Source: Microbispora catharanthi (lineage in GTDB: Bacteria; Actinomycetota; Actinomycetes; Streptosporangiales; Streptosporangiaceae). Taken from it: 64,000 bases of DNA. The stretch is taken from the NCBI RefSeq assembly GCF_006334915.2, contig NZ_VDMA02000008.1:1-64000 (forward strand). The letters run 5' to 3'. The translations under genes and the position numbers were made by a program. The notes beneath the pieces are model-generated. The model ran no database searches and was not told the DNA's origin. It saw only the letters and a list, made by a program, of their open reading frames with translations. Shown in pieces: positions 1 through 64,000 of this stretch; the stretch's first letter is position 1; each line of letters starts with the position of its first letter.

Positions 1-50
1 TACGGCTTGATGAACTCCCACTCTTCGTCCGTCAACTGGGCCCGCGTCAC
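1..50 (-). mobile_element. IS5-family transposase, N-terminal end (runs off left edge)
   Basis: On the minus strand a GTG at 50 opens a frame reading VTRAQLTDEEWEFIKPY, the typical N-terminus of IS5-group (DUF4096-type) transposases. Only about 16 residues lie in the window, so it cannot be told whether the element is intact outside. No terminal inverted repeat was recognised in bases 51-230. Recognition rests on the short LTDEEWEFIKP signature only. Confidence 0.6.
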
Positions 51-244
51 ACACGAGGACCTACCGGATCAGACCCGGCCACAACGGCAAATCCCAAGGA
101 TTGATCACAACCCGATACGCGCCCTAGTCCGGTGGGAGGAAGGTGGGGCGGGGAAGCGGCCGGAATTCGGATTGTTGGTGGATGGCGGCGGTGGCGCGTT
201 CATGAACACTGGGGCAGGCCAGTTCCTGAAAGAAGGTCTGTTCC

Positions 245-1057
245 GTGTTCGAACGGCTCTCCGATCGCGCTTCGTCGATCGTTTTCATTGTCCTGACGCT
301 TACAATCTCGCTGGGTACCGCCAACATCGCCGGAGGGCTCATTCTCGCCTTCTCGCCGTTGCTCGTCGTGATCGCGATGTTGCTCGTCATCACGCGAGAG
401 GGGTACTCCAGAGACGGGTGGCGCCGGCTCGGTATGGGGCGGCTCGGCCTGCGAGCCTGGCCGCTTACGGTCGCCACCACTGCAGGCGTCTGCCTGCTCG
501 CCACCGTGGGTGCCGTCGCGCTTGGCTTCGGGCGGTTTACCGCGCCGCAGGGTGACTGGGTGCCGTCGGTAATCGCTGTGTGTATCACTGGGCCGGTCCT
601 GGCGTTCGCCGAAGAGATCGGCTGGCGGGGCTATCTGCAGCCACGGCTCGCGTTCCTGGGCGAGCGCTCGGCGATGCTCGTCGTCGGGCTGGTGTGGATT
701 GCCTGGCATATGCCGTACATCTTGTTCACGCCGTACTACCACAGCGAAGGGAACCATAGCCTGGTGCTGCTGCTGTTCAGTGGCTCGGTGATCGCGTTCT
801 CGTTCCTCTTCGGGTACCTGCGTGTCATGTCCGGGAGCGTGTGGCCGGTCGTGCTCGCCCACTTCGCGCACAACGCCACCTTCGCCCTGTTGCTGGAGTA
901 CGCGATCTCGACGGACGAGCCCGTGGTGGTGCGCGAGTACCTGGCCGGTGACACCGGGCTGTTCGTGCTCCTCGGCACGGCTGTCTGCGCCCTCGCGATC
1001 GGGATCAGCCGGTCCGTTGCGAGTCGTCGGTCAGCCCCTGTGTCTGCGCGAGGATGA
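245..1057 (+). CDS. CPBP family intramembrane metalloprotease (CAAX protease / Abi)
   Basis: A 270-residue multi-pass membrane protein with the CPBP/Abi glutamic-protease motifs: EEIGWRGY (Glu123-Glu124, Arg128), a His in WHMP (His155) and HFAHN (His206, His209, Asn210). These are the residues that form the intramembrane active site in Rce1-type proteases. Family roles in bacteria include bacteriocin self-immunity and protein processing; the substrate here is unknown. Start is GTG at 245, with a GAAAGAAGG-like ribosome site about 8 bases before. The 3' end overlaps the convergent response-regulator gene by 53 bp. Confidence 0.88.
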   Translation: MFERLSDRASSIVFIVLTLTISLGTANIAGGLILAFSPLLVVIAMLLVITREGYSRDGWRRLGMGRLGLRAWPLTVATTAGVCLLATVGAVALGFGRFTAPQGDWVPSVIAVCITGPVLAFAEEIGWRGYLQPRLAFLGERSAMLVVGLVWIAWHMPYILFTPYYHSEGNHSLVLLLFSGSVIAFSFLFGYLRVMSGSVWPVVLAHFAHNATFALLLEYAISTDEPVVVREYLAGDTGLFVLLGTAVCALAIGISRSVASRRSAPVSARG

Positions 1058-1712
1058 CTGCCTGCACACGGTCGCGTAGCTCGAGTTTGCGCAGCACCGA
1101 GCCGAGATGCGTCTTGACGGTCGACTCTGCCAACTGCAGTCGCGCGGCGACCTCTGCGTTGGTGAGTCCCAGCCCGACCGAGGCGAGGATCTCGCGTTCG
1201 CGGGTGGTGAGACGCCCGAGCCTAGACGCGGCAGCGGGTGGGTGCTCGGCGGATTTGGTCGCCGGCGGTGCGAGGACGAATGAGTCGATCAGGCGACGTA
1301 CGAGCCTCGGCGCGATAGGCGCCTCCCCGGCAGCGGCTGCCCGTACGGCCGTCAAAAGCTCTGCCGCGCCCGCGTCCTTGAGCAGGAACCCGGCCGCTCC
1401 AGCTCGAAGGGCGGCGACGAGAAGCTCGTCGTCGTCGAACGTCGTCAGCATGACGACGTGTGGCGGATCGGGTGTGGTCAGCAGCCGCCGGGTGGTTTCG
1501 ACGCCGTCGATACCCGGCATACGAATGTCCATCAGGACGACGTCGGCACGGTGCTCGGGCCGACGCAGGGCATCAAGGGCCGTCTGCCCGTCGGCGGCCA
1601 TTCCGACGACCCGTAGGTCCGGGGTGGCGTTGAGGATCATCGCGAACCCGGTCCGCACCAGCTCCTGGTCGTCCACTAAGAAGACGCGGATGAGGTGGTC
1701 GGCCCTCATCAC
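1005..1712 (-). CDS. NarL/FixJ (LuxR-type) response regulator
   Basis: 235 residues. The N-terminal receiver domain (about 8-125) has acidic pocket Asp14/Asp15, phospho-acceptor Asp62 in VLMDIRMPG, Thr90/Thr91 and Lys112. A variable linker is followed by a C-terminal LuxR-type helix-turn-helix (about 168-230, starting LTTREREILA). It is the DNA-binding partner of the histidine kinase encoded immediately upstream: the kinase stop and this start overlap as ATGA (1709-1712), so the two are translationally coupled. Two consecutive ATG codons leave the exact start ambiguous by one residue. Target genes are unknown; the convergent CPBP protease is the only close candidate. Confidence 0.93.
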   Translation of the reverse strand: MMRADHLIRVFLVDDQELVRTGFAMILNATPDLRVVGMAADGQTALDALRRPEHRADVVLMDIRMPGIDGVETTRRLLTTPDPPHVVMLTTFDDDELLVAALRAGAAGFLLKDAGAAELLTAVRAAAAGEAPIAPRLVRRLIDSFVLAPPATKSAEHPPAAASRLGRLTTREREILASVGLGLTNAEVAARLQLAESTVKTHLGSVLRKLELRDRVQAVILAQTQGLTDDSQRTG

Positions 1713-2989
1713 TCGCCGCTTCGCCTCAGGCCGTCCGACGGATTGGCAAGGCCCGGAGGTCGCGCGGAAGGCGGCAGAACGGCGACGGGGATCGCGGCAT
1801 CGACCACGAACCCGCCGCCAAGGCGTGAGCCTGCGTCCAGCACTCCGCCCAGGGTGCGCAAGCGCTCTCGCATTCCGTCGAGGCCGTAGCCGGGTTCGGA
1901 TGCGTGGTCCGCGGTCGCGTCGGCGCGACTGACACCGACACCGTCGTCCTCGACTCGAACCATGATCCCTTCCTGCGTCCTCGCCACGAGCATGTGCGCT
2001 GTAGCGTCCGGGCCGGCGTGCTTCAACACGTTCGTCAGTGACTCCTGGACAACGCGGAGCACAGCAAACCGTATCGCGGCGGGGACTTCGTCGAACACGC
2101 TCGGCTCGGCATCGACGTCCACAGCAAGCCCCGCCGCCCGTACCGAGTCCACGAGCTGCCGCAGCTCGGCGATTCCCAGCCCGGCCCGGCGCAGCTCGTC
2201 CGATCCGTCGGCGTCGGCGTCGCGGAGAACCTCGATGACGCCACGCACCTCGGCGAGGGCCGACCGCGCGGCACGCCCGATCGTGGCGAAGACCCTCCCC
2301 GCGTCTCCACGGTCCCAGGGCTGCGCGTGCTCGGCGGCGTACTCGGCGCCGTCAGCTTGCACGATCACAACGGTGAGCGAGTGGGCCACAATGTCGTGAA
2401 TTTCCCGTGCCGCGACGACACGTCGCTGCTGCGCGACGAACCGTTCGCGCTGCAACCGGCTCTCCTCGAGTCGGGCACTTGCCTTACGCAGTGCACTCAT
2501 GTTGGCCTGTCGGCCGCGGACGAGATTGCCGATGACCCAGACCAGCACACACAGGATCCCCAGGACAACAGTGGTCTTGAGCACGTTCACCGGGTATTCA
2601 GGCGGGGTGCTCCATCGAAAGCCGGCCAGCACGCTGCCGACGAGCGCGGCACCGAGGGCGAGCAGGCGGATCGGCAGAGATTCGACGTGTGCGGCAACCG
2701 TATAGACGACGATCGCCTGCGCGATGTTGGCCGGCAACGGAATCGGCACCAGCATGAGCTGAACGGCGAAGGCTGCGGCCGACGAGGCGAGAATCGCGGT
2801 CGGGAAACGTCGCCGTACGGCGAGCGGGAGGATGGCCGCGGTGGCGACGAGGAAGGCGGGCAGCCCTGCCAGAGCACTCAACAGGCCGAAAACCAGCCAC
2901 ATCAAGCCGGTCAGGGTCAGATCCAGCAGTCTGGGGTGCTCTCGTGACCACTGGTCGATGCGGGCGGCGAGGAAAGTCCGCTGCTTCAA
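1709..2989 (-). CDS. Sensor histidine kinase (HisKA_3 / HATPase_c, NarX-type)
   Basis: About 426 residues from the chosen TTG start at 2989, which has GGAGGG nine bases before it; the open frame continues further upstream (to 3241) but that stretch looks non-coding. Several N-terminal transmembrane helices are followed by a dimerisation helix with the phospho-acceptor His198 in REIHDIVAHSL. Then comes an HATPase domain with N-box QESLTNVLKHA (Asn320) and G-box EDDGVGV. It autophosphorylates and passes phosphate to the overlapping LuxR-type regulator. The signal is not apparent from the sequence. It may have lost its original promoter, since mobile-element debris lies directly upstream. Confidence 0.88.
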   Translation of the reverse strand: MKQRTFLAARIDQWSREHPRLLDLTLTGLMWLVFGLLSALAGLPAFLVATAAILPLAVRRRFPTAILASSAAAFAVQLMLVPIPLPANIAQAIVVYTVAAHVESLPIRLLALGAALVGSVLAGFRWSTPPEYPVNVLKTTVVLGILCVLVWVIGNLVRGRQANMSALRKASARLEESRLQRERFVAQQRRVVAAREIHDIVAHSLTVVIVQADGAEYAAEHAQPWDRGDAGRVFATIGRAARSALAEVRGVIEVLRDADADGSDELRRAGLGIAELRQLVDSVRAAGLAVDVDAEPSVFDEVPAAIRFAVLRVVQESLTNVLKHAGPDATAHMLVARTQEGIMVRVEDDGVGVSRADATADHASEPGYGLDGMRERLRTLGGVLDAGSRLGGGFVVDAAIPVAVLPPSARPPGLANPSDGLRRSGE

Positions 2990-3242
2990 GGTTCCCGGCC
3001 CTCCGTGACTGTTCGGCCGATGCGGCAGCCCAGGATAGAGGCACAGGCACTGACGGACAGGTAGGGCGGTCTCCCTGGACAGGGTGCTGGTGGCCACCTC
3101 GGTCAGCGCGATGTCGTGGTTCAGCGGCGCGCTGACCGTCCCGCACTCCAGGCGTTTCGTCAGGGTACGGAAGTTCGCGACGTGATCCTGCCCGCTGTGG
3201 AACAGCAACTTCAACCGCCGCTTTTGGGCCAAGGCGCTCACA

Positions 3243-3497
3243 AAGGCCGGCGTCCCGAAGGTTCACTTCCACGATCTTCGGCACACGGGGAAAACCCTCG
3301 CGGCCAGCACTGGCGCATCGCTGCGAGAGCTAATGGACCGTATGGGCCACTCCAGCACACGCGCCGCGATCATCTACCAGCACGCGACGGACGAGCGACG
3401 GCACCAGGTGGCCAAGCAGCTCGACAGCCTCGCGCGAGGACAACTCAAGAGTGGATCGGGCACGCAACGGGCGCGGAAGAGCTCGAAGGCCGATTAA
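3243..3497 (+). pseudogene. Tyrosine integrase, C-terminal remnant
   Basis: A frame without its own start encodes about 84 residues: VHFHDLRHTGKTLAA, then RMGHSS, then IIYQHATDERR. This is the C-terminal catalytic part of a phage/AICE-type tyrosine recombinase, with the H-x-x-R box, the GH(S/T) box and the tyrosine nucleophile. The N-terminal arm-binding domain and first catalytic Arg region are absent; bases 2990-3242 hold nothing recognisable. The fragment ends about 50 bp from the 3' end of tRNA-Ala, the usual place for an integrase of an element inserted at a tRNA. It is read as a relic of such an element. Confidence 0.85.
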
Positions 3498-3502
3498 CGA
3501 TC

Positions 3503-3541
3503 AAAGCCCAGGCGGGGGAAAGGGTCCCTGGCCTGGGCTTT
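3503..3541. terminator. Bidirectional stem-loop between integrase remnant and tRNA-Ala
   Basis: A perfect 11-bp inverted repeat, AAAGCCCAGGC (3503-3513) and GCCTGGGCTTT (3531-3541), encloses a 17-base loop. It lies just 3' of the minus-strand tRNA and just 3' of the plus-strand integrase remnant, so it can end transcription from both sides. Confidence 0.65.
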
Positions 3542-3549
3542 CGAGTGGG

Positions 3550-3622
3550 TGGAGCCTAGGGGATTCGAACCCCTGACTTCCTGCTTGCAAAGCAGGCGCT
3601 CTGCCAGCTGAGCTAAGGCCCC
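3550..3622 (-). tRNA. tRNA-Ala (anticodon TGC)
   Basis: A complete 73-nt cloverleaf on the minus strand begins GGGGCCUUAGCUCAGCUGG and ends with acceptor strand AGGCUCC plus discriminator A. The anticodon loop CUUUGCAAG carries UGC, and the T arm has GGUUCGAAUC. The acceptor stem contains the G3:U70 wobble pair that identifies alanine tRNAs. CCA is not encoded. The integrase remnant lies beyond its 3' end, suggesting the 3' half served as an attachment site. Confidence 0.95.
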
Positions 3623-3774
3623 TTAGCGGGTGCGAACTGCGCAAACACGCAGATCCACGGGCCGCCGGTGCGTACACCGTAGCAACAGCCCGCACCCGAG
3701 CGCCACTCGATACCGCACGGTGCCGCCCACGTGGCCCTCCTCACCGGGGAAGACCGCAGAAAACGAGCCGGCGA

Positions 3775-4491
3775 TCAGGAGGCCGAGGTGGCCACCGGTG
3801 ACGCGCCGACCTCGTTGCCGAGGACGAGTCCGGGGAAGTCGGCGATGGACTCGATGATGTGCGTGGCGCCGCCGCCGAGCAGACGGTCCTTGCTGTGGAC
3901 GCCGGTGAGCACTCCGGCGACGATCGAGGCGCCCGCGCGCCGGCCGCACAGCATGTCGCTCTCGGAGTCGCCCGCCACCGCGACCTGCCTCACGTCGTCG
4001 ACGCCGGAACGCAGGACGGCGGTGAGCACCATGTCGGGGTAAGGACGGCCACGTCCGGCATCCTCGGGACACAGCGCGAGGTCCAGCATGTCGACCCAGG
4101 CGAGGGTGCTCAGCACCCGTCCCAGGGTCGCACGGCTGAATCCGGTGATCAGGGCGATCTTCAGGCCCGCGTCGCGCAGCTTCGCGACGGCCTCGACGGT
4201 CCCCGGCAGCGGCACGAGCCCGGTCCGTTCGATGGCTCCCTCGTAGGAGCGCTCGAAGGTCAGGTTCGCGGCCTGCGCCTGTGCCTCGTTGCCGGGGAAG
4301 ATGCCCCGGAAGACCTCGATTTTGGGACATCCCCGGGACCTGTGCACATGCACCATGGCACGGGCATAGGCGCTGGTCCCGGGGACGATGCCCTGCGTGG
4401 CGATCGCCTCGGCGAACGCCCGTTCCACCATGTCGATGTCACCGATCGTGGTCCCGGCCAAGTCAAGACAGGCCAGCTTCACGGGGCTCAT
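3775..4491 (-). CDS. Phosphonatase-like HAD hydrolase
   Basis: 238 residues of the haloacid dehalogenase superfamily. Motif I is LDLAGTT, with nucleophile Asp10 and the Ala-Gly-Thr arrangement typical of phosphonoacetaldehyde hydrolase relatives. Motif II is ITGFS (Thr116), a basic region follows at GRGRPYPDM, and motif IV is AGDSESDM (Asp175, Asp179). The cap does not show an obvious phosphonatase Schiff-base lysine, so a general phosphatase of the phosphonatase-like group is likelier than PhnX itself. An ATG at 4491 with AAGGG six bases before is preferred to the upstream ATG at 4521. DLW-39 lies just upstream on the same strand. Confidence 0.82.
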   Translation of the reverse strand: MSPVKLACLDLAGTTIGDIDMVERAFAEAIATQGIVPGTSAYARAMVHVHRSRGCPKIEVFRGIFPGNEAQAQAANLTFERSYEGAIERTGLVPLPGTVEAVAKLRDAGLKIALITGFSRATLGRVLSTLAWVDMLDLALCPEDAGRGRPYPDMVLTAVLRSGVDDVRQVAVAGDSESDMLCGRRAGASIVAGVLTGVHSKDRLLGGGATHIIESIADFPGLVLGNEVGASPVATSAS

Positions 4492-4530
4492 TCCCGTACC
4501 CTTGCCACGATCAAGCACCATCCCTGGTGG

Positions 4531-4650
4531 TCAGTTCTCGCTGCCGGTGGCCTCGGTCCACAGATCGAGCTCGGCGCGGTCGGCCTGCACCTTACGCCAG
4601 ACCAGAAGTCCGCCGACGGCGACCAGAGCGAGAACAAGCAGCTTCTTCAC
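4531..4650 (-). CDS. DLW-39 family small membrane protein
   Basis: A 39-residue protein from GTG at 4650. It begins VKKLLVLALVAVGGLLVWRK, a single transmembrane helix with positive flanks, followed by a short acidic tail containing the diagnostic Asp-Leu-Trp (DLW) triad. Exact length and triad match the actinobacterial DLW-39 family, whose function is unknown and whose genes typically sit beside gyrA and the tRNA-Ile/tRNA-Ala pair. The tRNA-Ala 0.9 kb away fits this synteny, with the HAD hydrolase between. It is too short for ordinary gene callers. Confidence 0.85.
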   Translation of the reverse strand: MKKLLVLALVAVGGLLVWRKVQADRAELDLWTEATGSEN

Positions 4651-4954
4651 GGTGTGACCCCACTTCTCGACGGTCTCACCTGCCGGGTGAGACAACGCCC
4701 GGTTCTACGGTTCCCTGCAGCCTAGCAAGGCTTCGGCGCCCAACCTGGATTGCCCGAAATTTCGGTGAATCAAAATCATGATTACGGCTCGCCCGCCTGG
4801 CCTGCCGTCCGACCCTGGCGGCAGGGCGGCGAGATCAGAAGTGCCCAGCTCACAGTGGCGCTAACCATGCCTGCAGGCGGTGTTCGGGGAGATGGGGAAG
4901 CCTGATTTCGGTCAGGCGGTCCGCGCTCCGCTCTCAGCGGAAGTCAGATGTCGA
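4651..4954. other. Non-coding gap with a 12-bp palindrome
   Basis: No convincing gene was seen. The stretch holds the leader of DLW-39 and, at 4754-4765, the perfect palindrome CCGAAATTTCGG, followed at once by an AT-richer patch with ATCATGAT. This is a plausible operator, but no regulator family is recognised. Confidence 0.35.
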
Positions 4955-5350
4955 TCAGGGAAGCGTCACGCAGAGGCGGATCGTCGTTCCTTCGGCCCCC
5001 GTACGCACGACGAGGTCGGCCAGGCGGTTCATGAGCCACAGTCCGCGTCCCCCGAAGTCGAACCGCGTCGCCGTCTCCTCGCGGTCCAGCGCCTCGTCGG
5101 GAATGCCGGGACCTTTGTCGGTGATCTCGGCCACCAGCACTCCCGCCTCACGCCACATGGCGATTCCCCGCGGCGGGGAGCCATACCGGACGGCGTTGGT
5201 GACCGCCTCGTGCACCGCGAGCACGAAGTCCTCCAGGACCACGCCCTCGAGCCCGGCCTCCTGCGCCGACACCATGACGAGATGCCGCACCCTGGTGACC
5301 GAACTTCGGTCGAACTCCAGGCTGAGCAGGCTGCCCGCCAAGGTTCTCAC
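4955..5350 (-). CDS. RsbW-like ATP-binding protein (HATPase_c_2)
   Basis: 131 residues, a stand-alone GHKL ATPase domain. It has the N-box HEAVTNAVRYG (Asn52), G1 box ITDKGPGIP (Asp78) and G2 FGGRGLWLM (100-107). Such small proteins act as serine kinase anti-sigma factors or as partners of XRE-DUF5753 regulators in actinomycetes. No transmembrane or sensor part is present. It lies next to an XRE-DUF5753 gene, a DUF397 gene and a second ATPase of the same kind (6872-7423). This is the usual composition of WhiJ/AbaA-type developmental loci in Streptomyces. The precise partner cannot be told from the sequence. Confidence 0.85.
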   Translation of the reverse strand: MRTLAGSLLSLEFDRSSVTRVRHLVMVSAQEAGLEGVVLEDFVLAVHEAVTNAVRYGSPPRGIAMWREAGVLVAEITDKGPGIPDEALDREETATRFDFGGRGLWLMNRLADLVVRTGAEGTTIRLCVTLP

Positions 5351-5491
5351 CGCCCTCCTGCTTGCCCCACGGTGTGGTAGTACTCCATTTACCGCCCACG
5401 CGCACCTGACACGTATTTTCGGGTACGGCTTGCGCCACAGTCTCCTGCGGCGTACGGCAGCGGAGGTCGCGCACGTGACGCTAGCGCATCG

Positions 5492-6397
5492 TCACAGCTC
5501 CGTCATGAGCTGCCGCAGCATCCGCTTGGTCTCCGACGCGGGTTTGGCCTGGATGCACAGGCGTTCCATGACTGCGAGATAGCGGTCGATGTCCTCCCGC
5601 TTTTCCAGGTAGATGGCGCTGGTGAGCTGTTCGAGGTAGACGACGTCAGGCAACCCGACCCCCGCGAAGCGCAGGATGCTGAACGGCCCTCCGGCGGCCG
5701 CGTGCCCGCCGGCGCTGAACGGGATGACTTGGAGCGTTACACGAGGCAGGGCGATCATCTCGAGCAGGTGCTCGATCTGGGCCCGCATGACCTCGGCCCC
5801 ACCCACCGGACGCCGCAGGACGGCCTCGTCGATCACCGCCCACAGAACGGGCGAATCCGGGCGGAGCAGCACCTCCTGGCGGTCCATCCGCAGCCGGACG
5901 CGGCGCTCGATCTCCTCGTCCGACGCGTCGGGATGGCCGAGTCGCACGACCGCTTCGGCGTACTTGGGGGCCTGCAGCAGCCCGGGCACGAACTGCACCT
6001 CGTAGCAGCGGATGGCGCTCGCGGCCTGCTCCAGGCCGACGTACGCCTCGAACCAGGAGGGCAGGACGTCGTCGTACTTGTGCCACCAGCCGGGGGCGTT
6101 GGCCTGGGCGACGAGCGAGAGCAGCGCCTCCCGCTCACTCTCGTCGGTGACGCCATACAGGGTGAGGAGGTCGGCGACGTCACGGCGGCGGAACCCGACG
6201 CGCCCGAGTTCCATCCGGCTGATCTTCGAGTGGGAGGCGCGGATGGCGTGACCGGCCTCCTCCAGGCGGATGTGCCTGCTCTCACGGAGCCGTCGCAGTT
6301 GGGTGCCGAGCAGAATGCGCAGGACAGTCGGGCTGCGGCGCGACCGTGCCGTCAGGTCGAGCGGGTGAGGCACACCCTCGGTAGGGGCCGCAGTCAT
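5492..6397 (-). CDS. XRE helix-turn-helix regulator with DUF5753 (WhiJ-like)
   Basis: 301 residues. The N-terminal helix-turn-helix (about 31-85, LRRLRESRHIRLEEAGHAI) is followed by the DUF5753 domain (about 105-290), recognisable from APGWWHKYDDVLPSW, the long YEVQFVPGLLQ segment and LYLEKREDIDRY-type C-terminus. This architecture belongs to the WhiJ family that controls development and secondary metabolism in actinomycetes, often with a small DUF397 protein. The DUF397 gene follows directly upstream on the same strand. An ATG at 6397 with AAAGGA seven bases before is chosen over the ATG at 6418. Confidence 0.9.
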   Translation of the reverse strand: MTAAPTEGVPHPLDLTARSRRSPTVLRILLGTQLRRLRESRHIRLEEAGHAIRASHSKISRMELGRVGFRRRDVADLLTLYGVTDESEREALLSLVAQANAPGWWHKYDDVLPSWFEAYVGLEQAASAIRCYEVQFVPGLLQAPKYAEAVVRLGHPDASDEEIERRVRLRMDRQEVLLRPDSPVLWAVIDEAVLRRPVGGAEVMRAQIEHLLEMIALPRVTLQVIPFSAGGHAAAGGPFSILRFAGVGLPDVVYLEQLTSAIYLEKREDIDRYLAVMERLCIQAKPASETKRMLRQLMTEL

Positions 6398-6474
6398 ATG
6401 GGGTCCTTTGAGGTGCACCGATGTTTACGCCACGTTCACGATACTCGTCACGTCGGCCCGCGCAAGTGGCGAGA

Positions 6475-6723
6475 TCATTTCTCCACTTCACCAAGAAGGT
6501 CGTCGAATTCGCCCTCCTTGGCGGAGCGGAGGAATGCGGCCATGTCCTGAAGAGGAACGATCAGCGCCGGCCCCGTCGGGTGCCGGGAGTTGCGCAGGGC
6601 CACCCGGCCGTCGGGCAGCGCGGCGATCTCGACGCAGTTGCCGCTCGGATTGCTGTGCCGGCTCTTGCGCCAGGCCTGCTGCCCCAGGTGAGATGAGGGC
6701 ATTCCGTTGTAGATCACGGACAC
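6475..6723 (-). CDS. DUF397 domain protein
   Basis: 82 residues with the DUF397 pattern: AWRKSRHSNPSGNCVEIA near the N-terminus, DGRVALRNSRHPTGPALIV in the middle, then an acidic tail. GTG at 6723 is chosen because GAGGT stands five bases before it; the open frame extends to 6861 without a ribosome site. DUF397 proteins are partners of XRE-DUF5753 regulators and are thought to modulate them. The gene is immediately 5' of such a regulator, with 77 bp between, so they probably form one unit. Confidence 0.88.
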   Translation of the reverse strand: MSVIYNGMPSSHLGQQAWRKSRHSNPSGNCVEIAALPDGRVALRNSRHPTGPALIVPLQDMAAFLRSAKEGEFDDLLGEVEK

Positions 6724-6871
6724 GGGGCACCTCGTTTCGGAATCCGAGCCCAACCGACGACATTCGTGCGTTTGCACGTGCATCTGTACTTGCACAGGAG
6801 CATCAATGGGAGCAGTATGACTTACTGAGTCATCCCGCCACATGGTCGACATCAACCTCATAGGGCTCTCA

Positions 6872-7423
6872 ATGACTGGTTATCGGACAGACCGAGCTTC
6901 CCTCGCAGAAGCCGATAGCGTTGCCCGGGATCCCTGGCTGGGCACGCTTGAGCAGGTCTTTCCGGAAGGCAAGCGCTGGCCTTGGACCTACGGCGAAGAG
7001 CCCTGTGGTGTCCCCCAGGTGGCCGTGCACGAGTTCCACCGTGAGAGTCTCGCCGCCCGCACCGCGCGGCACTTCACCGCCGGAGTGCTGCGGACCTGGT
7101 CCATGGAGGACGTCGCCGACGACGCCGCGCTCGCGGTCTGCGAACTGGTCACCAACGCGCTGCGCCACGGCCTGCGGCACCAGGCCATCCATCCCCTGCC
7201 GGTGCGCCTGTTGATGTTCCGTTCGTCCCGCGCGCTGCTGTGCGTGGTCACCGACCCCAGCACCGACGCGCCGGTGCTGCGCGAGCCCGACTACGTCGCG
7301 GAGACCGGGCGCGGCCTCCAGGTCGTCGCCGGGGTCAGCCGCATGTGGGGCTGGGCGCGGCTACGCCCCGTGGGCAAGGCCGTCTGGGCCGGATTCACGG
7401 CCGACGCCGCCGGCTACCGCTGA
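6872..7423 (+). CDS. ATP-binding protein, RsbW/AbaA type (HATPase_c_2)
   Basis: 183 residues. An N-terminal extension of about 60 residues precedes a GHKL ATPase fold with N-box VCELVTNALRHG, a degenerate G1 box at CVVTDPSTDAPV and G2 ETGRGLQVV. It belongs to the same class as the 4955-5350 protein and the AbaA-linked ATPases. It diverges from the DUF397/XRE pair, so the intervening region can carry both promoters. An ATG at 6872 is preferred (AGGG six bases before) to the ATG at 6842, which has no ribosome site. The weak G1 box leaves kinase activity uncertain. Confidence 0.82.
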   Translation: MTGYRTDRASLAEADSVARDPWLGTLEQVFPEGKRWPWTYGEEPCGVPQVAVHEFHRESLAARTARHFTAGVLRTWSMEDVADDAALAVCELVTNALRHGLRHQAIHPLPVRLLMFRSSRALLCVVTDPSTDAPVLREPDYVAETGRGLQVVAGVSRMWGWARLRPVGKAVWAGFTADAAGYR

Positions 7424-7452
7424 TCCCTCCGACCGAGAGGGCCGCCGGAGAA

Positions 7453-7481
7453 GGCCGGCCGGGAAGGCCCGAAGGCCGGCC
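7453..7481 (+). terminator. Possible stem-loop terminator after the ATPase gene
   Basis: Two copies of the self-complementary octamer GGCCGGCC (7453-7460 and 7474-7481) can form a hairpin with a 13-base loop 30 bp after the stop codon. There is no T tract. Confidence 0.35.
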
Positions 7482-7585
7482 CCGCCGCCGACACCACCCA
7501 CGCCGTAGGCCCAACACGCGCACGAATCCTCACTTAGACCCGTCTTGCACCGGTAATATCGGTCATGAGGGCTGAACGGAGGATC

Positions 7586-8407
7586 ATGCCGGGTTTCCCC
7601 CCGGTCGAGCCTGTGGGTTTCGACCCGTCCGTCCCGAACGAGGCCCGGGTCTACGACTACTGGCTCGGCGGGAAGGACAATTTCGCCGCGGACCGCGAGG
7701 CCGCAGAGGCGGCGCTGCTGATCGCGCCAGAGCTTCCCCTGATGTGCCGCGAGGGGCGCAAGTTCCTGCGCAGGACCGTACGGTTCCTGGCCGCTGCCGG
7801 GATCCGCCAGTTCATCGACATCGGCTGCGGCCTGCCGACCCAGGGCAACGTGCACGAGATCGCACGGGAGTGCGCCTCCGACGCGCGCGTGGTCTACGTG
7901 GACAAAGACCCCGTCGTGGTCAACCACGGCCAGGCGCTGGTGGAGGACAACGAGCGCGTCGTGGTGATCCGCGGCGACGTACGCGACCCGGACTCGATCC
8001 TCACGCATCCACGGCTGCGGGAGCTCGTCGACCTCGACGAGCCCGTGGGCGTCCTGCTCGTCGCGGTCCTGGCGGCGATCAACGACGACGACCTCACATT
8101 GGCCATCACCGCGCGCCTGCGCGAGGCGATCGCACCCGGCAGCTATATGGCCATCAGCCACGCGATCTCCGACCTCCGGCCGGAGGTGACGGACAAGCTC
8201 GCCCTGCTTTTCGCCAACGAATGGGCGGTCAAGGACGACGGCCGCCTGCGGCTGCCCACCCGGGCCGAAATCCTGCCGTTGTTCGGCGACCTGGAAATGG
8301 TGGAGCCCGGCCTGGTCCAGGTGCCCGAATGGCGGCCGGAGCCCGACGAGCTCCGACCGCCGAAGGACGCGGTCTGGGCGGTCGGCGGCGTCGGCCGCAA
8401 ACGCTGA
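7586..8407 (+). CDS. SAM-dependent methyltransferase, DUF574/SAV2177 family
   Basis: About 273 residues. Family signatures are FDPSVPNEARVYDYWLGGKD near the N-terminus and the SAM-binding region RQFIDIGCGLPTQGNVHE, followed by the acidic YVDKDPVVVNHGQAL loop. These methyltransferases are very numerous in Streptomyces and Streptosporangiaceae and usually lie beside XRE-DUF5753 or HATPase genes, as here; their substrates are not established. ATG at 7586 follows GGAGG closely; the in-frame ATG at 7565 lacks a ribosome site. Confidence 0.88.
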   Translation: MPGFPPVEPVGFDPSVPNEARVYDYWLGGKDNFAADREAAEAALLIAPELPLMCREGRKFLRRTVRFLAAAGIRQFIDIGCGLPTQGNVHEIARECASDARVVYVDKDPVVVNHGQALVEDNERVVVIRGDVRDPDSILTHPRLRELVDLDEPVGVLLVAVLAAINDDDLTLAITARLREAIAPGSYMAISHAISDLRPEVTDKLALLFANEWAVKDDGRLRLPTRAEILPLFGDLEMVEPGLVQVPEWRPEPDELRPPKDAVWAVGGVGRKR

Positions 8408-8455
8408 AAGCCGCCAGTTCTTTGATCTTCGTTGAATATTAACTGGACTGACCAT

Positions 8456-8472
8456 TGACAGATGCGCTGTCA
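8456..8472. promoter_or_regulatory. Inverted repeat overlapping a TTGACA box
   Basis: TGACAG-N5-CTGTCA is a perfect 6-bp inverted repeat within an AT-richer leader. It overlaps a consensus TTGACA at 8455-8460, about 50 bp before the leader ORF of the STAS gene. A repressor-type operator is possible; no clear -10 was found. Confidence 0.35.
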
Positions 8473-8521
8473 GGCGGCCACGCTCAGTGAGTATTTCCAC
8501 TTCCAGCGAGGAGGTGGGACC

Positions 8522-8617
8522 GTGACGACGTTCACCGTGTCCTGCTCCGAAGACATGCGCCCAAGACGGGCGGACATCGCGTCTTACACCGGTTCGCCGT
8601 GCCGGGGCGTCTCGTGA
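8522..8617 (+). CDS. 31-residue leader ORF coupled to the STAS gene
   Basis: A GTG at 8522 preceded by the very strong ribosome site GAGGAGGT (spacing about 7) opens a 31-codon frame starting VTTFTVSCSEDMRPRRAD and containing two cysteines. Its TGA overlaps the GTG start of the STAS protein as GTGA (8614-8617). The strong initiation site lies here rather than before the STAS gene, so this frame probably delivers ribosomes to it. No similarity was recognised and the peptide itself may have no function. Confidence 0.5.
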   Translation: MTTFTVSCSEDMRPRRADIASYTGSPCRGVS

Positions 8618-8928
8618 ATCCAACCGCTGGTCACTGCGGCGTTCTCTACACGGACACCCACCTCAGCGTCAGGTGGTCCGCCGCGGACTCCTCGGTGATC
8701 CTCGATGGCGAGGTCGACGTCTCGAACAGCGCCGCCCTGGCGACCGCGCTCGCCGAGGCGAGGAGCGAGCGCGGCGAGATCACCGTCGACACGGGCGCTC
8801 TGCGGTTCATCGACCTGGCGGGACTGCGGGCTCTGCTGGCCCCAGCGTCCCCCGCGGCGGGCGACGCCGTACGGCTGCGCAACGTGCCCCCCTACCTGTG
8901 CCGCCTCATGGAGATGCTCGACGGGTGA
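8614..8928 (+). CDS. STAS-domain anti-sigma factor antagonist
   Basis: About 104 residues forming one STAS domain: SSVILDGEVDVSNSAAL, then EITVDTGALRFIDLAGLRAL. The conserved RsbV/SpoIIAA phospho-acceptor serine motif (D-x-S/T) is represented by Asp-Leu-Ala, so the usual serine is replaced by alanine. That suggests binding without phospho-regulation. It would act in partner switching with RsbW-like ATPases, two of which are encoded nearby. GTG at 8614 overlaps the stop of the leader ORF; a GTG at 8599 is an alternative start. Confidence 0.8.
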   Translation: MNPTAGHCGVLYTDTHLSVRWSAADSSVILDGEVDVSNSAALATALAEARSERGEITVDTGALRFIDLAGLRALLAPASPAAGDAVRLRNVPPYLCRLMEMLDG

Positions 8929-8946
8929 CGGCCCCGCCCGCCGGGC

Positions 8947-9819
8947 TCAGGCGAGCAGCCGCCGCGCCAGCGTCTCTATCCTGTCCCGCCACGCCTGCAG
9001 AGGCCCCGCGGGGTCGGGCAGGCCGGTCTCGGTGACGACCAGCCGGGCGCCGTGCCCGGTGCCCCGCGACAGTTCCCAGCGCACGCGCCTGCCCTGCTCA
9101 CCGGACTCCACGTACGCGGGAAGCTCGGCAGCGGGTTTCCCGATGGCCGTGACGATCCCCTCGCCGAGGCCGTCGGGCACCGGTGCCCCAAGCGTCGCGG
9201 CAGGCGCGCCGGCGGCCGTCCAGACCTCCTCGACCGGGCGGGTGAGCTGGCGCTCGAAGCGCACCCGCCATTCGCCGCCCACCTGCTCGCCCGGCTGCTC
9301 GGCCAATCGCTCGGCCACGCCCTCGGCCAGCCCGAACGCCTCCACGTACGCCTCATGGAGGTGGGCGAAGTTCCCCTCGGGCCACTCGACGGGCCGTCCG
9401 CCGGCGATCGCCTCCATGGCGTCGAGGCAGACCTGCCAGCCGGACGCGTAGCTCGCCGCGGCCGGCCGGTCGTGGAAGATCTGGGTGAAGACGAGCAGGC
9501 AGCCGCCCTCCTCCGGCAGCAGCTCGAAGCTCAGGAGGTTGTCGCCCTCGCGCGGCATCTCCCGCGGCGAGTGCTGGAGGAAGGCGAACAGGCGGGGCGG
9601 GTCGAGCTCGGTGATCTCGGCGTCCATCGTCATGCCGCCGCCGTCGAACATGATCTTTCCGCCCACCCGCAGGTCCATCTCGACGACCGCGAACGGGAAC
9701 CACTGGCCGAGCCGGTCGGGCTCGGTGACCGCCCGCCAGACGTGCTCCGGAGGATGGGCCAGCCTGCGCTCCATGCGCAGCGACGGCTGCCCGTCGAACA
9801 TGCCGAGTGTCGCGTTCAC
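8947..9819 (-). CDS. SRPBCC (AHSA1/START-like) domain protein
   Basis: 290 residues with two START/AHSA1-like ligand-binding halves. The first (about 12-150) begins ERRLAHPPEHVWRAVTEPDRLGQWFPF; the second (about 185-285) begins ERQLTRPVEEVWTA. GTG at 9819 follows GAGGAG. The start overlaps the stop of the ArsR gene as GTGA (9816-9819), so the pair is co-translated. ArsR-SRPBCC pairs are common in actinomycetes; the ligand is unknown. Confidence 0.85.
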   Translation of the reverse strand: MNATLGMFDGQPSLRMERRLAHPPEHVWRAVTEPDRLGQWFPFAVVEMDLRVGGKIMFDGGGMTMDAEITELDPPRLFAFLQHSPREMPREGDNLLSFELLPEEGGCLLVFTQIFHDRPAAASYASGWQVCLDAMEAIAGGRPVEWPEGNFAHLHEAYVEAFGLAEGVAERLAEQPGEQVGGEWRVRFERQLTRPVEEVWTAAGAPAATLGAPVPDGLGEGIVTAIGKPAAELPAYVESGEQGRRVRWELSRGTGHGARLVVTETGLPDPAGPLQAWRDRIETLARRLLA

Positions 9820-10154
9820 GGTGTCTCCTCTGAATGGTCGGGCATCGCGTCCAGGTGCCGTTCCAGCGCGTCGAAGCTCTCCGACCACAACCGCCGGTAG
9901 GGCGCGAGCCAGGCGTCGATCTCGGCGAGCGGCTCGGGGCACAGTTCGTACCACCGGCGCTGGGCGTCCCTGCGCACACGGACCAGCCCGGCCTCCCGCA
10001 GCACCTTGAGGTGCTTGGAAGTGCCGGGCTGGGTCAGGCCGAGCCGCTCGGTGAGCTCCCCGACCAGGCGGGGACGTTCGAGCAGCAGGTCGAGGATGCG
10101 CCGCCTTGCGGGCTCGGCGAGTACGTCGAAGGTCACTGACACGCCTTCGAACAT
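9816..10154 (-). CDS. ArsR-family winged-helix regulator
   Basis: 112 residues with the ArsR fold: DVLAEPARRRILDLLLERPRL, recognition helix LTQPGTSKHLKVLREAGLV, wing DAQRRWYEL. No metal-binding CxC in the recognition-helix region is seen, so it belongs to the non-metal group that is usually paired with SRPBCC proteins. It is the first gene of the two-gene unit with the overlapping SRPBCC gene and is probably autoregulatory. The start ATG at 10154 has GGAG close by; a GTG four codons in is possible. Confidence 0.88.
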   Translation of the reverse strand: MFEGVSVTFDVLAEPARRRILDLLLERPRLVGELTERLGLTQPGTSKHLKVLREAGLVRVRRDAQRRWYELCPEPLAEIDAWLAPYRRLWSESFDALERHLDAMPDHSEETP

Positions 10155-10188
10155 ACTCCATCAGGTATATAGCCGCAAGTGCATATAC

Positions 10189-11124
10189 TCAGCTCGCGAT
10201 CTCGTTCAGCTCTTTCAGCGCCGCCTCGTCCGGTCGCCACGCCGCCGCCGCGACGTTGGCCTTGATCTGCTCGGGCCGGGTCGCCCCCGCGATCACGGAG
10301 GAGACGGCCGGCTGCGCGAGCAGACCGCCGATCGCGACGTCCAGCAGGGTCACCCCCTGACGCTCGGCGAACTCCCGCAGCCGCTCCACCACCTCGAACC
10401 GCGCGTCGGTCAGATACTGTGTCCGGCCCGCGAGACGGGTGCCCGCCGGCGGCTCCTCCCCGCGCCGGTACTTGCCCGTGAGCAGGCCGTTGGCCAGCGG
10501 GAAGTACGGCAGCAGGCCGACGCCGTGGTGCAGCAGCGCCGGGACGAGTTCCTTCTCCACCCGCCGGTCGAGCAGGCTGTACTCGTTCTGCGCGCTCACG
10601 AAACGCTCGAAGCCGCCGGTGCGGGCGATCCAGTCCGCGTCGGTGACCTGCCAGGACGCGAAGTTGGACGAGCCCACATAGCGGACCTTGCCCTCCCGCA
10701 CCAGGTCCGTCAGCACCGACAGGGTCTCCTCGATCGGCGTGGACGGGTCGGGGAAGTGCAGCTGGTAGAGGTCGATCCAGTCGGTCTTGAGGCGGCGCAG
10801 CGACCGCTCGACCGCCAGGCGGACGTACCGCCGCGAGGCCCTCGCACCCCAGTCGGGCCCGTTGGCGCCGTTCACGTCCCCGCCGAACTTGGTGGCGATG
10901 ACGACCTGGTCACGCCGCCCCTTCAGCACCTCGCCGAGCAGCGTCTCCGACTCGCCGTAGATGTCGGCGGTGTCGATCAGCGTGACGCCGGCGTCGAGCG
11001 CCGCGTCGACCACGGCCCGCGTGGCGTCGAGGTCGATCCTGCGGCCGAAGTTGTTGCCGCCGAGGCCGAGAGCCGAGACGACGAGTCCCGAGTCGCCGAG
11101 CCGCCGGTAGGTCATTTCGGTCAT
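10189..11124 (-). CDS. Aldo/keto reductase
   Basis: 311 residues, a TIM-barrel NADPH-dependent oxidoreductase. The catalytic tetrad is visible: Asp51 and Tyr56 in IDTADIYGESE, Lys79 in ATKFGGD, His123 in LYQLHFPDP. The C-terminal NADPH segment is VSSVIAGATRPEQIKAN. It resembles YhdN/PdxI-type or general stress aldehyde reductases. The divergent tandem-Nudix gene starts 112 bp away, so they may share a regulatory region. Substrate cannot be inferred. Confidence 0.9.
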   Translation of the reverse strand: MTEMTYRRLGDSGLVVSALGLGGNNFGRRIDLDATRAVVDAALDAGVTLIDTADIYGESETLLGEVLKGRRDQVVIATKFGGDVNGANGPDWGARASRRYVRLAVERSLRRLKTDWIDLYQLHFPDPSTPIEETLSVLTDLVREGKVRYVGSSNFASWQVTDADWIARTGGFERFVSAQNEYSLLDRRVEKELVPALLHHGVGLLPYFPLANGLLTGKYRRGEEPPAGTRLAGRTQYLTDARFEVVERLREFAERQGVTLLDVAIGGLLAQPAVSSVIAGATRPEQIKANVAAAAWRPDEAALKELNEIAS

Positions 11125-11235
11125 GCCCCTACATCCCCTTCTCACGGAGCCCCTCCCTGCGGGGAGAGGTCTCCTCACCGTATTTCGGCCCCCTTCGGCA
11201 GCGGACGCCGGACCGTCCGCGAGAGGATGCCGGAC

Positions 11236-12567
11236 ATGACCTCCGTACGGCACAGCGTCCGGGCCATCCTGTTCGACGGCGACGACGTCGTCCTGTTCCG
11301 GCGCGTACGGCCGGGGCGGGAGCCGTACTGGGTCACGCCGGGCGGCGGGGTGGAGCCGGCCGACGCCTCTCCCGAGGCGGCGCTGCGCCGCGAGCTCGAC
11401 GAGGAGCTCGGAGCGACGGCGGGACCGGCGCTGCACGTGTTCACCCTCGTCGAGCCCGGCCGATTGAGCACGGTCTTCGCCTGCCGGCTGGTGTCGCTCG
11501 ACCTGTCGCGCCGCAGCGGCCCGGAGTTCCTCGAACCGGACATCGGCCTGCACGAGGTGCGGCGCGTGCGCCCGGAGGAGGTGCGCGCGCTCACCATGGT
11601 GCCGCCCGAGCTGGGGGAGTTCATCTCCGCGAACGCCGCGACCCTGCCCGCGCTGCTCGACGCCGCGACGTACGCCCCGGGCCGCTACCGGCCGGTCGTC
11701 GACGTGCACCTGATGCTCACTGACGGCGAGAAGGTGCTGCTCGGCCGCCGCCAGGGCACCGGCTACGCCGACGGGGAGTGGCAGATCATGCCGTCCGGGC
11801 ACCTGGAGGAGGGGGAGTCGGTGGTGGACACCGCCGTGCGGGAGGCCCGCGAGGAGCTCGGCGTCGAGGTGGACGACTGCGAGGTGGTCCATGTGATGCA
11901 CCACCGCAACGCGGGCGGGACGGCACGCATCGGGATGTTCCTCATGCCGCGCTCCATCACCGGCACACCGGTCAACGCCGAGCCGCACAAGTGCGCCGAG
12001 CTGGCGTGGTTTCCGCTCGACCGGCTGCCCGAGCAGACCGTGCCGTACGCGCGGGCGGGCGTCGAGGCCGTGCGGCGGGCACTCGCCGCGACCCCGCCGG
12101 GCCTCCCCGCGGCCGCCGATGCCGCCCTGGTCGCTTCCAAGGCGCCGTTCTTCTCCCTGCACGGATGGGACGTCCCGGGCTCCGCCGATCTGGCGGCCGA
12201 GGCCGTACGCGCCGGGTTCGAGGAGGTCACGGTCTGCCTGACCGGCTGGCTCGACGGCGCGGTGCTCGTCCACTCCGACGACGAGACCGACCGCCTGCCC
12301 GCCACGGTCGTAAGGCCGGGCGAGGGAGTGGTGGCGGCGCTCGCGCGGCTCGCCCCGGTGGAGGAGGTGACCTTCGTCGGCGCGGACGACTACGTCTCGC
12401 CCCGGGGACTCACCGGACGCCGTCTCGCCTTCTCCGCCCGGCTGACGGAGGTGCCCGAAGGCATGGTCCCGCTCCCGGCCGGATCGCTCGGACGCCTGCC
12501 GTACGGAGAGGGGGTATTCGTCCGCCGCGCCTCTTCGGGGCTTTTGTACGGCCTGTCCGGTCGATAG
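11236..12567 (+). CDS. Tandem Nudix hydrolase with C-terminal extra domain
   Basis: 443 residues. Nudix domain 1 (about 4-130) has a slightly degenerate box, GGVEPADASPEAALRREL then DEELG (Arg52-Glu53, Glu56-Glu57 kept; the first box Glu is replaced). Nudix domain 2 (about 150-275) has a canonical box starting GHLEEGESVVDTAVREAREE (Gly188, Glu194, Arg202-Glu203). Residues from about 290 on form an unrecognised domain of about 150 residues. Such enzymes cleave nucleoside diphosphate derivatives. ATG at 11236 has GAGAGG nine bases before it. Two Nudix domains in one chain are unusual. Confidence 0.87.
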   Translation: MTSVRHSVRAILFDGDDVVLFRRVRPGREPYWVTPGGGVEPADASPEAALRRELDEELGATAGPALHVFTLVEPGRLSTVFACRLVSLDLSRRSGPEFLEPDIGLHEVRRVRPEEVRALTMVPPELGEFISANAATLPALLDAATYAPGRYRPVVDVHLMLTDGEKVLLGRRQGTGYADGEWQIMPSGHLEEGESVVDTAVREAREELGVEVDDCEVVHVMHHRNAGGTARIGMFLMPRSITGTPVNAEPHKCAELAWFPLDRLPEQTVPYARAGVEAVRRALAATPPGLPAAADAALVASKAPFFSLHGWDVPGSADLAAEAVRAGFEEVTVCLTGWLDGAVLVHSDDETDRLPATVVRPGEGVVAALARLAPVEEVTFVGADDYVSPRGLTGRRLAFSARLTEVPEGMVPLPAGSLGRLPYGEGVFVRRASSGLLYGLSGR

Positions 12568-12686
12568 CCTGATGCGGGGCGTGCCGGGAAGTCTGGTCGG
12601 CGAAGGGGTCTCCCATACCCGGGGGACCGTACCGGCGACCGGAAGGCAGACGTGAGCACAGCCGCACGTGGCAGGCAGGTGAGAAC

Positions 12687-13124
12687 ATGCGTGCCCGGGA
12701 TCTCGTAGTGCCGATCCCCACCGTGGAGCTCGACTCCCCCGTGACCGACGCCGCTCGCCTCATGGCCGAGCGCGAACTGCCCGGGCTGATCGTGCTGGAC
12801 GAGCGCGGAGCACCGGTGTCGATCCTGCCGGGCACGCAGGTGCTGCGTCTGGCCGTGCCCCGCTACTGCCAGGACGACCCCGCGCTGGCCCGGGTGATCG
12901 ACGAGGCGCACGCCGACGCGTTCGTCCGCGCGCTGGGCGAGCGGACAGTCCGTCAGGCGATGCCGGAACGGCCGCGCGAGCTCCCGGTGACCGATCCCGA
13001 CGCCACGCTCCTGGAGGTCGCCGCGCTGATGGCGCGCACCCGCAGCCCCCTGGTCGCGGTGCTCGACGGCGACCGTCTGCTGGGCGCGGTCACGCTCTCC
13101 GCGCTGCTCAAGCGGCTCACATGA
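12687..13124 (+). CDS. Two-CBS-domain regulatory protein
   Basis: 145 residues made of two CBS motifs: [21 protein letters not shown] to [10 protein letters not shown] (about 10-52) and [20 protein letters not shown] to [11 protein letters not shown] (about 98-143). CBS pairs bind adenine nucleotides and usually gate a partner protein. The stop overlaps the start of the membrane transporter gene as ATGA (13121-13124), so the partner is very probably that transporter. Ribosome site: AGGTGAGAAC before ATG at 12687. Confidence 0.88.
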
Positions 13125-14410
13125 CGGTGACCGCGTGGGTGGCGGCGATCGTCTTCGTCGCCACGTACGTCCTCATCGCCAGCGAGAAGGTCCACCGGGT
13201 CAAGGCCGCCCTGGGCGGCGCCGCGATCCTGCTGCTCGTCCACGCGACCACGGCCGGCTCGGCGTTCTTCTCGCAGGAGTCCGGCGTGGACTGGAACGTC
13301 GTCTTCCTGCTGCTGGGCATGATGATCATCGTCGGTGTGCTGCGGCAGACCGGCGTGTTCGAATACCTCGCCATCTGGGCGGCCAAACGGGCCAGGGGAC
13401 GGCCGTTCCGGCTCATGGCACTGCTCCTGGTGATCACGGCCATGGCGTCGGCGCTACTGGACAACGTCACGACCGTGCTGCTGATCGCGCCGGTCACGTT
13501 CCTCGTCTGCGAACGCCTCACGCTGCCGGTCGCGCCGTTCCTGATCGCCGAGGCGATGGCGTCCAACATCGGCGGCACCGCGACCCTCGTCGGCGATCCG
13601 CCGAACATCATCATCGCCTCCCGCGCCGGGCTGACCTTCAACGACTTCCTCGTCCACCTCGCGCCGCTGGTGATCGTGCTGACGGCGGTCTTCATCGGAC
13701 TGTGCCGGCTGCTGTTCCGCAAGGCGTTCCGGTACGACCCCGAGCGGGCGGCCGAGATCATGCAACTGGACGAGCGGGCGGCCATCCAGGACAAGGTCAT
13801 GCTCGTGCAGAGCCTGTCCGTGCTCGGCGTGGTCATCGCGGCGTTCGTGCTGCATCCGGTGCTGCACTACGAGCCGTCGGTCGTGGCGCTGCTCGGGGCG
13901 GGGCTGCTCGTCCTGGTCACCAAGATCACCACCGACGACGCGCTGCGCGAGGTGGAGTGGCCGACGCTGGTGTTCTTCGCCGGGCTGTTCGTGATGGTCG
14001 GCGCGCTCGTCGAGACCGGCGTGATCGCCCAGGTGTCGCGGGCGGCGGCGGAGGCGACGGCCGGGCGGCCCGGGGTGACCGTCATGGTCCTGCTCTGGGC
14101 GTCGGCCGGGCTGTCCGCGATCGTGGACAACATCCCTTATGTCGCCACGATGAGCCCGATCGTGGCCGATCTCGCGCAGCACGTGCCCGGCGGCGACCAC
14201 AACGTGCTGTGGTGGGCGCTCGCGCTCGGCGCCGACCTCGGCGGCAACGCCACCGCCGTGGGCGCCTCCGCCAACGTCGTCATCCTCGGCATCGCCGAGC
14301 GCAACGGCGCGCGGATCAGTTTCTGGCAGTTCACCAAATATGGCCTGGTGGTCACCGTCGTCACGGTGGCCCTGTGCGTGCCGTACCTCTGGCTGCGCTA
14401 CCTCCTGTAG
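13121..14410 (+). CDS. ArsB/NhaD-type (SLC13-like) ion transporter
   Basis: 429 residues, around 11 predicted membrane helices. Family motifs are [17 protein letters not shown] in the first half and [15 protein letters not shown] in the second, plus [19 protein letters not shown] and [15 protein letters not shown], the paired hairpins of the ion transporter superfamily. Relatives move arsenite, citrate or Na+/H+. The coupled upstream CBS protein suggests nucleotide-gated activity. No ars genes are adjacent, so the substrate stays open. A terminator follows at 14418. Confidence 0.87.
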
Positions 14411-14417
14411 GCCCGGC

Positions 14418-14443
14418 GGGCCCCCGAAATGGGGCCCCCTTTT
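14418..14443 (+). terminator. Rho-independent terminator after the transporter
   Basis: GGGCCCC (14418-14424) pairs with GGGGCCC (14431-14437) around CGAAAT, followed within a few bases by TTTT. Confidence 0.7.
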
Positions 14444-14452
14444 GACGCGGAA

Positions 14453-14471
14453 ATACGGTAGGGGGGTATGG
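14453..14471. promoter_or_regulatory. CsoR-type copper operator
   Basis: ATACGGTAGGGGGGTATGG is a G-tract flanked by TAC/GTA pairs. On the other strand it reads as the C-rich pseudo-palindrome known from CsoR sites (TACCC...GTA type). It stands 41 bp before copZ, in promoter position for the copper operon. Copper binding to CsoR would release repression. No csoR gene is in the window. Confidence 0.7.
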
Positions 14472-14511
14472 TGTTCTCGTCAGTGAGGCACGAGTTATCG
14501 GAGTGATCGTT

Positions 14512-14721
14512 ATGACCAGCACCTACACCGTCACCGGCATGACCTGCGGCCACTGCGTCAGCTCGGTCAGCGAGGAGGTCGGTGCGGTCGCCGGCGTGAC
14601 CGACGTCCGGGTGGACCTCTCCTCCGGCCTGTTGACGGTCGAGACCGACGGCGCCGTCGACGACGCGGCCATCGTGGCGGCCGTCCGGGAGGCGGGATAT
14701 GACGTGGCGGGTGTCTCGTGA
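14512..14721 (+). CDS. copZ: Copper chaperone CopZ (HMA domain)
   Basis: 69 residues, one heavy-metal-associated domain with the copper-binding motif GMTCGHC and the beta-alpha-beta pattern ending AAVREAGYDVAG. It hands Cu(I) to the CopA pump encoded downstream. ATG at 14512 has GGAG eight bases before; an in-frame GTG at 14503 is less likely. The CsoR-type operator precedes it. Confidence 0.93.
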   Translation: MTSTYTVTGMTCGHCVSSVSEEVGAVAGVTDVRVDLSSGLLTVETDGAVDDAAIVAAVREAGYDVAGVS

Positions 14722-14764
14722 ACACCCCCGCCCGGCTCGCACGCGGATGGACGGATCCACGGTG

Positions 14765-15050
14765 ATGACGGACGACCTCGCACCGGGCCGGGTCAGTAAG
14801 CTCGGGTTCACGGTGAGCAAGGACGGCAGGCCCGCCGGCGACCTCGAACCACCATCTGGGCGCGATCCGCGCGGGCGACCCGGCCTACCTGCACGTGCCC
14901 CCCGAGGACGCGACGTCGGGCGGAGCGACCTTCGCCGCGCCGGTGCCGGGCGGCGGGGACTACCGCCTGCTCCCGGACTTCACGCACGAGGGGACCGTCC
15001 GCACCGCGGCCTTCACGGTTCACGCGGAAGCGGCGGGGCACAGCCGTTGA
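14765..15050 (+). pseudogene. Broken copper-locus secreted-domain protein
   Basis: Two frames together resemble small proteins found between copZ and copA in actinomycetes. The first, from ATG 14765, reads [20 protein letters not shown] to DLEP. The second continues [20 protein letters not shown] and [19 protein letters not shown], ending at TGA 15050. The join lies near 14855. The usual GAxGHLVxxR stretch is lost and no single frame covers both parts. The remaining Tyr-Leu-His-Val and Asp-Phe-His-like positions match the cupredoxin-like family from memory. It appears to be a degraded gene. Confidence 0.6.
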
Positions 15051-15078
15051 CGGCACGACGCGAGAGGAAGGAGTGGTG

Positions 15079-17316
<2,238 letters not shown>

Positions 17317-17404
17317 GCGTCAAGGTGAGCTTCAAGGCCGGGTTGTCCACAGCCTGTGGACGACTCGGCCTCAGCCATACGTGGAGTGCCGGACCGGCGG
17401 GGCG

Positions 17405-17725
17405 TCAGCGGCCCAGGCGGCGTCCGGTCTCCTCGATCACCTGCCACAGAACCGCCGCGAGGTCCGGACGCTCCGTCAGGACGTCCTCGATGCGGGCGCG
17501 CCAGGCGCCGACCTCTGCGGACAACGGGTCCTCGCGAACGCCCCGCACAGGCCGGGCCTCGTCTCGTAGGAGGCGCGTGCGGGTGCGGGCCAGGTCCCGT
17601 TCGTACGTCTGCCCGAGATGGCGTCCGAGCGTCTCACCGAGCCACCAGTAAGCGTTGTCCGTCGCGGCCGCGACGAACACCCTGGCGCTCTCCCACGCCA
17701 CACGGTCCCTGTGGATGACGGCCAC
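17405..17725 (-). CDS. Hypothetical protein
   Basis: About 106 residues from a GTG at 17725; the frame is open to 17839 but the upstream part is basic and low-complexity. Visible features are AWESARVFVAAATDNAYWWLG, a conserved-looking aromatic patch, then a charged helical region ending EETGRRLGR. No family is recognised. It is convergent with copA and isolated from other minus-strand genes. Start and even coding status are moderately uncertain, though codon usage (GC at third position) supports this frame. Confidence 0.5.
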   Translation of the reverse strand: MAVIHRDRVAWESARVFVAAATDNAYWWLGETLGRHLGQTYERDLARTRTRLLRDEARPVRGVREDPLSAEVGAWRARIEDVLTERPDLAAVLWQVIEETGRRLGR

Positions 17726-17895
17726 GCCATCGACGGTACGTCCGGATTCCACGGCGGGCAACGGCCGCTTCGCCGTCGGATCTCGCCGGGCTCTTGGTGC
17801 TTCGCCGGGCGCGCCCCGAGTTTGTCGAAACTCGCGCACGGATACGAAGAGTAACGATCGAGCACGATTAGTTACACCTGAGATGAGGAATCTTC

Positions 17896-18186
17896 ATGCA
17901 CCACCCTTTCCGTCTTCTGTCCCTGGCCGCCCTGACCTGCGCGGGCCTGCTCGCCACCGCGCCCGCCTACGCGGGCTGCGGTTGTGACACGCCGAAGGCC
18001 GCCAAGCCCGCGGCCGCCGCCGCGGACCTCGGCGCGAGGGTCGACGCGGGCCTGAACGTGGGCCTCGGCCTCGACGTCGCCCTCGACCTGGGTCTCGACC
18101 TCGGCCTCGGCCTGAACGCGCGGGCCGGCGCCAACCCGGGGACCATGAGCTGCGGCAAGCCCATGGTGCTGCGCCGGTGCGGCTGA
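17896..18186 (+). CDS. Small secreted low-complexity protein
   Basis: 96 residues. A signal peptide (about 1-26, LSLAALTCAGLLATAPAYA, cleavage after Ala-Tyr-Ala) precedes GCGCDTPK. The middle is an alternating Leu/Gly/Asp/Val tract (VGLGLDVALDLGLDLGLGL) and the C-terminus has two Cys (MSCGKP, RRCG). ATG at 17896 has GAGGAAT before it. A strong hairpin follows. The tract resembles an amphipathic beta or amyloid-like segment reminiscent of, but not matching, chaplins. Function unknown. Confidence 0.7.
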   Translation: MHHPFRLLSLAALTCAGLLATAPAYAGCGCDTPKAAKPAAAAADLGARVDAGLNVGLGLDVALDLGLDLGLGLNARAGANPGTMSCGKPMVLRRCG

Positions 18187-18193
18187 CGGGGCC

Positions 18194-18223
18194 GGCGTGA
18201 CCCGGCCGGCGCCGGGTCACGCC
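18194..18223. terminator. Strong stem-loop terminator
   Basis: A perfect 13-bp inverted repeat, GGCGTGACCCGGC and GCCGGGTCACGCC, separated by CGGC. It begins 8 bp after the secreted-protein stop and ends about 70 bp before ohrR. Confidence 0.8.
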
Positions 18224-18294
18224 ACCCGAAAAAACCTCGTGCACGATTGGACCGTTCACGTGCAGATGGCGGGCCAGGCTCCTACAGTGGAGGA

Positions 18295-18765
18295 ATGACC
18301 GGCACCACGAGCGAGCGGCTTCCCCGCATCCTCGACGACAAGATGTGCTTCGCGCTCTACGCCGCCTCCCGCGCCGTCACCGCCCTCTATCGGCCGCTTC
18401 TCGACGAGATGGGTCTCACGTACCCGCAGTTCCTGGTCCTGCTGGTGCTCTGGGACGGCCCCGAGGAGGGCGTCACGGTCAAGGAACTCGGCGCCGCACT
18501 GCACCTCGACTACGGCACGATGACGCCACTGCTCAAGCGCCTGGAGGCGAACGGCCTGCTGCGCCGGGAGCGCCGCATCGACGACGAGCGCACGGTGCAG
18601 ATCACGCTGACCGAGAAGGGCGCGGGGCTGCGGGAGCGGAGCGACGGCATCTTCGCCTCCGTCGGCGACGCGATGGCGCTCGAGCCCGAGGAGTTCACCC
18701 GCACACTCGCCACGCTGCGCCGCCTGACCGCCAACGTCACCGCCTACGCCAACCGGCGGGGCTGA
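18295..18765 (+). CDS. ohrR: OhrR-type MarR regulator (organic peroxide sensor)
   Basis: 156 residues with the OhrR N-terminus LDDKMCFALYAASRAVT, where Cys18 is the peroxide-reactive cysteine. Then follow PLLDEMGLTYPQFLVLLVLW, recognition helix LHLDYGTMTPLLKRLEANG and wing RRERRIDDERTVQ. Oxidation of the cysteine by organic hydroperoxides releases DNA. No ohr peroxidase gene is adjacent. The nearest candidate target is the hydrolase gene at 19285, whose promoter contains a CACAA-N5-TTGTG palindrome. ATG at 18295 follows GGAGGA. Confidence 0.88.
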   Translation: MTGTTSERLPRILDDKMCFALYAASRAVTALYRPLLDEMGLTYPQFLVLLVLWDGPEEGVTVKELGAALHLDYGTMTPLLKRLEANGLLRRERRIDDERTVQITLTEKGAGLRERSDGIFASVGDAMALEPEEFTRTLATLRRLTANVTAYANRRG

Positions 18766-19172
18766 GAGGCGAGCGTTCGCTCAAGGGCGATGCGGGTGAG
18801 CCAGGCGAGGGCGGCGGTGAACAGCGGCGGCCACGCGATCGGACCGAAGGTGTAGGCGACCAGCACCACGAGCGGGATCCACACACGGTGGACGGCCTGG
18901 TAGAGCGCGCCAGGCGGACGAACCCCGGCGAGCCGCGACAGGTCGATCAGCGCGAAGAAGGCGAGCGCGGCGACGGTGGTCGGCACGCCGTACTTGACGC
19001 TCTCGAAGACCGCGAACGCGGCCAGGAAGAGCGCGACCACTCCCCAGCCGATCTTTCGCAACCAGCCGCCGCCTTTGTGGTCGGCAGCCCCTGCAGACGG
19101 CTGCGCCCGATCGCCTGCACCCTTCGTGATCCGCACACCCGCGACCTTATCGGTGGTACGCCCATGAGACAT
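18744..19172 (-). CDS. Integral membrane protein of unknown function
   Basis: About 142 residues with three or four hydrophobic helices: IGWGVVALFLAAFAVFES, TVAALAFFALIDLSRLAG, WIPLVVLVAYTFGPIAW and WPPLFTAALAWLTRIAL. The N-terminus is hydrophilic and lysine/arginine-rich. No family is recognised. It is convergent with ohrR, overlapping it by 22 bp, and divergent from the hydrolase, so its promoter lies in the same region as the OhrR-like operator. The start is uncertain: ATG 19172, ATG 19175 or GTG 19196. Confidence 0.6.
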   Translation of the reverse strand: MSHGRTTDKVAGVRITKGAGDRAQPSAGAADHKGGGWLRKIGWGVVALFLAAFAVFESVKYGVPTTVAALAFFALIDLSRLAGVRPPGALYQAVHRVWIPLVVLVAYTFGPIAWPPLFTAALAWLTRIALERTLASQPRRLA

Positions 19173-19188
19173 CATGCGCGCGATTACC

Positions 19189-20118
<930 letters not shown>

Positions 20119-20249
20119 CGCGCGGGCGGCATGTGCCGTCCTGAGATCGTTGCGGCGTGTTCACCCTCGCGTCCGTTTCACGGAAGGAGAGGTTCAAGGC
20201 AGGGTAATGGGATCACAGGGCCTGCCCTCAGCACCGAAAGGTACGTCCT

Positions 20250-21671
20250 GTGAGTTCCTCCCTCTCCCGCCGCGACCTCATGCGCTCGGCCGCCGCCGGC
20301 GGCCTCGGCATCGCCATCGCGGGCAGCATCGAGGCCATCGCCGGCCCCGCCGCCGCCCAGGCCGCCCAGGCGGGGGCCGGCAAGACGACCGGGTACGGCC
20401 CGGTCGTCGCCGACCCCGCCGGTCTGCTCGCCCTGCCCGCGGGTTTCTCCTACAAGATCGTCGCTCAGGCCGGCAAGACGGTGCTGGAGTCGGGCGAGCC
20501 GACCCCCAGCGACGCCGACGGCACCGGCTGCTTCCGCGGCCGTGACGGCTGGGTGCTGGTGAACAACCACGAGATCGGCGGCAGCGAGCCGTACGGCGTG
20601 CCCGCCCTGCCCGGACTGACCTACGACCCGGGCGCGAAGGGCGGCACCACGACCATCGAGGTCGACAGGGACGGCAACCGCATCCGCGAGTACGTCAGCG
20701 TGGCCGGCACGCACAACAACTGCGCGGGCGGCATCACGCCGTGGAACACCTGGCTGACCTGCGAGGAGACCGAGCAGCGGGCCGGCGGCGCCTTCCAGAA
20801 GGACCACGGGTACGTCTTCGAGGTGGACCCGTTCGACCGCGAGGCCAACAAGAACCCGGTGCCGCTGAAGTTCCTCGGCCGCTACTCCCACGAGGCCGTC
20901 GCGGTCAACCCGCGCAACTCGGAGATCTACCTGACCGAGGACGCGAGCGGCCCGAACGGCCTGTACTTCCGCTGGACCCCGCCCCACGGCTTCCACGGCC
21001 GCAAGGGCGCGCTGCGCGCGCTGGCCCTGGGCCCCGGCGGCGACACCGCAGGGAAGCTGCAGGCCATGCGGTGCCGCAAGGGCAGCAAGCACATCGCCGA
21101 CCTGTCCGAGGCGACCCAGCCGGGCACCCGTTACAAGGTCGAGTGGGTCGACGTGCCGGACCGGGACGCCAAGACGACCTCGGTGCGCAAGCAGTTCGCC
21201 GACGACCAGATCACCCGCAGCCGCAAGCTGGAAGGCGCCTGGTGGGGCGACGGCGGCGCGTACTTCGTCGCCAGCTACGCCCGGCACGACGACGGCAGCG
21301 TCAACGAGCACGACGGCCAGGTCTGGTTCTACGACCCCGAGTCGGAGACCGTCACGCTCAAGACCATCTTCGGCGTCAACCCCGACCCGGAGCAGGACAC
21401 AAACTACGACGGGCCGGACAACATCACCGTCTCACCGTACGGCGGCGTCATTCTGGCCGAGGACGGCGAGGGCCTGTCGCACCTGGTCGGCGTGACCGAC
21501 AAGGGCGCGCCCTACCCGATGGCCCGCAACGAGCTCAACGACAGCGAGTTCACCGGCCCGACGTTCAGCGACGACGGCCGCATCCTGTTCGCCAACATCC
21601 AGACCCCCGGCTACGTCTTCGCGATCACCGGTCCCTGGACCCAGAAGCACAACGGCCACGGGCACCACTGA
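20250..21671 (+). CDS. PhoX-family (DUF839) secreted phosphatase
   Basis: 473 residues. The Tat signal peptide is SRRDLMRSAAAGGLGIAIAG, with the RR pair at 7-8 and likely cleavage after AQAAQA. The mature part shows DUF839/PhoX features: GWVLVNNHEIGG, AGTHNNCAGGITPWNTWLTCEE, GRYSHEAVAVNP, YLTEDASGPNGLYFRW, DGPDNITVSPYGGVILAEDG. PhoX enzymes are calcium/iron-dependent alkaline phosphatases exported folded, used in phosphate scavenging. GTG at 20250. A strong terminator follows. Confidence 0.9.
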   Translation: MSSSLSRRDLMRSAAAGGLGIAIAGSIEAIAGPAAAQAAQAGAGKTTGYGPVVADPAGLLALPAGFSYKIVAQAGKTVLESGEPTPSDADGTGCFRGRDGWVLVNNHEIGGSEPYGVPALPGLTYDPGAKGGTTTIEVDRDGNRIREYVSVAGTHNNCAGGITPWNTWLTCEETEQRAGGAFQKDHGYVFEVDPFDREANKNPVPLKFLGRYSHEAVAVNPRNSEIYLTEDASGPNGLYFRWTPPHGFHGRKGALRALALGPGGDTAGKLQAMRCRKGSKHIADLSEATQPGTRYKVEWVDVPDRDAKTTSVRKQFADDQITRSRKLEGAWWGDGGAYFVASYARHDDGSVNEHDGQVWFYDPESETVTLKTIFGVNPDPEQDTNYDGPDNITVSPYGGVILAEDGEGLSHLVGVTDKGAPYPMARNELNDSEFTGPTFSDDGRILFANIQTPGYVFAITGPWTQKHNGHGHH

Positions 21672-21680
21672 CCCGCCGCA

Positions 21681-21711
21681 CACCGAGCGAGCCTCTCCGG
21701 CTCGCTCGGTG
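21681..21711. terminator. Bidirectional terminator between phoX and crcB
   Basis: CACCGAGCGAGCC (21681-21693) pairs perfectly with GGCTCGCTCGGTG (21699-21711) around a five-base loop. It lies between two convergent genes and ends 3 bp before the crcB stop codon. Confidence 0.85.
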
Positions 21712-21713
21712 GT

Positions 21714-22085
21714 TCAGGCGAGGAGGGCGGCCAGTGCGAACCCGGCGGCGGCGGCGAGGACGCCGAGGACCAGACTGCCGAGCGCGTTGAGCCCGGCCTC
21801 CAGGACCGAGCCCTCCTCCAGCAGCCGTACGGTCTCGAAACCGAACGTGCTGAACGTCGTGAACGCGCCGCAGAAGCCGGTGCCCAGCAGGGTGACCATC
21901 ACGGCGGGCAGCCCGAGGTCGTCCCGGGCGCCGAGCAGCAGCCCGAGCACGAGCGACCCGGACAGGTTGACCGCCAGCGTGCCCCAGGGGAACACGCTGT
22001 CGTGCAGGCGCTGCACCAGGCGGTCGGCCAGATAACGGGCGGGAGCGCCGACGATGCCGCCGAGGAAGACGAGCAGCAGGGTCAC
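21714..22085 (-). CDS. crcB: Fluoride channel CrcB/FluC
   Basis: 123 residues, four membrane helices. Fluc motifs: [28 protein letters not shown] (pore Asn) and [15 protein letters not shown] (Phe-box and central Na+ site). Fluc proteins form dual-topology dimers that export fluoride. It is the last gene of a three-gene unit with DUF190 and a second crcB; its ATG overlaps the DUF190 stop (22082-22085). Confidence 0.93.
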
Positions 22086-22435
22086 GGCTCCGCCCGCCCC
22101 GGCTCACGCCCCACGTAGCGGTAGACCTCCACGGAATCGACGATCACCAGGCCCTCGGTCACCAGTTCGTCCAGTTCCGCCACGAACGCGCTGATCCTCT
22201 CCGGAACGTCCACGATGACGACGGCGATGGGCAGGTCCTCGCTGAGCGACAGCAGGCGGCTGGTGTGGATGCGCGAGGAGGCGCCGAAGCCCTCGATGCC
22301 CCGGAACACGCTGGCCCCCGCCAGGCCCATCTTGCGCGCCCGATGAACGATCTCGGTGTACAGCGGCCGGTGCCGGTACTGGTCGCTCTCGCCTATCAGG
22401 ATCGTCAATCGCTGGGCGGGGCCGTGCAGTCTCAT
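22082..22435 (-). CDS. DUF190 family protein
   Basis: 117 residues. DUF190 features: [45 protein letters not shown] and [20 protein letters not shown], a small ferredoxin-like/PII-like fold. These genes are often found between or beside crcB copies and may sense or modulate the channel. Start and stop overlap both neighbouring crcB genes as ATGA, showing strict coupling. Confidence 0.9.
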
Positions 22436-22968
22436 TCGCCCCTCCTCCCGCGCCGCCGTACGGGGAGACCCGCCAGGGTGCGGGCGAGGACGATGCCGCA
22501 CCAGACCGCGATCAGCCCGGCGACCATGCCGGCGGCGGCGTACGCACCGGCCATCGGCCACGCGCCGTGCGACGACCTGTCCACGATCTCCACGGCGAAG
22601 GTGGAGAACGTCGTGAAGCCGCCGAGGAAGCCGACCCCGAGGAACGGACGGACGTAGCGGCGCGGCGGCCAGACGTCCAGGACGAAGACCATCAGGGCCC
22701 CGAGCGCGAAGCAGCCGGTGACGTTGGCGAGGAACGTCCCCCAGGGGAATCCGGTGGGCGGCGCGGGGAAGGCCCGGCCGAGCAGATACCTGGCCACGGC
22801 GCCGGCTCCGCCGCCGAGTGCAATCACCGCGAGGATGTCCCAGGTCCGGCGGGGGGCCGGGGCCGGGGCCGCCGGCCCGCGGAACATGTCCCGCTCGTGG
22901 CGGAGGTCCACGTCGGGGTCGACCGGCAGATCCGCCTCTTCCCGATCGCCGCGTACGCGCCGGCTCAC
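22432..22968 (-). CDS. crcB: Fluoride channel CrcB/FluC, second copy with N-terminal extension
   Basis: 178 residues. The Fluc core (about 50-165) contains [32 protein letters not shown] and [16 protein letters not shown] charged, proline-rich N-terminal extension of about 45 residues ([19 protein letters not shown]) precedes it. GTG at 22968 is chosen because GAGGAGGAC lies just upstream. Paired crcB genes may form a heterodimer with fixed topology. No fluoride riboswitch pattern was recognised upstream. Confidence 0.9.
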
Positions 22969-23381
22969 ACCGTCCTCCTCACCTCGCCACCCGGTCCGCC
23001 GTTCGACTCGTCGCCCGGCCTGTCCGCAGGACCGCAGGTCCGCGCGACGGTTGCCACGACGGTCGCGAAGGGGAGCGGACTTCCGCACGAGTGCATCCCA
23101 GTTTAGGTGCCGCACCGGAACGGCCATCCGGGCCGCCGTGGTCGTCGCGGACCGGGCGATTCGCGATCAGCAGCGGTATGCCCCTATTAAGGAATTGCTG
23201 ACGACCACAAATTAAGGGTCGGGACAGAACAGCAGACAGAGCTTCCGACAGTCACCGCTTTCCGGACATAGACCTATAGTGACCTGCTGGAATACAACTC
23301 CTACATATCACAATAAACATATCGATTAACCACATTAGGTTCTATTGACAGCAAACCGGGGCCACCGTTGACTGGTGGGAT
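22969..23381. other. Non-coding region, strongly AT-rich at 23217-23381
   Basis: There is no gene except possible short frames. From about 23200 the composition drops sharply compared with the surroundings, with tracts such as ACATATCACAATAAACATAT. A consensus TTGACA at 23345-23350 and TTGACT at 23368-23373, 23 bp apart, precede the small ORF at 23382. The region probably carries the promoter of the ATP-grasp unit and may be a site for an AT-binding silencer (Lsr2-like). Confidence 0.55.
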
Positions 23382-23474
23382 ATGGGCGTGATCACGAAAA
23401 TGATGCCGATAGAAGCGTCACCGGTGCGAGGTGACGGATTCGGAGCGCGCACGGCTGCGGTCACGCCTTGTTGA
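23382..23474 (+). CDS. 30-residue ORF overlapping the ATP-grasp gene
   Basis: ATG at 23382, close behind GGTGGG, opens 30 codons starting MGVITKMMPIEASPVRGD and ending with a C-terminal Cys. Its TGA (23472-23474) overlaps the start of the ATP-grasp gene, so the two are coupled. It contains one Glu, one Asp and several Ser/Thr, and so could be a substrate of the ligase. It lacks the repeated Thr/Asp core of known graspetides, so it may equally be a translational leader. Confidence 0.4.
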   Translation: MGVITKMMPIEASPVRGDGFGARTAAVTPC

Positions 23475-24619
23475 GCGCCACCGGCGTCCCGGGCCAGGCC
23501 GGGCCGGGCCGGTCGTGCGACCCTCACCTCACCGTCGATCTGCGCGGATCGCCGGGCTCGGTGTCGTGGCGGCTCCCGGAGACCGGGCTGGTCACGGACG
23601 CCGCGCCCTGCGTCGTGCTGGCCGACCGTGCGGGCTGCGCCGAGTTCGCCGTCCTCCAGGACACGCTGCACCACCTCGGGGTGCCGAGCGTACGCGTCGA
23701 CGCCGAGAGCGTGGCCGCGCTGCGGCTGTCCGCCGCGGTGACCGGCGGGGCCGGACACGACCGCACCTGGTGCGTGCTCGACCTTGACGGCCGCCGGATC
23801 GCTCCGACCGTCGTCTGGGCGCGCCACTTCTCCCCCCGGGCCATGCCCGCGACGGCGGATGCCGCACAGACCCTCTTGCGGGCCGAGTCCTGGCACGCGT
23901 TCGTCCGCCAGCTCTGCTCGCTCGCGCCGGCGAGCCTGCCCGGCAACCGTCCCGGTCGTCTGGAGCAACTCGCCGGGGCCGCGGCCGCCGGCATCCGCGT
24001 TCCCCGGACGGTCGTCACCACCGCCCCGGCGGAGGCCGCCGCCGCGATGCCGGGCCGCAGGGTCGTGGTCAAGGTCGTCGGGGAGCACTTCGTCGAGGCC
24101 TCGCCCGGCCTCCTGACCGGGGCGCTCCCCGAGATCGCGGCACGTGCGGAGGTCCTGCGCCGGCCCGCGCTCGACCATCCGGTCATCGTGCAGGAACACG
24201 TCGAGCACGACGCCGAGCTGCGGGTCTACCACGTCGCCGGGGCCGTGCACGCCTACGCCGTCGGCAAGCGCGCCCCCGACTCGCCCTGGCGGGAGGAGGC
24301 CGGGGTGACGGTCACGCAGGTCGCCGCCCCGCCCGCGGTCGCCGACGCCGTACGCGGGCTCGCGAGCCTGTGGGGGTTGACCTACGGCGCCTTCGACCTG
24401 CTGCTCAGCGCGGGCGAGGTGGTGTTCCTCGAGGTCAACACCGACGGCGACTGGCGCTGGTTCGAGGCGAAGGCCGGAGGGCGTGAGGTCTCCACCGCCG
24501 TCGCGCTCGCGATCAGGACGCTCCACCTGGCGGCCCTGGGGAAGGCGGGACCCCCATCGCCGCTCGAACTCGTCGACTTCCTCCTGTTAGGCACTCGGAC
24601 ACGCGGCTCCCGCCGGTGA
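23468..24619 (+). CDS. ATP-grasp ligase, MvdC/MvdD (graspetide synthetase)-like
   Basis: About 383 residues from TTG at 23468. An N-terminal pre-ATP-grasp region (about 40-130) with VLADRAGCAEFAVLQD and WARHFSPRAMP precedes the ATP-grasp fold. That fold shows VVVKVVGEHFVEA, IVQEHVEHDAELRVYHV and the metal-binding FLEVNTDGDWRWFEAKAG (320-337), whose E-x-N-x-x-G-x-W-x-W pattern is characteristic of peptide-modifying MvdD/TgnB relatives. These make omega-ester or amide crosslinks in peptides. A small ORF overlaps its start and a SARP regulator follows. No transporter of the usual graspetide type is coupled, though an MFS gene is convergent. Confidence 0.82.
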   Translation: MLSATGVPGQAGPGRSCDPHLTVDLRGSPGSVSWRLPETGLVTDAAPCVVLADRAGCAEFAVLQDTLHHLGVPSVRVDAESVAALRLSAAVTGGAGHDRTWCVLDLDGRRIAPTVVWARHFSPRAMPATADAAQTLLRAESWHAFVRQLCSLAPASLPGNRPGRLEQLAGAAAAGIRVPRTVVTTAPAEAAAAMPGRRVVVKVVGEHFVEASPGLLTGALPEIAARAEVLRRPALDHPVIVQEHVEHDAELRVYHVAGAVHAYAVGKRAPDSPWREEAGVTVTQVAAPPAVADAVRGLASLWGLTYGAFDLLLSAGEVVFLEVNTDGDWRWFEAKAGGREVSTAVALAIRTLHLAALGKAGPPSPLELVDFLLLGTRTRGSRR

Positions 24620-24657
24620 CCGGGGTCGCCGCGCAGACCCGGACCAAGGAAAGCGCC

Positions 24658-26463
24658 ATGGGTGACGTGAGCTCGCCGCGACTGCACTGTTCTGTACTCG
24701 GTTCGCTGGAGGTCCGCGTCGCGGGCCGCAGGGCCGTCATCGGCGCTCCGAAACAGCGGCTTCTCCTGGCGATACTGCTGTGCCACGCGAACGCGGTCAT
24801 CCCGTCGGACCAGCTGATCGACTCGTTGTGGGGCGAGACCCCGCCGCGTACGGCCCGCAAGAACCTGCAGGTCTACATGTCCGCGCTCCGCAAGATCGTG
24901 GGCGACCGGATCAGCTTCCAGGGATGGGGCTATCGCATCAGCGCCGATCGCGAGGAGCTCGACCTGCTGCGCTTCCTGGAGCTGGGCAGGTCGGGGCGCG
25001 CCGCCGTCCGGAGCGGAGACCTCGCCACCGCCGCCGCGCTGCTGGGCGACGCCGTCCGCATGTGGCGGGAACGGCCGCTCGAGGAGTTCTGCCACGTCCC
25101 GCTCGTGGCCGCCGAGGTGGGCCGCTTCACCGAGCTCTTCCTGTCGATCTACGAGGACTGGGTCGAGCTGGAGATCGAGCTGGGCCGCCACGTCGACGCC
25201 CTGGGCTCCCTCGACGTCGTCGCCGCACGGTTCCCCGCCCGCGAGCGCGTCGCCGCGGCCAGGATGACCGCGCTGTCGCGGTGCGGGCGGGCCGCCGAGG
25301 CCCTGGCCCACTTCGAGGGCCTGCGCCGGCACCTCGCCGCCGAGATGGGCATCGATCCCAGCCCGTTGATCAGGCAGCTCTACCAGGCCATCCTCCGCGG
25401 TGACGGGCCCCCGCCCGCGCGTCTCCCCGGCCTGTCCGGCGTCGTCCGCCCCCGGCCCGTACGCGCCCTGGCGAACCGGCTGCCCCGCGCCATCGACGAC
25501 TTCGTGGGCCGTGAGGCGGAGGTGCGGCGCGTCCTGGACGAGCCCGCGCCCGTCACGGTGATCACGGGCGGGCTCGGCGCCGGCAAGACCGCCCTCGCCG
25601 TGCACGTCGCGCACCTGCTGGCCCCCCGCTATCCGGACGGCGCCGTGGTGATCCCGCTGCGGTGCCACGGAGTCGCCAGGCCGGCCGCCGACGTCCAGCG
25701 GGAGATCCTGGAGGGCGTCGGACTGGAGGTCGCCGGCGTGCGCGGGGACGACGTGCTGGCCTCTGTCTGGCGGTCGTGGCTCGCCGACCGGAAGGTCCTG
25801 CTGGTCCTCGACGACTCGCCGGACGAGTCGAGCGTCCGCATGCTGCTCCCCGGCACCACGTCGAGCAGAGTCCTGGTGACGAGCCGGAACAGGCTCAGCG
25901 GGCTGGAGTCGGTGGCCAGGATCGATCTCGAGGACCTGTCCACGAGTGAGGGCGTCGAGTTCCTGAGCCGGTTGATCGGCCGCCACCGGGTGGCCGGGGA
26001 TCTGCCCGCCGTCCTGCGGATCTTCCGTAGGTGCGGGCTGTCGCCGCTGGTCCTGCGCCTGCTCGGGGGACGGCTCGCCGGGCTGCGGCACCTGCCGCTC
26101 GGCCTGCTGGCGGAGCGGCTGGAACGGACCGAGGACGTGCTGGACGAGTTCGTCGCGGGGGACGTGTCACTGCGCCGGCGGTTCGAGGAGTCCTACGCCC
26201 ACCCGTCGTGGCCGCACCGCGCCGCGTTCCTCGCCTTGGGCGCGCTCGACGGCCCGGTCTTCGGGCACGAGGAGCTCGTCGTGGCGCTGGACGGCACCGA
26301 AGGGCCGGGCGAGCGGGTCATCGAGTCCCTGTTGGAGGCCGGTGTCCTGTCGATCCCGCAGGTAGAGACCGACGTCGAAGTGGTCGCCCACTCCTTGTCG
26401 TACGCGATGTCACCGCTCGCCCACCGGTTCGCGGCCGAGCTCGGCGAGGACCGGAACCGCTGA
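24658..26463 (+). CDS. SARP-family regulator with BTAD and NB-ARC domains (AfsR-like)
   Basis: 601 residues. A winged-helix Trans_reg_C domain (about 8-95: IGAPKQRLLLAILLCHANAV, SLWGETPPRTARKNLQVYMS) is followed by a BTAD (about 98-245), then an NB-ARC ATPase (about 285-590) with P-loop GGLGAGKTALA and VLLVLDDSPD. This is the AfsR/DnrI architecture without the TPR tail. SARPs activate pathway genes by binding direct repeats. ATG at 24658 has AAGGAAAG before it; a GTG at 24616 overlapping the ATP-grasp stop is an alternative that would couple the two. Likely targets are the ATP-grasp unit and perhaps the region at 27765. Confidence 0.88.
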   Translation: MGDVSSPRLHCSVLGSLEVRVAGRRAVIGAPKQRLLLAILLCHANAVIPSDQLIDSLWGETPPRTARKNLQVYMSALRKIVGDRISFQGWGYRISADREELDLLRFLELGRSGRAAVRSGDLATAAALLGDAVRMWRERPLEEFCHVPLVAAEVGRFTELFLSIYEDWVELEIELGRHVDALGSLDVVAARFPARERVAAARMTALSRCGRAAEALAHFEGLRRHLAAEMGIDPSPLIRQLYQAILRGDGPPPARLPGLSGVVRPRPVRALANRLPRAIDDFVGREAEVRRVLDEPAPVTVITGGLGAGKTALAVHVAHLLAPRYPDGAVVIPLRCHGVARPAADVQREILEGVGLEVAGVRGDDVLASVWRSWLADRKVLLVLDDSPDESSVRMLLPGTTSSRVLVTSRNRLSGLESVARIDLEDLSTSEGVEFLSRLIGRHRVAGDLPAVLRIFRRCGLSPLVLRLLGGRLAGLRHLPLGLLAERLERTEDVLDEFVAGDVSLRRRFEESYAHPSWPHRAAFLALGALDGPVFGHEELVVALDGTEGPGERVIESLLEAGVLSIPQVETDVEVVAHSLSYAMSPLAHRFAAELGEDRNR

Positions 26464-27732
26464 GGGCGCGGAACCGGTGGCGGCGGCAGCCGGCACGTGG
26501 AGGCCGCGCAGCGCGGGGCTGATCGAGGCCACCACGCTGCACGCCGCGAGCAGGCCGCCCACCGCCACCAGCGCGCCGGCGCCGCCGACGTACTGCGCCA
26601 GCAGGCCGCCGAGCAGCGGCCCGACCGGGGTCAGGCCCATGGTGGCCATGGTGAACACGGAGACCACCCGGCCCGTCATCGCGTCCGGGACGAGCCTGGC
26701 GAGCAGGACACGCAGGACCACGTTGAGCGCCGGCGCCGCGACCGTCGCGAGGAAGAGCGGGACCACCGGCCAGTACGGCCCGAACGGCAGGGCGGTCGCG
26801 CAGACGGCCAGCGCGAAGAATCCGACCACGGCCGGCATGAGCCTGCCCGGCGGCAGCAGGCGTCCGATCCTGGCCGACAGGGTCGCGCCGAGCAGACCGC
26901 CCAGGCCCAGCCCGGCCAGCACGACGCCGGTCGCGGCCGCATCACCGCCGCGCGCCTCCACCATGACGATGACGGGCAGCAGCAGCGCGTTCGCGACGAG
27001 GTTGGCGACCAGGGCGAACGCCAGCCCCGCGCGCAGGCCGCGATGGCGCCACAGCCAGCCCGCCGCCTCCATGACGTCGGCCCGCATCCCGGTCTCGCGC
27101 CGCTCCGCCGCCCCCGCCGGCCGGCGCGGCACCCGCGCGCGCACCACGCACACCAGCGAGACCAGATAGCTGAGCGCGTCCACGGCGAACGGGAGGGCCC
27201 GGCCCAGGCCGAACAGGAGGCCGCCGAGTGGCGGCCCGGCGAGGGCGGCCGCGTGCCCGCGCGCCTCCTCCTGGGCGTACGCCTCGGGAAGCTGCCCGGG
27301 AGCCACGACCCCGCGGATCGCGGCGGCTCTGGCGGGGCCGAAGAAGGAGTCGGCCGCGCCGGTCACCACCGCGACCGCCAAGATCTGCCACAGCGCCACC
27401 CGGCCGGTCAGGACGGCGGCGGCGAGCGCGGCCAGGGCGAGACACCGGACGACCTCGGCGGCGATCAGGATCCGGCGCCGGTCCCACCGGTCCACCCACG
27501 CCCCGGCTGGCAGGGAGAACAGGAGATTGGCCGTGATCCGGCAGGCGCCGACCAGCCCGGCCAGCGCGGCGGAGCCGGTGACGGCCAGGATCAGCAGCGG
27601 GAAGGCCACCCAGGTGAGCGTGGTCCCCAGCTCCGATGCCGCCGCCCCCATCCAGAGCATCTGGAACCGGGAGTTACGGCGCAGCGGCGGCAGCTCACCG
27701 CGCTTACTGATTCGCTCGCTCCGCTCGCTCAT
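26410..27732 (-). CDS. MFS exporter (enterobactin exporter EntS-like)
   Basis: 440 residues, about 12 membrane helices. The MFS signature VDRWDRRRILIAAEVVRC lies in loop 2-3; GPARAAAIRGVVAPGQLPEAYAQ is typical of the MFS_3/EntS group of drug and siderophore exporters. The N-terminus MSERSERISKRGELPPLRR is unusual: its first seven codons are the dispersed 22-bp repeat (27711-27732). The 3' end overlaps the SARP gene by 54 bp. It diverges from the cyclase operon, so the operator-like repeats at 27765-27855 lie in its promoter. Confidence 0.88.
   Translation of the reverse strand: MSERSERISKRGELPPLRRNSRFQMLWMGAAASELGTTLTWVAFPLLILAVTGSAALAGLVGACRITANLLFSLPAGAWVDRWDRRRILIAAEVVRCLALAALAAAVLTGRVALWQILAVAVVTGAADSFFGPARAAAIRGVVAPGQLPEAYAQEEARGHAAALAGPPLGGLLFGLGRALPFAVDALSYLVSLVCVVRARVPRRPAGAAERRETGMRADVMEAAGWLWRHRGLRAGLAFALVANLVANALLLPVIVMVEARGGDAAATGVVLAGLGLGGLLGATLSARIGRLLPPGRLMPAVVGFFALAVCATALPFGPYWPVVPLFLATVAAPALNVVLRVLLARLVPDAMTGRVVSVFTMATMGLTPVGPLLGGLLAQYVGGAGALVAVGGLLAACSVVASISPALRGLHVPAAAATGSAPSAVPVLAELGREPVGER
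27711..27732 (-). repeat. Dispersed start-codon repeat, copy 1
   Basis: On the minus strand ATG plus GAGCGAGCGGAGCGAGCGAA encodes the first residues MSERSER of the MFS exporter. Two further copies differing at one to three positions occur at 35544-35565 and 40631-40652, each also forming a gene start. Confidence 0.75.
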
Positions 27733-27764
27733 GCCCGGAGCGTCCCAACGGGCGGTTCGCGCCC

Positions 27765-27855
27765 AGTAGGGACGCGGTATGGGGCCGGTATGGGCGGCCG
27801 GACCAGGCGTGATCGGGGCCAGTATGGCGACGGCATGGCGTCGCCATACTGGCCC
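27765..27855. promoter_or_regulatory. Operator-like region: 11-bp direct repeats and a 17-bp inverted repeat
   Basis: Three repeats with an exact 11-bp period carry GTAGGG (27766), GTATGG (27777) and GTATGG (27788), as CAGTAGGGACG, CGGTATGGGGC, CGGTATGGGCG. Beyond them a perfect 17-bp inverted repeat, GGGCCAGTATGGCGACG (27816-27832) and its complement (27839-27855), repeats the same GTATGG core on both arms around a 6-base loop. It lies between the divergent MFS gene and the cyclase operon. An 11-bp period is typical of SARP sites; the palindrome could be a dimer site or RNA hairpin. Confidence 0.6.
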
Positions 27856-27942
27856 TGAACCCTCCGTACTTACCGTTGGCGGCGTACCCCTGTGGCCGAC
27901 AGGTCCCGCACGACCAGTCCCCGCACGACCAGGAGGTGGCCG

Positions 27943-28155
27943 ATGAACAGCCGCGAGGTTCATAGCGGGCCGGCGCCGTTCGACCCGTTGACGGCCCTGC
28001 GCGAGGCGGGTCACCCGGTGGACCTGCTCAACGAGCGGCAGCGGCAGGTGTTCGCCGAGCTGAGCAGGCCGGAGGTCGAGCTGCTCAACTCGATCAAGAC
28101 CCGCCTGGACGCGGCAGCGGGCGAGGTCGAGGGGCAGGAGCTCAAGCTCGTATGA
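27943..28155 (+). CDS. 70-residue peptide of the cyclase/protease operon (aroma-sacti-type domain)
   Basis: 70 residues without Cys: PFDPLTALREAGHPVDLL, then LLNSIKTRLDAAAGEVEGQE and a hydrophobic end. ATG at 27943 has the strong site AGGAGGT. From memory, such small proteins are labelled 'aroma-sacti cluster domain' and occur beside cyclase and S8 protease genes in actinomycetes. The helical, Nif11-leader-like look allows it to be either a peptide substrate or an adaptor. Its stop overlaps the cyclase start as ATGA (28152-28155). No biochemical function is known to me. Confidence 0.75.
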   Translation: MNSREVHSGPAPFDPLTALREAGHPVDLLNERQRQVFAELSRPEVELLNSIKTRLDAAAGEVEGQELKLV

Positions 28156-31100
28156 GCGCCGGGGCGGCCCGCCCTACGCGCCGGAACGTCGTCGTCGTCT
28201 TCATCGACCTGGTCGGCTCGACGGAGCTCGCAGAACGGCTCGATCCCGAGCTGCTCCGGGACGTCCTCGACCGCTACTACCGGGCGTGCACCTCCGGCAT
28301 CGAGGAGCACGGCGGCGTGGTGGAGAAATACATCGGGGACGCGATCATGGCCGCCTTCGGCATCCCCGCCGGCCGCGAGGACGACGCGCTCCGCGCGGTC
28401 CGCGCCGCGCACGCCGCGCTGCAGCGGGTGCGCGAGCTGAGCGAGGACCTGGCCCCCACGCACGGCATCCGGCTCGACGTGCACTGCGGCGTGAGCGCCG
28501 GGGAGGCTGTGGTCATCGCCACTCCGGGAGCGGACCTGCGCGTCATCGGCGACACCGTCAACACGGCCGCCCGCCTGCAGTCGGCCGCGGGCGTCGGCGA
28601 GATCCTCGTCGGGGACGAGGTCGCGCGCATGGTCCGCGCCCAGGCGCGTCTCGAGCCCGTGCCGCCGCTCACGCTGAAGGGCAAGAGCAACCCCGTACGG
28701 GCCTGGCGGGTGACCTCCCTGGAGCCCGAAACCGGCCACGACGACGACCAGATCCCGCTCATCGGCCGCGACTCCGAGATCGGGCGCCTGCGCGCCGCGT
28801 ACCGCGAGGCGGTGCGGGATCGCCGGTGCCGGGTGGTGACCGTGCTCGGCGTGCCGGGCATCGGCAAGTCCCGGCTCGTGCGCGACTTCGTCCACGAGCT
28901 GCCCGCCGGGGTCACCGTGATCACCGGCCGGTGCCGCTCGTACGGCGTGGGGATCACCTACCGCCCCATTGTGGAGATGGTCGAATCCCTCGGCGACGAC
29001 TGGCGGGACATCCAGCCGGCGCTGGAGGCGTCGAGTGGCTCCACCCTGCGCGGCCTGGCGACCGCCGACGCCTCGCGCGCGCCGCGCACCGGGGAGGACG
29101 CGGGCGTCGAGGAGATCTCGCGGGCGGTGCGCGCACTGTTCGAGGCGCTGGCCCGGCGCGGCCCGCTGGTGGCGGTCTGGGAGGACCTGCACTGGGCCGA
29201 GCCGACCCTGCTCGACCTGATCGACGACCTCGCGGCGTGGCTCGCCGACGTGCCCGTCCTGGTCGTACGGGTGGCCAGGCCCGAGCTGCTGGAGGCGCGG
29301 CCCGCCTGGGGGGACGACGCGGAGCGTGCCGCCGCGTTCGAGCTGGGGGCGCTCGACGCCGCTCAGATGGAACGGCTGGTCGCCGAGCTGGCCGCACACC
29401 GGCTGCCGGACGCCGAGGTGGTCGCCCACGACATGGCCGCCGGCCCGGCCCTGTGCCTGCGGGTCGCGCGGAGCTCCGACGGCAACCCGCTGTTCGCCGA
29501 GCTGCTGCTGGAGACGCTGGCCGAGGAGGGGGAGGACGCCCCGCTGCCGCCCACCATCCAGGCGCTGCTCGGCGCGCGCCTCGACCGGCTCGACGAGGGG
29601 GAGCGCGACGTGCTCGAACGCGCCGCGACGATCGGCCACCTCTTCACCCGCGACCAGCTCGGCGTCCTCTGCGCGGCCGAGCCGCAGGCCCGGCTCGACG
29701 TCGACGAGCTGCTCGGGCGCCTGATCCGCACGCGCATGGTCCGGCGCGGGGAGGCGCCGGGGTCGTTCCGCTTCGCTCAGACGCTGACCCGGGACACGGT
29801 CTACGCCATGACCCGCAAGGACCTGCGGGCCACCTGGCATCTGGCCCTCGCCGACCGGATCGCCGGCCGGGCCGGCGCCGCCGCGGCATCCCGCGCCGCC
29901 CTTTCGTCCCGTGCCGCGGAGGAGAGCTCGCACGGCGACCTGACCCACCACCTGGAGACCGCCTGCCTGCTCAAACGCGAGGTGCGGCCGGACGACCCGA
30001 TGCTGCCGGCGCTCACCGAGCGGGCCGCCCGCGCCCTGGTGGGCGAGGGCACCCAGGCGCTGCACCGCAAGGACCTGCCCGCCGCCATCGCCCTGCTGGA
30101 GCGGGGGCGCGACCTGCTGCCGGCCGGCCACGCCGAGCACCGGGTGCTGGCGGTGCGCATCTGCGACGCCGGGCTGGCCCACGGCGAGGCCGACCGGCCG
30201 TACGACGCGCTGGATGTGGCCGAGCGGATGCTGCCGGACGACCGGCGCAACCGGCTGATCTGCGCCATTCAGCGCGAGACGCTGGCAGTGCGCTTCGGCA
30301 CCCGGCCCGCGTCGGGCGAGCCGTTCCGCGACCTGCTGGCCGCCGACCCCGGCGACGACCTCGGCTGGTGCCGTTTCCACCATCTCCAGGCGCTGGTGCG
30401 CATCGGCGAGGGCCGGTTCGGGGCGGCCGAGGCGGCGCTGCGCGACGCCCTGGCCCGGGCCCGCTCCCTCGGCGACAGATATGAGGAGAACCGCCTGCTC
30501 AGCGGGCTCTGCGAGCTGGCGCAGTGGTCCCCCACGCCGCTGGCCGAGGGGCTGAGCCTGTGCGTCGGGGTGTCGGGCAGGTTCCGCGCCGACCGGGCGA
30601 TGCTCCTGCCCGTCCTGGTCACCGAGGCGCGGCTGCTCGCGCTCGCCGGCTACGTCACCGCTGCCAGGGCCGTCCTCGACAAGGCCGACCAGTACGCCCG
30701 CGACCTCCACCTCGACCTCGCGGCGACCGCGGTCCTCCAGGTGCGCGGGCTGGTGGAGTCACTCGTCGACCGGCACGCCGAGGCGGAGGCGCTGTTCCGC
30801 AGGGCGGCGGCGGACCTCCATCGGGCGGGCCAGTCCGAGCCGGCCAGGACGCTGGAGCTCTACGCCGTGCGCGAGCTGCTCCGGCAGGGGCGGCACCCCG
30901 AGGCCGCGCGGGAGCTGGACCGGTTGCGGGCCGCGGGCGGACGGCTGCAGGCCCGCGGCGAGCTGACCCTTCTCGCGCTGAGCGCCAGGGTCGCGGCCCT
31001 CGACGGCGACCACGGCGCGGCGGGCGCCCTCGCCGCCCGGGCGGAGGAACTGCTCGCCCGCACCGACGACCCCTGCCTGCGCGGCGACGTGCTGGCCGAC

Positions 31101-31244
31101 CTGGCGGTGGCGCACCGCGCGGCCGGGCGCACCGGCCCGGCGGCCCTGGCCGCGGCCCGCGCGCTGCGCGACTACGCGGCCAAGGGAGCGGAGCTGCCCG
31201 CCCGGCGCGTACGCCGGTGGATCGAGGAGGAGAGGCGACCTTGA
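28152..31244 (+). CDS. Class III adenylate cyclase fused to AAA-type ATPase and TPR-like region
   Basis: 1030 residues. The cyclase domain (about 12-185) has both metal Asp (Asp19 in FIDLVGSTEL, Asp63 in EKYIGDAIMAAFG), Lys59 and Asp134 that specify adenine, and the transition-state pair Asn137/Arg141 in GDTVNTAARLQ. All are intact, so cAMP synthesis is expected. An AAA_16/NACHT-like ATPase follows with P-loop GVPGIGKSRL (233-242). The rest is a long helical, TPR-like repeat region. No transmembrane segment is seen. This is an STAND-type signal protein in which a ligand sensed by the repeats could control cyclase output. Start and stop both overlap neighbouring genes. Confidence 0.9.
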   Translation: MSAGAARPTRRNVVVVFIDLVGSTELAERLDPELLRDVLDRYYRACTSGIEEHGGVVEKYIGDAIMAAFGIPAGREDDALRAVRAAHAALQRVRELSEDLAPTHGIRLDVHCGVSAGEAVVIATPGADLRVIGDTVNTAARLQSAAGVGEILVGDEVARMVRAQARLEPVPPLTLKGKSNPVRAWRVTSLEPETGHDDDQIPLIGRDSEIGRLRAAYREAVRDRRCRVVTVLGVPGIGKSRLVRDFVHELPAGVTVITGRCRSYGVGITYRPIVEMVESLGDDWRDIQPALEASSGSTLRGLATADASRAPRTGEDAGVEEISRAVRALFEALARRGPLVAVWEDLHWAEPTLLDLIDDLAAWLADVPVLVVRVARPELLEARPAWGDDAERAAAFELGALDAAQMERLVAELAAHRLPDAEVVAHDMAAGPALCLRVARSSDGNPLFAELLLETLAEEGEDAPLPPTIQALLGARLDRLDEGERDVLERAATIGHLFTRDQLGVLCAAEPQARLDVDELLGRLIRTRMVRRGEAPGSFRFAQTLTRDTVYAMTRKDLRATWHLALADRIAGRAGAAAASRAALSSRAAEESSHGDLTHHLETACLLKREVRPDDPMLPALTERAARALVGEGTQALHRKDLPAAIALLERGRDLLPAGHAEHRVLAVRICDAGLAHGEADRPYDALDVAERMLPDDRRNRLICAIQRETLAVRFGTRPASGEPFRDLLAADPGDDLGWCRFHHLQALVRIGEGRFGAAEAALRDALARARSLGDRYEENRLLSGLCELAQWSPTPLAEGLSLCVGVSGRFRADRAMLLPVLVTEARLLALAGYVTAARAVLDKADQYARDLHLDLAATAVLQVRGLVESLVDRHAEAEALFRRAAADLHRAGQSEPARTLELYAVRELLRQGRHPEAARELDRLRAAGGRLQARGELTLLALSARVAALDGDHGAAGALAARAEELLARTDDPCLRGDVLADLAVAHRAAGRTGPAALAAARALRDYAAKGAELPARRVRRWIEEERRP

Positions 31245-32155
31245 CGCAGCCCCCATGGCGCCGGGAGCGGCGTGAGCAGTTCCCCGGCGTGCCGGCCTGG
31301 AGCCTGGCGACCTCCCGGCTGGCCCCGGAGGAGTTCGGCGTGAGCCGCCTGGAGGACGTCACCAGGGAGTGGGCCTGGGGTGGTGACGGCACAGGTGGTG
31401 ACGGCGCGGGTGACGGCGGCGCGGACCGCGCCGACGGAGCCGGCGTGCGCGTCTGCGTGCTCGACACCGGAGTGGACGCCGGTCACCCGCGAGTCGGCGG
31501 GCTGGAGCGTTCGCTGGTGGTCGCCGACGGCGAGGACCTGACGGTCGTCGACTGCGAGCCGGTGGACCCCGTGGGGCACGGGACCGCGTGCGCCGGGGTG
31601 ATCCGCTCGATCGCCCCGGCCGTCTCGCTGACCTCGGTGCGGGTGCTGACCGACGGGCGCTCCGGCAGCGGAGCCGCCCTCCTGGCCGGGCTGCGCTGGG
31701 CCGTCGAGGAGGGGTTCGACCTCGTCAACCTCAGCCTGTCCACCACCAGGAGCCGGTATCTGCCCGCGCTGCACGAGCTGGCCGACCGCGCGTACTTCCG
31801 GCGCTGCCTGCTGGTGGCCTCGGCCCACAACATGCCGGTCGTCAGCTTCCCCTGGACCTTCTCCTCGGTCATCTCGGTGGCCAGCCACGACGAACCCGAC
31901 CCCATGACCTACTACTACAACCCCGCGCCGCCGGCCGAGTTCCTCGCCCGGGGCGTCCGGGTCCCGGTGGCCTGGCGCCGCGGCAGGGAGATCCGCAGCA
32001 CCGGCAACAGCTTCGCCGCGCCGCACATCACCGGGATCTGCGCGCTCATCCTGAGCAGGCACCGGTGGATGACCCCCTTCCAGCTCAAGTCCGTGCTCTA
32101 TCTGGCCGCCAGCAACGTCGTCGCATCCAAGGGAGGCGCGCATGTCCGTGCATGA
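31241..32155 (+). CDS. Cytoplasmic S8 (subtilisin-like) serine protease
   Basis: 304 residues from TTG at 31241, which overlaps the cyclase stop (TTGA) and has GAGGAGGAG before it. The catalytic triad is complete: Asp75 (VCVLDTGVD), His113 (GHGTACAGV), Ser257 (GNSFAAPH), with oxyanion Asn197 (ASAHN). There is no signal peptide and no pro-domain; residues 1-66 form a charged, Gly/Asp-rich leader. It therefore acts inside the cell, and the operon peptide or a partner protein is the natural substrate candidate. The 3' end overlaps the GAF gene by 14 bp. Confidence 0.9.
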   Translation: MTQPPWRRERREQFPGVPAWSLATSRLAPEEFGVSRLEDVTREWAWGGDGTGGDGAGDGGADRADGAGVRVCVLDTGVDAGHPRVGGLERSLVVADGEDLTVVDCEPVDPVGHGTACAGVIRSIAPAVSLTSVRVLTDGRSGSGAALLAGLRWAVEEGFDLVNLSLSTTRSRYLPALHELADRAYFRRCLLVASAHNMPVVSFPWTFSSVISVASHDEPDPMTYYYNPAPPAEFLARGVRVPVAWRRGREIRSTGNSFAAPHITGICALILSRHRWMTPFQLKSVLYLAASNVVASKGGAHVRA

Positions 32156-32768
32156 ACGGCGCTCCGACAGCGAAATCATCGAGCGCGGGCTGCTGCAGTC
32201 CACCGTCGAGGTCGCCCGGCACGTCTTCGCCTCGGCCGCGGCGTCGGTCTTCCTGGTGGACCAGGAGACCGGCGAGCTGGTCTTCGAGGCCGTGTCGGGC
32301 GAGGGGGAGCAGCACCTGGTCGGGACGCGTTTCCCGGCCGGCACGGGCATCGCGGGCTGGGTCGCGGCGAGCGGCCAGCCGATGATCGCCGACGAGGTGA
32401 CCGCGGTGCCGCAGTTCGCCCATGACGCCGCCGAGTCCACCGGGTATGTCCCCCGCAGCATCATGGCGGCGCCGGTGATCCGGCAGGAGAGCTGCATCGG
32501 TGTGCTGGAGGTGCTCGACAGGTCGGCCACCTGGCGGGGGGACCTCGCCGACGTGGACCTCCTCGCGATGCTCGCCGCCCAGGCCGCGTACGGGCTGGAG
32601 CTTCTGCTGCGGCTGCGACGGGCCGAGACGGCGCTCCCTGCCGCGCCCGGCGGCGACGACGTCCACGTGCTGCTGCAGCGGATCTCCGACCGGGTGCCGC
32701 GCGACGGCGGGCCCGCCGACCCGACCGCCCTGAAGCTCCTCGCCGTGGCCGAGGAGTTGTTGCACTGA
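32142..32768 (+). CDS. GAF-domain sensor protein
   Basis: 208 residues. A GAF domain (about 14-160) contains ASVFLVDQETGELVFEAVSG, GTRFPAGTGIAGWVAASGQP and SCIGVLEVLDR, followed by a helical tail of about 45 residues. GAF domains bind cyclic nucleotides or other small ligands. Being encoded with a cyclase, it could be the cAMP reader of the system, though the ligand cannot be read from sequence. ATG at 32142 has GGGAGG upstream and lies inside the protease gene. Confidence 0.85.
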   Translation: MSVHERRSDSEIIERGLLQSTVEVARHVFASAAASVFLVDQETGELVFEAVSGEGEQHLVGTRFPAGTGIAGWVAASGQPMIADEVTAVPQFAHDAAESTGYVPRSIMAAPVIRQESCIGVLEVLDRSATWRGDLADVDLLAMLAAQAAYGLELLLRLRRAETALPAAPGGDDVHVLLQRISDRVPRDGGPADPTALKLLAVAEELLH

Positions 32769-32880
32769 ATCCTCTGGCGTGGCTTGGCCGAGTCTGGGAC
32801 CGCGGCGGAGATTGCCGACCTGGTCGAAGGCGGTATGAGCCAGGACGAAAGCCACGATCGTCAGAGGGGAACAGCCGCTC

Positions 32881-33165
32881 ATGGAGATGCCCGTAGTCAA
32901 CCGGTGCGAGGCCACCTCGTGCGCGTACAACCGCGACGGCATGTGCCACGCCACCGCCATCACGGTCGGGGACGCGTCCCACGCGCATTGCGACACGTTC
33001 TTCACCGCGTCCACGCGGGGAGGCGACCAGGAGACCGTGGGCCGGGTGGGCGCCTGCAAGATGTCCGACTGCCGACACAACGTGGCGCTGGAGTGCCAGG
33101 CGCCCGGCATCGACATCGGCTACTCCCAGGACGAGGCCGACTGCCTCACGTACGCCCCGGCGTAG
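32881..33165 (+). CDS. DUF1540 cysteine-rich protein
   Basis: 94 residues with two Cys-rich repeats of the DUF1540 kind: VNRCEATSCAYNRDGMCHA with a later HCDTF, and VGACKMSDCRHNVALECQAP with a later ADCLTY. Eight or more conserved Cys suggest a small metal-binding (zinc) or disulfide-rich protein; there is no signal peptide. It lies 112 bp after the GAF gene and may be transcribed with it or alone. The role is unknown. Confidence 0.85.
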   Translation: MEMPVVNRCEATSCAYNRDGMCHATAITVGDASHAHCDTFFTASTRGGDQETVGRVGACKMSDCRHNVALECQAPGIDIGYSQDEADCLTYAPA

Positions 33166-33172
33166 GCGGCGC

Positions 33173-34966
33173 TCAGCTCTCCGCCTGCACCGGAGCGACC
33201 GGGGCGAAGCGGGCGATGGGGTTGTCCAGCTCGCCTGCCGTCTGCAACGCGGCCGACGGATCGGTCAGGTCCACCATCTGCCGGTTGTCGCGCAGTTGCA
33301 GGCGGTTGAGGCACGACAGGAGATGCGTCTCGGCGAACAGGTCGTAGCGCCGGAACCGGTCCGCGAGGTGCGGGACCGACCGCTGGTAGGCCGCCGCGCA
33401 CTCGGCGACGGTCCGCCAGAAGGCGTCCTCGTCCAGCACGCCGTCCGTGGCGAGCACCGCGTTGAGGAAGCGCAGGAAGCAGTCGAAGACGTCGGTGAAG
33501 ATCGACAGCAGCCGGTGTTCCTCGGGCACCTCCGCGCGGATCCGCCGGACCTCGGGCGGCAGGTCCGCGTCCGGGTCCATCACCACGATCTCCTCGGCGA
33601 TGTCCTTGAAGATCACCCGTTCCACCGTGCCGCCGTCGAGGACCAGGATGACGTTCTCGCCGTGCGGCATGAACGCCAGGTCGTACGCGTAGAAGGCGTG
33701 CAGCAACGGGACGAGGTACGCGTCGAGGTAGCGCCGCAGCCACACCTCGGGGGCGAGGCCCGACTGCTCGATCAGCGCCGCCGCGAACGACCGCCCCTCA
33801 TCGTCGGTGTGCAGCAGGGAGGCCATCGTGGCCAGGCGCCGGCCCGGCTCCAGGCCCGCGACCGGGCTCTCCCGCCACAGCGCCGCCAGCATCTTCCGGT
33901 AGGGCGAGTGGCGGTCGGTGGCCGCCTCGTACAGACGATTGCGGTAGCCGACGGCCGCCCGCTCGCGGATGATCGTCAGGCGGGTCGCGCGGAGGACCTC
34001 GTCGTCCCCGATCAGGTCGGCGAGCCAGTCGTTGATCGCCGGGGTGCCCTCCATGTAAGCCGCCGACAGGCCCCGCATGAAGCCCATGTTCAGCACCGAC
34101 AGGGCCGTCTTGACGTAGTGCCTGGACGGCTCGCTCGCGTTGAAGAACGTGCGGACCGACTGCTGGGCGAGGTGCTCGTCGTCGCCGGGGCCCAGGCAGA
34201 CCAGCCGCCGCTCGGCGACCTCCGCCGCGAACGTCACGGAGATCCGGTTCCACCACTGCCAGGGGTGCACCGGCACGAGCAGGTAGTCGGCCGGGTCGAG
34301 TCCCAGGCCGCCCAGCGTGCCCGCGAAGCGGGCCAGGACCTCCTCGCCCAGTTCGCCGCGCATCAGCCGTTCGTAGTCGATGTCGCGCGAACAGGTGAAC
34401 GTGGTGTGATCGCGGTGGGCGGCCAGCCAGATCAGCCGTACGGGCGCGGCGGCCTCGGGAGCGTACATGTGGTGGTCGTCGATCCCGTAGCCGATCCGGC
34501 CGCTGTTGGCCACGAAGCACGGGTGGCCCTCGGTCATGGCGGCCTCGATCTCCTGGAAGCCGGCCTTCGCCAGCTCGGCCGCGCCGACCGGCCGCCGGCT
34601 CAGCTTGTACGCGAGGCTCGCCAGCGTGGAGGTGATCTCCTCCAGGTAGACCGGGAGGACCTCGTCGCTCAGCCCGAGCGGGCCGCGCATCTCGGTGACG
34701 AACTCCAGCGCGTCGAGCGGCAGGGTCTCGCCGGAGAGCCGGTGGCGGGTGACCTCGCCGATGCGCCAGTGGTCCAGGGACATCACGGTGGCGGTGAAGC
34801 GATACTCCACGCCCTCACCGCGCACGGCGTACCGGCCGCCGCCGAGCGGGCGCGGGGTGAGCAGCCGCTCGTGGGCGAACTCGGCGAGCGCCTTGCGCAC
34901 CAGCCGCCGGTTGGCCTTCTCCCAGGTGGCGGGGGTGAGATGGGAGACCGCCTCGATGGGGTTCAC
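33173..34966 (-). CDS. desD: NIS siderophore synthetase DesD (IucA/IucC family)
   Basis: 597 residues of the IucA/IucC family. Recognisable segments are EGHPCFVANSGRIGYG (ATP and carboxylate binding), VPVHPWQWWNRI, FFNASEPSRHYVKTALSVLNMGFMRG and the FhuF-like C-terminal LAFMPHGENVILVLDGG. DesD joins and cyclises hydroxamated N-succinyl-cadaverine units into desferrioxamine E/B. GTG at 34966 with GGGAGG is chosen and overlaps the desC stop. It is the last gene of desABCD. Confidence 0.93.
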   Translation of the reverse strand: MNPIEAVSHLTPATWEKANRRLVRKALAEFAHERLLTPRPLGGGRYAVRGEGVEYRFTATVMSLDHWRIGEVTRHRLSGETLPLDALEFVTEMRGPLGLSDEVLPVYLEEITSTLASLAYKLSRRPVGAAELAKAGFQEIEAAMTEGHPCFVANSGRIGYGIDDHHMYAPEAAAPVRLIWLAAHRDHTTFTCSRDIDYERLMRGELGEEVLARFAGTLGGLGLDPADYLLVPVHPWQWWNRISVTFAAEVAERRLVCLGPGDDEHLAQQSVRTFFNASEPSRHYVKTALSVLNMGFMRGLSAAYMEGTPAINDWLADLIGDDEVLRATRLTIIRERAAVGYRNRLYEAATDRHSPYRKMLAALWRESPVAGLEPGRRLATMASLLHTDDEGRSFAAALIEQSGLAPEVWLRRYLDAYLVPLLHAFYAYDLAFMPHGENVILVLDGGTVERVIFKDIAEEIVVMDPDADLPPEVRRIRAEVPEEHRLLSIFTDVFDCFLRFLNAVLATDGVLDEDAFWRTVAECAAAYQRSVPHLADRFRRYDLFAETHLLSCLNRLQLRDNRQMVDLTDPSAALQTAGELDNPIARFAPVAPVQAES

Positions 34967-35565
34967 GCCGTCGCCTCCCGGGTCGCCGCGAGGAACCGCT
35001 CCCGGGTGCAGAGGCTCAGCAGGGCGTCCTTCTCCGGCTTGACGACGGTGCCCACGACCTCGAAGCCGACGGCCGCGTTGAGCGCGTGCACCGCCGTGTT
35101 GCGCACGTCGGGCTCGACCACCACCCGCCGGGTCGCGGGATCGGCGAACAGCAGCGCCATGACCGTGGTGATCACGGCCAGGGTGAAGCCGTGGACCGGG
35201 GTCTCGGCCGGCGCGCACAGGAAGTGCATGCCGGCGTCGCCCTCCTCGGCGTCGTAGAGGCCCGCCAGCTCGACCCGGGCGGGGTCGTAGCGCTCGGCCA
35301 GGAAGGCCGGGCGGCCGTTCACCAGCCCGAGGAACGCGTCGCGGTGCGGGTGTTCGACGATCTCGCGGTACTCCTTCTCCACACGGGCGACGTCGGCGTC
35401 CCGCATCATCCAGAACACGGCCTTGGGGTGGGTGACCCAGGCGTGCACGGCCGGGGCGTCGGTCCGCGGGTCGAGCCGGCGTACGGCGAGCTCGCCGACC
35501 CGGGCGTCGGTGCGGCGGAAGAGGAGGTCTCTACGCCTACCGGTTCGCTCGCTTCGCTCGCTCAC
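34963..35565 (-). CDS. desC: Siderophore N-acyltransferase DesC (IucB/GNAT)
   Basis: 200 residues of the acyl-CoA N-acyltransferase superfamily. Key regions are [34 protein letters not shown] and [24 protein letters not shown], the acetyl-CoA-binding end. It acylates N-hydroxycadaverine with succinyl- or acetyl-CoA. GTG at 35565 overlaps the desB stop as GTGA. Its first residues, [13 protein letters not shown], come from copy 2 of the dispersed 22-bp repeat and are not part of the family core. Confidence 0.9.
35544..35565 (-). repeat. Dispersed start-codon repeat, copy 2
   Basis: Minus-strand GTG plus GAGCGAGCGAAGCGAGCGAA covers the start of desC. It begins exactly at the desB TGA stop, so it supplies both the end of one gene and the start of the next. 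Confidence 0.75.
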
Positions 35566-36857
35566 GCGACCACGCCCTCGGGCGCCCCGAACTCCTGGAA
35601 GGCGATGGCCTTCTCGACGGGGTAGTGCTCCCGGCCCAGGATCTGGCCGATGATCCACGAGTTGCGGTAGGGGCCCATGCCGAGGTCGGGGGAGGTGACG
35701 CTGTGGGCGTGGGTGGCGCCGTTCTGCACGAAGATCCCCCGGCCGGTGACGTCGACGCTGTAGTTCCTGGCAACGTCGAACCGGCCGTGCCGGTCCCACC
35801 GGATCCGGTCGCGTACGGGGTCGAGGAAGGCGGGAGTCTCGTAGCGGTAGCCGGTGGCCAGCACGAGCCCCTGGGTGACGAGCGTGAAGTCGCGCTCCTG
35901 CTCCACGTGGCGCAGCCCGAGCGTGTACTCGCCCCGGCCGGGGTCGTACGCGGCCTCGCGCAGCTCGGTGCGGGTCAGCAGGCGGGTGGGGATCGGGCCG
36001 CCGACGGTCTTGGCGTACAGCAGGTCGAAGATGTCGTTGATCAGTGCCGCGTCGATGCCCTTGTAGAGGCCCTTCTGCTCGGCTTCGAGGCGGTAGCGGG
36101 TGTCCTCGGGAAGCGCGTGGAAGTAGTCCACATACTCGGGGGAGGTCATCTCCAGGGTCAGCTTGGTGTATTCCAGCGGGAAGAACCGCGGGGACCTGGT
36201 CACCCAGTTCAGCCGGTAGCGGTGTGTGTCGATGCCGGCCAGCAGGTCGCGGTAGATCTCGGCCGCGCTCTGCCCGCTGCCGACGATCGTGATGCTGTCC
36301 TTCGCCTGCAGCGCGGCCTTGGCGTCGAGATAGCCGGCGTTGTGGACGAGGTCGCCGCCGAGGCCCCGGCAGGCCTCCGGCACGTACGGCGGGGTCCCGG
36401 TGCCGAGCACGAGGTGGGGGGCCCGGTGCTCGGTCTCCTCTCCGCCGCCGGTGACCGCGCGTACGACGTAGTGGCCGTCGGCCTCGTCGTACGTCACCGA
36501 GGTCACCCGGTGGCCGAAGCGGACGCTCCGCAGCCGCGCGGCGGCCCATCGGCAGTACGCGTCGTATTCGGCGCGGAGCTGGTAGAAGCTCTCGCGGATG
36601 TAGAAGGGATACAGCCTGCCGGTCTCCTTCAGGTAGTTGAGGAAGGAGTAGGGCGAGGTCGGATCGGCCAGCGTGACGAGGTCGGCGATGAACGGCGTCT
36701 GCAGCGTCACGGAGTCGAGCATCATCCCCGGGTGCCAGGCGAAGCCGGGCCTCGCCTCCAGGAACACGCCGTCGAGCTCGGCGATGGGCTCGGCGAGGCA
36801 GGCCAGGCCCAGGTTGAACGGCCCCAGCCCGATCGCGACGAAGTCATGAGTGGACAT
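35562..36857 (-). CDS. desB: Cadaverine/lysine N6-monooxygenase DesB
   Basis: 431 residues, flavin N-hydroxylating monooxygenase. FAD site [13 protein letters not shown] (8-20), [22 protein letters not shown], the NADPH motif [15 protein letters not shown] and the C-terminal [13 protein letters not shown] are all present. It hydroxylates cadaverine for hydroxamate formation. ATG at 36857 lies 14 bp inside the end of desA, and its stop overlaps desC. Confidence 0.94.
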
Positions 36858-38346
36858 GCGTTACCTCCGAGTGGTCGGCGACCGGGGCGAGGTCATCCAC
36901 ATACCGCTGGGCGTGTCCGGCGAGGAGGTCGAGGACATGCGCGACGTCGTCCAGCGTGGTCTCCGGGTTGAGCAGGGTGAGCTTCAGGTGGTGGCGGCCG
37001 TCGACCGTGGTCCCCGCGACGACGGCCTCGCCGGAGGCGGCCAGCGCCTCGCGGGCGTACAGGTTCGCGTCGTCGGCGAGCTTGCGGCCCGGACCTTCCT
37101 GCGGCAGGTAGCGGAAGACCAGGGTGCTCAGCGGCGACCGCGTGACGACCTCGAAGCGCGGGTCCGCCGCGACGAGGGCGTACGACGCGGCCGCGCGGTC
37201 CACGACCTCGTCGAACAGCTCCCCGACCGCGTCCGGGCCCATCACCCGCAGCGTCAGCCAGAGCTTGAGCGCGTCGAAGCGGCGGGTGGTCTGCAGGCTC
37301 TTGTCCACCTGGTTGGGGATCCCCCGCTCGGCCATCCGCCGGGGGTTGAGGTAGTCGGCGTGGTGGGCCGCGTGCCGCAGCACCGCGCCGTCGCGCACCA
37401 GCAGGGCGCTCGAGCTGACCGGCTGGAAGAAGGACTTGTGGAAGTCGACGGTGACCGAGTCGGCCCGCTCGATCCCGGCGAGCAGGTGCCGCCGTCTGCG
37501 GGAGACCAGCAGCCCGCAGCCGTACGCCGCGTCCACGTGCAGCCACACCCCGGCCGATCTACACAGGGAGGCGATCTCCGGCAGGGGGTCGATCGAGCCG
37601 AAGTCGGTGGTGCCCGCGGTGGCCACCACGGCCATGACCACCAGTCCGGCGCGGCGGCAGCGGCCGAGTTCGCGGGCGAGCGCGGCCGGCCGCATCCGCC
37701 GTTCGTCGTCGGTCTCCACGGTGACGACGGCGTCCGGTCCGAGGCCGAGCAGGTTCGCCGCCTTGCGCACGCTGAAGTGCCCGGCCTCGGACGTGATCAC
37801 GCGTAGCCGCGAAGGAACGGCACCGGCGTTCGTACGAACCTCCTCGCGGGCGAGCAGCAGGGCGTGGAGGTTCGACTGCGTGCCGCCGCTGGTGAAGACG
37901 CCGTCGGCGGCGGGGCCGAAGCCGATCCGGCCGGCCGTCCATTCGATCAGGCGGCGCTCGATGAGCGTGCCGCCCGCGCTCTGGTCCCACGTGTCGAGGG
38001 AGGAGTTCACCGCCGACAACACCGCCTCCCCCAGCAGCGCGGGGATCACCACCGGGCAGTTGAGGTGCGCCAGGTAGCGGGGGTGGTGGAAGTAGACGGC
38101 GTCGCGCAGGTAGACCCGTTCGAGCTCGTCGAGGGCGGCGGCGTGGTCGTGCAGCGGCCGTTCGAGGTCGATCGCGGCGATCTCCGGCGTGAGCCGTTCC
38201 GGGGACACGCCGCTGAACGGCCGGTCGGCGCGCCGGATCCGGTCCGCCACCCGCTCGGTCGCCGCGGCCATCGCCCGCCGGTATCCCTCCACTGTGCGGT
38301 CGTTGAACAGGTATGGCCGCGCGGCCCCGGCATGGGGAGAGGTCAT
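36844..38346 (-). CDS. desA: PLP-dependent lysine decarboxylase DesA
   Basis: 500 residues, group II PLP decarboxylase. [28 protein letters not shown] (the pyridine-N Asp272) and [13 protein letters not shown] with Schiff-base Lys304 are visible. It makes cadaverine from lysine, the first desferrioxamine step. ATG at 38346, with AAGG seven bases before, is preferred to the ATG at 38352. The iron box at 38368-38386 stands directly upstream, predicting repression by Fe(II)-loaded DmdR/IdeR. Confidence 0.93.
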
Positions 38347-38367
38347 TGCCATCCTTACCGTGAGAAG

Positions 38368-38386
38368 TTAGGTTAGGCGAACCTAA
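38368..38386. promoter_or_regulatory. Iron box (DmdR/IdeR operator) upstream of desA
   Basis: TTAGGTTAGGCGAACCTAA matches the 19-bp actinobacterial iron box (TTAGGTTAGGCTCACCTAA type) with complete outer arms. It lies 21 bp before the desA start and also 48 bp beyond the desE stop. Confidence 0.92.
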
Positions 38387-38433
38387 TTTTTGGGAGTCGA
38401 CACGTGTCCCCGGGTGATTTATCCGAAGCGTGG

Positions 38434-39477
38434 TCAGCCGAGCTTCTTGGCGTTCCGGATCGCCGAGGCAAGGCCCTCCAGGATCGGCGCGGCTCCGGCG
38501 TACGAGAAGCGCGGCACGGGGTCCCAGCCCACGACCTGGTCGGCCTTGACGGCGGGCAGCGTGGCCCAGGACGGCTTGGACGTCAGGTCCTTGGGCTGCA
38601 GCGCGGTGCCGCGGTTGTCGAGCAGGATCAGATCGGCGTCGTACTTGTCGGCGTTCTCCCAGCTCAGGTTCTCGTAGTAGCCGCCGTCGCCGGGCTTTTC
38701 CGGCTTGACGACGTCGACCCCGAGCTGGGTGAAGTACATGAGGTCGGTGTTGACCTCCGGGTTGGACACGTACAGCACGTCGGGGCTGCCCGAGGCGGCC
38801 AGCACCTTGATGCCGGGGTTCTCGGCGACCGCCTTGCGCACGCTCTCGGCGGCGGCCTCGAACCTGGCCCTGGCCTCGGCGACCTTCGGGGCCTTGAGAT
38901 CCGCGCCCAGCGACTCGGCGAGGGCGGCATAACGCTCGATCGGCTCGGTCATCGGGACGCGGGCCGTGCTGACGGCAACCGTGGGAGCGAGCTTGACGAT
39001 CTTGTCCTTGCTCTCGTCCGGGACGTACCACAGGGCCCCGGGGTCGTACATGTGCGTCACGAGAAGCTCGGGACGCAGCGCGGCGTACTTCTCGATGTTG
39101 AACTCGCCCCAGACGTTGCCGAGGATCGTGACCTTGTTCACGTCCAGGTCGCCGGCCTGCGGCTCGGGCGAGCCGTCGGCGCGCTTCGTCTCGCCGAAGA
39201 CGCCGACGACCTTCTGCTGGAGGCCGTAGTCGGCGAGCACCGCCGCCGTCCCGGTGAACGCCACGACCCGCGAGGGGACGGCCCCGGCCGTGACCGTCTC
39301 CTTCCTGTCGTCGGCGAAGGACCACGATTTCGCGCTCTGACCTGCGGTGGAGGGCGCCGGATCGCTCGACCCGCAGGCGGCCAGGGCCAGGGTGAGTACG
39401 GCGGCTCCGCCCGCCGCGAAAAGGCCGCGACGGGACAAGGGGGAGTTCAGGTTTCGCACGGTTCGTCTTTCTGTCAC
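38434..39477 (-). CDS. desE: Ferrioxamine-binding lipoprotein DesE
   Basis: 347 residues. A twin-arginine lipoprotein signal (SRRGLFAAGGAAVLTLALAAC, lipobox Cys35) is followed by a periplasmic-binding-protein class III (FecB/FhuD) fold: SRVVAFTGTAAVLADYGLQ, EKYAALRPELLVTHMYDPG, DLILLDNRG. It captures ferric desferrioxamine at the cell surface and passes it to a FecCD-type permease. The second iron box lies upstream (39520-39538), shared with the divergent permease operon. GTG start at 39477. Confidence 0.92.
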   Translation of the reverse strand: MTERRTVRNLNSPLSRRGLFAAGGAAVLTLALAACGSSDPAPSTAGQSAKSWSFADDRKETVTAGAVPSRVVAFTGTAAVLADYGLQQKVVGVFGETKRADGSPEPQAGDLDVNKVTILGNVWGEFNIEKYAALRPELLVTHMYDPGALWYVPDESKDKIVKLAPTVAVSTARVPMTEPIERYAALAESLGADLKAPKVAEARARFEAAAESVRKAVAENPGIKVLAASGSPDVLYVSNPEVNTDLMYFTQLGVDVVKPEKPGDGGYYENLSWENADKYDADLILLDNRGTALQPKDLTSKPSWATLPAVKADQVVGWDPVPRFSYAGAAPILEGLASAIRNAKKLG

Positions 39478-39519
39478 GGGGCAGGTTCTGCCGGCACCGG
39501 CCTTGGGGTTGATCGCTAG

Positions 39520-39538
39520 TTAGGTTACCCTTACCTAA
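39520..39538. promoter_or_regulatory. Iron box between desE and the permease operon
   Basis: TTAGGTTACCCTTACCTAA keeps both arms of the 19-bp iron box with central changes. It is placed 43 bp from the desE start and 20 bp from the permease start, so one repressor site can control both divergent transcripts. Confidence 0.9.
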
Positions 39539-39557
39539 GTTCTTGTCCAGAGGGGCG

Positions 39558-40634
39558 GTGGAAATCGCCCCCCGCCCCCCACCGGAGCCGGTCGTGGTCG
39601 TCATGGAGTCCTCGCAGATCAGCGGGCCTGCGGGGGCGCCGCGAAAACGCGCGGAAAACGGCCGGCGCGCCGCGGCGCTGCTGGGCTCGGCGATCGCCCT
39701 GGCCGCCCTCCTCGTGCTCAGCCTCGGGCTCGGCGCCCGGCAGCTCTCCCCGGCCGAGGTCTGGCACGGGCTCGTCGACGCCGACTCGGCCGCCTACACG
39801 GTCGTCCACCAGATGCGGCTGCCGCGCACCCTCCTCGGGCTGCTCGCCGGGGTCGCGCTGGGGGTCGCCGGCGGCGTCATGCAGGCGCTGACCCGCAACC
39901 CGCTGGCCGACCCCGGCCTGCTGGGGATCAACGCGGGCGCCTCGGCGGCGGTGGCCACGGCCGCCGGGCTTTTCGGGGTGGCGACGTTCCAGGGCTACGT
40001 CTGGTTCGCCCTGGCCGGCGCGGCGGCCGTGTCCGTGCTGGTGTACGCGGTGGGCGGCGGGCGTGCGGCCACCCCGGCGCGGCTGGCGCTCGCGGGAGCC
40101 GCCGTCAACGCCGCGCTCTACTCGTACGTGAACGGGACGATGCTGCTCGACGCGGCCTCGCTGGAGACCATGCGCTTCTGGACGGTCGGCTCGCTGGCGA
40201 GCGCGCAGGGCGAGACCGCGGCCATGATGGCGCCGTTCGTCGCGGCGGGCCTGCTGCTGGCTCTGGCCCTGGCCAGGCCGCTCAACGCGCTCGCGCTCGG
40301 CGACGACTCGGCGCGCTCACTCGGCGCGCATCCCGCCCGGGTCCGCGCGGGCGCCATCGTGGCGGTGACGCTGCTGTGCGGGGCGGCGACGGCGGCCTGC
40401 GGGCCCATCGTCTTCGTCGGGCTCATGGTGCCGCACCTCGTCCGGGCGCTGACCGGCCCCGACCAGCGCTGGATGCTCCCCTGCTGCGCGCTGCTCGCGC
40501 CCGTGCTGCTGCTCGGCGCCGACGTGCTCGGACGGCTCGTGGCCCGGCCCGGCGAGCTGCAGGCGGGCATCGTCACGGCGGTGCTGGGCGGCCCGCTGTT
40601 CCTGTACTTCGTGCGAAGGAAGGTCCGCGCATGA
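39558..40634 (+). CDS. FecCD-family iron-siderophore permease, first subunit
   Basis: About 358 residues, nine to ten membrane helices. Family signatures are VVHQMRLPRTLLGLLAGVALGVAGGVMQALTRNPLADPGLLGINAGAS and CGPIVFVGLMVPHLVRAL. It forms the membrane channel with the second subunit (40738-41778). GTG at 39558 has AGAGGGG before it; ATG at 39603 is an alternative. The stop overlaps the mini-ORF at 40631. Confidence 0.9.
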   Translation: MEIAPRPPPEPVVVVMESSQISGPAGAPRKRAENGRRAAALLGSAIALAALLVLSLGLGARQLSPAEVWHGLVDADSAAYTVVHQMRLPRTLLGLLAGVALGVAGGVMQALTRNPLADPGLLGINAGASAAVATAAGLFGVATFQGYVWFALAGAAAVSVLVYAVGGGRAATPARLALAGAAVNAALYSYVNGTMLLDAASLETMRFWTVGSLASAQGETAAMMAPFVAAGLLLALALARPLNALALGDDSARSLGAHPARVRAGAIVAVTLLCGAATAACGPIVFVGLMVPHLVRALTGPDQRWMLPCCALLAPVLLLGADVLGRLVARPGELQAGIVTAVLGGPLFLYFVRRKVRA

Positions 40635-40652
40635 GCGAGCGTGGCGAGCGAA
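40631..40652 (+). repeat. Dispersed start-codon repeat, copy 3
   Basis: ATG plus GAGCGAGCGTGGCGAGCGAA, differing from copies 1 and 2 at the two central positions. As in copy 2 it begins at the TGA stop of the preceding gene. Confidence 0.75.
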
Positions 40653-40741
40653 TCAACAGGCACAGCGTGATCCGCTACAGAGTCACCTGCGCGCCTCCGG
40701 CACGACGGAACTCCGAGCCGTCAGGCGAGGAGAAGGCATGA
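40631..40741 (+). CDS. 36-residue mini-ORF between the two permease genes
   Basis: ATG at 40631 overlaps the stop of the first permease (ATGA), and the mini-ORF stop overlaps the start of the second permease (ATGA, 40738-40741). The frame begins with the dispersed repeat (MSERGERINRHSVIRY) and ends with EEKA; the codons for its tail contain GGCGAGGAGAAGGC, the ribosome site for the next gene. It looks like a roughly 107-bp insertion that keeps ribosomes passing along the operon. The peptide itself probably has no function. Confidence 0.55.
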   Translation: MSERGERINRHSVIRYRVTCAPPARRNSEPSGEEKA

Positions 40742-41778
40742 GTGCGGCAAGGCCCGTGCCCGTCCGAAGGATCGCCGGCGGTTTGCCCCTTCGGTTCAGG
40801 GCCGTCGCCGTCGGAGCCGGCTGCCTGCTGCTCGCGCTCGTCTTCGGCGTGCTCGCGGTCGGCGGCGGCGACTACCCGATGAGCCCCTCCGATGTCGTCC
40901 GCACCGTCGTGGGCGGCGGCAGCCCGGCCGAGGACTTCATCGTGCACGAGCTCCGGCTGCCCCGCGTGGTCACCGCGCTGCTCGTGGGCGCCGCCCTCGC
41001 GCTGGCCGGCGCGGTCTTCCAGTCACTCGTACGCAACCCGCTGGGCAGCCCCGACCTGCTCGGGTTCACCCAGGGCTCGGCGGCCGGGGCGCTCCTCGTG
41101 GTCGTCACGGGAGGCGGCAGTGCGGCGCTCGCGGGCGGCGCGGTGCTCGGCGGGGTCGTCACCGGAGCGGTCATCTACGCGCTGGCCTGGCGCGGCGGCC
41201 TGCACGGCCACCGCCTCGTGCTGGTGGGCATCGGCGCCACCGCGATCCTCACCGGCGTCAACGGCTACCTGCTGACCCGGGGACGGCTGATGGAGGCGGC
41301 GCGGGCCATGCTGTGGCTCACCGGCAGCCTGGACGGGCGCGGCTGGGAGGACGTCCTCCCGCTGCTCGTCGCGATGTCGATGCTGGCGCCGGTGGTGCTG
41401 CTCGGCTGCGCGCGCCCGCTGGCGATCACTGAGATGGGCGACGACCTGGCGCGCGGCCTCGGCGTACGGGTCCAGGGCCTGCGGCTGGTCCTGCTGACGG
41501 CGGCCGTGCTGCTCACCTCCCTCGCGGCGGCGGCCGCCGGGCCCGTGTCGTTCGTCGCGCTCACCGCCCCGCACCTGACCAGGCGGATGACCGGGGCGCC
41601 CGGGCCGAACCTGCTCGCCGCGACGTGCACCGGCGCGGCGCTGCTGACGGGCGCCGACCTGGCCGCGCAGCGGCTGTTCGCGGGCCACCAACTGCCCGTC
41701 GGGGTGGTGACGGGGGTGCTCGGCGGCGGCTACCTCGTCTGGCTGCTCGCCGCCCAGCGGAAGGCGGGACGGATTTGA
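40738..41778 (+). CDS. FecCD-family iron-siderophore permease, second subunit
   Basis: 346 residues. Family segments are FIVHELRLPRVVTALLVGAALALAGAVFQSLVRNPLGSPDLLGFTQGS and GPVSFVALTAPHLTRRM. It pairs with the first permease and the ATPase encoded next (TTGA overlap at 41775-41778) to import ferrioxamine bound by DesE. Confidence 0.92.
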   Translation: MSAARPVPVRRIAGGLPLRFRAVAVGAGCLLLALVFGVLAVGGGDYPMSPSDVVRTVVGGGSPAEDFIVHELRLPRVVTALLVGAALALAGAVFQSLVRNPLGSPDLLGFTQGSAAGALLVVVTGGGSAALAGGAVLGGVVTGAVIYALAWRGGLHGHRLVLVGIGATAILTGVNGYLLTRGRLMEAARAMLWLTGSLDGRGWEDVLPLLVAMSMLAPVVLLGCARPLAITEMGDDLARGLGVRVQGLRLVLLTAAVLLTSLAAAAAGPVSFVALTAPHLTRRMTGAPGPNLLAATCTGAALLTGADLAAQRLFAGHQLPVGVVTGVLGGGYLVWLLAAQRKAGRI

Positions 41779-41828
41779 CCCAGACGATCGAGCACGGAAC
41801 CAGCGGACAGGGGAACGGAGTGGCGGGC

Positions 41829-42644
41829 ATGCACGACGACGGGCCGCGCCTCAGCGGCAGCGCGCTGACCCTCTCCTACGACAAGAGGGTCGTCGCCGAG
41901 AACCTTGACGTCGCCATCCCCGACCGGTCCTTCACGGTGATCATCGGGCCCAACGCCTGTGGCAAGTCCACGTTGCTGCGGGCGCTGGCGCGCACGCTCC
42001 GGCCGGCCGCCGGGACCGTGCTGCTCGACGGGCGGGACATCACCTCCCTGCCCGCCAGGAAGGTCGCCAGGACCCTCGGCCTGCTGCCCCAGACGTCCGT
42101 CGCGCCCGACGGCATCACGGTCGCCGAACTGGTCGGCCGCGGGCGCTATCCCCACCAGCGGCTGCTGCGCCAGTGGTCGGCCGACGACGAGCGGGTGGTG
42201 CGCGAGTCGATGGAGGCCACCGGGGTCGCCGACCTGGCCGGGCGCCTGGTCGACGAGCTGTCCGGGGGGCAGCGCCAGCGCGTGTGGATCGCGATGGCGC
42301 TGGCGCAGGAGACGCCGCTGCTGCTCCTGGACGAGCCGACGACCTACCTGGACATCGCCCACCAGATCGAGGTCCTCGACCTGTGCGCCCGGCTGCACGA
42401 GGAGCGCGGACGCACGCTCGTGGCCGTGCTCCACGACCTCAACCACGCCGCCCGCTATGCCACCCATCTGATCGCGATGCGCGACGGCCGGGTCGTGGCC
42501 GCCGGGACGCCCGGGGAGGTCATGACCGCCGACCTGGTGGAGGAGGTCTTCCGGCTGCCCTGCCGGGTGATCGACGACCCCGAGACCGGCACTCCGCTGG
42601 TCGTTCCCGCCGCCCGCCGCCGCACCGAATCGGCTACGCGGTGA
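41829..42644 (+). CDS. Iron-siderophore ABC transporter ATPase (FepC/FhuC)
   Basis: 271 residues from ATG 41829 (GGAG eight bases before); TTG 41775 and GTG 41820 are possible earlier starts. Walker A is GPNACGKST, the Q-loop is LGLLPQTS, the ABC signature LSGGQRQR, Walker B LLLLDEPTTYLDIAHQIEVLDL and the switch His is in VLHDLNHAARYA. The Ala in Walker A is usual in actinobacterial FepC proteins. It powers the two FecCD permeases. Confidence 0.93.
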   Translation: MHDDGPRLSGSALTLSYDKRVVAENLDVAIPDRSFTVIIGPNACGKSTLLRALARTLRPAAGTVLLDGRDITSLPARKVARTLGLLPQTSVAPDGITVAELVGRGRYPHQRLLRQWSADDERVVRESMEATGVADLAGRLVDELSGGQRQRVWIAMALAQETPLLLLDEPTTYLDIAHQIEVLDLCARLHEERGRTLVAVLHDLNHAARYATHLIAMRDGRVVAAGTPGEVMTADLVEEVFRLPCRVIDDPETGTPLVVPAARRRTESATR

Positions 42645-42698
42645 CGAGAATTACGCGAGGGACGGCGTCGTGAACATCTCGGTGTCGGAGACGGTGTC

Positions 42699-44912
42699 GT
42701 GAACAGGGTGTATCGAGACGCCTGGGGCATCCCCCACCTGCGCGCGGGCGATCCGTACGAACTGGCCTTCGCCCAGGGGCGTGTCACGGCCCTTGACCGG
42801 GCCTGGCAGATCGAGGTCGAGCGGCGCCGGGCGACCGGCACGTCGGCGGCGATCCTCGGGCCGGACGCCGTCCCGTGGGACCGCTTCGCCCGGCAGGCCC
42901 GGCTCGCGGACACCGCCGAGCGCTGCCTGCACGCCCTGGACGACGACACGGCACGCTGGGTGAACGCCTACGTGGACGGGGTCAACGCCGGGCTCCCCGA
43001 AGGGGCGCGCCGGGCTCCGGAGTTCACCACGACGGAAGCGGCACGCTCCGAGGCGGCACGGCCCGAGGCGGCACGGCCCGAGGCGGGGATCGCGCCGGGC
43101 CGGTGGGAGCCGTGGACGCCGATGGCGATCTGGCTGTCCCACCACATCCTCTTCGCGCACTTCCCGGCCAAGCTGTGGCGCGAGGCGGTGGCCGAGCGGC
43201 TGGGTCCCGAGGCGGTCGCGCTGTTCGCGGCCGACGGGCCGGGCACCGCCGGGAGCAACGGCTGGCTGGTCCCCGCGGATCGCACCGCCACCGGCGCGGC
43301 CCTGATCGCGGGCGATCCCCACCGGTTCATCGAGGACCCCGGCTTCTATCAGCAGATCCGCCTGGCCTGTCCCGAGTTCGACGTGGTGGGACTGGCCGTG
43401 CCGGGCGTTCCTGGCATCGCCCACTTCGGGCACGCGGGCTCGGTCGCCTGGGCGATCACCAACGCCATGGCCGACTACCAGGACCTCTACCGCGAGCGGC
43501 TCCGGTGCGCGGACGGCCGCGTCGAGGCGCTGGGACCGGACGGCTGGCGTCCCTGCACCGCACACGTCGAGGTCGTCGAGGTGGCGGGGGAGGCCACGGT
43601 CGAGGTCGAGGTCGTCGAGACCGAGCGCGGCCCGGTCGTCATGGCGGACGCCCGCGTCCCGGGGGAGATCGGCCACGGACGCGTGTGGGAGGCGGTGAGC
43701 CTGCGATATCCGCCTCGGGTGCGCCGTGACCTGGGGTTCGCGGCGCTGCCGGCGCTGCTGCTGGCGAAGACCGTGGCCGACGTGGACCGGGCGCTCGACC
43801 GCTGGGCCGAGCCCGTCAACGTCGTGCTCGCCGCGGACACCGACGGCGGGCTGCTGCACCGGGTCGCCGGGACGGTGCCCGTACGCCACCCGGACAACGC
43901 GTTGCGGGTCGTGCCCGCCTGGGAGCCCGGCCACGAGTGGGGCGACCGGCACGCTCCGATGCCACGCCGCGAGATCCGCGGCATCACGGTCATGGCCAAC
44001 GAGCGGGGGATCGCCGCACCGCTCGGCGCCGAGTTCGCTCCGCCATACCGCGCCGACCGGATCAGGCGCCTGCTCGACGGGTCGCCGCGCTGGTCGGCCG
44101 GGGACATGGCGGCCGTCCACACCGACACCCTGCTGCCCAGCGCCGGCCCTCTCCTCGACCTGCTGGCCGGGACGGACGGGCTCGGCCCCGAGGCCGTACG
44201 CCTGCGTGACCGGCTGTCGGCCTGGGACCGGCGTATGGACGCCGGCAGCACCGACGCGGCGGCGTACGCGGCGGTCCGGGCCGAGGTGGTGCGTCGCCTG
44301 GCGGCCCATCCCGCCCTGGCATCCCTCGCCGGACTGGACGCGGGGGTTCCCGAGGTCTTCCGGCCGTGGCTCGCGCCGGCTCCCCGTGTCGCGTACGCCC
44401 TGGAGAGCGTGCTGACGACCGGCCTGCTGCCCGGGCTCGACCGGGCAGCCCTCACGGAACTGGCCGGGGCGGCGCTGGAGGATGTGGCGGCGCGCGGCGA
44501 AACGAGCGGCGTCTCGTGGGGCGACCTGCACCGGCTCGCCCCCTGGCGGGCACTGCCGTCCCCTGCGATCTCATCCCCTGTGGACAACGCAGGTTCTGGG
44601 GACGGCGCAGGCTCTGGGGACGGCGCTGCGCCGGCGGAGGCGGGCCTGCCGGGCGACCACGACTGTGTGCTGTCCACGTCGAGTGTGCCGGGCGTCACCC
44701 ATCACTGCGCCCGGGGCCCGGCGGCGCGCTACGTGTGGGACCTCGCCCGGCGCGACGGGAGCCTGTGGATCGTCCCGTTCGGCGCGAGCGGCGTGCCCGG
44801 TGACCCCCATCGGCGTGACCAGCACCCGCTGTGGCTGCGCGGCGAGCTCGTACCGGTGATCACGGACTGGAACCGGCTGACCATGGACCCGGCAGACCGA
44901 GGAGCGACATGA
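42699..44912 (+). CDS. Penicillin acylase family Ntn hydrolase
   Basis: 737 residues. The fold begins VYRDAWGIPHLRAGDPYELAF, the normal start of the alpha chain without any signal peptide. The self-cleavage site is GTAGSNGWLV, with Ser of Gly-Ser-Asn as new N-terminal nucleophile, followed by DPHR. The protein is thus probably cytoplasmic, unlike secreted penicillin G acylase. Penicillin amidase and acetyltransferase genes named desG and desH have been described next to des in some Streptomyces (from memory), and the GNAT gene follows here by ATGA overlap. Two tandem-repeat linkers (43032-43085, 44584-44627) are odd. Confidence 0.87.
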   Translation: MNRVYRDAWGIPHLRAGDPYELAFAQGRVTALDRAWQIEVERRRATGTSAAILGPDAVPWDRFARQARLADTAERCLHALDDDTARWVNAYVDGVNAGLPEGARRAPEFTTTEAARSEAARPEAARPEAGIAPGRWEPWTPMAIWLSHHILFAHFPAKLWREAVAERLGPEAVALFAADGPGTAGSNGWLVPADRTATGAALIAGDPHRFIEDPGFYQQIRLACPEFDVVGLAVPGVPGIAHFGHAGSVAWAITNAMADYQDLYRERLRCADGRVEALGPDGWRPCTAHVEVVEVAGEATVEVEVVETERGPVVMADARVPGEIGHGRVWEAVSLRYPPRVRRDLGFAALPALLLAKTVADVDRALDRWAEPVNVVLAADTDGGLLHRVAGTVPVRHPDNALRVVPAWEPGHEWGDRHAPMPRREIRGITVMANERGIAAPLGAEFAPPYRADRIRRLLDGSPRWSAGDMAAVHTDTLLPSAGPLLDLLAGTDGLGPEAVRLRDRLSAWDRRMDAGSTDAAAYAAVRAEVVRRLAAHPALASLAGLDAGVPEVFRPWLAPAPRVAYALESVLTTGLLPGLDRAALTELAGAALEDVAARGETSGVSWGDLHRLAPWRALPSPAISSPVDNAGSGDGAGSGDGAAPAEAGLPGDHDCVLSTSSVPGVTHHCARGPAARYVWDLARRDGSLWIVPFGASGVPGDPHRRDQHPLWLRGELVPVITDWNRLTMDPADRGAT

Positions 44913-45490
44913 CCCCTGACGCACGGACCACGGCCCCCGCACGGCGCGAGGCCCTATGGGAGCAGGTGGTCGAGGGATTCGGCGCCTTCCGCGTCGTGCC
45001 CGTGGACCCGCCCGCCGACGCGGGCCTGATCCACTCCTGGGTCACCGAGGAGCGGGCCCGGTTCTGGGGCATGCTCGGCGCGAGCCGGACGCGGGTTCTG
45101 GAGATCTACGACTACCTGGACGGTCTCGCCACCCACCACGCCTATCTGGTCCACCGCGACGACCGGCCGGTGGCGCTCTTCCAGACGTACGAGCCCGAGG
45201 CCGACCCGGTCGGGGAGTGCTACGACGTCCAGCCGGGCGACTTCGGCGTCCACCTGCTCCTCGGACCGGCGACGGGGGAGGGCGAGCGCGGCTTCACCCC
45301 CGCCCTGCTGTCCGTGCTCCTCGCGTACGTGTTCTCCGACCCGCGCCACACCCGGATCGTGGCCGAGCCGGACGCCCGCAACGCCAAGGTGATCGACCGG
45401 ATGCTGCGGACCGGCTTCACCCTCGGGCCCGAGATCGACCTGCCGGACAAGCGGGCCCGGCTGCTCTTCCTCACCAGAGACCACCGCTGA
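44909..45490 (+). CDS. Second siderophore-type GNAT acetyltransferase
   Basis: 193 residues of the IucB/RhbD-like group: LIHSWVTEERARFWGMLG, then AYLVHRDDRPVALFQTYEPEADP, FGVHLLLGPATGEGERGFT and RIVAEPDARNAKVIDRMLRTGF. It resembles DesC and may acylate N-hydroxycadaverine or finished desferrioxamine. Its ATG overlaps the acylase stop, so both work in one process. Confidence 0.87.
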   Translation: MTPDARTTAPARREALWEQVVEGFGAFRVVPVDPPADAGLIHSWVTEERARFWGMLGASRTRVLEIYDYLDGLATHHAYLVHRDDRPVALFQTYEPEADPVGECYDVQPGDFGVHLLLGPATGEGERGFTPALLSVLLAYVFSDPRHTRIVAEPDARNAKVIDRMLRTGFTLGPEIDLPDKRARLLFLTRDHR

Positions 45491-45505
45491 CACAAGGAGT
45501 GCGGA

Positions 45506-46213
45506 GTGCTGCTCGACGCCCTTTCCGACCATCTGGAAGGCCTCGCGGCGGAGCGGGGCGGCGTGCTGGGGGTCCTGCCCGGGCTGGTCGCCGACGACTC
45601 CCCCGGCTGGATCCCCGCCGCCGCCCTCGTGCGGGAGCCGTACGAGGGTCTGCTCGCGCTGGTGGACGAGACGGCCGGACGCTGGAGCGCGCCGCGTCAC
45701 GTGGCGGCGGCGCTGCTGTGGAAGACCTACGGCTACTGGCACACGATGCCGATGGCCCTGGGCTGGGGTCTCGGCCGCCGGGTGCCGCTGATGCGCCTGG
45801 AGGACACGCTGGTCAGGCCGTCCGCGGCCGGGGTGACGGTGGCGGCGTCGCGGGTGACGGTGGCCGTGCTCCCCGGTGACCCGCTGGCCGAGGCCGAGGG
45901 CACCGTCGTCGTCCCCGACCTCGCGGCGGCCATCGGGGAGGCGCTCCTGGAGAGCCAGTATCCGTTCGTCAGGGCGCTCAGCACCCTGACCAAGGTGGGC
46001 GAGCGCACCCTGTGGGGGTCCACCGCGGAGGCCTTCGCCCACCCGCTGCTCACGCTCGGGTCGTACGCAGAGGCGGCCCGGCTGCTGGACGAGATCGGGC
46101 CGCCGGTGGCCGGGCTGCTCGTGCCCGACGGTGACGGATACCGCCGCCGCACGTGCTGCCTGTGGGTCACGCTGCCGGACGCCGACCCCTGCTCCACCTG
46201 CTGCGTACGCTGA
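45506..46213 (+). CDS. FhuF-like ferric siderophore reductase (2Fe-2S)
   Basis: 235 residues. It ends with the FhuF cysteine cluster: Cys217-Cys218 in RRRTCCLW, then Cys229, Cys232 and Cys233 in DPCSTCCVR, the unusual C-C-x10-C-x2-C 2Fe-2S ligand set. The WKTYGYWHTMPMALGW region is typical of the FhuF/IucA C-terminal domain. It reduces Fe(III) to release iron from imported ferrioxamine. It lies 15 bp after the GNAT gene and closes the iron operon. GTG start at 45506. Confidence 0.9.
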   Translation: MLLDALSDHLEGLAAERGGVLGVLPGLVADDSPGWIPAAALVREPYEGLLALVDETAGRWSAPRHVAAALLWKTYGYWHTMPMALGWGLGRRVPLMRLEDTLVRPSAAGVTVAASRVTVAVLPGDPLAEAEGTVVVPDLAAAIGEALLESQYPFVRALSTLTKVGERTLWGSTAEAFAHPLLTLGSYAEAARLLDEIGPPVAGLLVPDGDGYRRRTCCLWVTLPDADPCSTCCVR

Positions 46214-46346
46214 GCCGCACATGAGATCTTGACAGTCTCACCGCCGCTGTGTCAGCGTTCCGAGTGCGTGGCCCAGCCGTGGGTTTCACGCTTTTCCATG
46301 CGCGCTGGAAGGTCAATCGGTCAGGTTCCTGACGTGCGTGACTCCT

Positions 46347-46366
46347 CCGCTCCCTGAAGGGAGCGG
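46347..46366. mobile_element. Hairpin of an IS200/IS605-type right end
   Basis: CCGCTCCCT-GA-AGGGAGCGG is a perfect 9-bp stem with a 2-base loop just beyond the TnpB stop. Such hairpins mark the 3' end of IS605 elements and fall in the guide (omega/re) RNA region. Confidence 0.6.
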
Positions 46367-46373
46367 CTTCTCG

Positions 46374-46568
46374 CTAGGCCGCTTCCGCAGCGTCGCGAAG
46401 GGCAAGCCCTGCCGCCGCGTTCACGTCGGCGTGCGCGGTATGCCCGCACGCCGTACACGCGAACTCGGCCTGGGTGACGCGGTTCTCCTTCGCGCAGTGC
46501 CCGCAGCGGGCGCAGGTGCGGGAGGTGTTGGCGGGGTTCACCGCGATCAGCTCGCGACCGGTGCTCAC
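46374..46568 (-). pseudogene. TnpB (IS605 OrfB) C-terminal remnant
   Basis: The frame ending at 46374 encodes ELIAVNPANTSRTCARCGHC, a zinc ribbon completed by ACTACGHTAHADVNAA, with the RuvC-III Asp in ADVNAAAGLAL. This is the last part of TnpB; similarity starts abruptly at 46568, right at the sigJ stop codon (46565-46567), and everything N-terminal is missing. It cannot make an active nuclease. The 3' hairpin of the element survives. Confidence 0.82.
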
Positions 46569-47482
46569 CGCGTCCCGAGACTGCGGGTGGTGCCATCGGC
46601 GACCGCCTGGAGTTTGTCCGGGTTGGCGACGTTGTGGATGGTGGTGATCCGGCCGTCGGTGTCGAAATCGAAGGTGACGGTGGCGATCACACGCCCCGTC
46701 CCGCTGAAGACGATGCCGGGACCGCCGTTGATCTCGACGAGCTCGACGTTCATGTCGGCGGGCTCGATGCCCTGGTAGCTGACGGTGCCGATGGCCGCGA
46801 ACCAGGCGGCCACGGTCGCCGCGCCCACGACCGGGCGCAGGGCCTGGCGGACCTTTCCGCCGCCGTCGGTCCACAGGGTGACGTCCGGGGACAGCAGCTC
46901 CATCAGGGCGTTCACGTCACCGCCGGTCGCGGCACTGAAGAACCGCTCGGTGACCTCACGCTGCCGCGACCGGTCCGTGCGGAAGCGCGGACGCCGGGCG
47001 CGCACATGCTCGCGAGCGCGGTGCGCGGCCTGCCGCACCGCTGCTTCGGAACGCTCGACCGCCTCCGCGATCTCGGCGTGGCTGAAGCCGAAGACCTCCT
47101 TGAGCACGAACACCGCGCGCTCGAGCGGACTCAGCGTCTCCAGCACCACGAGCATCGCCATCGACACCGACTCGGCGTCCGCGACGGCCTCGGCGGTGTC
47201 TGCGCTGGTCAGAATGGGCTCAGGAAGCCACGGCCCCACATAGGCCTCACGCTTGCGCTGGGTGGAGCGCAGCCGTTCCAGCGCCACGTTCGACACGATC
47301 CGCGTCAGGTACGCCTTCGGATCGGCCACCTGCGAGCGGTCGGCCGCCGACCAGTTGATCCAGGCGTCCTGGACCGCGTCCTCGGCATCGGCCGCAGTGC
47401 CGAGGATGCGGTAGGCCACCGAGAACAGCAGGTTCCGATGCCGCACGAACACCTGCTGGTCGAGGTCGGGAGGCTGAATCAT
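46565..47482 (-). CDS. sigJ: ECF41-type RNA polymerase sigma factor (SigJ)
   Basis: 305 residues. Sigma-70 region 2 (HRNLLFSVAYRILGTAADAEDAVQDAWINW), region 4 (LSPLERAVFVLKEVFGFSHAEIAEAVERSEAAVRQ) and a C-terminal SnoaL-like domain (about 175-295) are present, the ECF41 architecture in which the extension regulates activity without an anti-sigma factor. The start overlaps the flavoprotein stop (TGATG at 47480-47484). ECF41 genes typically sit beside oxidoreductases or carboxymuconolactone decarboxylases. The stop joins directly to TnpB debris. Confidence 0.92.
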   Translation of the reverse strand: MIQPPDLDQQVFVRHRNLLFSVAYRILGTAADAEDAVQDAWINWSAADRSQVADPKAYLTRIVSNVALERLRSTQRKREAYVGPWLPEPILTSADTAEAVADAESVSMAMLVVLETLSPLERAVFVLKEVFGFSHAEIAEAVERSEAAVRQAAHRAREHVRARRPRFRTDRSRQREVTERFFSAATGGDVNALMELLSPDVTLWTDGGGKVRQALRPVVGAATVAAWFAAIGTVSYQGIEPADMNVELVEINGGPGIVFSGTGRVIATVTFDFDTDGRITTIHNVANPDKLQAVADGTTRSLGTR

Positions 47483-48690
47483 CACGCCTCCCGCACCCGG
47501 GTGAAGCGGCCCCCGCGGGGCCAGAACGCGCCCGAGGCGGGCATCTTCTTCATGCGGCCCCATGTGGGCCAGGGCGAAGCGGTCACCGTCTCCTTGTATC
47601 GGACCGCGACGCGGCCCGTCAGGTGCAGCCGCCGGGGGCTGTCGTCGGGGTGGGTGAACTGCACGACCGCATCGTTCCTGCCCAGGCTGACCGGCGTGTG
47701 ATAGTAGCCGAAGCGGAACGGCTTGGGCCGCTTGCCCCGCAGCTCCCGGACGATCGAGACCGCGGCGTGCACACCGGTCGGCATGCCGCCCTGGCAGGTG
47801 CCGTGCATGACGCCGTAGCCCTGGCGGATCGCGGCCGCGTCGCCCACTGCGTACACCTCGGGGTGGGACACCGACCGCAGCGTGGCGTCGGTCACGACGC
47901 GGCCGCGTTCGTCGACGGTGAGCCCGGCGGCGGCCGCCAGTGGCGACACCCGCGTACCACTCGTCCACAGGACCGCGTCGGCCGCCACACTCTCCCCGCC
48001 GGCCAGCTCGACCGCGCCGGGCAGCACCTTCACCACCTCGGCCCCGCTGCGGACCCGCACGCCCAGGCGATCGAGCGCGGACCGCAGATAGGCCCTGGCC
48101 TTAGGGTTCATGGCCGCGCCGGGTTCACCCCGGCCCAGCAGCACGACGGTCAGCTCCGGGTGCCGCTCGGCGATCTCCGCGGCCGCCTCGACGCCGGTCA
48201 GCCCACTGCCGACGACCGCCACCGTGCCGCTGCCGAGCCGCGACAGCCGGTCGGCCAGCACTTCGGCGTCCTGGGCGCTGTTCAGGGTGTACGCGTGGTC
48301 CTCGACGCCCGGGACCGCCGCCGTGTCGGCCATGCCCCCCAACGCGTACACCAGCGTGTCGTAGGGGAGGACGCGTTCGTCGTCGATCCGCACGGTCTTC
48401 GCGTCCGCGTCCACCGCCGTCACCCACCCGCGCTCGAAGTGCGCGCCCGTGCCCTCGAGCAGTTCGGGGATGCTCAGCTCGGCGAGCCGCTGCCCGGTCG
48501 CCGTCATGTGCAGCCGCAGCCGCTCGGTGAACCGCTCCTGCGCGTTCACCAGGGTCACCCGCACCTTCTCACTCCGCTTGTCGACCCTCGACGCGAGCTG
48601 GATCGCCGCGGACAGGCCCGCGTACCCCGCTCCCAGGATCACCACTCGGTGCGTGGTGGTCGCCACACCGGCTTCGTGCTGTGCGCTCAT
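47482..48690 (-). CDS. FAD-dependent NADH dehydrogenase-like oxidoreductase
   Basis: 402 residues. Two Rossmann motifs, VVILGAGYAGLSAAIQ for FAD and VAVVGSGLTGVEAAAEIA for NAD(P)H, plus HPEVYAVGDAAAI near the end place it in the type II NADH dehydrogenase/Ndh family. The C-terminal membrane helix of true NDH-2 is not apparent. It is coupled to sigJ, whose sigma factor probably drives this promoter. ATG at 48690 follows AGGAGG. Confidence 0.9.
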   Translation of the reverse strand: MSAQHEAGVATTTHRVVILGAGYAGLSAAIQLASRVDKRSEKVRVTLVNAQERFTERLRLHMTATGQRLAELSIPELLEGTGAHFERGWVTAVDADAKTVRIDDERVLPYDTLVYALGGMADTAAVPGVEDHAYTLNSAQDAEVLADRLSRLGSGTVAVVGSGLTGVEAAAEIAERHPELTVVLLGRGEPGAAMNPKARAYLRSALDRLGVRVRSGAEVVKVLPGAVELAGGESVAADAVLWTSGTRVSPLAAAAGLTVDERGRVVTDATLRSVSHPEVYAVGDAAAIRQGYGVMHGTCQGGMPTGVHAAVSIVRELRGKRPKPFRFGYYHTPVSLGRNDAVVQFTHPDDSPRRLHLTGRVAVRYKETVTASPWPTWGRMKKMPASGAFWPRGGRFTRVREA

Positions 48691-48825
48691 CGTTCCGCCT
48701 CCTCGCTTGACCGTTGACGACCAGCAGATGGAAGCGGGCCACCCGGACGTGACATGCACCCGATGTGATCCCCGTCACAGGTCCCCTCATCAACTAACCC
48801 AATGAAGCGTTTCCGACCTGCGGAC

Positions 48826-48841
48826 TTAACACTTGCGTTAA
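48826..48841. promoter_or_regulatory. Operator-like inverted repeat of the toxin-antitoxin operon
   Basis: TTAAC-ACTTGC-GTTAA is a perfect 5-bp inverted repeat with a 6-bp centre ending 11 bp before the toxin start. It fits autoregulation by the XRE antitoxin. Confidence 0.55.
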
Positions 48842-48851
48842 CCTGCGCGTC

Positions 48852-49230
48852 GTGGCTCAATGGGAAGTGATTCTGGTCGCGGAGGTCGCGGCCTGGTTCG
48901 AAGCACTCGCCGAGGAGGATTGGGATAGTGCGGAGCAGGTCGAGGACGCCATAGACATGCTGGCCGAGGCCGGTCCCGCGCTTGGGCGTCCACTAGTAGA
49001 TCGCATCAAGGGCGCCGAGCTTCACCACCTGAAGGAGCTGCGGCCGGGATCTACGGAGGGGCAGCGAGATCCGCATCCTGTTCGCCTTCGATCCGGTGCG
49101 CCGGGCGGTGCTCTTGGTTGCCGGCGACAAAGCGGGAAACTGGCAGAGATGGTACGACGCTAATATCCCGCTGGCCGAAAAGCGCTACGAGGCTCATCTC
49201 ATCGAGCTGGAGATCAGGGAGTACGAATGA
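48852..49230 (+). pseudogene. RelE/HigB-type toxin with frameshift
   Basis: Frame 1 from GTG 48852 reads VILVAEVAAWFEAL, then LGRPLVDRIKGAELHHLKEL and reaches about 49050. The next frame continues EIRILFAFDPVRRAVLLVAG, then GNWQRWYDANIPLAEKRY to TGA 49230. Together they give a normal phage-derived Gp49/HigB toxin of about 125 residues. Removing one base near ACGGAGGGGCAGC (49051-49063) restores it. The antitoxin start overlaps the restored stop as ATGA. Either the toxin is inactivated or the sequence has a one-base error. Confidence 0.82.
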
Positions 49231-49565
49231 CCTCTGTGAGCTGGGAGGAAACCAAGCGCAGGGCCCGTGAGCGCCGGGAGGCCGCGGGACTGCCGGTGCG
49301 GTCCGAGAAGCAGAAAAGGGCCGACATGGATCGGTTGGCCGCGGAAGTACGCGCGCATCGGCTTGCGGAGATTCGGCAGGAGCAGGATTTGACCCAGCGG
49401 GATGTCGCCGCGCTGATGGGTGTATCCGCTCCCCGGGTGTCGGCGATCGAGCATGGAGAGATCGACCGGGCCGAGGTGTCGACCCTCCGGTCCTACGTGG
49501 AGGCGTTGGGCGGCAGGTTGCGTGTGGTGGCCGACTTCGGAGACACGGAATACACGCTCGCCTGA
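49227..49565 (+). CDS. XRE-family antitoxin (HigA-like)
   Basis: 112 residues. A charged N-terminal helix (about 1-45) is followed by the helix-turn-helix LAEIRQEQDLTQRDVAALMGVSAPRVSAIEHGE (about 46-80) and a C-terminal SYVEALGGRLRVVADFGD, the usual HigA form for HigB/Gp49 toxins. It neutralises the toxin and represses the operon. It is intact although the toxin frame is broken. Confidence 0.88.
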   Translation: MTSVSWEETKRRARERREAAGLPVRSEKQKRADMDRLAAEVRAHRLAEIRQEQDLTQRDVAALMGVSAPRVSAIEHGEIDRAEVSTLRSYVEALGGRLRVVADFGDTEYTLA

Positions 49566-49602
49566 GGGCGGGTTCGAGCCGTGATCGAGGGTGGGAGGCG
49601 GG

Positions 49603-50124
49603 TCAGGCCGGATCGGGTGTGACGGTGGCGGCGATGTGTGCCGCGACCTCTGCCGGGGGGAGGCGCGTCGTGTCGACGACCTGTGCCTCGCGGCTGAGCC
49701 ACGGGAGAGCGTCCTGGTATGCCGTCAGGTGGTTCAGCCGCCATGGCGAATTCAGCGGCGTGTCGCCCTCGATCCTGCGGATGAGCGTGGCCCGGTCGGC
49801 GTGGAGCACGAAGTGGTGCAGCGGGATGCCCGCCGTCTCCAGGCCCGCGCGGATCTCCTGCCAGTAGTCCTCGACCAGGACGGTCTGGGCCAGGACGAGG
49901 GCGCCGCCGACCTGACCGGCCAGTCGTGTGACGGTCTCCACGACGAGCGCCCGCCAGAGCGCCCAGTCCTGGAAGTCCCCGACCTTCGGCAGGCCCGTGG
50001 CATGCGTGAGCATGACGCCCACCTGCTCGGGGTCGAAGAAGTGCGCCCCCGGGATCAGTCGCACGAGTTCCGCCGCCGTGGTGGTCTTCCCCACGCCGAA
50101 CGTCCCGTTCAGCCAGATGATCAC
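49603..50124 (-). CDS. TmrB-like AAA-family nucleotide kinase
   Basis: 173 residues. The P-loop NGTFGVGKTTTAAEL stands at the N-terminus, and FDPEQVGVMLTHATG, ALVLAQTVLVEDYWQEI and HFVLHADRATLIRRIEGD match the TmrB/chloramphenicol-phosphotransferase-like kinases that act on small molecules, including antibiotics. GTG at 50124 overlaps the stop of the small upstream gene (GTGA). The substrate is unknown. Confidence 0.8.
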   Translation of the reverse strand: MIIWLNGTFGVGKTTTAAELVRLIPGAHFFDPEQVGVMLTHATGLPKVGDFQDWALWRALVVETVTRLAGQVGGALVLAQTVLVEDYWQEIRAGLETAGIPLHHFVLHADRATLIRRIEGDTPLNSPWRLNHLTAYQDALPWLSREAQVVDTTRLPPAEVAAHIAATVTPDPA

Positions 50125-50321
50125 AGGGATTCGTTCCGCCGCCGTACGGCGGCGGCCCGGGCGGCGAGCAGCGCGGACAGAGCCTCGCAGTCGTCCGGGG
50201 TGAGCGGCGCGAGAGGGAGCAGATAGAGCCTGCCTCCCGGGCCGTCGACGAGCTCGACCGGCAGGGGACGTGTGGGCACGTCTGTCGGCGCGGTGATGGC
50301 CGGCGCGGTGATGGTGGTCAT
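50121..50321 (-). CDS. Small hypothetical protein upstream of the kinase
   Basis: About 66 residues from ATG 50321. It begins MTTITAPAITAPTDVPTRPL and continues with LVDGPGGRLYLLPLAPLTPD and an Ala-rich basic helix. No family is recognised. The GTGA overlap with the kinase start is the main support for it being real. An upstream start at 50354 is possible. Confidence 0.55.
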   Translation of the reverse strand: MTTITAPAITAPTDVPTRPLPVELVDGPGGRLYLLPLAPLTPDDCEALSALLAARAAAVRRRNESL

Positions 50322-50442
50322 GATGAGGGTGATTCTTCCGCACCCGACCGACAATTCCGCGCCCGCGATGCCCGGCTTCGAGCACCGCCGCAGGCGTGCG
50401 TGCCGGGGCGCTCGAAGCGGCTGTGCTGTCAGAGGGCGGCCG

Positions 50443-51111
50443 TCAGGGGGTGAAACGGTAACCCATGCCCGGCTCGGTGATCAGGTGCACGGGGTGGGCG
50501 GGCTCCTTCTCCAGCTTGCGCCGGAGCTGGGCCATGTACTGCCGCAGGTAGTGCGTCTCCTTGACGTACTGCGCGCCCCACACCTCGCTCAGCAGCTGCC
50601 GCTGGCTGATCAGCTTGCCGGGATTGCGGACGAGGAGTTCGAGGATGTGCCACTCGGTCGGGGTCAGCCGTACGTCGCCGGAGACGGTCTTGTCGGCGAG
50701 GTCGATCACGTGCTCCCCGATCCGTACGCGGGCGGGCTCGCTCTCCCGGGGGCCGGTGCGCCGGGTCACCGCACGGACGCGGGCCAGCAGCTCGTCCACC
50801 CCGAAGGGCTTGGTGACGTAGTCGTCCGCCCCGGCGTCCAGCGCGTCGATCTTGTCCTGGTTGCCGGTGCGCCCCGACAGCACGATGATCGGAACGCTGC
50901 TCCAGCCGCGTACGCCGTGGATGACCTCGACTCCGTCCATGTCGGGCAGCCCGAGGTCCAGCACGATCAGGTCGGGACGCCGGTCCGCGGCCTCGCGCAA
51001 CGCGGAGCCGCCGTCCGCCGCGACGGCGACCTCGTATCCGCGCGCGGCCAGGTTGATCCGCAGCGCGCGCAGGATCTGCGGCTCGTCGTCGACGACGAGG
51101 ATCCGGCTCAC
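50443..51111 (-). CDS. kdpE: Response regulator KdpE
   Basis: 222 residues, OmpR class. The receiver (about 3-115) has VDDEPQ and LIVLDLGLPDMDG with the phospho-Asp, plus TKPF; the winged helix (about 130-222) has DVRLTPTEWHILELLVRNPG and YLRQYMAQLRRKLE. It activates kdp transcription on low potassium. GTG at 51111 overlaps the kdpD stop. Confidence 0.95.
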   Translation of the reverse strand: MSRILVVDDEPQILRALRINLAARGYEVAVAADGGSALREAADRRPDLIVLDLGLPDMDGVEVIHGVRGWSSVPIIVLSGRTGNQDKIDALDAGADDYVTKPFGVDELLARVRAVTRRTGPRESEPARVRIGEHVIDLADKTVSGDVRLTPTEWHILELLVRNPGKLISQRQLLSEVWGAQYVKETHYLRQYMAQLRRKLEKEPAHPVHLITEPGMGYRFTP

Positions 51112-53726
51112 GGCGCCGCACCGCCCATATCGAGAGAACCGCCGAGATCCGGAGAACCGCCGAGCTCCGCCGGGCTTTCGATCACGTCGTGGGTGTGCAC
51201 GGCGACGGGCAGGGCCAGGATCATGGTGAGCCCTCCCCCGGGCGTCTCGTCGGGCGTCAACGCTCCTCCCATCGCCTCGGTCAGTCCGCGCGCCAGGGCC
51301 AGGCCCAGCCCGACCCCGCTGTGGTTGTCCCGGTCCCCCAGCCGCTGGAAGGGCAGGAAGATCCGGTCGTAGGCGTCGCGCGGCACACCGGGCCCACGGT
51401 CGATTATCCGGATCTCGGCCCGGTCGCCGTACCTGCTGGCGGTGACGAGCACGCTCTCCCCGGCGGGGGTGTATCGGACGGCGTTGGCGACGACGTTGGC
51501 GAGCACCCGCTCCAGCAGCGCCGGATCGGCGACGACCTCGGGCAGGTCGGGCGGGGTGTCGATCTTCACCTCGGCGGCGAGCGGCCCGAGGTCGTCGACC
51601 GCCCGGGGCACGATCTCCTCGACGGCGACCGGCTGGGCGGCCACGCCGAGCACCCCCGCCTGCAGGCGGCTCATGTCGAGCAGGTTCGCCACCAGACGGT
51701 CGAGCCTGGCCAGCGACTCGTCCGCGGTCTCCAGCAACTCGGCGCGGTCCTCCGCGGACCACTCGACGTCGGTGGCGCGCAGGCTCTCCACGGCGGCCTT
51801 CGCGGCGGCCAGCGGGGTGCGCAGGTCGTGGCTGACCGCCGCGAGCAGCGCGGTGCGCATCCTGTCGGCCTCCGCGAGCGGCCTGGCCTGCTCGGCCTCC
51901 TCCTCCAGCCGTTCCTGCCGCAGGGCGACGGCCATCTGCGCGGCGAACGCCTCGATCACGCGCCGCTCGGAGGCGTCGAGCAGCCGCCCGCGCGCGGCGA
52001 GCACGAGGTCGCCGTCGATGTCCACGTCGGTGCCGGCGGCGTCCGGGCAGGTGCACGGCTCTCCCCCAGAGGTGGCGACGATCCGCCAGGAGGCGGGGTC
52101 GGACCGGTCGTCCGGCCCCTGCCCCGCCTCGGACCGCCGTTCCAGCAGGGTGACCGAGACCAGGCCGAACGTCTCCCGCGTACGCGCGAGCAGGGAGGGC
52201 ACGGCGGCCTCGCCGCGCAGCACGTGCCCGGCCAGCGCGGACAGGATCTCCGCGTCCGCCCCGGCGCGGGCCGCCTCCCGCGTACGGCGGGCCGCCACGT
52301 CCACGATCATGCTGACCGCCGCCGCGACGAGCACGAAGACGACCAGGGCGAAGAGGTTCTCCGGGTTGGCGATCGTCAGGGTGTGCAGGGGAGGGGTGAA
52401 GAAGAAGTTGAGCAGCAGCGACCCGGCGACCGCCGCCGTGATCGCCGGCCACATGCCGCCGATCAGCGCCACGCCCACGACGGTGGTCAGGAACAGCAGG
52501 ATGAAGCTCGGCAGCGCCAGCGTGCCCCGGAAGGGGAGCAGGACGGCGGTGAGCAGCGGCAGGCCGGTGAGTGCGACGGCCCACCCCGCAAGCCTGCGCC
52601 GCCGGGTGAGCGCCGCCCGCGACCGCTGCGGGCGCTCCCGTCCCTTCTTGACCTGCTCGTGCGTGATCATGTGGACGTCGATCGAGCCGGACCTGGCGGT
52701 CGTCTCGACGCCCACCCCTCTGCTGAAGATCTGGGCGACCCGGCCGCGCCGGGAGGCGCCGAGCACGAGCTGGGTGGCGTTGACGCCCCGGGCGAACTCC
52801 AGCAGCGCCCGCGGCACGTCGTCGCCCACCACCTGGTGGTAGGTGCCGCCCATGCTCTCCACGAGGGCGCGCTGGCGTGCCAGCAGCGCCGGGTCGCCTC
52901 CGGCGAGCCCGTCCGCCCGGGTGACGTGGACGGCGAGCAGGTCGGCGCCCTTGGTGCGGGCGGCGATGCGGGCCGCCCGCCGGACGAGGGTGTCGCCCTC
53001 CGGGCCCCCGGTGAGCGCGACGACGACCCGCTCGCGCGCCTCCCACGTGTCGGCGATGCCGTGCTCGGCGCGGTATCGGTCGAGCTGCTCGTCCACCTCG
53101 TCGGCGAGCCACAACAGGGCCAGCTCGCGCAGCGCGGTGAGGTTGCCGACGCGGAAGTAATTGGCCAGGGCGGCGTCCACCTTCTCCGGCATGTACACGT
53201 TGCCGTGCGCGAGCCGCCGCCGCAGCGCCTCAGGGGTCATGTCGACCAGCTCGACCTGGTCGGCCCGCCGTACGACCTCGTCGGGCACGGTCTCGCGCTG
53301 CGGGATGCCGGTGATGTGCTGGACGACGTCGTTGACCGACTCCAGGTGCTGGATGTTCACCGTGGAGATCACGTCGATCCCGGCGTCGAGGAGCTCGTCG
53401 ATGTCCTGCCAGCGCTTGGCGTTGCGCGAGCCCGGCACGTTGGTGTGCGCCAGCTCGTCGACCAGGGCGACCCGCGGGCGCCGGGCGACGACCGCGTCGA
53501 CGTCCAGCTCGGTGAAGGCCGCCCCCCGGTACGTCAGGGTCCTGCGGGGAACGATCTCCAACCCCTCCAGCAGTCGCGCGGTGCGTACGCGACCGTGGGT
53601 CTCCACCAGGCCGACCACGACGTCCGTGCCGCGCTCCCTGCGGCGGTGCCCCTCGCAGAGCATGGCGTAGGTCTTGCCGACCCCGGGTGCCGCGCCGAGG
53701 TAGATCCGCAGCCGCCCGCGTGGCAT
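51108..53726 (-). CDS. kdpD: Sensor kinase KdpD
   Basis: 872 residues. The N-terminal KdpD domain has P-loop GAAPGVGKTYAML (11-23) and VDELAHTNVPG; then come a universal-stress-like domain, four closely spaced membrane helices (DUF4118), a GAF-like part and the kinase core, with His633 in AAVSHDLRTPLAAAKA and G-boxes IIDRGPGVP and GVGLGLAL. It senses K+ and phosphorylates KdpE. It lies 6 bp after kdpC. Confidence 0.96.
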   Translation of the reverse strand: MPRGRLRIYLGAAPGVGKTYAMLCEGHRRRERGTDVVVGLVETHGRVRTARLLEGLEIVPRRTLTYRGAAFTELDVDAVVARRPRVALVDELAHTNVPGSRNAKRWQDIDELLDAGIDVISTVNIQHLESVNDVVQHITGIPQRETVPDEVVRRADQVELVDMTPEALRRRLAHGNVYMPEKVDAALANYFRVGNLTALRELALLWLADEVDEQLDRYRAEHGIADTWEARERVVVALTGGPEGDTLVRRAARIAARTKGADLLAVHVTRADGLAGGDPALLARQRALVESMGGTYHQVVGDDVPRALLEFARGVNATQLVLGASRRGRVAQIFSRGVGVETTARSGSIDVHMITHEQVKKGRERPQRSRAALTRRRRLAGWAVALTGLPLLTAVLLPFRGTLALPSFILLFLTTVVGVALIGGMWPAITAAVAGSLLLNFFFTPPLHTLTIANPENLFALVVFVLVAAAVSMIVDVAARRTREAARAGADAEILSALAGHVLRGEAAVPSLLARTRETFGLVSVTLLERRSEAGQGPDDRSDPASWRIVATSGGEPCTCPDAAGTDVDIDGDLVLAARGRLLDASERRVIEAFAAQMAVALRQERLEEEAEQARPLAEADRMRTALLAAVSHDLRTPLAAAKAAVESLRATDVEWSAEDRAELLETADESLARLDRLVANLLDMSRLQAGVLGVAAQPVAVEEIVPRAVDDLGPLAAEVKIDTPPDLPEVVADPALLERVLANVVANAVRYTPAGESVLVTASRYGDRAEIRIIDRGPGVPRDAYDRIFLPFQRLGDRDNHSGVGLGLALARGLTEAMGGALTPDETPGGGLTMILALPVAVHTHDVIESPAELGGSPDLGGSLDMGGAAP

Positions 53727-53732
53727 GGCCGC

Positions 53733-54611
53733 TCACCTCTCCCTGTCGAGGGCCAGATTGAGCTCCAGCACGTTCACACGGGGCTCCCCGAGGAAGCCGA
53801 GGGCGCGGCCGGCCGTGTGCTCCCCGATCAGGGCCCGGACCCTGCGCACGTCCAATCCCCGCTCCCTGGCCACCCGGGGGGCCTGCAGTTCGGCGTACGC
53901 GACGGAGACGTGCGGGTCGAGTCCGCTGCCGCTCGCCGTCACGGCGTCCGGCGGGACGACGGCGTGGGCGTTTCCCCGCACCGGCACCGTATGCCCTGAC
54001 GAATAGTCCTCGCCGGGCCTGCCGCACTCGACCTTCACGCCCTGGTAGGTGGTGACGAACGGCGCGGCCGGGCACGCCTGGTTGACGCTGACGACCCTCG
54101 TGGGCCTGCCGACGACGGGGAAGACCTTGAGCACCGCGCCCACCCCGTCCGCCGTGCAGTAGGGCCTGGCCCCGCTGACGCCCTCCAGCTCGCCGACCGC
54201 CTTGGAGCGCGCGCACACCTGGGTGAGCAGGGAGACCCTGCCCTTCCTCGCGGCCTGGCCTGCTCCCCGGGGGTCGGGCAGCCGGTCGACGACGTCCTGC
54301 GGGCCGAGGTTGCTCGCGCCCGAGGCCAGCGGGTCGTAGCCGCCCGCGGAGGGGCGGCTCTGGAAGTATCCGCGCATCGGGCGGCCGTTCCTGTCGGTGA
54401 AGCTCTGCCCGATGAGGGCGCTGCCCACGTCCCTGCCGTCCTCGCGCAGGATCGAGCCGCCGGCCCGGTGGGGGAGGAGGACCTGGGCGATGCCGGTCAC
54501 CAGCAGGGGATACAGCCCGCCCAGGATCACCGTGAGCACGGCGAGGGCTCGGACCGCCGCGAGGTGCCGGCGGAGCGTGTTCGGCAGGCGTTCCATCACG
54601 TTCCCAGCCAT
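53733..54611 (-). CDS. kdpC: Potassium-transporting ATPase subunit C, extended form
   Basis: 292 residues, longer than the usual about 190. The N-terminal membrane helix and LPHRAGGSIL, GSALIGQSFTD, PMRGYFQSRPSAGGYDP segments and the C-terminal ASGSGLDPHVSVAYAELQAPRVAR, FLGEPRVNVLELNLALD are standard. Between them lies an insertion of roughly 90 residues with four cysteines (VCARSK, YCTAD, ACPAAP, ECGRPGE). KdpC stabilises the KdpAB complex. Its ATG overlaps the kdpB stop. Confidence 0.94.
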   Translation of the reverse strand: MAGNVMERLPNTLRRHLAAVRALAVLTVILGGLYPLLVTGIAQVLLPHRAGGSILREDGRDVGSALIGQSFTDRNGRPMRGYFQSRPSAGGYDPLASGASNLGPQDVVDRLPDPRGAGQAARKGRVSLLTQVCARSKAVGELEGVSGARPYCTADGVGAVLKVFPVVGRPTRVVSVNQACPAAPFVTTYQGVKVECGRPGEDYSSGHTVPVRGNAHAVVPPDAVTASGSGLDPHVSVAYAELQAPRVARERGLDVRRVRALIGEHTAGRALGFLGEPRVNVLELNLALDRER

Positions 54612-56725
54612 CAGGACATCCCCGGAAGGAATCGAACGAACAGGTCGATGAGCGTGATGCCGATGAAGGGCGTGACGACACCGCCCAGGCCGTACAGGCA
54701 GAGGTTGCGGCCGAGCAGCTTCGACGCGCTGGAGGGCCGGTAACGCACCCCGCGCAGGGCCAGGGGGATCAACGCCACGATCACCAGGGCGTTGAAGATC
54801 ACCGCGGACAGGATGGCCGACTGCGGGCTGTGCAACCGCATCACGTTCAGCGCGTCCAGACCCGGATAGACGGCCGCGAACATGGCCGGGATGATCGCGA
54901 AATACTTCGCGATGTCGTTGGCGATCGAGAACGTGGTCAGCGCCCCCCGCGTGATCAGCAACTGCTTGCCGATCTCGACGATCTCGATGAGCTTGGTCGG
55001 GTTGGAGTCGAGATCGACCATGTTCCCGGCCTCCTTGGCCGCCGAGGTGCCGGTGTTCATCGCCACCCCCACGTCGGCCTGGGCCAGCGCCGGGGCGTCG
55101 TTGGTGCCGTCCCCGGTCATCGCGACCAGCCGCCCGCCCTCCTGCTCCTTGCGGATCAGCGCGAGCTTGTCCTCGGGAGTCGCCTCGGCCAGGAAGTCGT
55201 CCACCCCGGCCTCCCTGGCGATGGCCCTGGCGGTCATCGGGTTGTCCCCGGTGATCATCACGGTGCGGATGCCCATGCGGCGCATCTCGTCGAACCGCTC
55301 CCGCATGCCCTGCTTGACCACGTCCTTGAGGTGGATCACCCCGAGCACCCGGGCCTTGCCGGCGCTCACCTCGCCGACGACGAGGGGCGTGCCGCCGGAG
55401 GCGGAGATCCCGTCCACCAGGTGCCCGACGTGCCCGGTCGGATGGCCGCCGTTGTCGCGCACCCACTTCATGACCGAGGTCGCGGCGCCCTTGCGGACCT
55501 GCCGCCCGTCCACGTTCACCCCGGACATGCGGGTCTGGGCGGTGAAGGCGATCCACTCCGCGTGGGCCAGCTCACCCGGCCGGCGTTCGCGCAGGTCGTA
55601 GGCGTGTTTGGCGTGAATGACGACCGAACGTCCCTCGGGGGTCTCGTCGGCGAGGCTCGCCAGCTGCGCCGCCTCGGCCAGGTCGAGCTCGGAGACGCCC
55701 TCGGCCGGCACGAACTGCGACGCCTGCCGGTTGCCCAGGGTGATCGTTCCGGTCTTGTCGAGGAGCAGGGTCGTGACGTCGCCCGCGGCCTCGACCGCCC
55801 GCCCGCTCATCGCCAGCACGTTGCGCTGCACCAGGCGGTCCATGCCCGCGATCCCGATGGCCGACAGCAGCGCCCCGATCGTGGTCGGGATCAGGCAGAC
55901 CAGCAACGACACCAGCACCACCCCGCTCACCCCGTCGGCGCCGAGCGCGGGCGTGTCCGGTACGCCGGGATTTTGGGCCTTGGAGTAGACGGCCAGCGGC
56001 TGCATGGTGACGGTGGCGATCAGGAAGATCACCGTGAGCGCGGCCAGCAGGATGTTGAGGGCGATCTCGTTGGGCGTCTTCTGCCGGTCGGCGCCCTCGA
56101 CCAAGGCGATCATGCGGTCGATGAAGCTCTCCCCCGGCTTCTGCGTGATCCGCACCACGATCCGGTCCGACAGGACCTTCGTGCCGCCCGTGACCGCCGA
56201 CCGATCCCCGCCCGACTCGCGGATCACCGGCGCGGACTCCCCCGTGATCGCCGACTCGTCCACGCTGGCGATGCCCTCGACCACGTCGCCGTCGCCCGGG
56301 ATGACCTCTCCGGCCTCGACGACGACGTGGTCGCCCTGTCGCAGCTCCTGGGCGCCGACGACCTCCCACAGGGCGGGGTCGCGCGGGTCCGCCAGCCGCC
56401 GGGCCATGGTGTCGCGCTTGGCCGCCCGCAGCGTGGCGGCCTGGGCCTTGCCGCGGCCCTCGGCCACGGCCTCGGCCAGGGTGGCGAACAGCGCGGTCAG
56501 CCACAGCCAGACCGCGATCGCCCAGGCGAACGCCGAAGGGGTCGCGACCGCCAGGCCCGTGGTGAGGAACGCGCCGATCTCGACGACGAACATGACCGGG
56601 TTGCGCCACAGCGTCGCCGGGTTCAGCTTGCGCACGGCGTCGGGCAGCGACCTCACGAGTTGCCGGGGATCGAGCAGGCCGCCGCCGATCCTGCCGCCTG
56701 TGCGGGGTGATGCCGTCGACGACAT
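54611..56725 (-). CDS. kdpB: Potassium-transporting ATPase subunit B
   Basis: 704 residues, P1A-type ATPase. [15 protein letters not shown] with the inhibitory-phosphorylation serine region, [11 protein letters not shown] with the phospho-acceptor Asp, [17 protein letters not shown] and [19 protein letters not shown] are present. It energises K+ uptake through KdpA. It overlaps kdpC and lies 2 bp after kdpA. Confidence 0.97.
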
Positions 56726-56727
56726 GG

Positions 56728-58389
56728 CTAGGAGAGTCCTTCCGCGAGCGGCGCGAGCGCGAGGGCCGGCAGGAACGTGAGGGCGACGAGGACGACCGTG
56801 ACGCCGGCCACCATCCCGACGAACTGGGGGCGGTGGGTGGGCAGCGTCCCGGCGGAGGCCGGCACGGGCGCCTGCCGGGCCAGCGATCCGGCCAGGGCGA
56901 GGATGAAGACGATCGGCAGGAACCGCCCGAAGGCCATGCACAGGCCGAGCGCCACGCACCACCAGGGCGTGCCCGCCGAGATCCCGCCGAAGGCCGAGCC
57001 GTTGTTGTTGGCCGCGCTGGTGAACGCGTAGAGGATCTCCGAGAGCCCGTGCGGGCCGCCGTTCAGCATGGCCGCGAGACCCGCCCGGTTGCCCATCGCC
57101 GCGGCCGTGCCGGCGAGCACGAGGGCCGGGGTGACCAGGAAGTAGAGCGAGGCCAGCTTGATCTCGCGTGAGCCGATCTTCTTGCCCAGATACTCGGGCG
57201 TGCGGCCCACCATGAGACCGGCGACGAAGACGGTGATCACGGCCAGCACGAGGATGCCGTACAGGCCGGAACCGGCACCGCCGGGCGCGACCTCGCCGAG
57301 CATCATGTTCAGCATCGTCATCATGCCGCCCAGGGGCGTGAAGGAGTCGTGGGCGGAGTCGACGGCGCCGGTCGAGGTCAGCGTGGTGGCGGTGGCGAAC
57401 GTCGCGGAGCCGGGCACGCCGAAGCGGATCTCCTTGCCCTCCAGGGCCGCCCCGGCGGCCCGGGGGACCGTCGCGCCGCCGGAGACCTCGAAGACGTTCG
57501 TCAGCAGCACGCTCGCCAGGGCGATCACCGCCATGACGGCGATGATCGCGTGTCCCTGCCGCACCTGGCCGACCATGCGGCCGAAGGTGCGCGGCAACGC
57601 GACCGGGATCGCCAGGAGCAGGACGATCTGCAGCCAGTTCGTCCATCCCGACGGATTCTCGAAGGGGTGGGCGGAGTTGGCGTTGTAGAAGCCGCCGCCG
57701 TTGGTGCCGAGCTCCTTGACGGCCTCCTGGCTCGCCACCGGACCCCCGGTGATCGCCTGGGTGCCGCCGGTCAACGTCGCCACCTCGTGCGGCGACGCGA
57801 GGTTCTGCACCACGCCCCCGGCGACCAGGACCAGCGCGGCGACGAACGCGATCGGCAGCAGGACCCGGAACGTGCCGCGCACGAGGTCCACCCAGAAGTT
57901 GCCGATGGTGTCGGCCTGCCTGCGGGCGAAGCCCCGCACGAGCGCGACCGCCACGGCCATGCCGACCGCCGCCGACACGAAGTTCTGCACCGCCAGGGCG
58001 GCCATCTGCACCAGGTGACCCATGACGGTCTCGCCCGGGTATGACTGCCAGTTGGTGTTCGTCACGAAGCTGACGGCCGTGTTCCAGGCGACGTGGGCGG
58101 GGACCGGGGGCCGCCCGAGGCCGAGGACCAGCTTGTCCTGCAGGCGCTGCATGCCGTACACGACCAGCACGGAGACCGCGGAGAAGGCCAGCAGGGCGCG
58201 TGCGTAGACCGCCCAGGGCTGCTCGGCGTCCGGCCGCACGCCGACGAGACGGTAGACGAGGCGCTCGGCCGCGCTGTGGCGGGTGCCGGTGTAGACCCGG
58301 TACAGGTAGTCGCCCAGCAGCAGGTGGACGACGGCGAGCACCGCGACGACGGACAGCACGAGCACGGCCCCTGCCGCTGCCGCGCCCAT
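56728..58389 (-). CDS. kdpA: Potassium-transporting ATPase subunit A
   Basis: 553 residues, about ten membrane helices with the four selectivity-filter segments: [54 protein letters not shown] and an early AWNTAVSF. It binds and conducts K+. The start overlaps the kdpF stop as TGATG. Confidence 0.97.
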
Positions 58390-58478
58390 CAGAAGCGCTC
58401 CGGGAACAACAGGGCCGCGACCATGAAGACCAGCAGCGCCGCGGCCACGCCGAGACCGACGGCGTTGATCACGCTCAC
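58389..58478 (-). CDS. kdpF: Potassium-transporting ATPase subunit F
   Basis: 29 residues: one membrane helix, [18 protein letters not shown] followed by a short LLFPERF end, the family's conserved C-terminus. KdpF stabilises the KdpABC complex in lipid. GTG at 58478 overlaps the stop of the preceding peptide gene (GTGA); its stop overlaps kdpA. Confidence 0.9.
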
Positions 58479-58558
58479 AGGCGCTCCACCGCCCTCACGA
58501 CGAGCCCGAAAATCGTGAACACCGCGATCGTCAGAGCGACGAAGATGACGTCCGCCAT
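58475..58558 (-). CDS. 27-residue membrane peptide upstream of kdpF
   Basis: ATG at 58558 with GGAGTGGGG just before it opens 27 codons: [20 protein letters not shown] and a basic VRAVERL end. It is a single transmembrane helix. Similar short peptides ending in R(G/A)xERL precede kdpF/kdpA in other actinobacteria (from memory). The GTGA overlap with kdpF shows it belongs to the operon, as its first gene. It is probably an extra small subunit or assembly factor of the Kdp pump. Confidence 0.75.
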
Positions 58559-58801
58559 CCCCACTCCTCGGTTGTGATTGCGTCCGCCGGACTACGGCGG
58601 TCTCAGCACAAGCAAAGTCCGAGATCGGTGGCATTTGGCCGCTCTTGACGGCTTCCATACGGGTTCGAACCGAGTATTGACGGGCTCTGTACGCGGCCCA
58701 CGCCGGGGGTTTCGGGCGTACCCGTGCCGGAAATCAACGCGGTTCAACCGGCGAGCGGCGCCCCCCGAACATCTGTGTCGGCTTCGGGGAGGGGACGCGG
58801 C

Positions 58802-59248
58802 GTGGGCGAGGTGACCGACCAGATCGTGGAGGTCGTCCTGAAGGCGCTGGCCGGGGGCGTCTTCGTGCTGGCCTTCGCCGCGCTGGCCGAGATGCTGACG
58901 CCGAAACGACTCGCCGGGGTGTTCTGCGCCGGCCCCTCTGTGGCCCTGGCCAGCCTCATCGTCACCGCGGGCATCGCCGGCGTTCCCGACGTCCTCGCCT
59001 CGGCCCGGGGCATGCAGATCGGCGCGCTCGGTTTCACCCTCTACTGCCTGATCGCCGCTCCCCTGTTGCGCAGGTGGGGCGCCTGGCGGGGGGCGCTGGC
59101 CGCGCTCGCCGTCTGGGGCGTCGTCGCGGCCGCCGGCTACACACTGGCGCCGCAGGGCCTGCTCGGCGTCCGGCCCCCTGCGGTCCCCGCTCCGCTTCCC
59201 CAGCCGGCGGCCCTGGAGCTCCCCCCGCCACCGGCGCGCCTGTCGTGA
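58802..59248 (+). CDS. DUF3147-like integral membrane protein
   Basis: 148 residues: four membrane helices (about 8-120) with FAALAEMLTPKRLAGVFCAGPSVALASLIVTA, then a proline-rich cytoplasmic tail (PPAVPAPLPQPAALELPPPP). GTG at 58802 follows GGGAGGGG. The stop overlaps the start of the next gene, a related protein, as GTGA. Function unknown. Confidence 0.72.
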   Translation: MGEVTDQIVEVVLKALAGGVFVLAFAALAEMLTPKRLAGVFCAGPSVALASLIVTAGIAGVPDVLASARGMQIGALGFTLYCLIAAPLLRRWGAWRGALAALAVWGVVAAAGYTLAPQGLLGVRPPAVPAPLPQPAALELPPPPARLS

Positions 59249-59688
59249 GCGCCCGTCGTGACGACGGCCCGGCTCCCGACGGCGGCCGGGTTCCCGACGA
59301 CGGCCGGAAGGTGCGGCTGCGGCTCAGTGAGCTGAGGCGACCGCCCATGCGCGACTGGGCGGTCCGGTTCGCGTTCGGCGCCGGAGTGTCGGCGCTCGCC
59401 GGGATGGTGTCCGTGCTGGCCGGCCCGCGCGCGGGCGGGCTCTTCCTCGCGTTCCCGGCGATCCTGCTGGCGAGCGTCACCCTCGTCGCCAAGGAGGAGG
59501 GCGTACGCCAGGCCGGGCAGGACGTGGCGGGGGCGACCTTCGGCACCGTCGGCCTGATCGGCTTCGCCGTCGTCGTGGCGCTCACGGTGACCGACTGGCC
59601 GCTGTGGCTGTCCCTCGCGATCGCCACCCTGACCTGGGCGGCCCTCTCCCTGGCCCTGTACGCCGCCGTGGCCCGGCTCCGCCTCTGA
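59245..59688 (+). CDS. DUF3147-like integral membrane protein, second
   Basis: 147 residues. A hydrophilic N-terminus of about 35 residues is followed by MRDWAVRFAFGAGVSALAGM, GLFLAFPAILLASVTLVAKEEG and two more helices. The PKRLAGxFxAxPS / GGLFLAFPAILLAS segments suggest that the two proteins are paralogues that pair in the membrane. It is coupled to the first by GTGA overlap. Function unknown. Confidence 0.72.
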   Translation: MSARRDDGPAPDGGRVPDDGRKVRLRLSELRRPPMRDWAVRFAFGAGVSALAGMVSVLAGPRAGGLFLAFPAILLASVTLVAKEEGVRQAGQDVAGATFGTVGLIGFAVVVALTVTDWPLWLSLAIATLTWAALSLALYAAVARLRL

Positions 59689-59724
59689 GCCCCATCGGCG
59701 GCGCCCGGTCACGACGGCGCTCGA

Positions 59725-60330
59725 TCACCCTCCGGCGTTCGCCTCGGCCGCCCGGCGTGCGGCGGCCGGGTCGGCGAGGCCCTCACCGGTCGGCTCGTAG
59801 GTGAGCAGGACCACGCCGGAGGAGAACGCCTGCGTGCCGGCGAGCCGCAGCGTGGCGGGGTCCGCGGAACCGTCGTCGAACAGGCGGGCGCCGCGACCGG
59901 CGAGTACCGGGTAGACGGCCAGGCGCATCTCGTCGAGGAGGTTCTCCCTCAGCAGCCACCGCACCAGCGCCGCGCTGCCGAAGACGAGGATGTCGCCGTC
60001 CACCTCCTTCTTCAGGGCCTCGATCCGGGCCGCGGCGTCCGCGCCGATGATCGTGCTGTTGTTCCAGGTGGCCTCGGTCAGCGTGGTCGACACGACGTAC
60101 TTCGGCAGGTTGTTCATCGCGTCGGCGTAGCCCACCTCGTCGGTCATCGACGGCCATGAGGCCGCGAAGCCCTCGTAGGTGACCCGTCCGAGGAGCAGTG
60201 CGCGCGCCGCGCGGATCTGGTCGAGGCCGGCCTGCATCGAGTCCTCGCCGACGAATCCGAAAGCCCACTCGTGCGGGTTCTCGATGACGCCGTCAAGAGT
60301 GGTGAAAACAGACAGAACTATGCGTCCCAT
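59725..60330 (-). CDS. Dihydrofolate reductase-like (RibD C-terminal) protein
   Basis: 201 residues. LSVFTTLDGVIENPHEW at the N-terminus, ALLLGRVTYEGFAASWP, KYVVSTTLTEATWNNSTI and DILVFGSAALVRWLLRENLLDEMRL follow the RibD_C/DHFR-like pattern of NADPH-dependent reductases. These stand-alone members have unknown substrates. The final 20 residues are a polar tail. It is a single gene, convergent with the DUF3147 pair. Confidence 0.88.
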   Translation of the reverse strand: MGRIVLSVFTTLDGVIENPHEWAFGFVGEDSMQAGLDQIRAARALLLGRVTYEGFAASWPSMTDEVGYADAMNNLPKYVVSTTLTEATWNNSTIIGADAAARIEALKKEVDGDILVFGSAALVRWLLRENLLDEMRLAVYPVLAGRGARLFDDGSADPATLRLAGTQAFSSGVVLLTYEPTGEGLADPAAARRAAEANAGG

Positions 60331-60642
60331 GGTTCGTATCCCTCATGTCGAGTGAGATGCGGCGGCGGACGTGCGCCAGTCGCCCGCGGAGAATGCGTGC
60401 GCCGCCACCCGCTGCGGAGAAGGGCGGTCACGTCCGCCGCCACGGCCCGCCCCCGCGACGCCGCCCCCGAGCACCTGGGTGCTCCGGCGCCGCCGGGCCG
60501 TTGTGCAAGGCCACCGTGGCCCCGCACGCGGGCTCACGTCCACACGTGGGCGGTATCCCGGACGCTTCCGGACGATCTCGGACACCCCGGAGCGTGCATA
60601 GGCTGCCGTGGAAGCGCAGGGATCTACGGGACGGAGAGATCG
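60331..60642. other. Intergenic region with a wide inverted repeat
   Basis: No gene is supported. GGCGGCGGACGTG (60361-60373) and its exact complement (60429-60441) are 55 bases apart, and further CACGT-type words follow near 60535-60545. It holds the promoters of two divergent genes (the reductase and the HTH/lectin protein). Confidence 0.4.
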
Positions 60643-61671
60643 GTGACCGACAGCCGGCCGCAGCCGCGGACCGCCACCACGCCCGCGGAGTTCGTCGCCC
60701 TGATGAGGCGCCTCCGGGCGTGGAGCGGATGCAGTTACCGGCAGCTCGAACGCCGCGCCGAAGCCGTGGGCGACGTCCTGCCGCGTGCCACTCTGGCCGA
60801 CGCGCTCAGTCGCCGGGATCTGCCGCGCGAAGACCTCCTCGCCGCGTTCGTACGGGCCTGCGGGGCGGACGACGACACCGTCGCCGAGTGGGTGGACGCC
60901 CGCCGCCGCCTGGCCGTCGCCCGCGAGAAGACCACCCCGCCGCCCGGCGACACGCCTGCCGCGCCCGGGGGCGAAACGCGTGTCGTGGCCTCCGACGAGA
61001 TGCCGGCGGCGCCGCCTCCCGTGAGCGAGGTCGCCGGACGGAAGGCTCCGGCCCGGAGACTGGTGGCGGGCGCCGCGGCCGCGACCCTGCTCTGCCTGGT
61101 CGGAGCCTGGCAGTTCGACCGCTTGTCGACCGGCGAGGCGGCCTCCCCGCCCTCCTCGCCGATCTCGGCCACCCCGGCACCGTCGGGCCTGGCCGCCGGG
61201 GCAAGCGGACCGGCGCCGGCCCGCAGGTGGGTCCGCGTGCGGCCGGCCGCCGACCCCTCCCTGTGCCTGACGGCGGGGCGGGCCAGGGACGTCTCGTACG
61301 GTCCCGAGGTCGCCGTCCTGGGTCCCTGCGCCACGGCGGTTCCGCCGCGGACCTTCCTCACCGCCGTGGGTGACGGACTGTTCCGCCTTCAATGGGATCA
61401 CCCCGACCCCGCGAAGGGCGTCGGCTGCCTGACGGTGATCCCGGCGGGCCCCGCGGCGGGCATGCTGGAACCCTGGAGCGACTGCACCGGCGCCCGGCCC
61501 AACCAGCGCTTCCGGCTCGAACCGACAGGCGGGGACGGCTACCGCATCCGACCGGCGTCGAGCGGCCGGTGCCTCGCCGTCAACGGGGACGACGGCCGGC
61601 TGGGAGCGGAGGCCGTCGAACGGCCCTGCGCCTCCACGGCCGGGCAGACCTTCCTCATCGAGCCCGAATAG
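60643..61671 (+). CDS. Membrane-anchored HTH protein with extracellular ricin-type lectin domain
   Basis: 342 residues. A cytoplasmic helix-turn-helix-like region (about 14-85, SGCSYRQLERRAEAVGDVLPRATLADAL) precedes a Pro-rich linker, a single membrane helix (about 139-157, LVAGAAAATLLCLVGAWQF), a Ser/Pro/Ala stalk and a ricin B beta-trefoil (about 195-342) with CLTAGR, CLTVIP, NQRFRLEP and CLAVNGDDGRLG. A sugar sensed outside could thus act on a DNA-binding domain inside. GTG at 60643 follows GGAGAGA. No partner gene is coupled. Confidence 0.82.
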   Translation: MTDSRPQPRTATTPAEFVALMRRLRAWSGCSYRQLERRAEAVGDVLPRATLADALSRRDLPREDLLAAFVRACGADDDTVAEWVDARRRLAVAREKTTPPPGDTPAAPGGETRVVASDEMPAAPPPVSEVAGRKAPARRLVAGAAAATLLCLVGAWQFDRLSTGEAASPPSSPISATPAPSGLAAGASGPAPARRWVRVRPAADPSLCLTAGRARDVSYGPEVAVLGPCATAVPPRTFLTAVGDGLFRLQWDHPDPAKGVGCLTVIPAGPAAGMLEPWSDCTGARPNQRFRLEPTGGDGYRIRPASSGRCLAVNGDDGRLGAEAVERPCASTAGQTFLIEPE

Positions 61672-61709
61672 CCCGCCGCGCCCCAGCCCTCACGTTTCAG
61701 GCTCCCGCG

Positions 61710-62354
61710 TCAGGCCGTCGTGGGCGCGAGCCGCCCCTGGTGCACACCGGCGAAGAACGTGCGGCCCGCCATCGTCATTGCGGGCTGGAACTCGCTCATC
61801 AACCGGGTGCGGTGGGGCGCGTCGGCGAAGCGCGGATCCAGCTGGAACTCGGCGGCCAGCGACCACCAGGTGACCGGCACGACGCCCGACATCGCCATCC
61901 GCTGCACCGCCGCGTCGTGCGCCTCCCTGCTGAGGCCGGCCGTGGCGTCCACCACGACGTACGCCTCGTAGCCCTCGCGCAACGCGCCCAGTGCGGTCTG
62001 CAGCACGCAGCCGTCGGTGGCGATGCCGCCGATGACCAGCCTGCGGCGGCCGGTGGCGCGCACCGCCTCGGCGAAGGCCGGGTCGAGGAAGGAGTTGAAC
62101 GCCGTCGTGCGCTCGATCACCGGCCGATCCCCGATGACCTCCAGCAGTTCCGGATAGAGCGGGCCCGAGGGCTTGGACGCCTCGCCGTTGGTCACCACGA
62201 GGCCGCTGCCGTACGACGTGGCGGTCTTGGCGAGGCCGACGACGTTGGCGAGGTGCTCGCGCAGGTCGTGCGAGCGCAGCAGGGTGGCGAAACCGACGGC
62301 GTAGTCGACCAGGACCACGGTGGTGTCGTCGGGGGAAAGCGGAGCGAGGTTCAT
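61710..62354 (-). CDS. Isochorismatase-family hydrolase
   Basis: 214 residues. The cysteine-hydrolase triad is visible: Asp in VVLVDYAVGF, Lys in NGEASKPSG region and Cys in IGGIATDGCVLQTA. Relatives such as YcaC-type amidohydrolases are of unknown substrate. ATG at 62354 has GGAGTGA before it. It diverges from a TetR gene, with two matching operator-like sites between them, so it is the probable target of that regulator. Confidence 0.88.
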   Translation of the reverse strand: MNLAPLSPDDTTVVLVDYAVGFATLLRSHDLREHLANVVGLAKTATSYGSGLVVTNGEASKPSGPLYPELLEVIGDRPVIERTTAFNSFLDPAFAEAVRATGRRRLVIGGIATDGCVLQTALGALREGYEAYVVVDATAGLSREAHDAAVQRMAMSGVVPVTWWSLAAEFQLDPRFADAPHRTRLMSEFQPAMTMAGRTFFAGVHQGRLAPTTA

Positions 62355-62382
62355 CGCGATCACTCCTGGTGTGCGAGGTCTT

Positions 62383-62402
62383 TAATGACCATGTGGTCAG
62401 TA
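62383..62402. promoter_or_regulatory. TetR operator-like site 1
   Basis: TAATGACCATGTGGTCAGTA contains the perfect palindrome TGACCA-TG-TGGTCA (62386-62399). It matches site 2 at 16 of 20 positions. Confidence 0.65.
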
Positions 62403-62422
62403 ATGTACGCGCGCGTCGCCAC

Positions 62423-62442
62423 TAATGTCCACGTGTACAGTA
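62423..62442. promoter_or_regulatory. TetR operator-like site 2
   Basis: TAATGTCCACGTGTACAGTA is aligned with site 1 and has its centre exactly 40 bp away, close to four helical turns. It ends 6 bp before the tetR start. Confidence 0.6.
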
Positions 62443-62448
62443 AGCGGC

Positions 62449-63081
62449 ATGGTGTCTGACGCGTCACAGGCCAATGCCACGGAGCCCACGCCCGCGAGGA
62501 AGCGGGTGCGCGACCCCGAGGCACGACGAGCCGCCATCCTCGCCGCGGCACGCTCGGTCTTCGCCGAGCGGGGGTACGCCAAGGCGACCATCAGGGAGAT
62601 CGCGCAGCGGGCCGGGGTGACCCACGGGCTTGTGGTCATGCACTTCTCGTCCAAGGAGCAGCTCTTCCTCGCCGCCGTGCCGGGGACGCGGGACCTCGCC
62701 GACAGCGTCCAGGGAGACGCCGAGGGATTGGCCGGGCGAGTCGCGCACGCCTACGTCGCCCGCATGGAGTCGGCCGACAGCGCCGATCCCTTCATCGCCC
62801 TCGTACGCAGCGCCGCCGGTGACCAGGAAGCCGCCAAGGCACTGCTGCGAGCCATGCGCGAGGAGAGCGTCTCCGCCTATCGCACCGTGCTCACCGGCCC
62901 GGACGTCGCGCTGCGGGTCGACCTGCTCGGCGCGCACCTCATCGGGGTCACGTTCAGCCGGTACGTCCTGGCCGACGGTCCGATCGCGGCCATGCCGGCC
63001 GACGAGCTGACCCGCTACCTCACCATGACGCTCGACGGCATCCTGTTCGGCTCCACCGGAACGGTGCGCTCATCCTCCTGA
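62449..63081 (+). CDS. TetR-family repressor
   Basis: 210 residues. The N-terminal HTH (about 20-70) reads AAARSVFAERGYAKATIREIAQRAGVTHGLVVMHFSSKEQLF; the C-terminal helical ligand domain contains DPFIALVRSAAGDQEA, typical of the TetR_C_17-like group. It probably represses itself and the divergent isochorismatase gene through the two 20-bp sites. ATG at 62449 is preferred because the ATG at 62425 lies inside site 2. Confidence 0.9.
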   Translation: MVSDASQANATEPTPARKRVRDPEARRAAILAAARSVFAERGYAKATIREIAQRAGVTHGLVVMHFSSKEQLFLAAVPGTRDLADSVQGDAEGLAGRVAHAYVARMESADSADPFIALVRSAAGDQEAAKALLRAMREESVSAYRTVLTGPDVALRVDLLGAHLIGVTFSRYVLADGPIAAMPADELTRYLTMTLDGILFGSTGTVRSSS

Positions 63082-63224
63082 TCGGGCCGGCGCCCCCGAT
63101 CACCTGCCGCGAGACGCGTGAGGATATGATCCGTCCACTCTTGCGGGCTTTGCGAGGAAAGGGCTGATTTGTCGCTCCACCACACGCCCCCGACCTCTCC
63201 TCGCAGGGTGACGGGCGTACGTCG

Positions 63225-64000
63225 ATGACGGACGAGACGCTGGCGCGCCTGCAGTTCGCGACGACGGCCGGCTTCCACTGGCTGTTCGTGATGCTCACCC
63301 TCGGCCTCGCCCCGCTGATCGCGGTGATGCACACCCGGCACGCCCTCGGCGGCGCACCGCTCATGGAGCGCATGACCCGGTTCTGGGGCCAGATCTACGT
63401 CGTGAACTACGTGCTGGGCATCGTCACCGGCCTGGTCATGGAGTTCCAGTTCGGGCTCGCCTGGAGCGGGCTGGCCGAGTACGCCGGCAACGTCTTCGGC
63501 GCCCCGCTCGCACTCGAGACGATCGTCGCCTTCTTCGCCGAGTCCACCTTCCTGGGCATGTGGATCTTCGGCTGGGGGAAGCTGCCCAAGGCGGTGCACG
63601 TCACGCTGATCTGGCTGGTCACCCTTACCGCGTACGCCTCGGCGTACTGGATCATGGTGGCCAACGGCTTCCTGCAGCACCCGGTGGGGCACGAGGTGCG
63701 CGGCGGCGTCGCCTACCTCACCGACTTCGGCGCCATGCTCACCAACCCCAACGCGATCAACGCGCTGGTGCACGCCGCCACCGCCGCGCTGATGACCGGT
63801 GGGGTGTTCGTGGCGGGGGTCAGCTCCTACCACTTCCTCAAGCGCACGGCGGAGCGGGAGTTCTTCCGCACGTCACTGCGGCTCGGCCTGTTCGTGGCCA
63901 CGCCCGCGGCGTTCGTGGCGCTCTACTACGGGTTCGTGCAGATCCCGACGCTCGTGGACACCCAGCCGATGAAGGCGGCGACCCTGCGGGGCCACGTCGA
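63225..64000 (+). CDS. cydA: Cytochrome bd ubiquinol oxidase subunit I (partial)
   Basis: The first 258 residues up to the window edge are present: LARLQFATTAGFHWLFVMLTLG with the heme b595 ligand His18, then ERMTRFWGQIYVVNYVLGIVTGLVMEFQFGLAWSGL, ALETIVAFFAESTFLGMWIFGW and GFLQHPVGHEV. These are unmistakable CydA helices. The enzyme is a quinol oxidase with high oxygen affinity. ATG at 63225 is chosen without a strong ribosome site. The frame is open to base 64000; cydB presumably follows outside. Confidence 0.93.
   Translation, partial: MTDETLARLQFATTAGFHWLFVMLTLGLAPLIAVMHTRHALGGAPLMERMTRFWGQIYVVNYVLGIVTGLVMEFQFGLAWSGLAEYAGNVFGAPLALETIVAFFAESTFLGMWIFGWGKLPKAVHVTLIWLVTLTAYASAYWIMVANGFLQHPVGHEVRGGVAYLTDFGAMLTNPNAINALVHAATAALMTGGVFVAGVSSYHFLKRTAEREFFRTSLRLGLFVATPAAFVALYYGFVQIPTLVDTQPMKAATLRGHV

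Follow-up and report, generated by a model that had tools for sequence, protein, structure and literature searches.

What does an actinomycete do with four overlapping genes for a small peptide, a cyclase-ATPase, a subtilase and a GAF protein? The question is raised by an operon at positions 27943–32768 of the window, by which we mean the whole stretch of 64,000 nucleotides of Microbispora catharanthi DNA analyzed here. A sequence-only reading had proposed a signaling, defense or peptide-maturation system in which a STAND-type sensor makes cAMP, the GAF protein reads it and the protease cuts. All of the open reading frames and overlaps that it described were recovered, the peptide and cyclase genes sharing ATGA, the cyclase and subtilase genes TTGA, and the subtilase and GAF genes 14 bp:

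27943–28155, + strand: 70-residue, Cys-free aroma-sacti prepeptide (P0001; NF045560, 80.9 bits)
28123–28137, + strand: boundary motif EVEGQ, a putative S8 recognition site
28138–28152, + strand: C-terminal tail ELKLV, the proposed released pentapeptide
28152–31244, + strand: STAND protein with class III cyclase, AAA, winged helix and helical repeats (P0002)
31241–32155, + strand: S8 subtilase with a TTG start, putative cytoplasmic leader peptidase (P0003)
32142–32768, + strand: GAF protein, constant partner of the S8 protein (P0004; PF01590, 61.9 bits)

Our answer, to which we attach a probability of roughly 0.7, is that these genes form the processing-and-control cassette of a RiPP system, joining an S8(-GAF) leader peptidase to a STAND cyclase regulator; it looks like a RiPP maturation-and-control cassette rather than a stand-alone cAMP or defense system.

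The arrangement recurs elsewhere. Among orthologous loci L037–L073, an in-frame start lies at or before the preceding stop at 26 of 28 scorable peptide/cyclase junctions, 31 of 34 cyclase/S8 junctions and 36 of 37 S8/GAF junctions. Because this overlap recurs, the four open reading frames are, on comparative evidence, genes and not chance frames. The four genes were also found together across actinomycetes, rather than only rarely, and by the same kind of evidence the operon is conserved. Genes across the loci were called with a purpose-made codon-usage caller, and all counts of loci and genomes given here ignore kinship.

The peptide, previously taken for an orphan, does belong to a family: NCBIfam NF045560 (aroma_sacti_dom) matches it at 80.9 bits, above the curated cut-off of 30. 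Against the StsA-related sactipeptide model NF045559 it reaches 31.6 bits, below the cut-off of 75, and it lacks cysteine; the leader family is nonetheless common to P0001 and StsA-type sactipeptide precursors. What the sequence-only reading missed is that, judged by family membership and gene neighborhood, the peptide is a member of a RiPP-leader family and the operon's place is among radical-SAM peptide clusters and alongside ATP-grasp, SARP and MFS genes. The term aroma-sacti found no mention in the open PMC literature searched, where a single paper named both sactipeptides and StsA. When 77 leader-family peptides were sorted by their next gene, 47 Cys-free peptides preceded a STAND regulator and 26 Cys-containing peptides a radical-SAM gene, with no crossing case (Cys-free with radical-SAM, or Cys-containing with STAND) and four peptides without assignment. 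This pairing covers peptides with E ≤ 1e-6 to a purpose-made HMM, so that lower-scoring peptides, for example L119's GGLFW peptide, are uncounted, and takes as next gene the next called same-strand gene of at least 150 residues; three L119 peptides 137–896 bp ahead of the cyclase were scored as STAND-linked, and L052 was dropped in favor of L154 from the same genome. L120 and L121, a copy and a near copy of other loci, were omitted here and from the motif and GAF-distance counts.

Sactipeptide genes are present in the same genome, where contig C7 carries an StsA-like precursor together with StsB (909 bits, cut-off 625). The 150 genomes examined from the order include 16 with StsB and 24 with the leader, and this S8 protease is encoded in every genome of either group. 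StsB adjoins the cassette in 8 of the 16 StsB genomes; within the genus Microbispora it is on a separate contig, except in G015, whose genome is a single contig and where 3.4 Mb lie between the two. Looking in the window's genome for an L042-type radical-SAM partner gave none at E ≤ 1e-10; with no positive genome in the search, this empty result carries no evidential weight.

A shared boundary motif provides a second connection between precursors and protease. The pattern [DE]-[VT]-x-[AG]-[HQ] occurs in small called genes at 43 of 57 S8 ortholog loci and at 0 of 43 unrelated-subtilase loci (shuffled counts: mean 2.48, maximum 7), with the 57 also omitting the window, L117, L129 and L130. It was found at 0 of 30 FxsB radical-SAM loci, scored over stretches 3 kb long in which 40 small genes were called, regardless of cassette presence. 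Since the leader HMM covers the motif, this support is partly circular for the leader-bearing loci (29 of 30 of those set against FxsB, and most of the 43 motif-positive S8 loci). The 11 S8 loci within L131–L145 that have no leader-family peptide carry the motif in 7 cases, usually in the form of DD[VT]x[AG]H repeats in tandem. Among the 14 loci with no motif in a called small gene, six (L054–L056, L058, L059 and L068) have the peptide past the first flank, where it is present in all six genomes upstream of a SARP; L062 has an over-long gene call; contig ends truncate L047, L067 and L144; and L071, L137, L142 and L145 are real or near misses. A search of the open PMC literature for the motif gave nothing relevant by title among the matches listed. 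For the cytoplasmic S8 leader protease ElxP, PMC10885120 reports the motif (D/E-5)(L/V-4)XX(Q-1), which EVEGQ fits. From this resemblance, the S8 protease probably cuts after the boundary motif, here freeing ELKLV.

The protease's triad (D75, H113 and S257) and likely oxyanion N197 are invariant in 45 of 45 sequences, placing P0003 among S8 subtilases with the complete triad proposed for it, and the N-terminus reads as free of any hydrophobic stretch, which agrees with the predicted absence of a secretion signal; residues 1–34 and 50–60 of the structure model fall under pLDDT 50. P0003 scores 97.8 bits against QhpE (NF049966, cut-off 165) and 27.4 bits against the PatA/PatG cyanobactin protease (TIGR03895, cut-off 421.05), and lies below the mycosin cut-off too. 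The gene caller left the S8 gene uncalled in L138 and L143, and 16 stretches were taken from 27 places found, together with the places in G108, G040 and G073. Some loci also hold S9-type peptidase genes, named by reading, which could share in processing.

P0002 would act as the cassette's regulator. Class III adenylate cyclases use a metal Asp pair, a Lys/Asp adenine pair and an Asn/Arg transition-state pair, and all six residues are present in P0002, a predicted source of cAMP. The full residue set claimed earlier thus stands for this protein and only in part for its family: across 41 orthologs, K59, D63 and R141 are found in all, D19 in 40 (one gap) and D134 in 39 (E in two), while N137 is kept in only 30 (H in 10, P in 1). 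The P-loop is intact as described, with G233, G236, G238 and K239 of Walker A in 41 of 41. The assignment as a STAND protein likewise agrees with an AAA_16 match of 81.1 bits, Walker A, helical repeats in the structure model and 6mfv at rank 8; a Pfam scan of P0002 itself gave neither a TPR family nor a kinase domain.

The surrounding genes and upstream elements are as follows:

23468–24619, + strand: ATP-grasp protein, RiPP maturase relative, accessory
24616–26463, + strand: SARP-type regulator with NB-ARC ATPase (BTAD 120.3 bits, NB-ARC 30 bits)
26410–27732, − strand: MFS transporter, divergent from the operon (TIGR00900, 192.9 bits, below the cut-off of 319.6)
27778–27795, + strand: heptad pair with 11-bp period, a putative SARP-type box
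27817–27854, no strand: palindromic operator candidate enclosing the second heptad pair (27823–27840)

These are the only two heptad pairs in the window, against 0.06 expected from 200 shuffles; a heptad pair lies upstream of the peptide at 11 of 39 loci, and the operator candidate's pattern is unique in the 9.25-Mb genome. The MFS homology cluster is represented at 17 of 37 cassette loci. The ATP-grasp protein scores below all graspetide cut-offs (91.7 of 350 bits for TIGR04187, 55.3 of 425 for TIGR04185 (MvdC) and 48.1 of 475 for TIGR04184).

Taken together, these components suggest how the cassette might work. The S8 protein would be a cytoplasmic leader peptidase cutting after [D/E]-V-x-[A/G]-[H/Q], with the GAF protein probably its partner or regulator. 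Precursors modified by radical-SAM enzymes would be its substrates, the likeliest in this strain being the StsA-type sactipeptide from the other contig; it would also cut the 70-residue peptide, freeing ELKLV. The STAND cyclase would integrate signals for the cassette, and the ATP-grasp, SARP and MFS proteins would serve as accessory, regulatory and export parts. The smallest product of the operon may therefore be a precursor whose cleavage releases a five-residue signal peptide.

We extend this idea, as a possibility less likely than not, to a peptide signal built into RiPP clusters, in which one cytoplasmic S8-GAF protease would mature two kinds of prepeptide with leader family and cut motif in common: product precursors that bear Cys and neighbor radical-SAM genes, and signal precursors that lack Cys and neighbor STAND regulators. 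The freed tail would bind the STAND cyclase or the SARP, such that the regulator senses the activity of the maturation protease and ties production to maturation. This would amount to RRNPP-like logic (Rgg being a TPR protein) carried in actinobacteria by STAND proteins, and tandem-repeat DD[VT]x[AG]H peptides with a cyclase and Crp could be its distant form. Lys occupies position −3 of the tail in 41 of 49 Cys-free peptides, and other Cys-free tails include GGLLF and GAGLW. Given the cyclase domain, partial correlations with the tail over 34 sequences were 0.62 and 0.45 for the N and C halves of the TPR region, 0.35 for AAA and 0.16 for the winged helix, and over 31 Lys-type sequences 0.42, 0.31, 0.52 and 0.16; these values do not set the repeat domain apart as co-evolving with the tail.

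Alternatively, the Cys-free peptide could itself be a product precursor, with a tail that the ATP-grasp or some radical-SAM enzyme modifies, S8 cuts out and the cell exports; the cyclase would then regulate expression only. We find this possible but rather doubtful. The leader shared with Cys-bearing precursors is compatible with it, as are the ATP-grasp cluster at 25 of 37 loci, the tandem peptide copies in L119, and radical-SAM genes directly upstream of a GGLLF-type peptide in L118 (PF04055) and L127 (named by reading) or, in L139 and L140 (both named by reading), two genes upstream. However, not one Cys-free peptide among the 47 assigned is followed by a radical-SAM gene, no ATP-grasp gene was seen in the examined 2.5–13.5 kb part of L048–L053, and the Lys at −3 is conserved without a conserved acidic partner (for instance, STAIKLA and VSVKVV). 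This variation also weakens the idea that an ATP-grasp crosslink between the Lys and Glu of ELKLV represents the general chemistry.

A stand-alone cAMP pathway, with cyclic nucleotide made by the STAND protein, read by GAF and switching the protease, is improbable on this evidence. It accords with the largely conserved cyclase residues and with several distant loci in which S8-GAF is accompanied by a Crp-like protein and in some cases by a cyclase (7 of 58 loci, all distant, have a separate Crp-like protein nearby), but 11 of 41 orthologs have another residue in place of N137. Cyclic-nucleotide GAF domains bear an NKFDE motif; in P0004 this is absent, the aligned region reading VLDRSATWRGDLADVD. 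GAF adjoins S8, within 2 kb, at 58 of 58 ortholog loci including the window, whereas a cyclase-ATPase relative lies within 9 kb at only 48 (of the ten others, L047 and L067 are contig ends). On motif loss and the tracking of S8, not of the cyclase, we set aside GAF as cAMP receptor as the leading idea, contrary to the earlier suggestion. Antiphage defense, as a Pycsar-like cyclase or an IetAS-like pair of ATPase (IetA) and subtilase (IetS), appears very unlikely indeed. PADLOC PycC models match the cyclase at up to 68.4 bits, and the S8 protein matches a subtilase model at 71.5 bits and IetS weakly at 18.4 bits over residues 69–120 (52 residues), the IetS and PycC scores being output without a cut-off. 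Yet the hits of the five proteins scanned include no effector and no IetA, and the neighborhood in relatives is one of RiPP biosynthesis. With similarity this generic, we dropped defense; of the three roles originally offered, signaling and maturation pointed to the right neighborhood.

For RiPPs found by genome mining, it is often not known which protease removes the leader, and this keeps the mature peptides from being produced. The conserved S8-GAF pair described here comes with a predicted cut site; in actinomycetes it could act on StsA-type sactipeptides as well as on several further kinds of radical-SAM precursor, even where the genes are not neighbors. To our knowledge, what STAND regulators sense is open for most of them, and the clean pairing with Cys-free peptides offers a testable idea.

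Among the closest known systems, StsABC shares the leader domain and is represented in this genome by the StsA-like precursor and StsB; P0001 differs in lacking cysteine, in falling below the StsA model and in its coupling to a STAND cyclase instead of StsB. With ElxP, QhpE, PatA and AmyP, S8 leader proteases of RiPPs and of QhpC, P0003 shares fold and triad. ElxP and QhpE are both described as cytoplasmic, the ElxP site being acidic-hydrophobic-x-x-Gln, and QhpE offers an earlier case of an S8 protease removing a leader in the cytoplasm alongside a radical-SAM enzyme (PMC7876137). Unlike QhpE and PatA, whose family cut-offs it does not reach, P0003 is always paired with GAF and is found with unlike precursor classes. 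The TOMM kinase/cyclase (TIGR03903) is likewise a cyclase-ATPase named for a RiPP system, but P0002 matches it at 160 bits over profile positions 284–876 of 1267, below the cut-off of 705.75, and has no kinase domain. Branch 6 ATP-grasp loci, with SPASM radical-SAM enzymes, adenylate cyclases, YcaO and TfuA, are similarly complex, although the portion of PMC8939145 at hand names no S8-GAF pair, cyclase-coupled prepeptide or shared boundary motif. In the streptococcal RaS-RiPPs controlled by Rgg/SHP, as PMC8092268 describes them, a radical-SAM RiPP operon is paired with a short-peptide/regulator system. Neither SHP nor Rgg occurs in the present system, whose prepeptide has the leader of the RiPP in common and whose regulators are STAND proteins.

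The four open reading frames that the sequence-only reading had joined into one overlapping operon were recovered with the coordinates and overlaps it gave, and their joint recurrence in actinomycetes, which it had named as a check, was borne out.

Genes of the operon and its upstream side in the window
23468-24619, ATP-grasp protein
24616-26463, SARP protein
26410-27732, MFS transporter
27943-28155, + strand, peptide P0001
28152-31244, + strand, cyclase-ATPase P0002
31241-32155, + strand, S8 subtilase P0003
32142-32768, + strand, GAF protein P0004

Querying genome contigs with the subtilase alone retained 80 loci, 37 of them close (L037-L073, 53-95 percent identity) and 43 distant (L074-L116, 27-36 percent). 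A match to the GAF protein lies next door in all 37 close loci, and homology clustering places a cyclase-ATPase in 34 and the peptide in 28; no peptide or GAF match at E <= 1e-3 occurs in any of the 43 distant loci. Three close loci lack a cyclase: L047 and L067 stop at contig ends, and L071 comes from a Thermoleophilia record. The host genera include Microbispora, Streptosporangium, Nonomuraea, Herbidospora, Streptomyces, Kitasatospora, Actinacidiphila and Lentzea. In L039 the operon is naturally interrupted: a 380-aa gene on the opposite strand (3528-4930) separates peptide from cyclase.

Around the cassette, the 37 loci hold clusters of radical-SAM enzymes (27), ATP-grasp proteins (25), MFS transporters (17), flavoproteins (10; PF02441 in L057), SARPs (8), PqqD/RRE-like proteins (8) and FAD enzymes (8), named from scans except for the RRE-like and FAD proteins, which were named by reading. 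The gene calls of the window showed no radical-SAM gene next to the operon. Downstream of the GAF gene, 32881-33165 encodes a DUF1540 protein (50 bits in two stretches), whose cluster is confined to the six Microbispora loci (L037-L042) and lies about 2.3 kb from the GAF gene in L040; by reading, 33173-42644 resembles a siderophore cluster of the hydroxamate type that includes uptake genes.

P0001 scores 80.9 bits against the leader family aroma_sacti_dom (NF045560; cut-off 30) and 31.6 against the model of the sactipeptide precursor StsA, below its cut-off of 75. Its leader is that of a sactipeptide-type precursor, but it contains no cysteine, and it ends EVEGQ-ELKLV. An HMM built from the leader family gave 77 peptides, which were paired where possible with the long gene that follows on their strand. 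Cysteine-free tails precede a STAND regulator in 47 (39 cyclase, 8 SARP) and cysteine-bearing tails a radical-SAM gene in 26, with no crossing among the 77; since the rows are related sequences, a Fisher value on this split is not an independent-event probability. Four peptides fall outside both classes: L039 (the inserted opposite gene), L070 and L125 (sequence ends) and L129 (beside another gene). Among 49 cysteine-free tails, Lys occupies position -3 in 41, and Phe or Trp is terminal in eight. Where tails read GGLLF, GGALF or GAGLW, two proteins are encoded upstream of the cysteine-free peptide, one a further radical-SAM-like protein and one of 220-250 aa.

Relatives of the GGLLF, GGALF or GAGLW type
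L118:8423-9442
L119:7696-8382
L127:9679-11555
L139:4331-6171
L140:4000-5828

Further leader-family precursors, of about 65 residues and adjoining a radical-SAM gene, end in NVLC, NVVC or NTVC; they occur in L061 (3951-4148) and ten similar loci (L057, L060, L062-L064, L066, L069, L070, L072, L073); together with the flavoprotein, these endings suggest C-terminal Cys decarboxylation.

Leader-family peptides share with several radical-SAM precursors of quite different leaders a motif, [DE]-[VT]-x-[AG]-[HQ], that precedes the C-terminal stretch. Examples are EVEGQ-ELKLV in the operon peptide, EVEAH-TVPVEGKCLCGAWSGSGSGAD in the StsA-like peptide of the same genome and EVVAH in L042 and L044. At L122:7518-9180, eight tandem precursor-like genes of 39-46 aa, divergent from the cassette and without a helical leader, carry MTEPNEAV or similar, DVVAH or DVIAH, and WCG. 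Counted over small gene calls no more than 6 kb from the S8 gene, the motif is present in 43/57 ortholog loci against 0/43 unrelated-subtilase loci, a contrast that is largely circular because the leader HMM covers the motif; shuffled peptides gave a mean of 2.48 and a maximum of 7, and FxsB-type radical-SAM loci 0/30. The non-circular part comes from L131-L145, where 11 S8 loci lack a leader-family peptide and 7 of these have the motif. Several of these, from distant actinobacteria, encode small acidic tandem-repeat proteins with D-D-[VT]-x-[AG]-H near S8, GAF and Crp-like genes.

Tandem-repeat proteins (0/5 with an NCBIfam or Pfam match over cut-off)
L132:3389-3601, DVEGH once, DVQGH three times
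L133:7411-7599, DVEGH three times
L135:10842-11099, ETSGH once, DVAGH four times
L136:10454-10810, DVEGH or DTEGH, seven
L141:8557-8760, DTQGH four times

Such proteins are possible multi-copy peptide precursors. Counter-cases exist: L137 has just DALGH and DAHGH, L142 and L145 carry one DVEAH each in proteins of about 285 residues, and the motif was not seen in L144. AVEGQ, outside the strict motif, occurs in many Streptomyces-type Cys precursors.

The motif points to S8 as the probable cutting protease, because EVEGQ fits the pattern of the leader protease ElxP and because QhpE offers a precedent. The ElxP pattern, (D/E-5)(L/V-4)XX(Q-1) in the accessible part of PMC10885120, is matched by EVEGQ but not by the His of many relatives. 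QhpE, according to the portion of PMC7876137 consulted, is a cytoplasmic S8 protease that strips the leader from a radical-SAM-crosslinked protein. For StsA, the available text of PMC12710340 reports that double alanine at the W/V, K/P and further K/P pairs abolishes RRE binding; at E(-11)/M(-10) it does not. The S8 model (pLDDT 80.4) matches subtilisins. Its triad of D75, H113 and S257 is invariant in 45/45 aligned orthologs; in the cyclase, K59, D63 and R141 are present in 41/41, D19 in 40/41, D134 in 39/41 and N137 in 30/41.

The GAF protein travels with S8, since it lies within 2 kb in 58/58 loci, against 48/58 for a cyclase-ATPase relative within 9 kb and 7/58 for a Crp-like protein within 6 kb (two of these proteins scanned); it may hold or gate the protease. 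Domain limits set by reading divide the P0002 model (pLDDT 85.9, pTM 0.72) into a cyclase domain at about residues 8-190, AAA and winged-helix domains, and a long half made of helical repeats. In Foldseek, adenylate and guanylate cyclases came first, and 6mfv, a STAND-TPR structure, ranked eighth.

The peptide gene is preceded by a palindrome at 27817-27854, a pattern that occurs nowhere else in the genome. The window contains just two heptad pairs with an 11-bp period, at 27778 and at 27823 (0.06 expected), and in 11/39 loci the same kind of pair precedes the peptide by about 100 bp. SARP proteins bind heptad pairs with this period, and a SARP gene ends 1.5 kb away.

The genome also holds, on contig C7 (L117:575-9460), an StsA-like cluster of precursor, radical-SAM enzyme StsB (909.4 bits, cut-off 625), RRE-like and FAD genes, YcaO and TfuA, the last two hinting at an extra backbone modification such as thioamidation. 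Among 150 genomes from the order, 24 have a leader-family peptide above the cut-off, 25 have this S8 (E <= 1e-30) and 16 have StsB, and all leader and StsB genomes fall within the 25; p values calculated for this overlap take no account of phylogeny. The odd one out among the 25 is G108, whose S8 reaches just 47 percent identity, though radical-SAM remnants and a small gene with DVQGH are present there (L143). By contig positions, StsB and S8 lie about 5 kb apart in eight of the 16. They sit on separate contigs in six (five of the window's genus and G073), which in draft genomes means non-adjacent and does not mean a large distance. In G015 3.4 Mb separates them on a single contig, and in G118 S8 is at a contig end. 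Within the window's genus, S8 and StsB occur together in six of 11 genomes, S8 without StsB in G096 and neither in four.

We consider the operon to be probably a peptide-maturation cassette (probability about 0.7). That the freed tail would itself be a signal, sensed by the STAND regulator, is a more tentative proposal, made because cysteine-free peptides constantly partner STAND regulators. This partner is the regulator class and no one particular gene, since in six zinc-ribbon-cyclase genomes the peptide precedes the SARP, not the cyclase. The components of the maturation cassette are ordinary: an S8 leader-type protease, a cyclase-STAND protein and a GAF protein. Their arrangement was not found described in the open PMC papers searched; the closest published notice, in the accessible part of PMC8939145, is that branch 6 ATP-grasp loci contain adenylate cyclases and radical-SAM enzymes.
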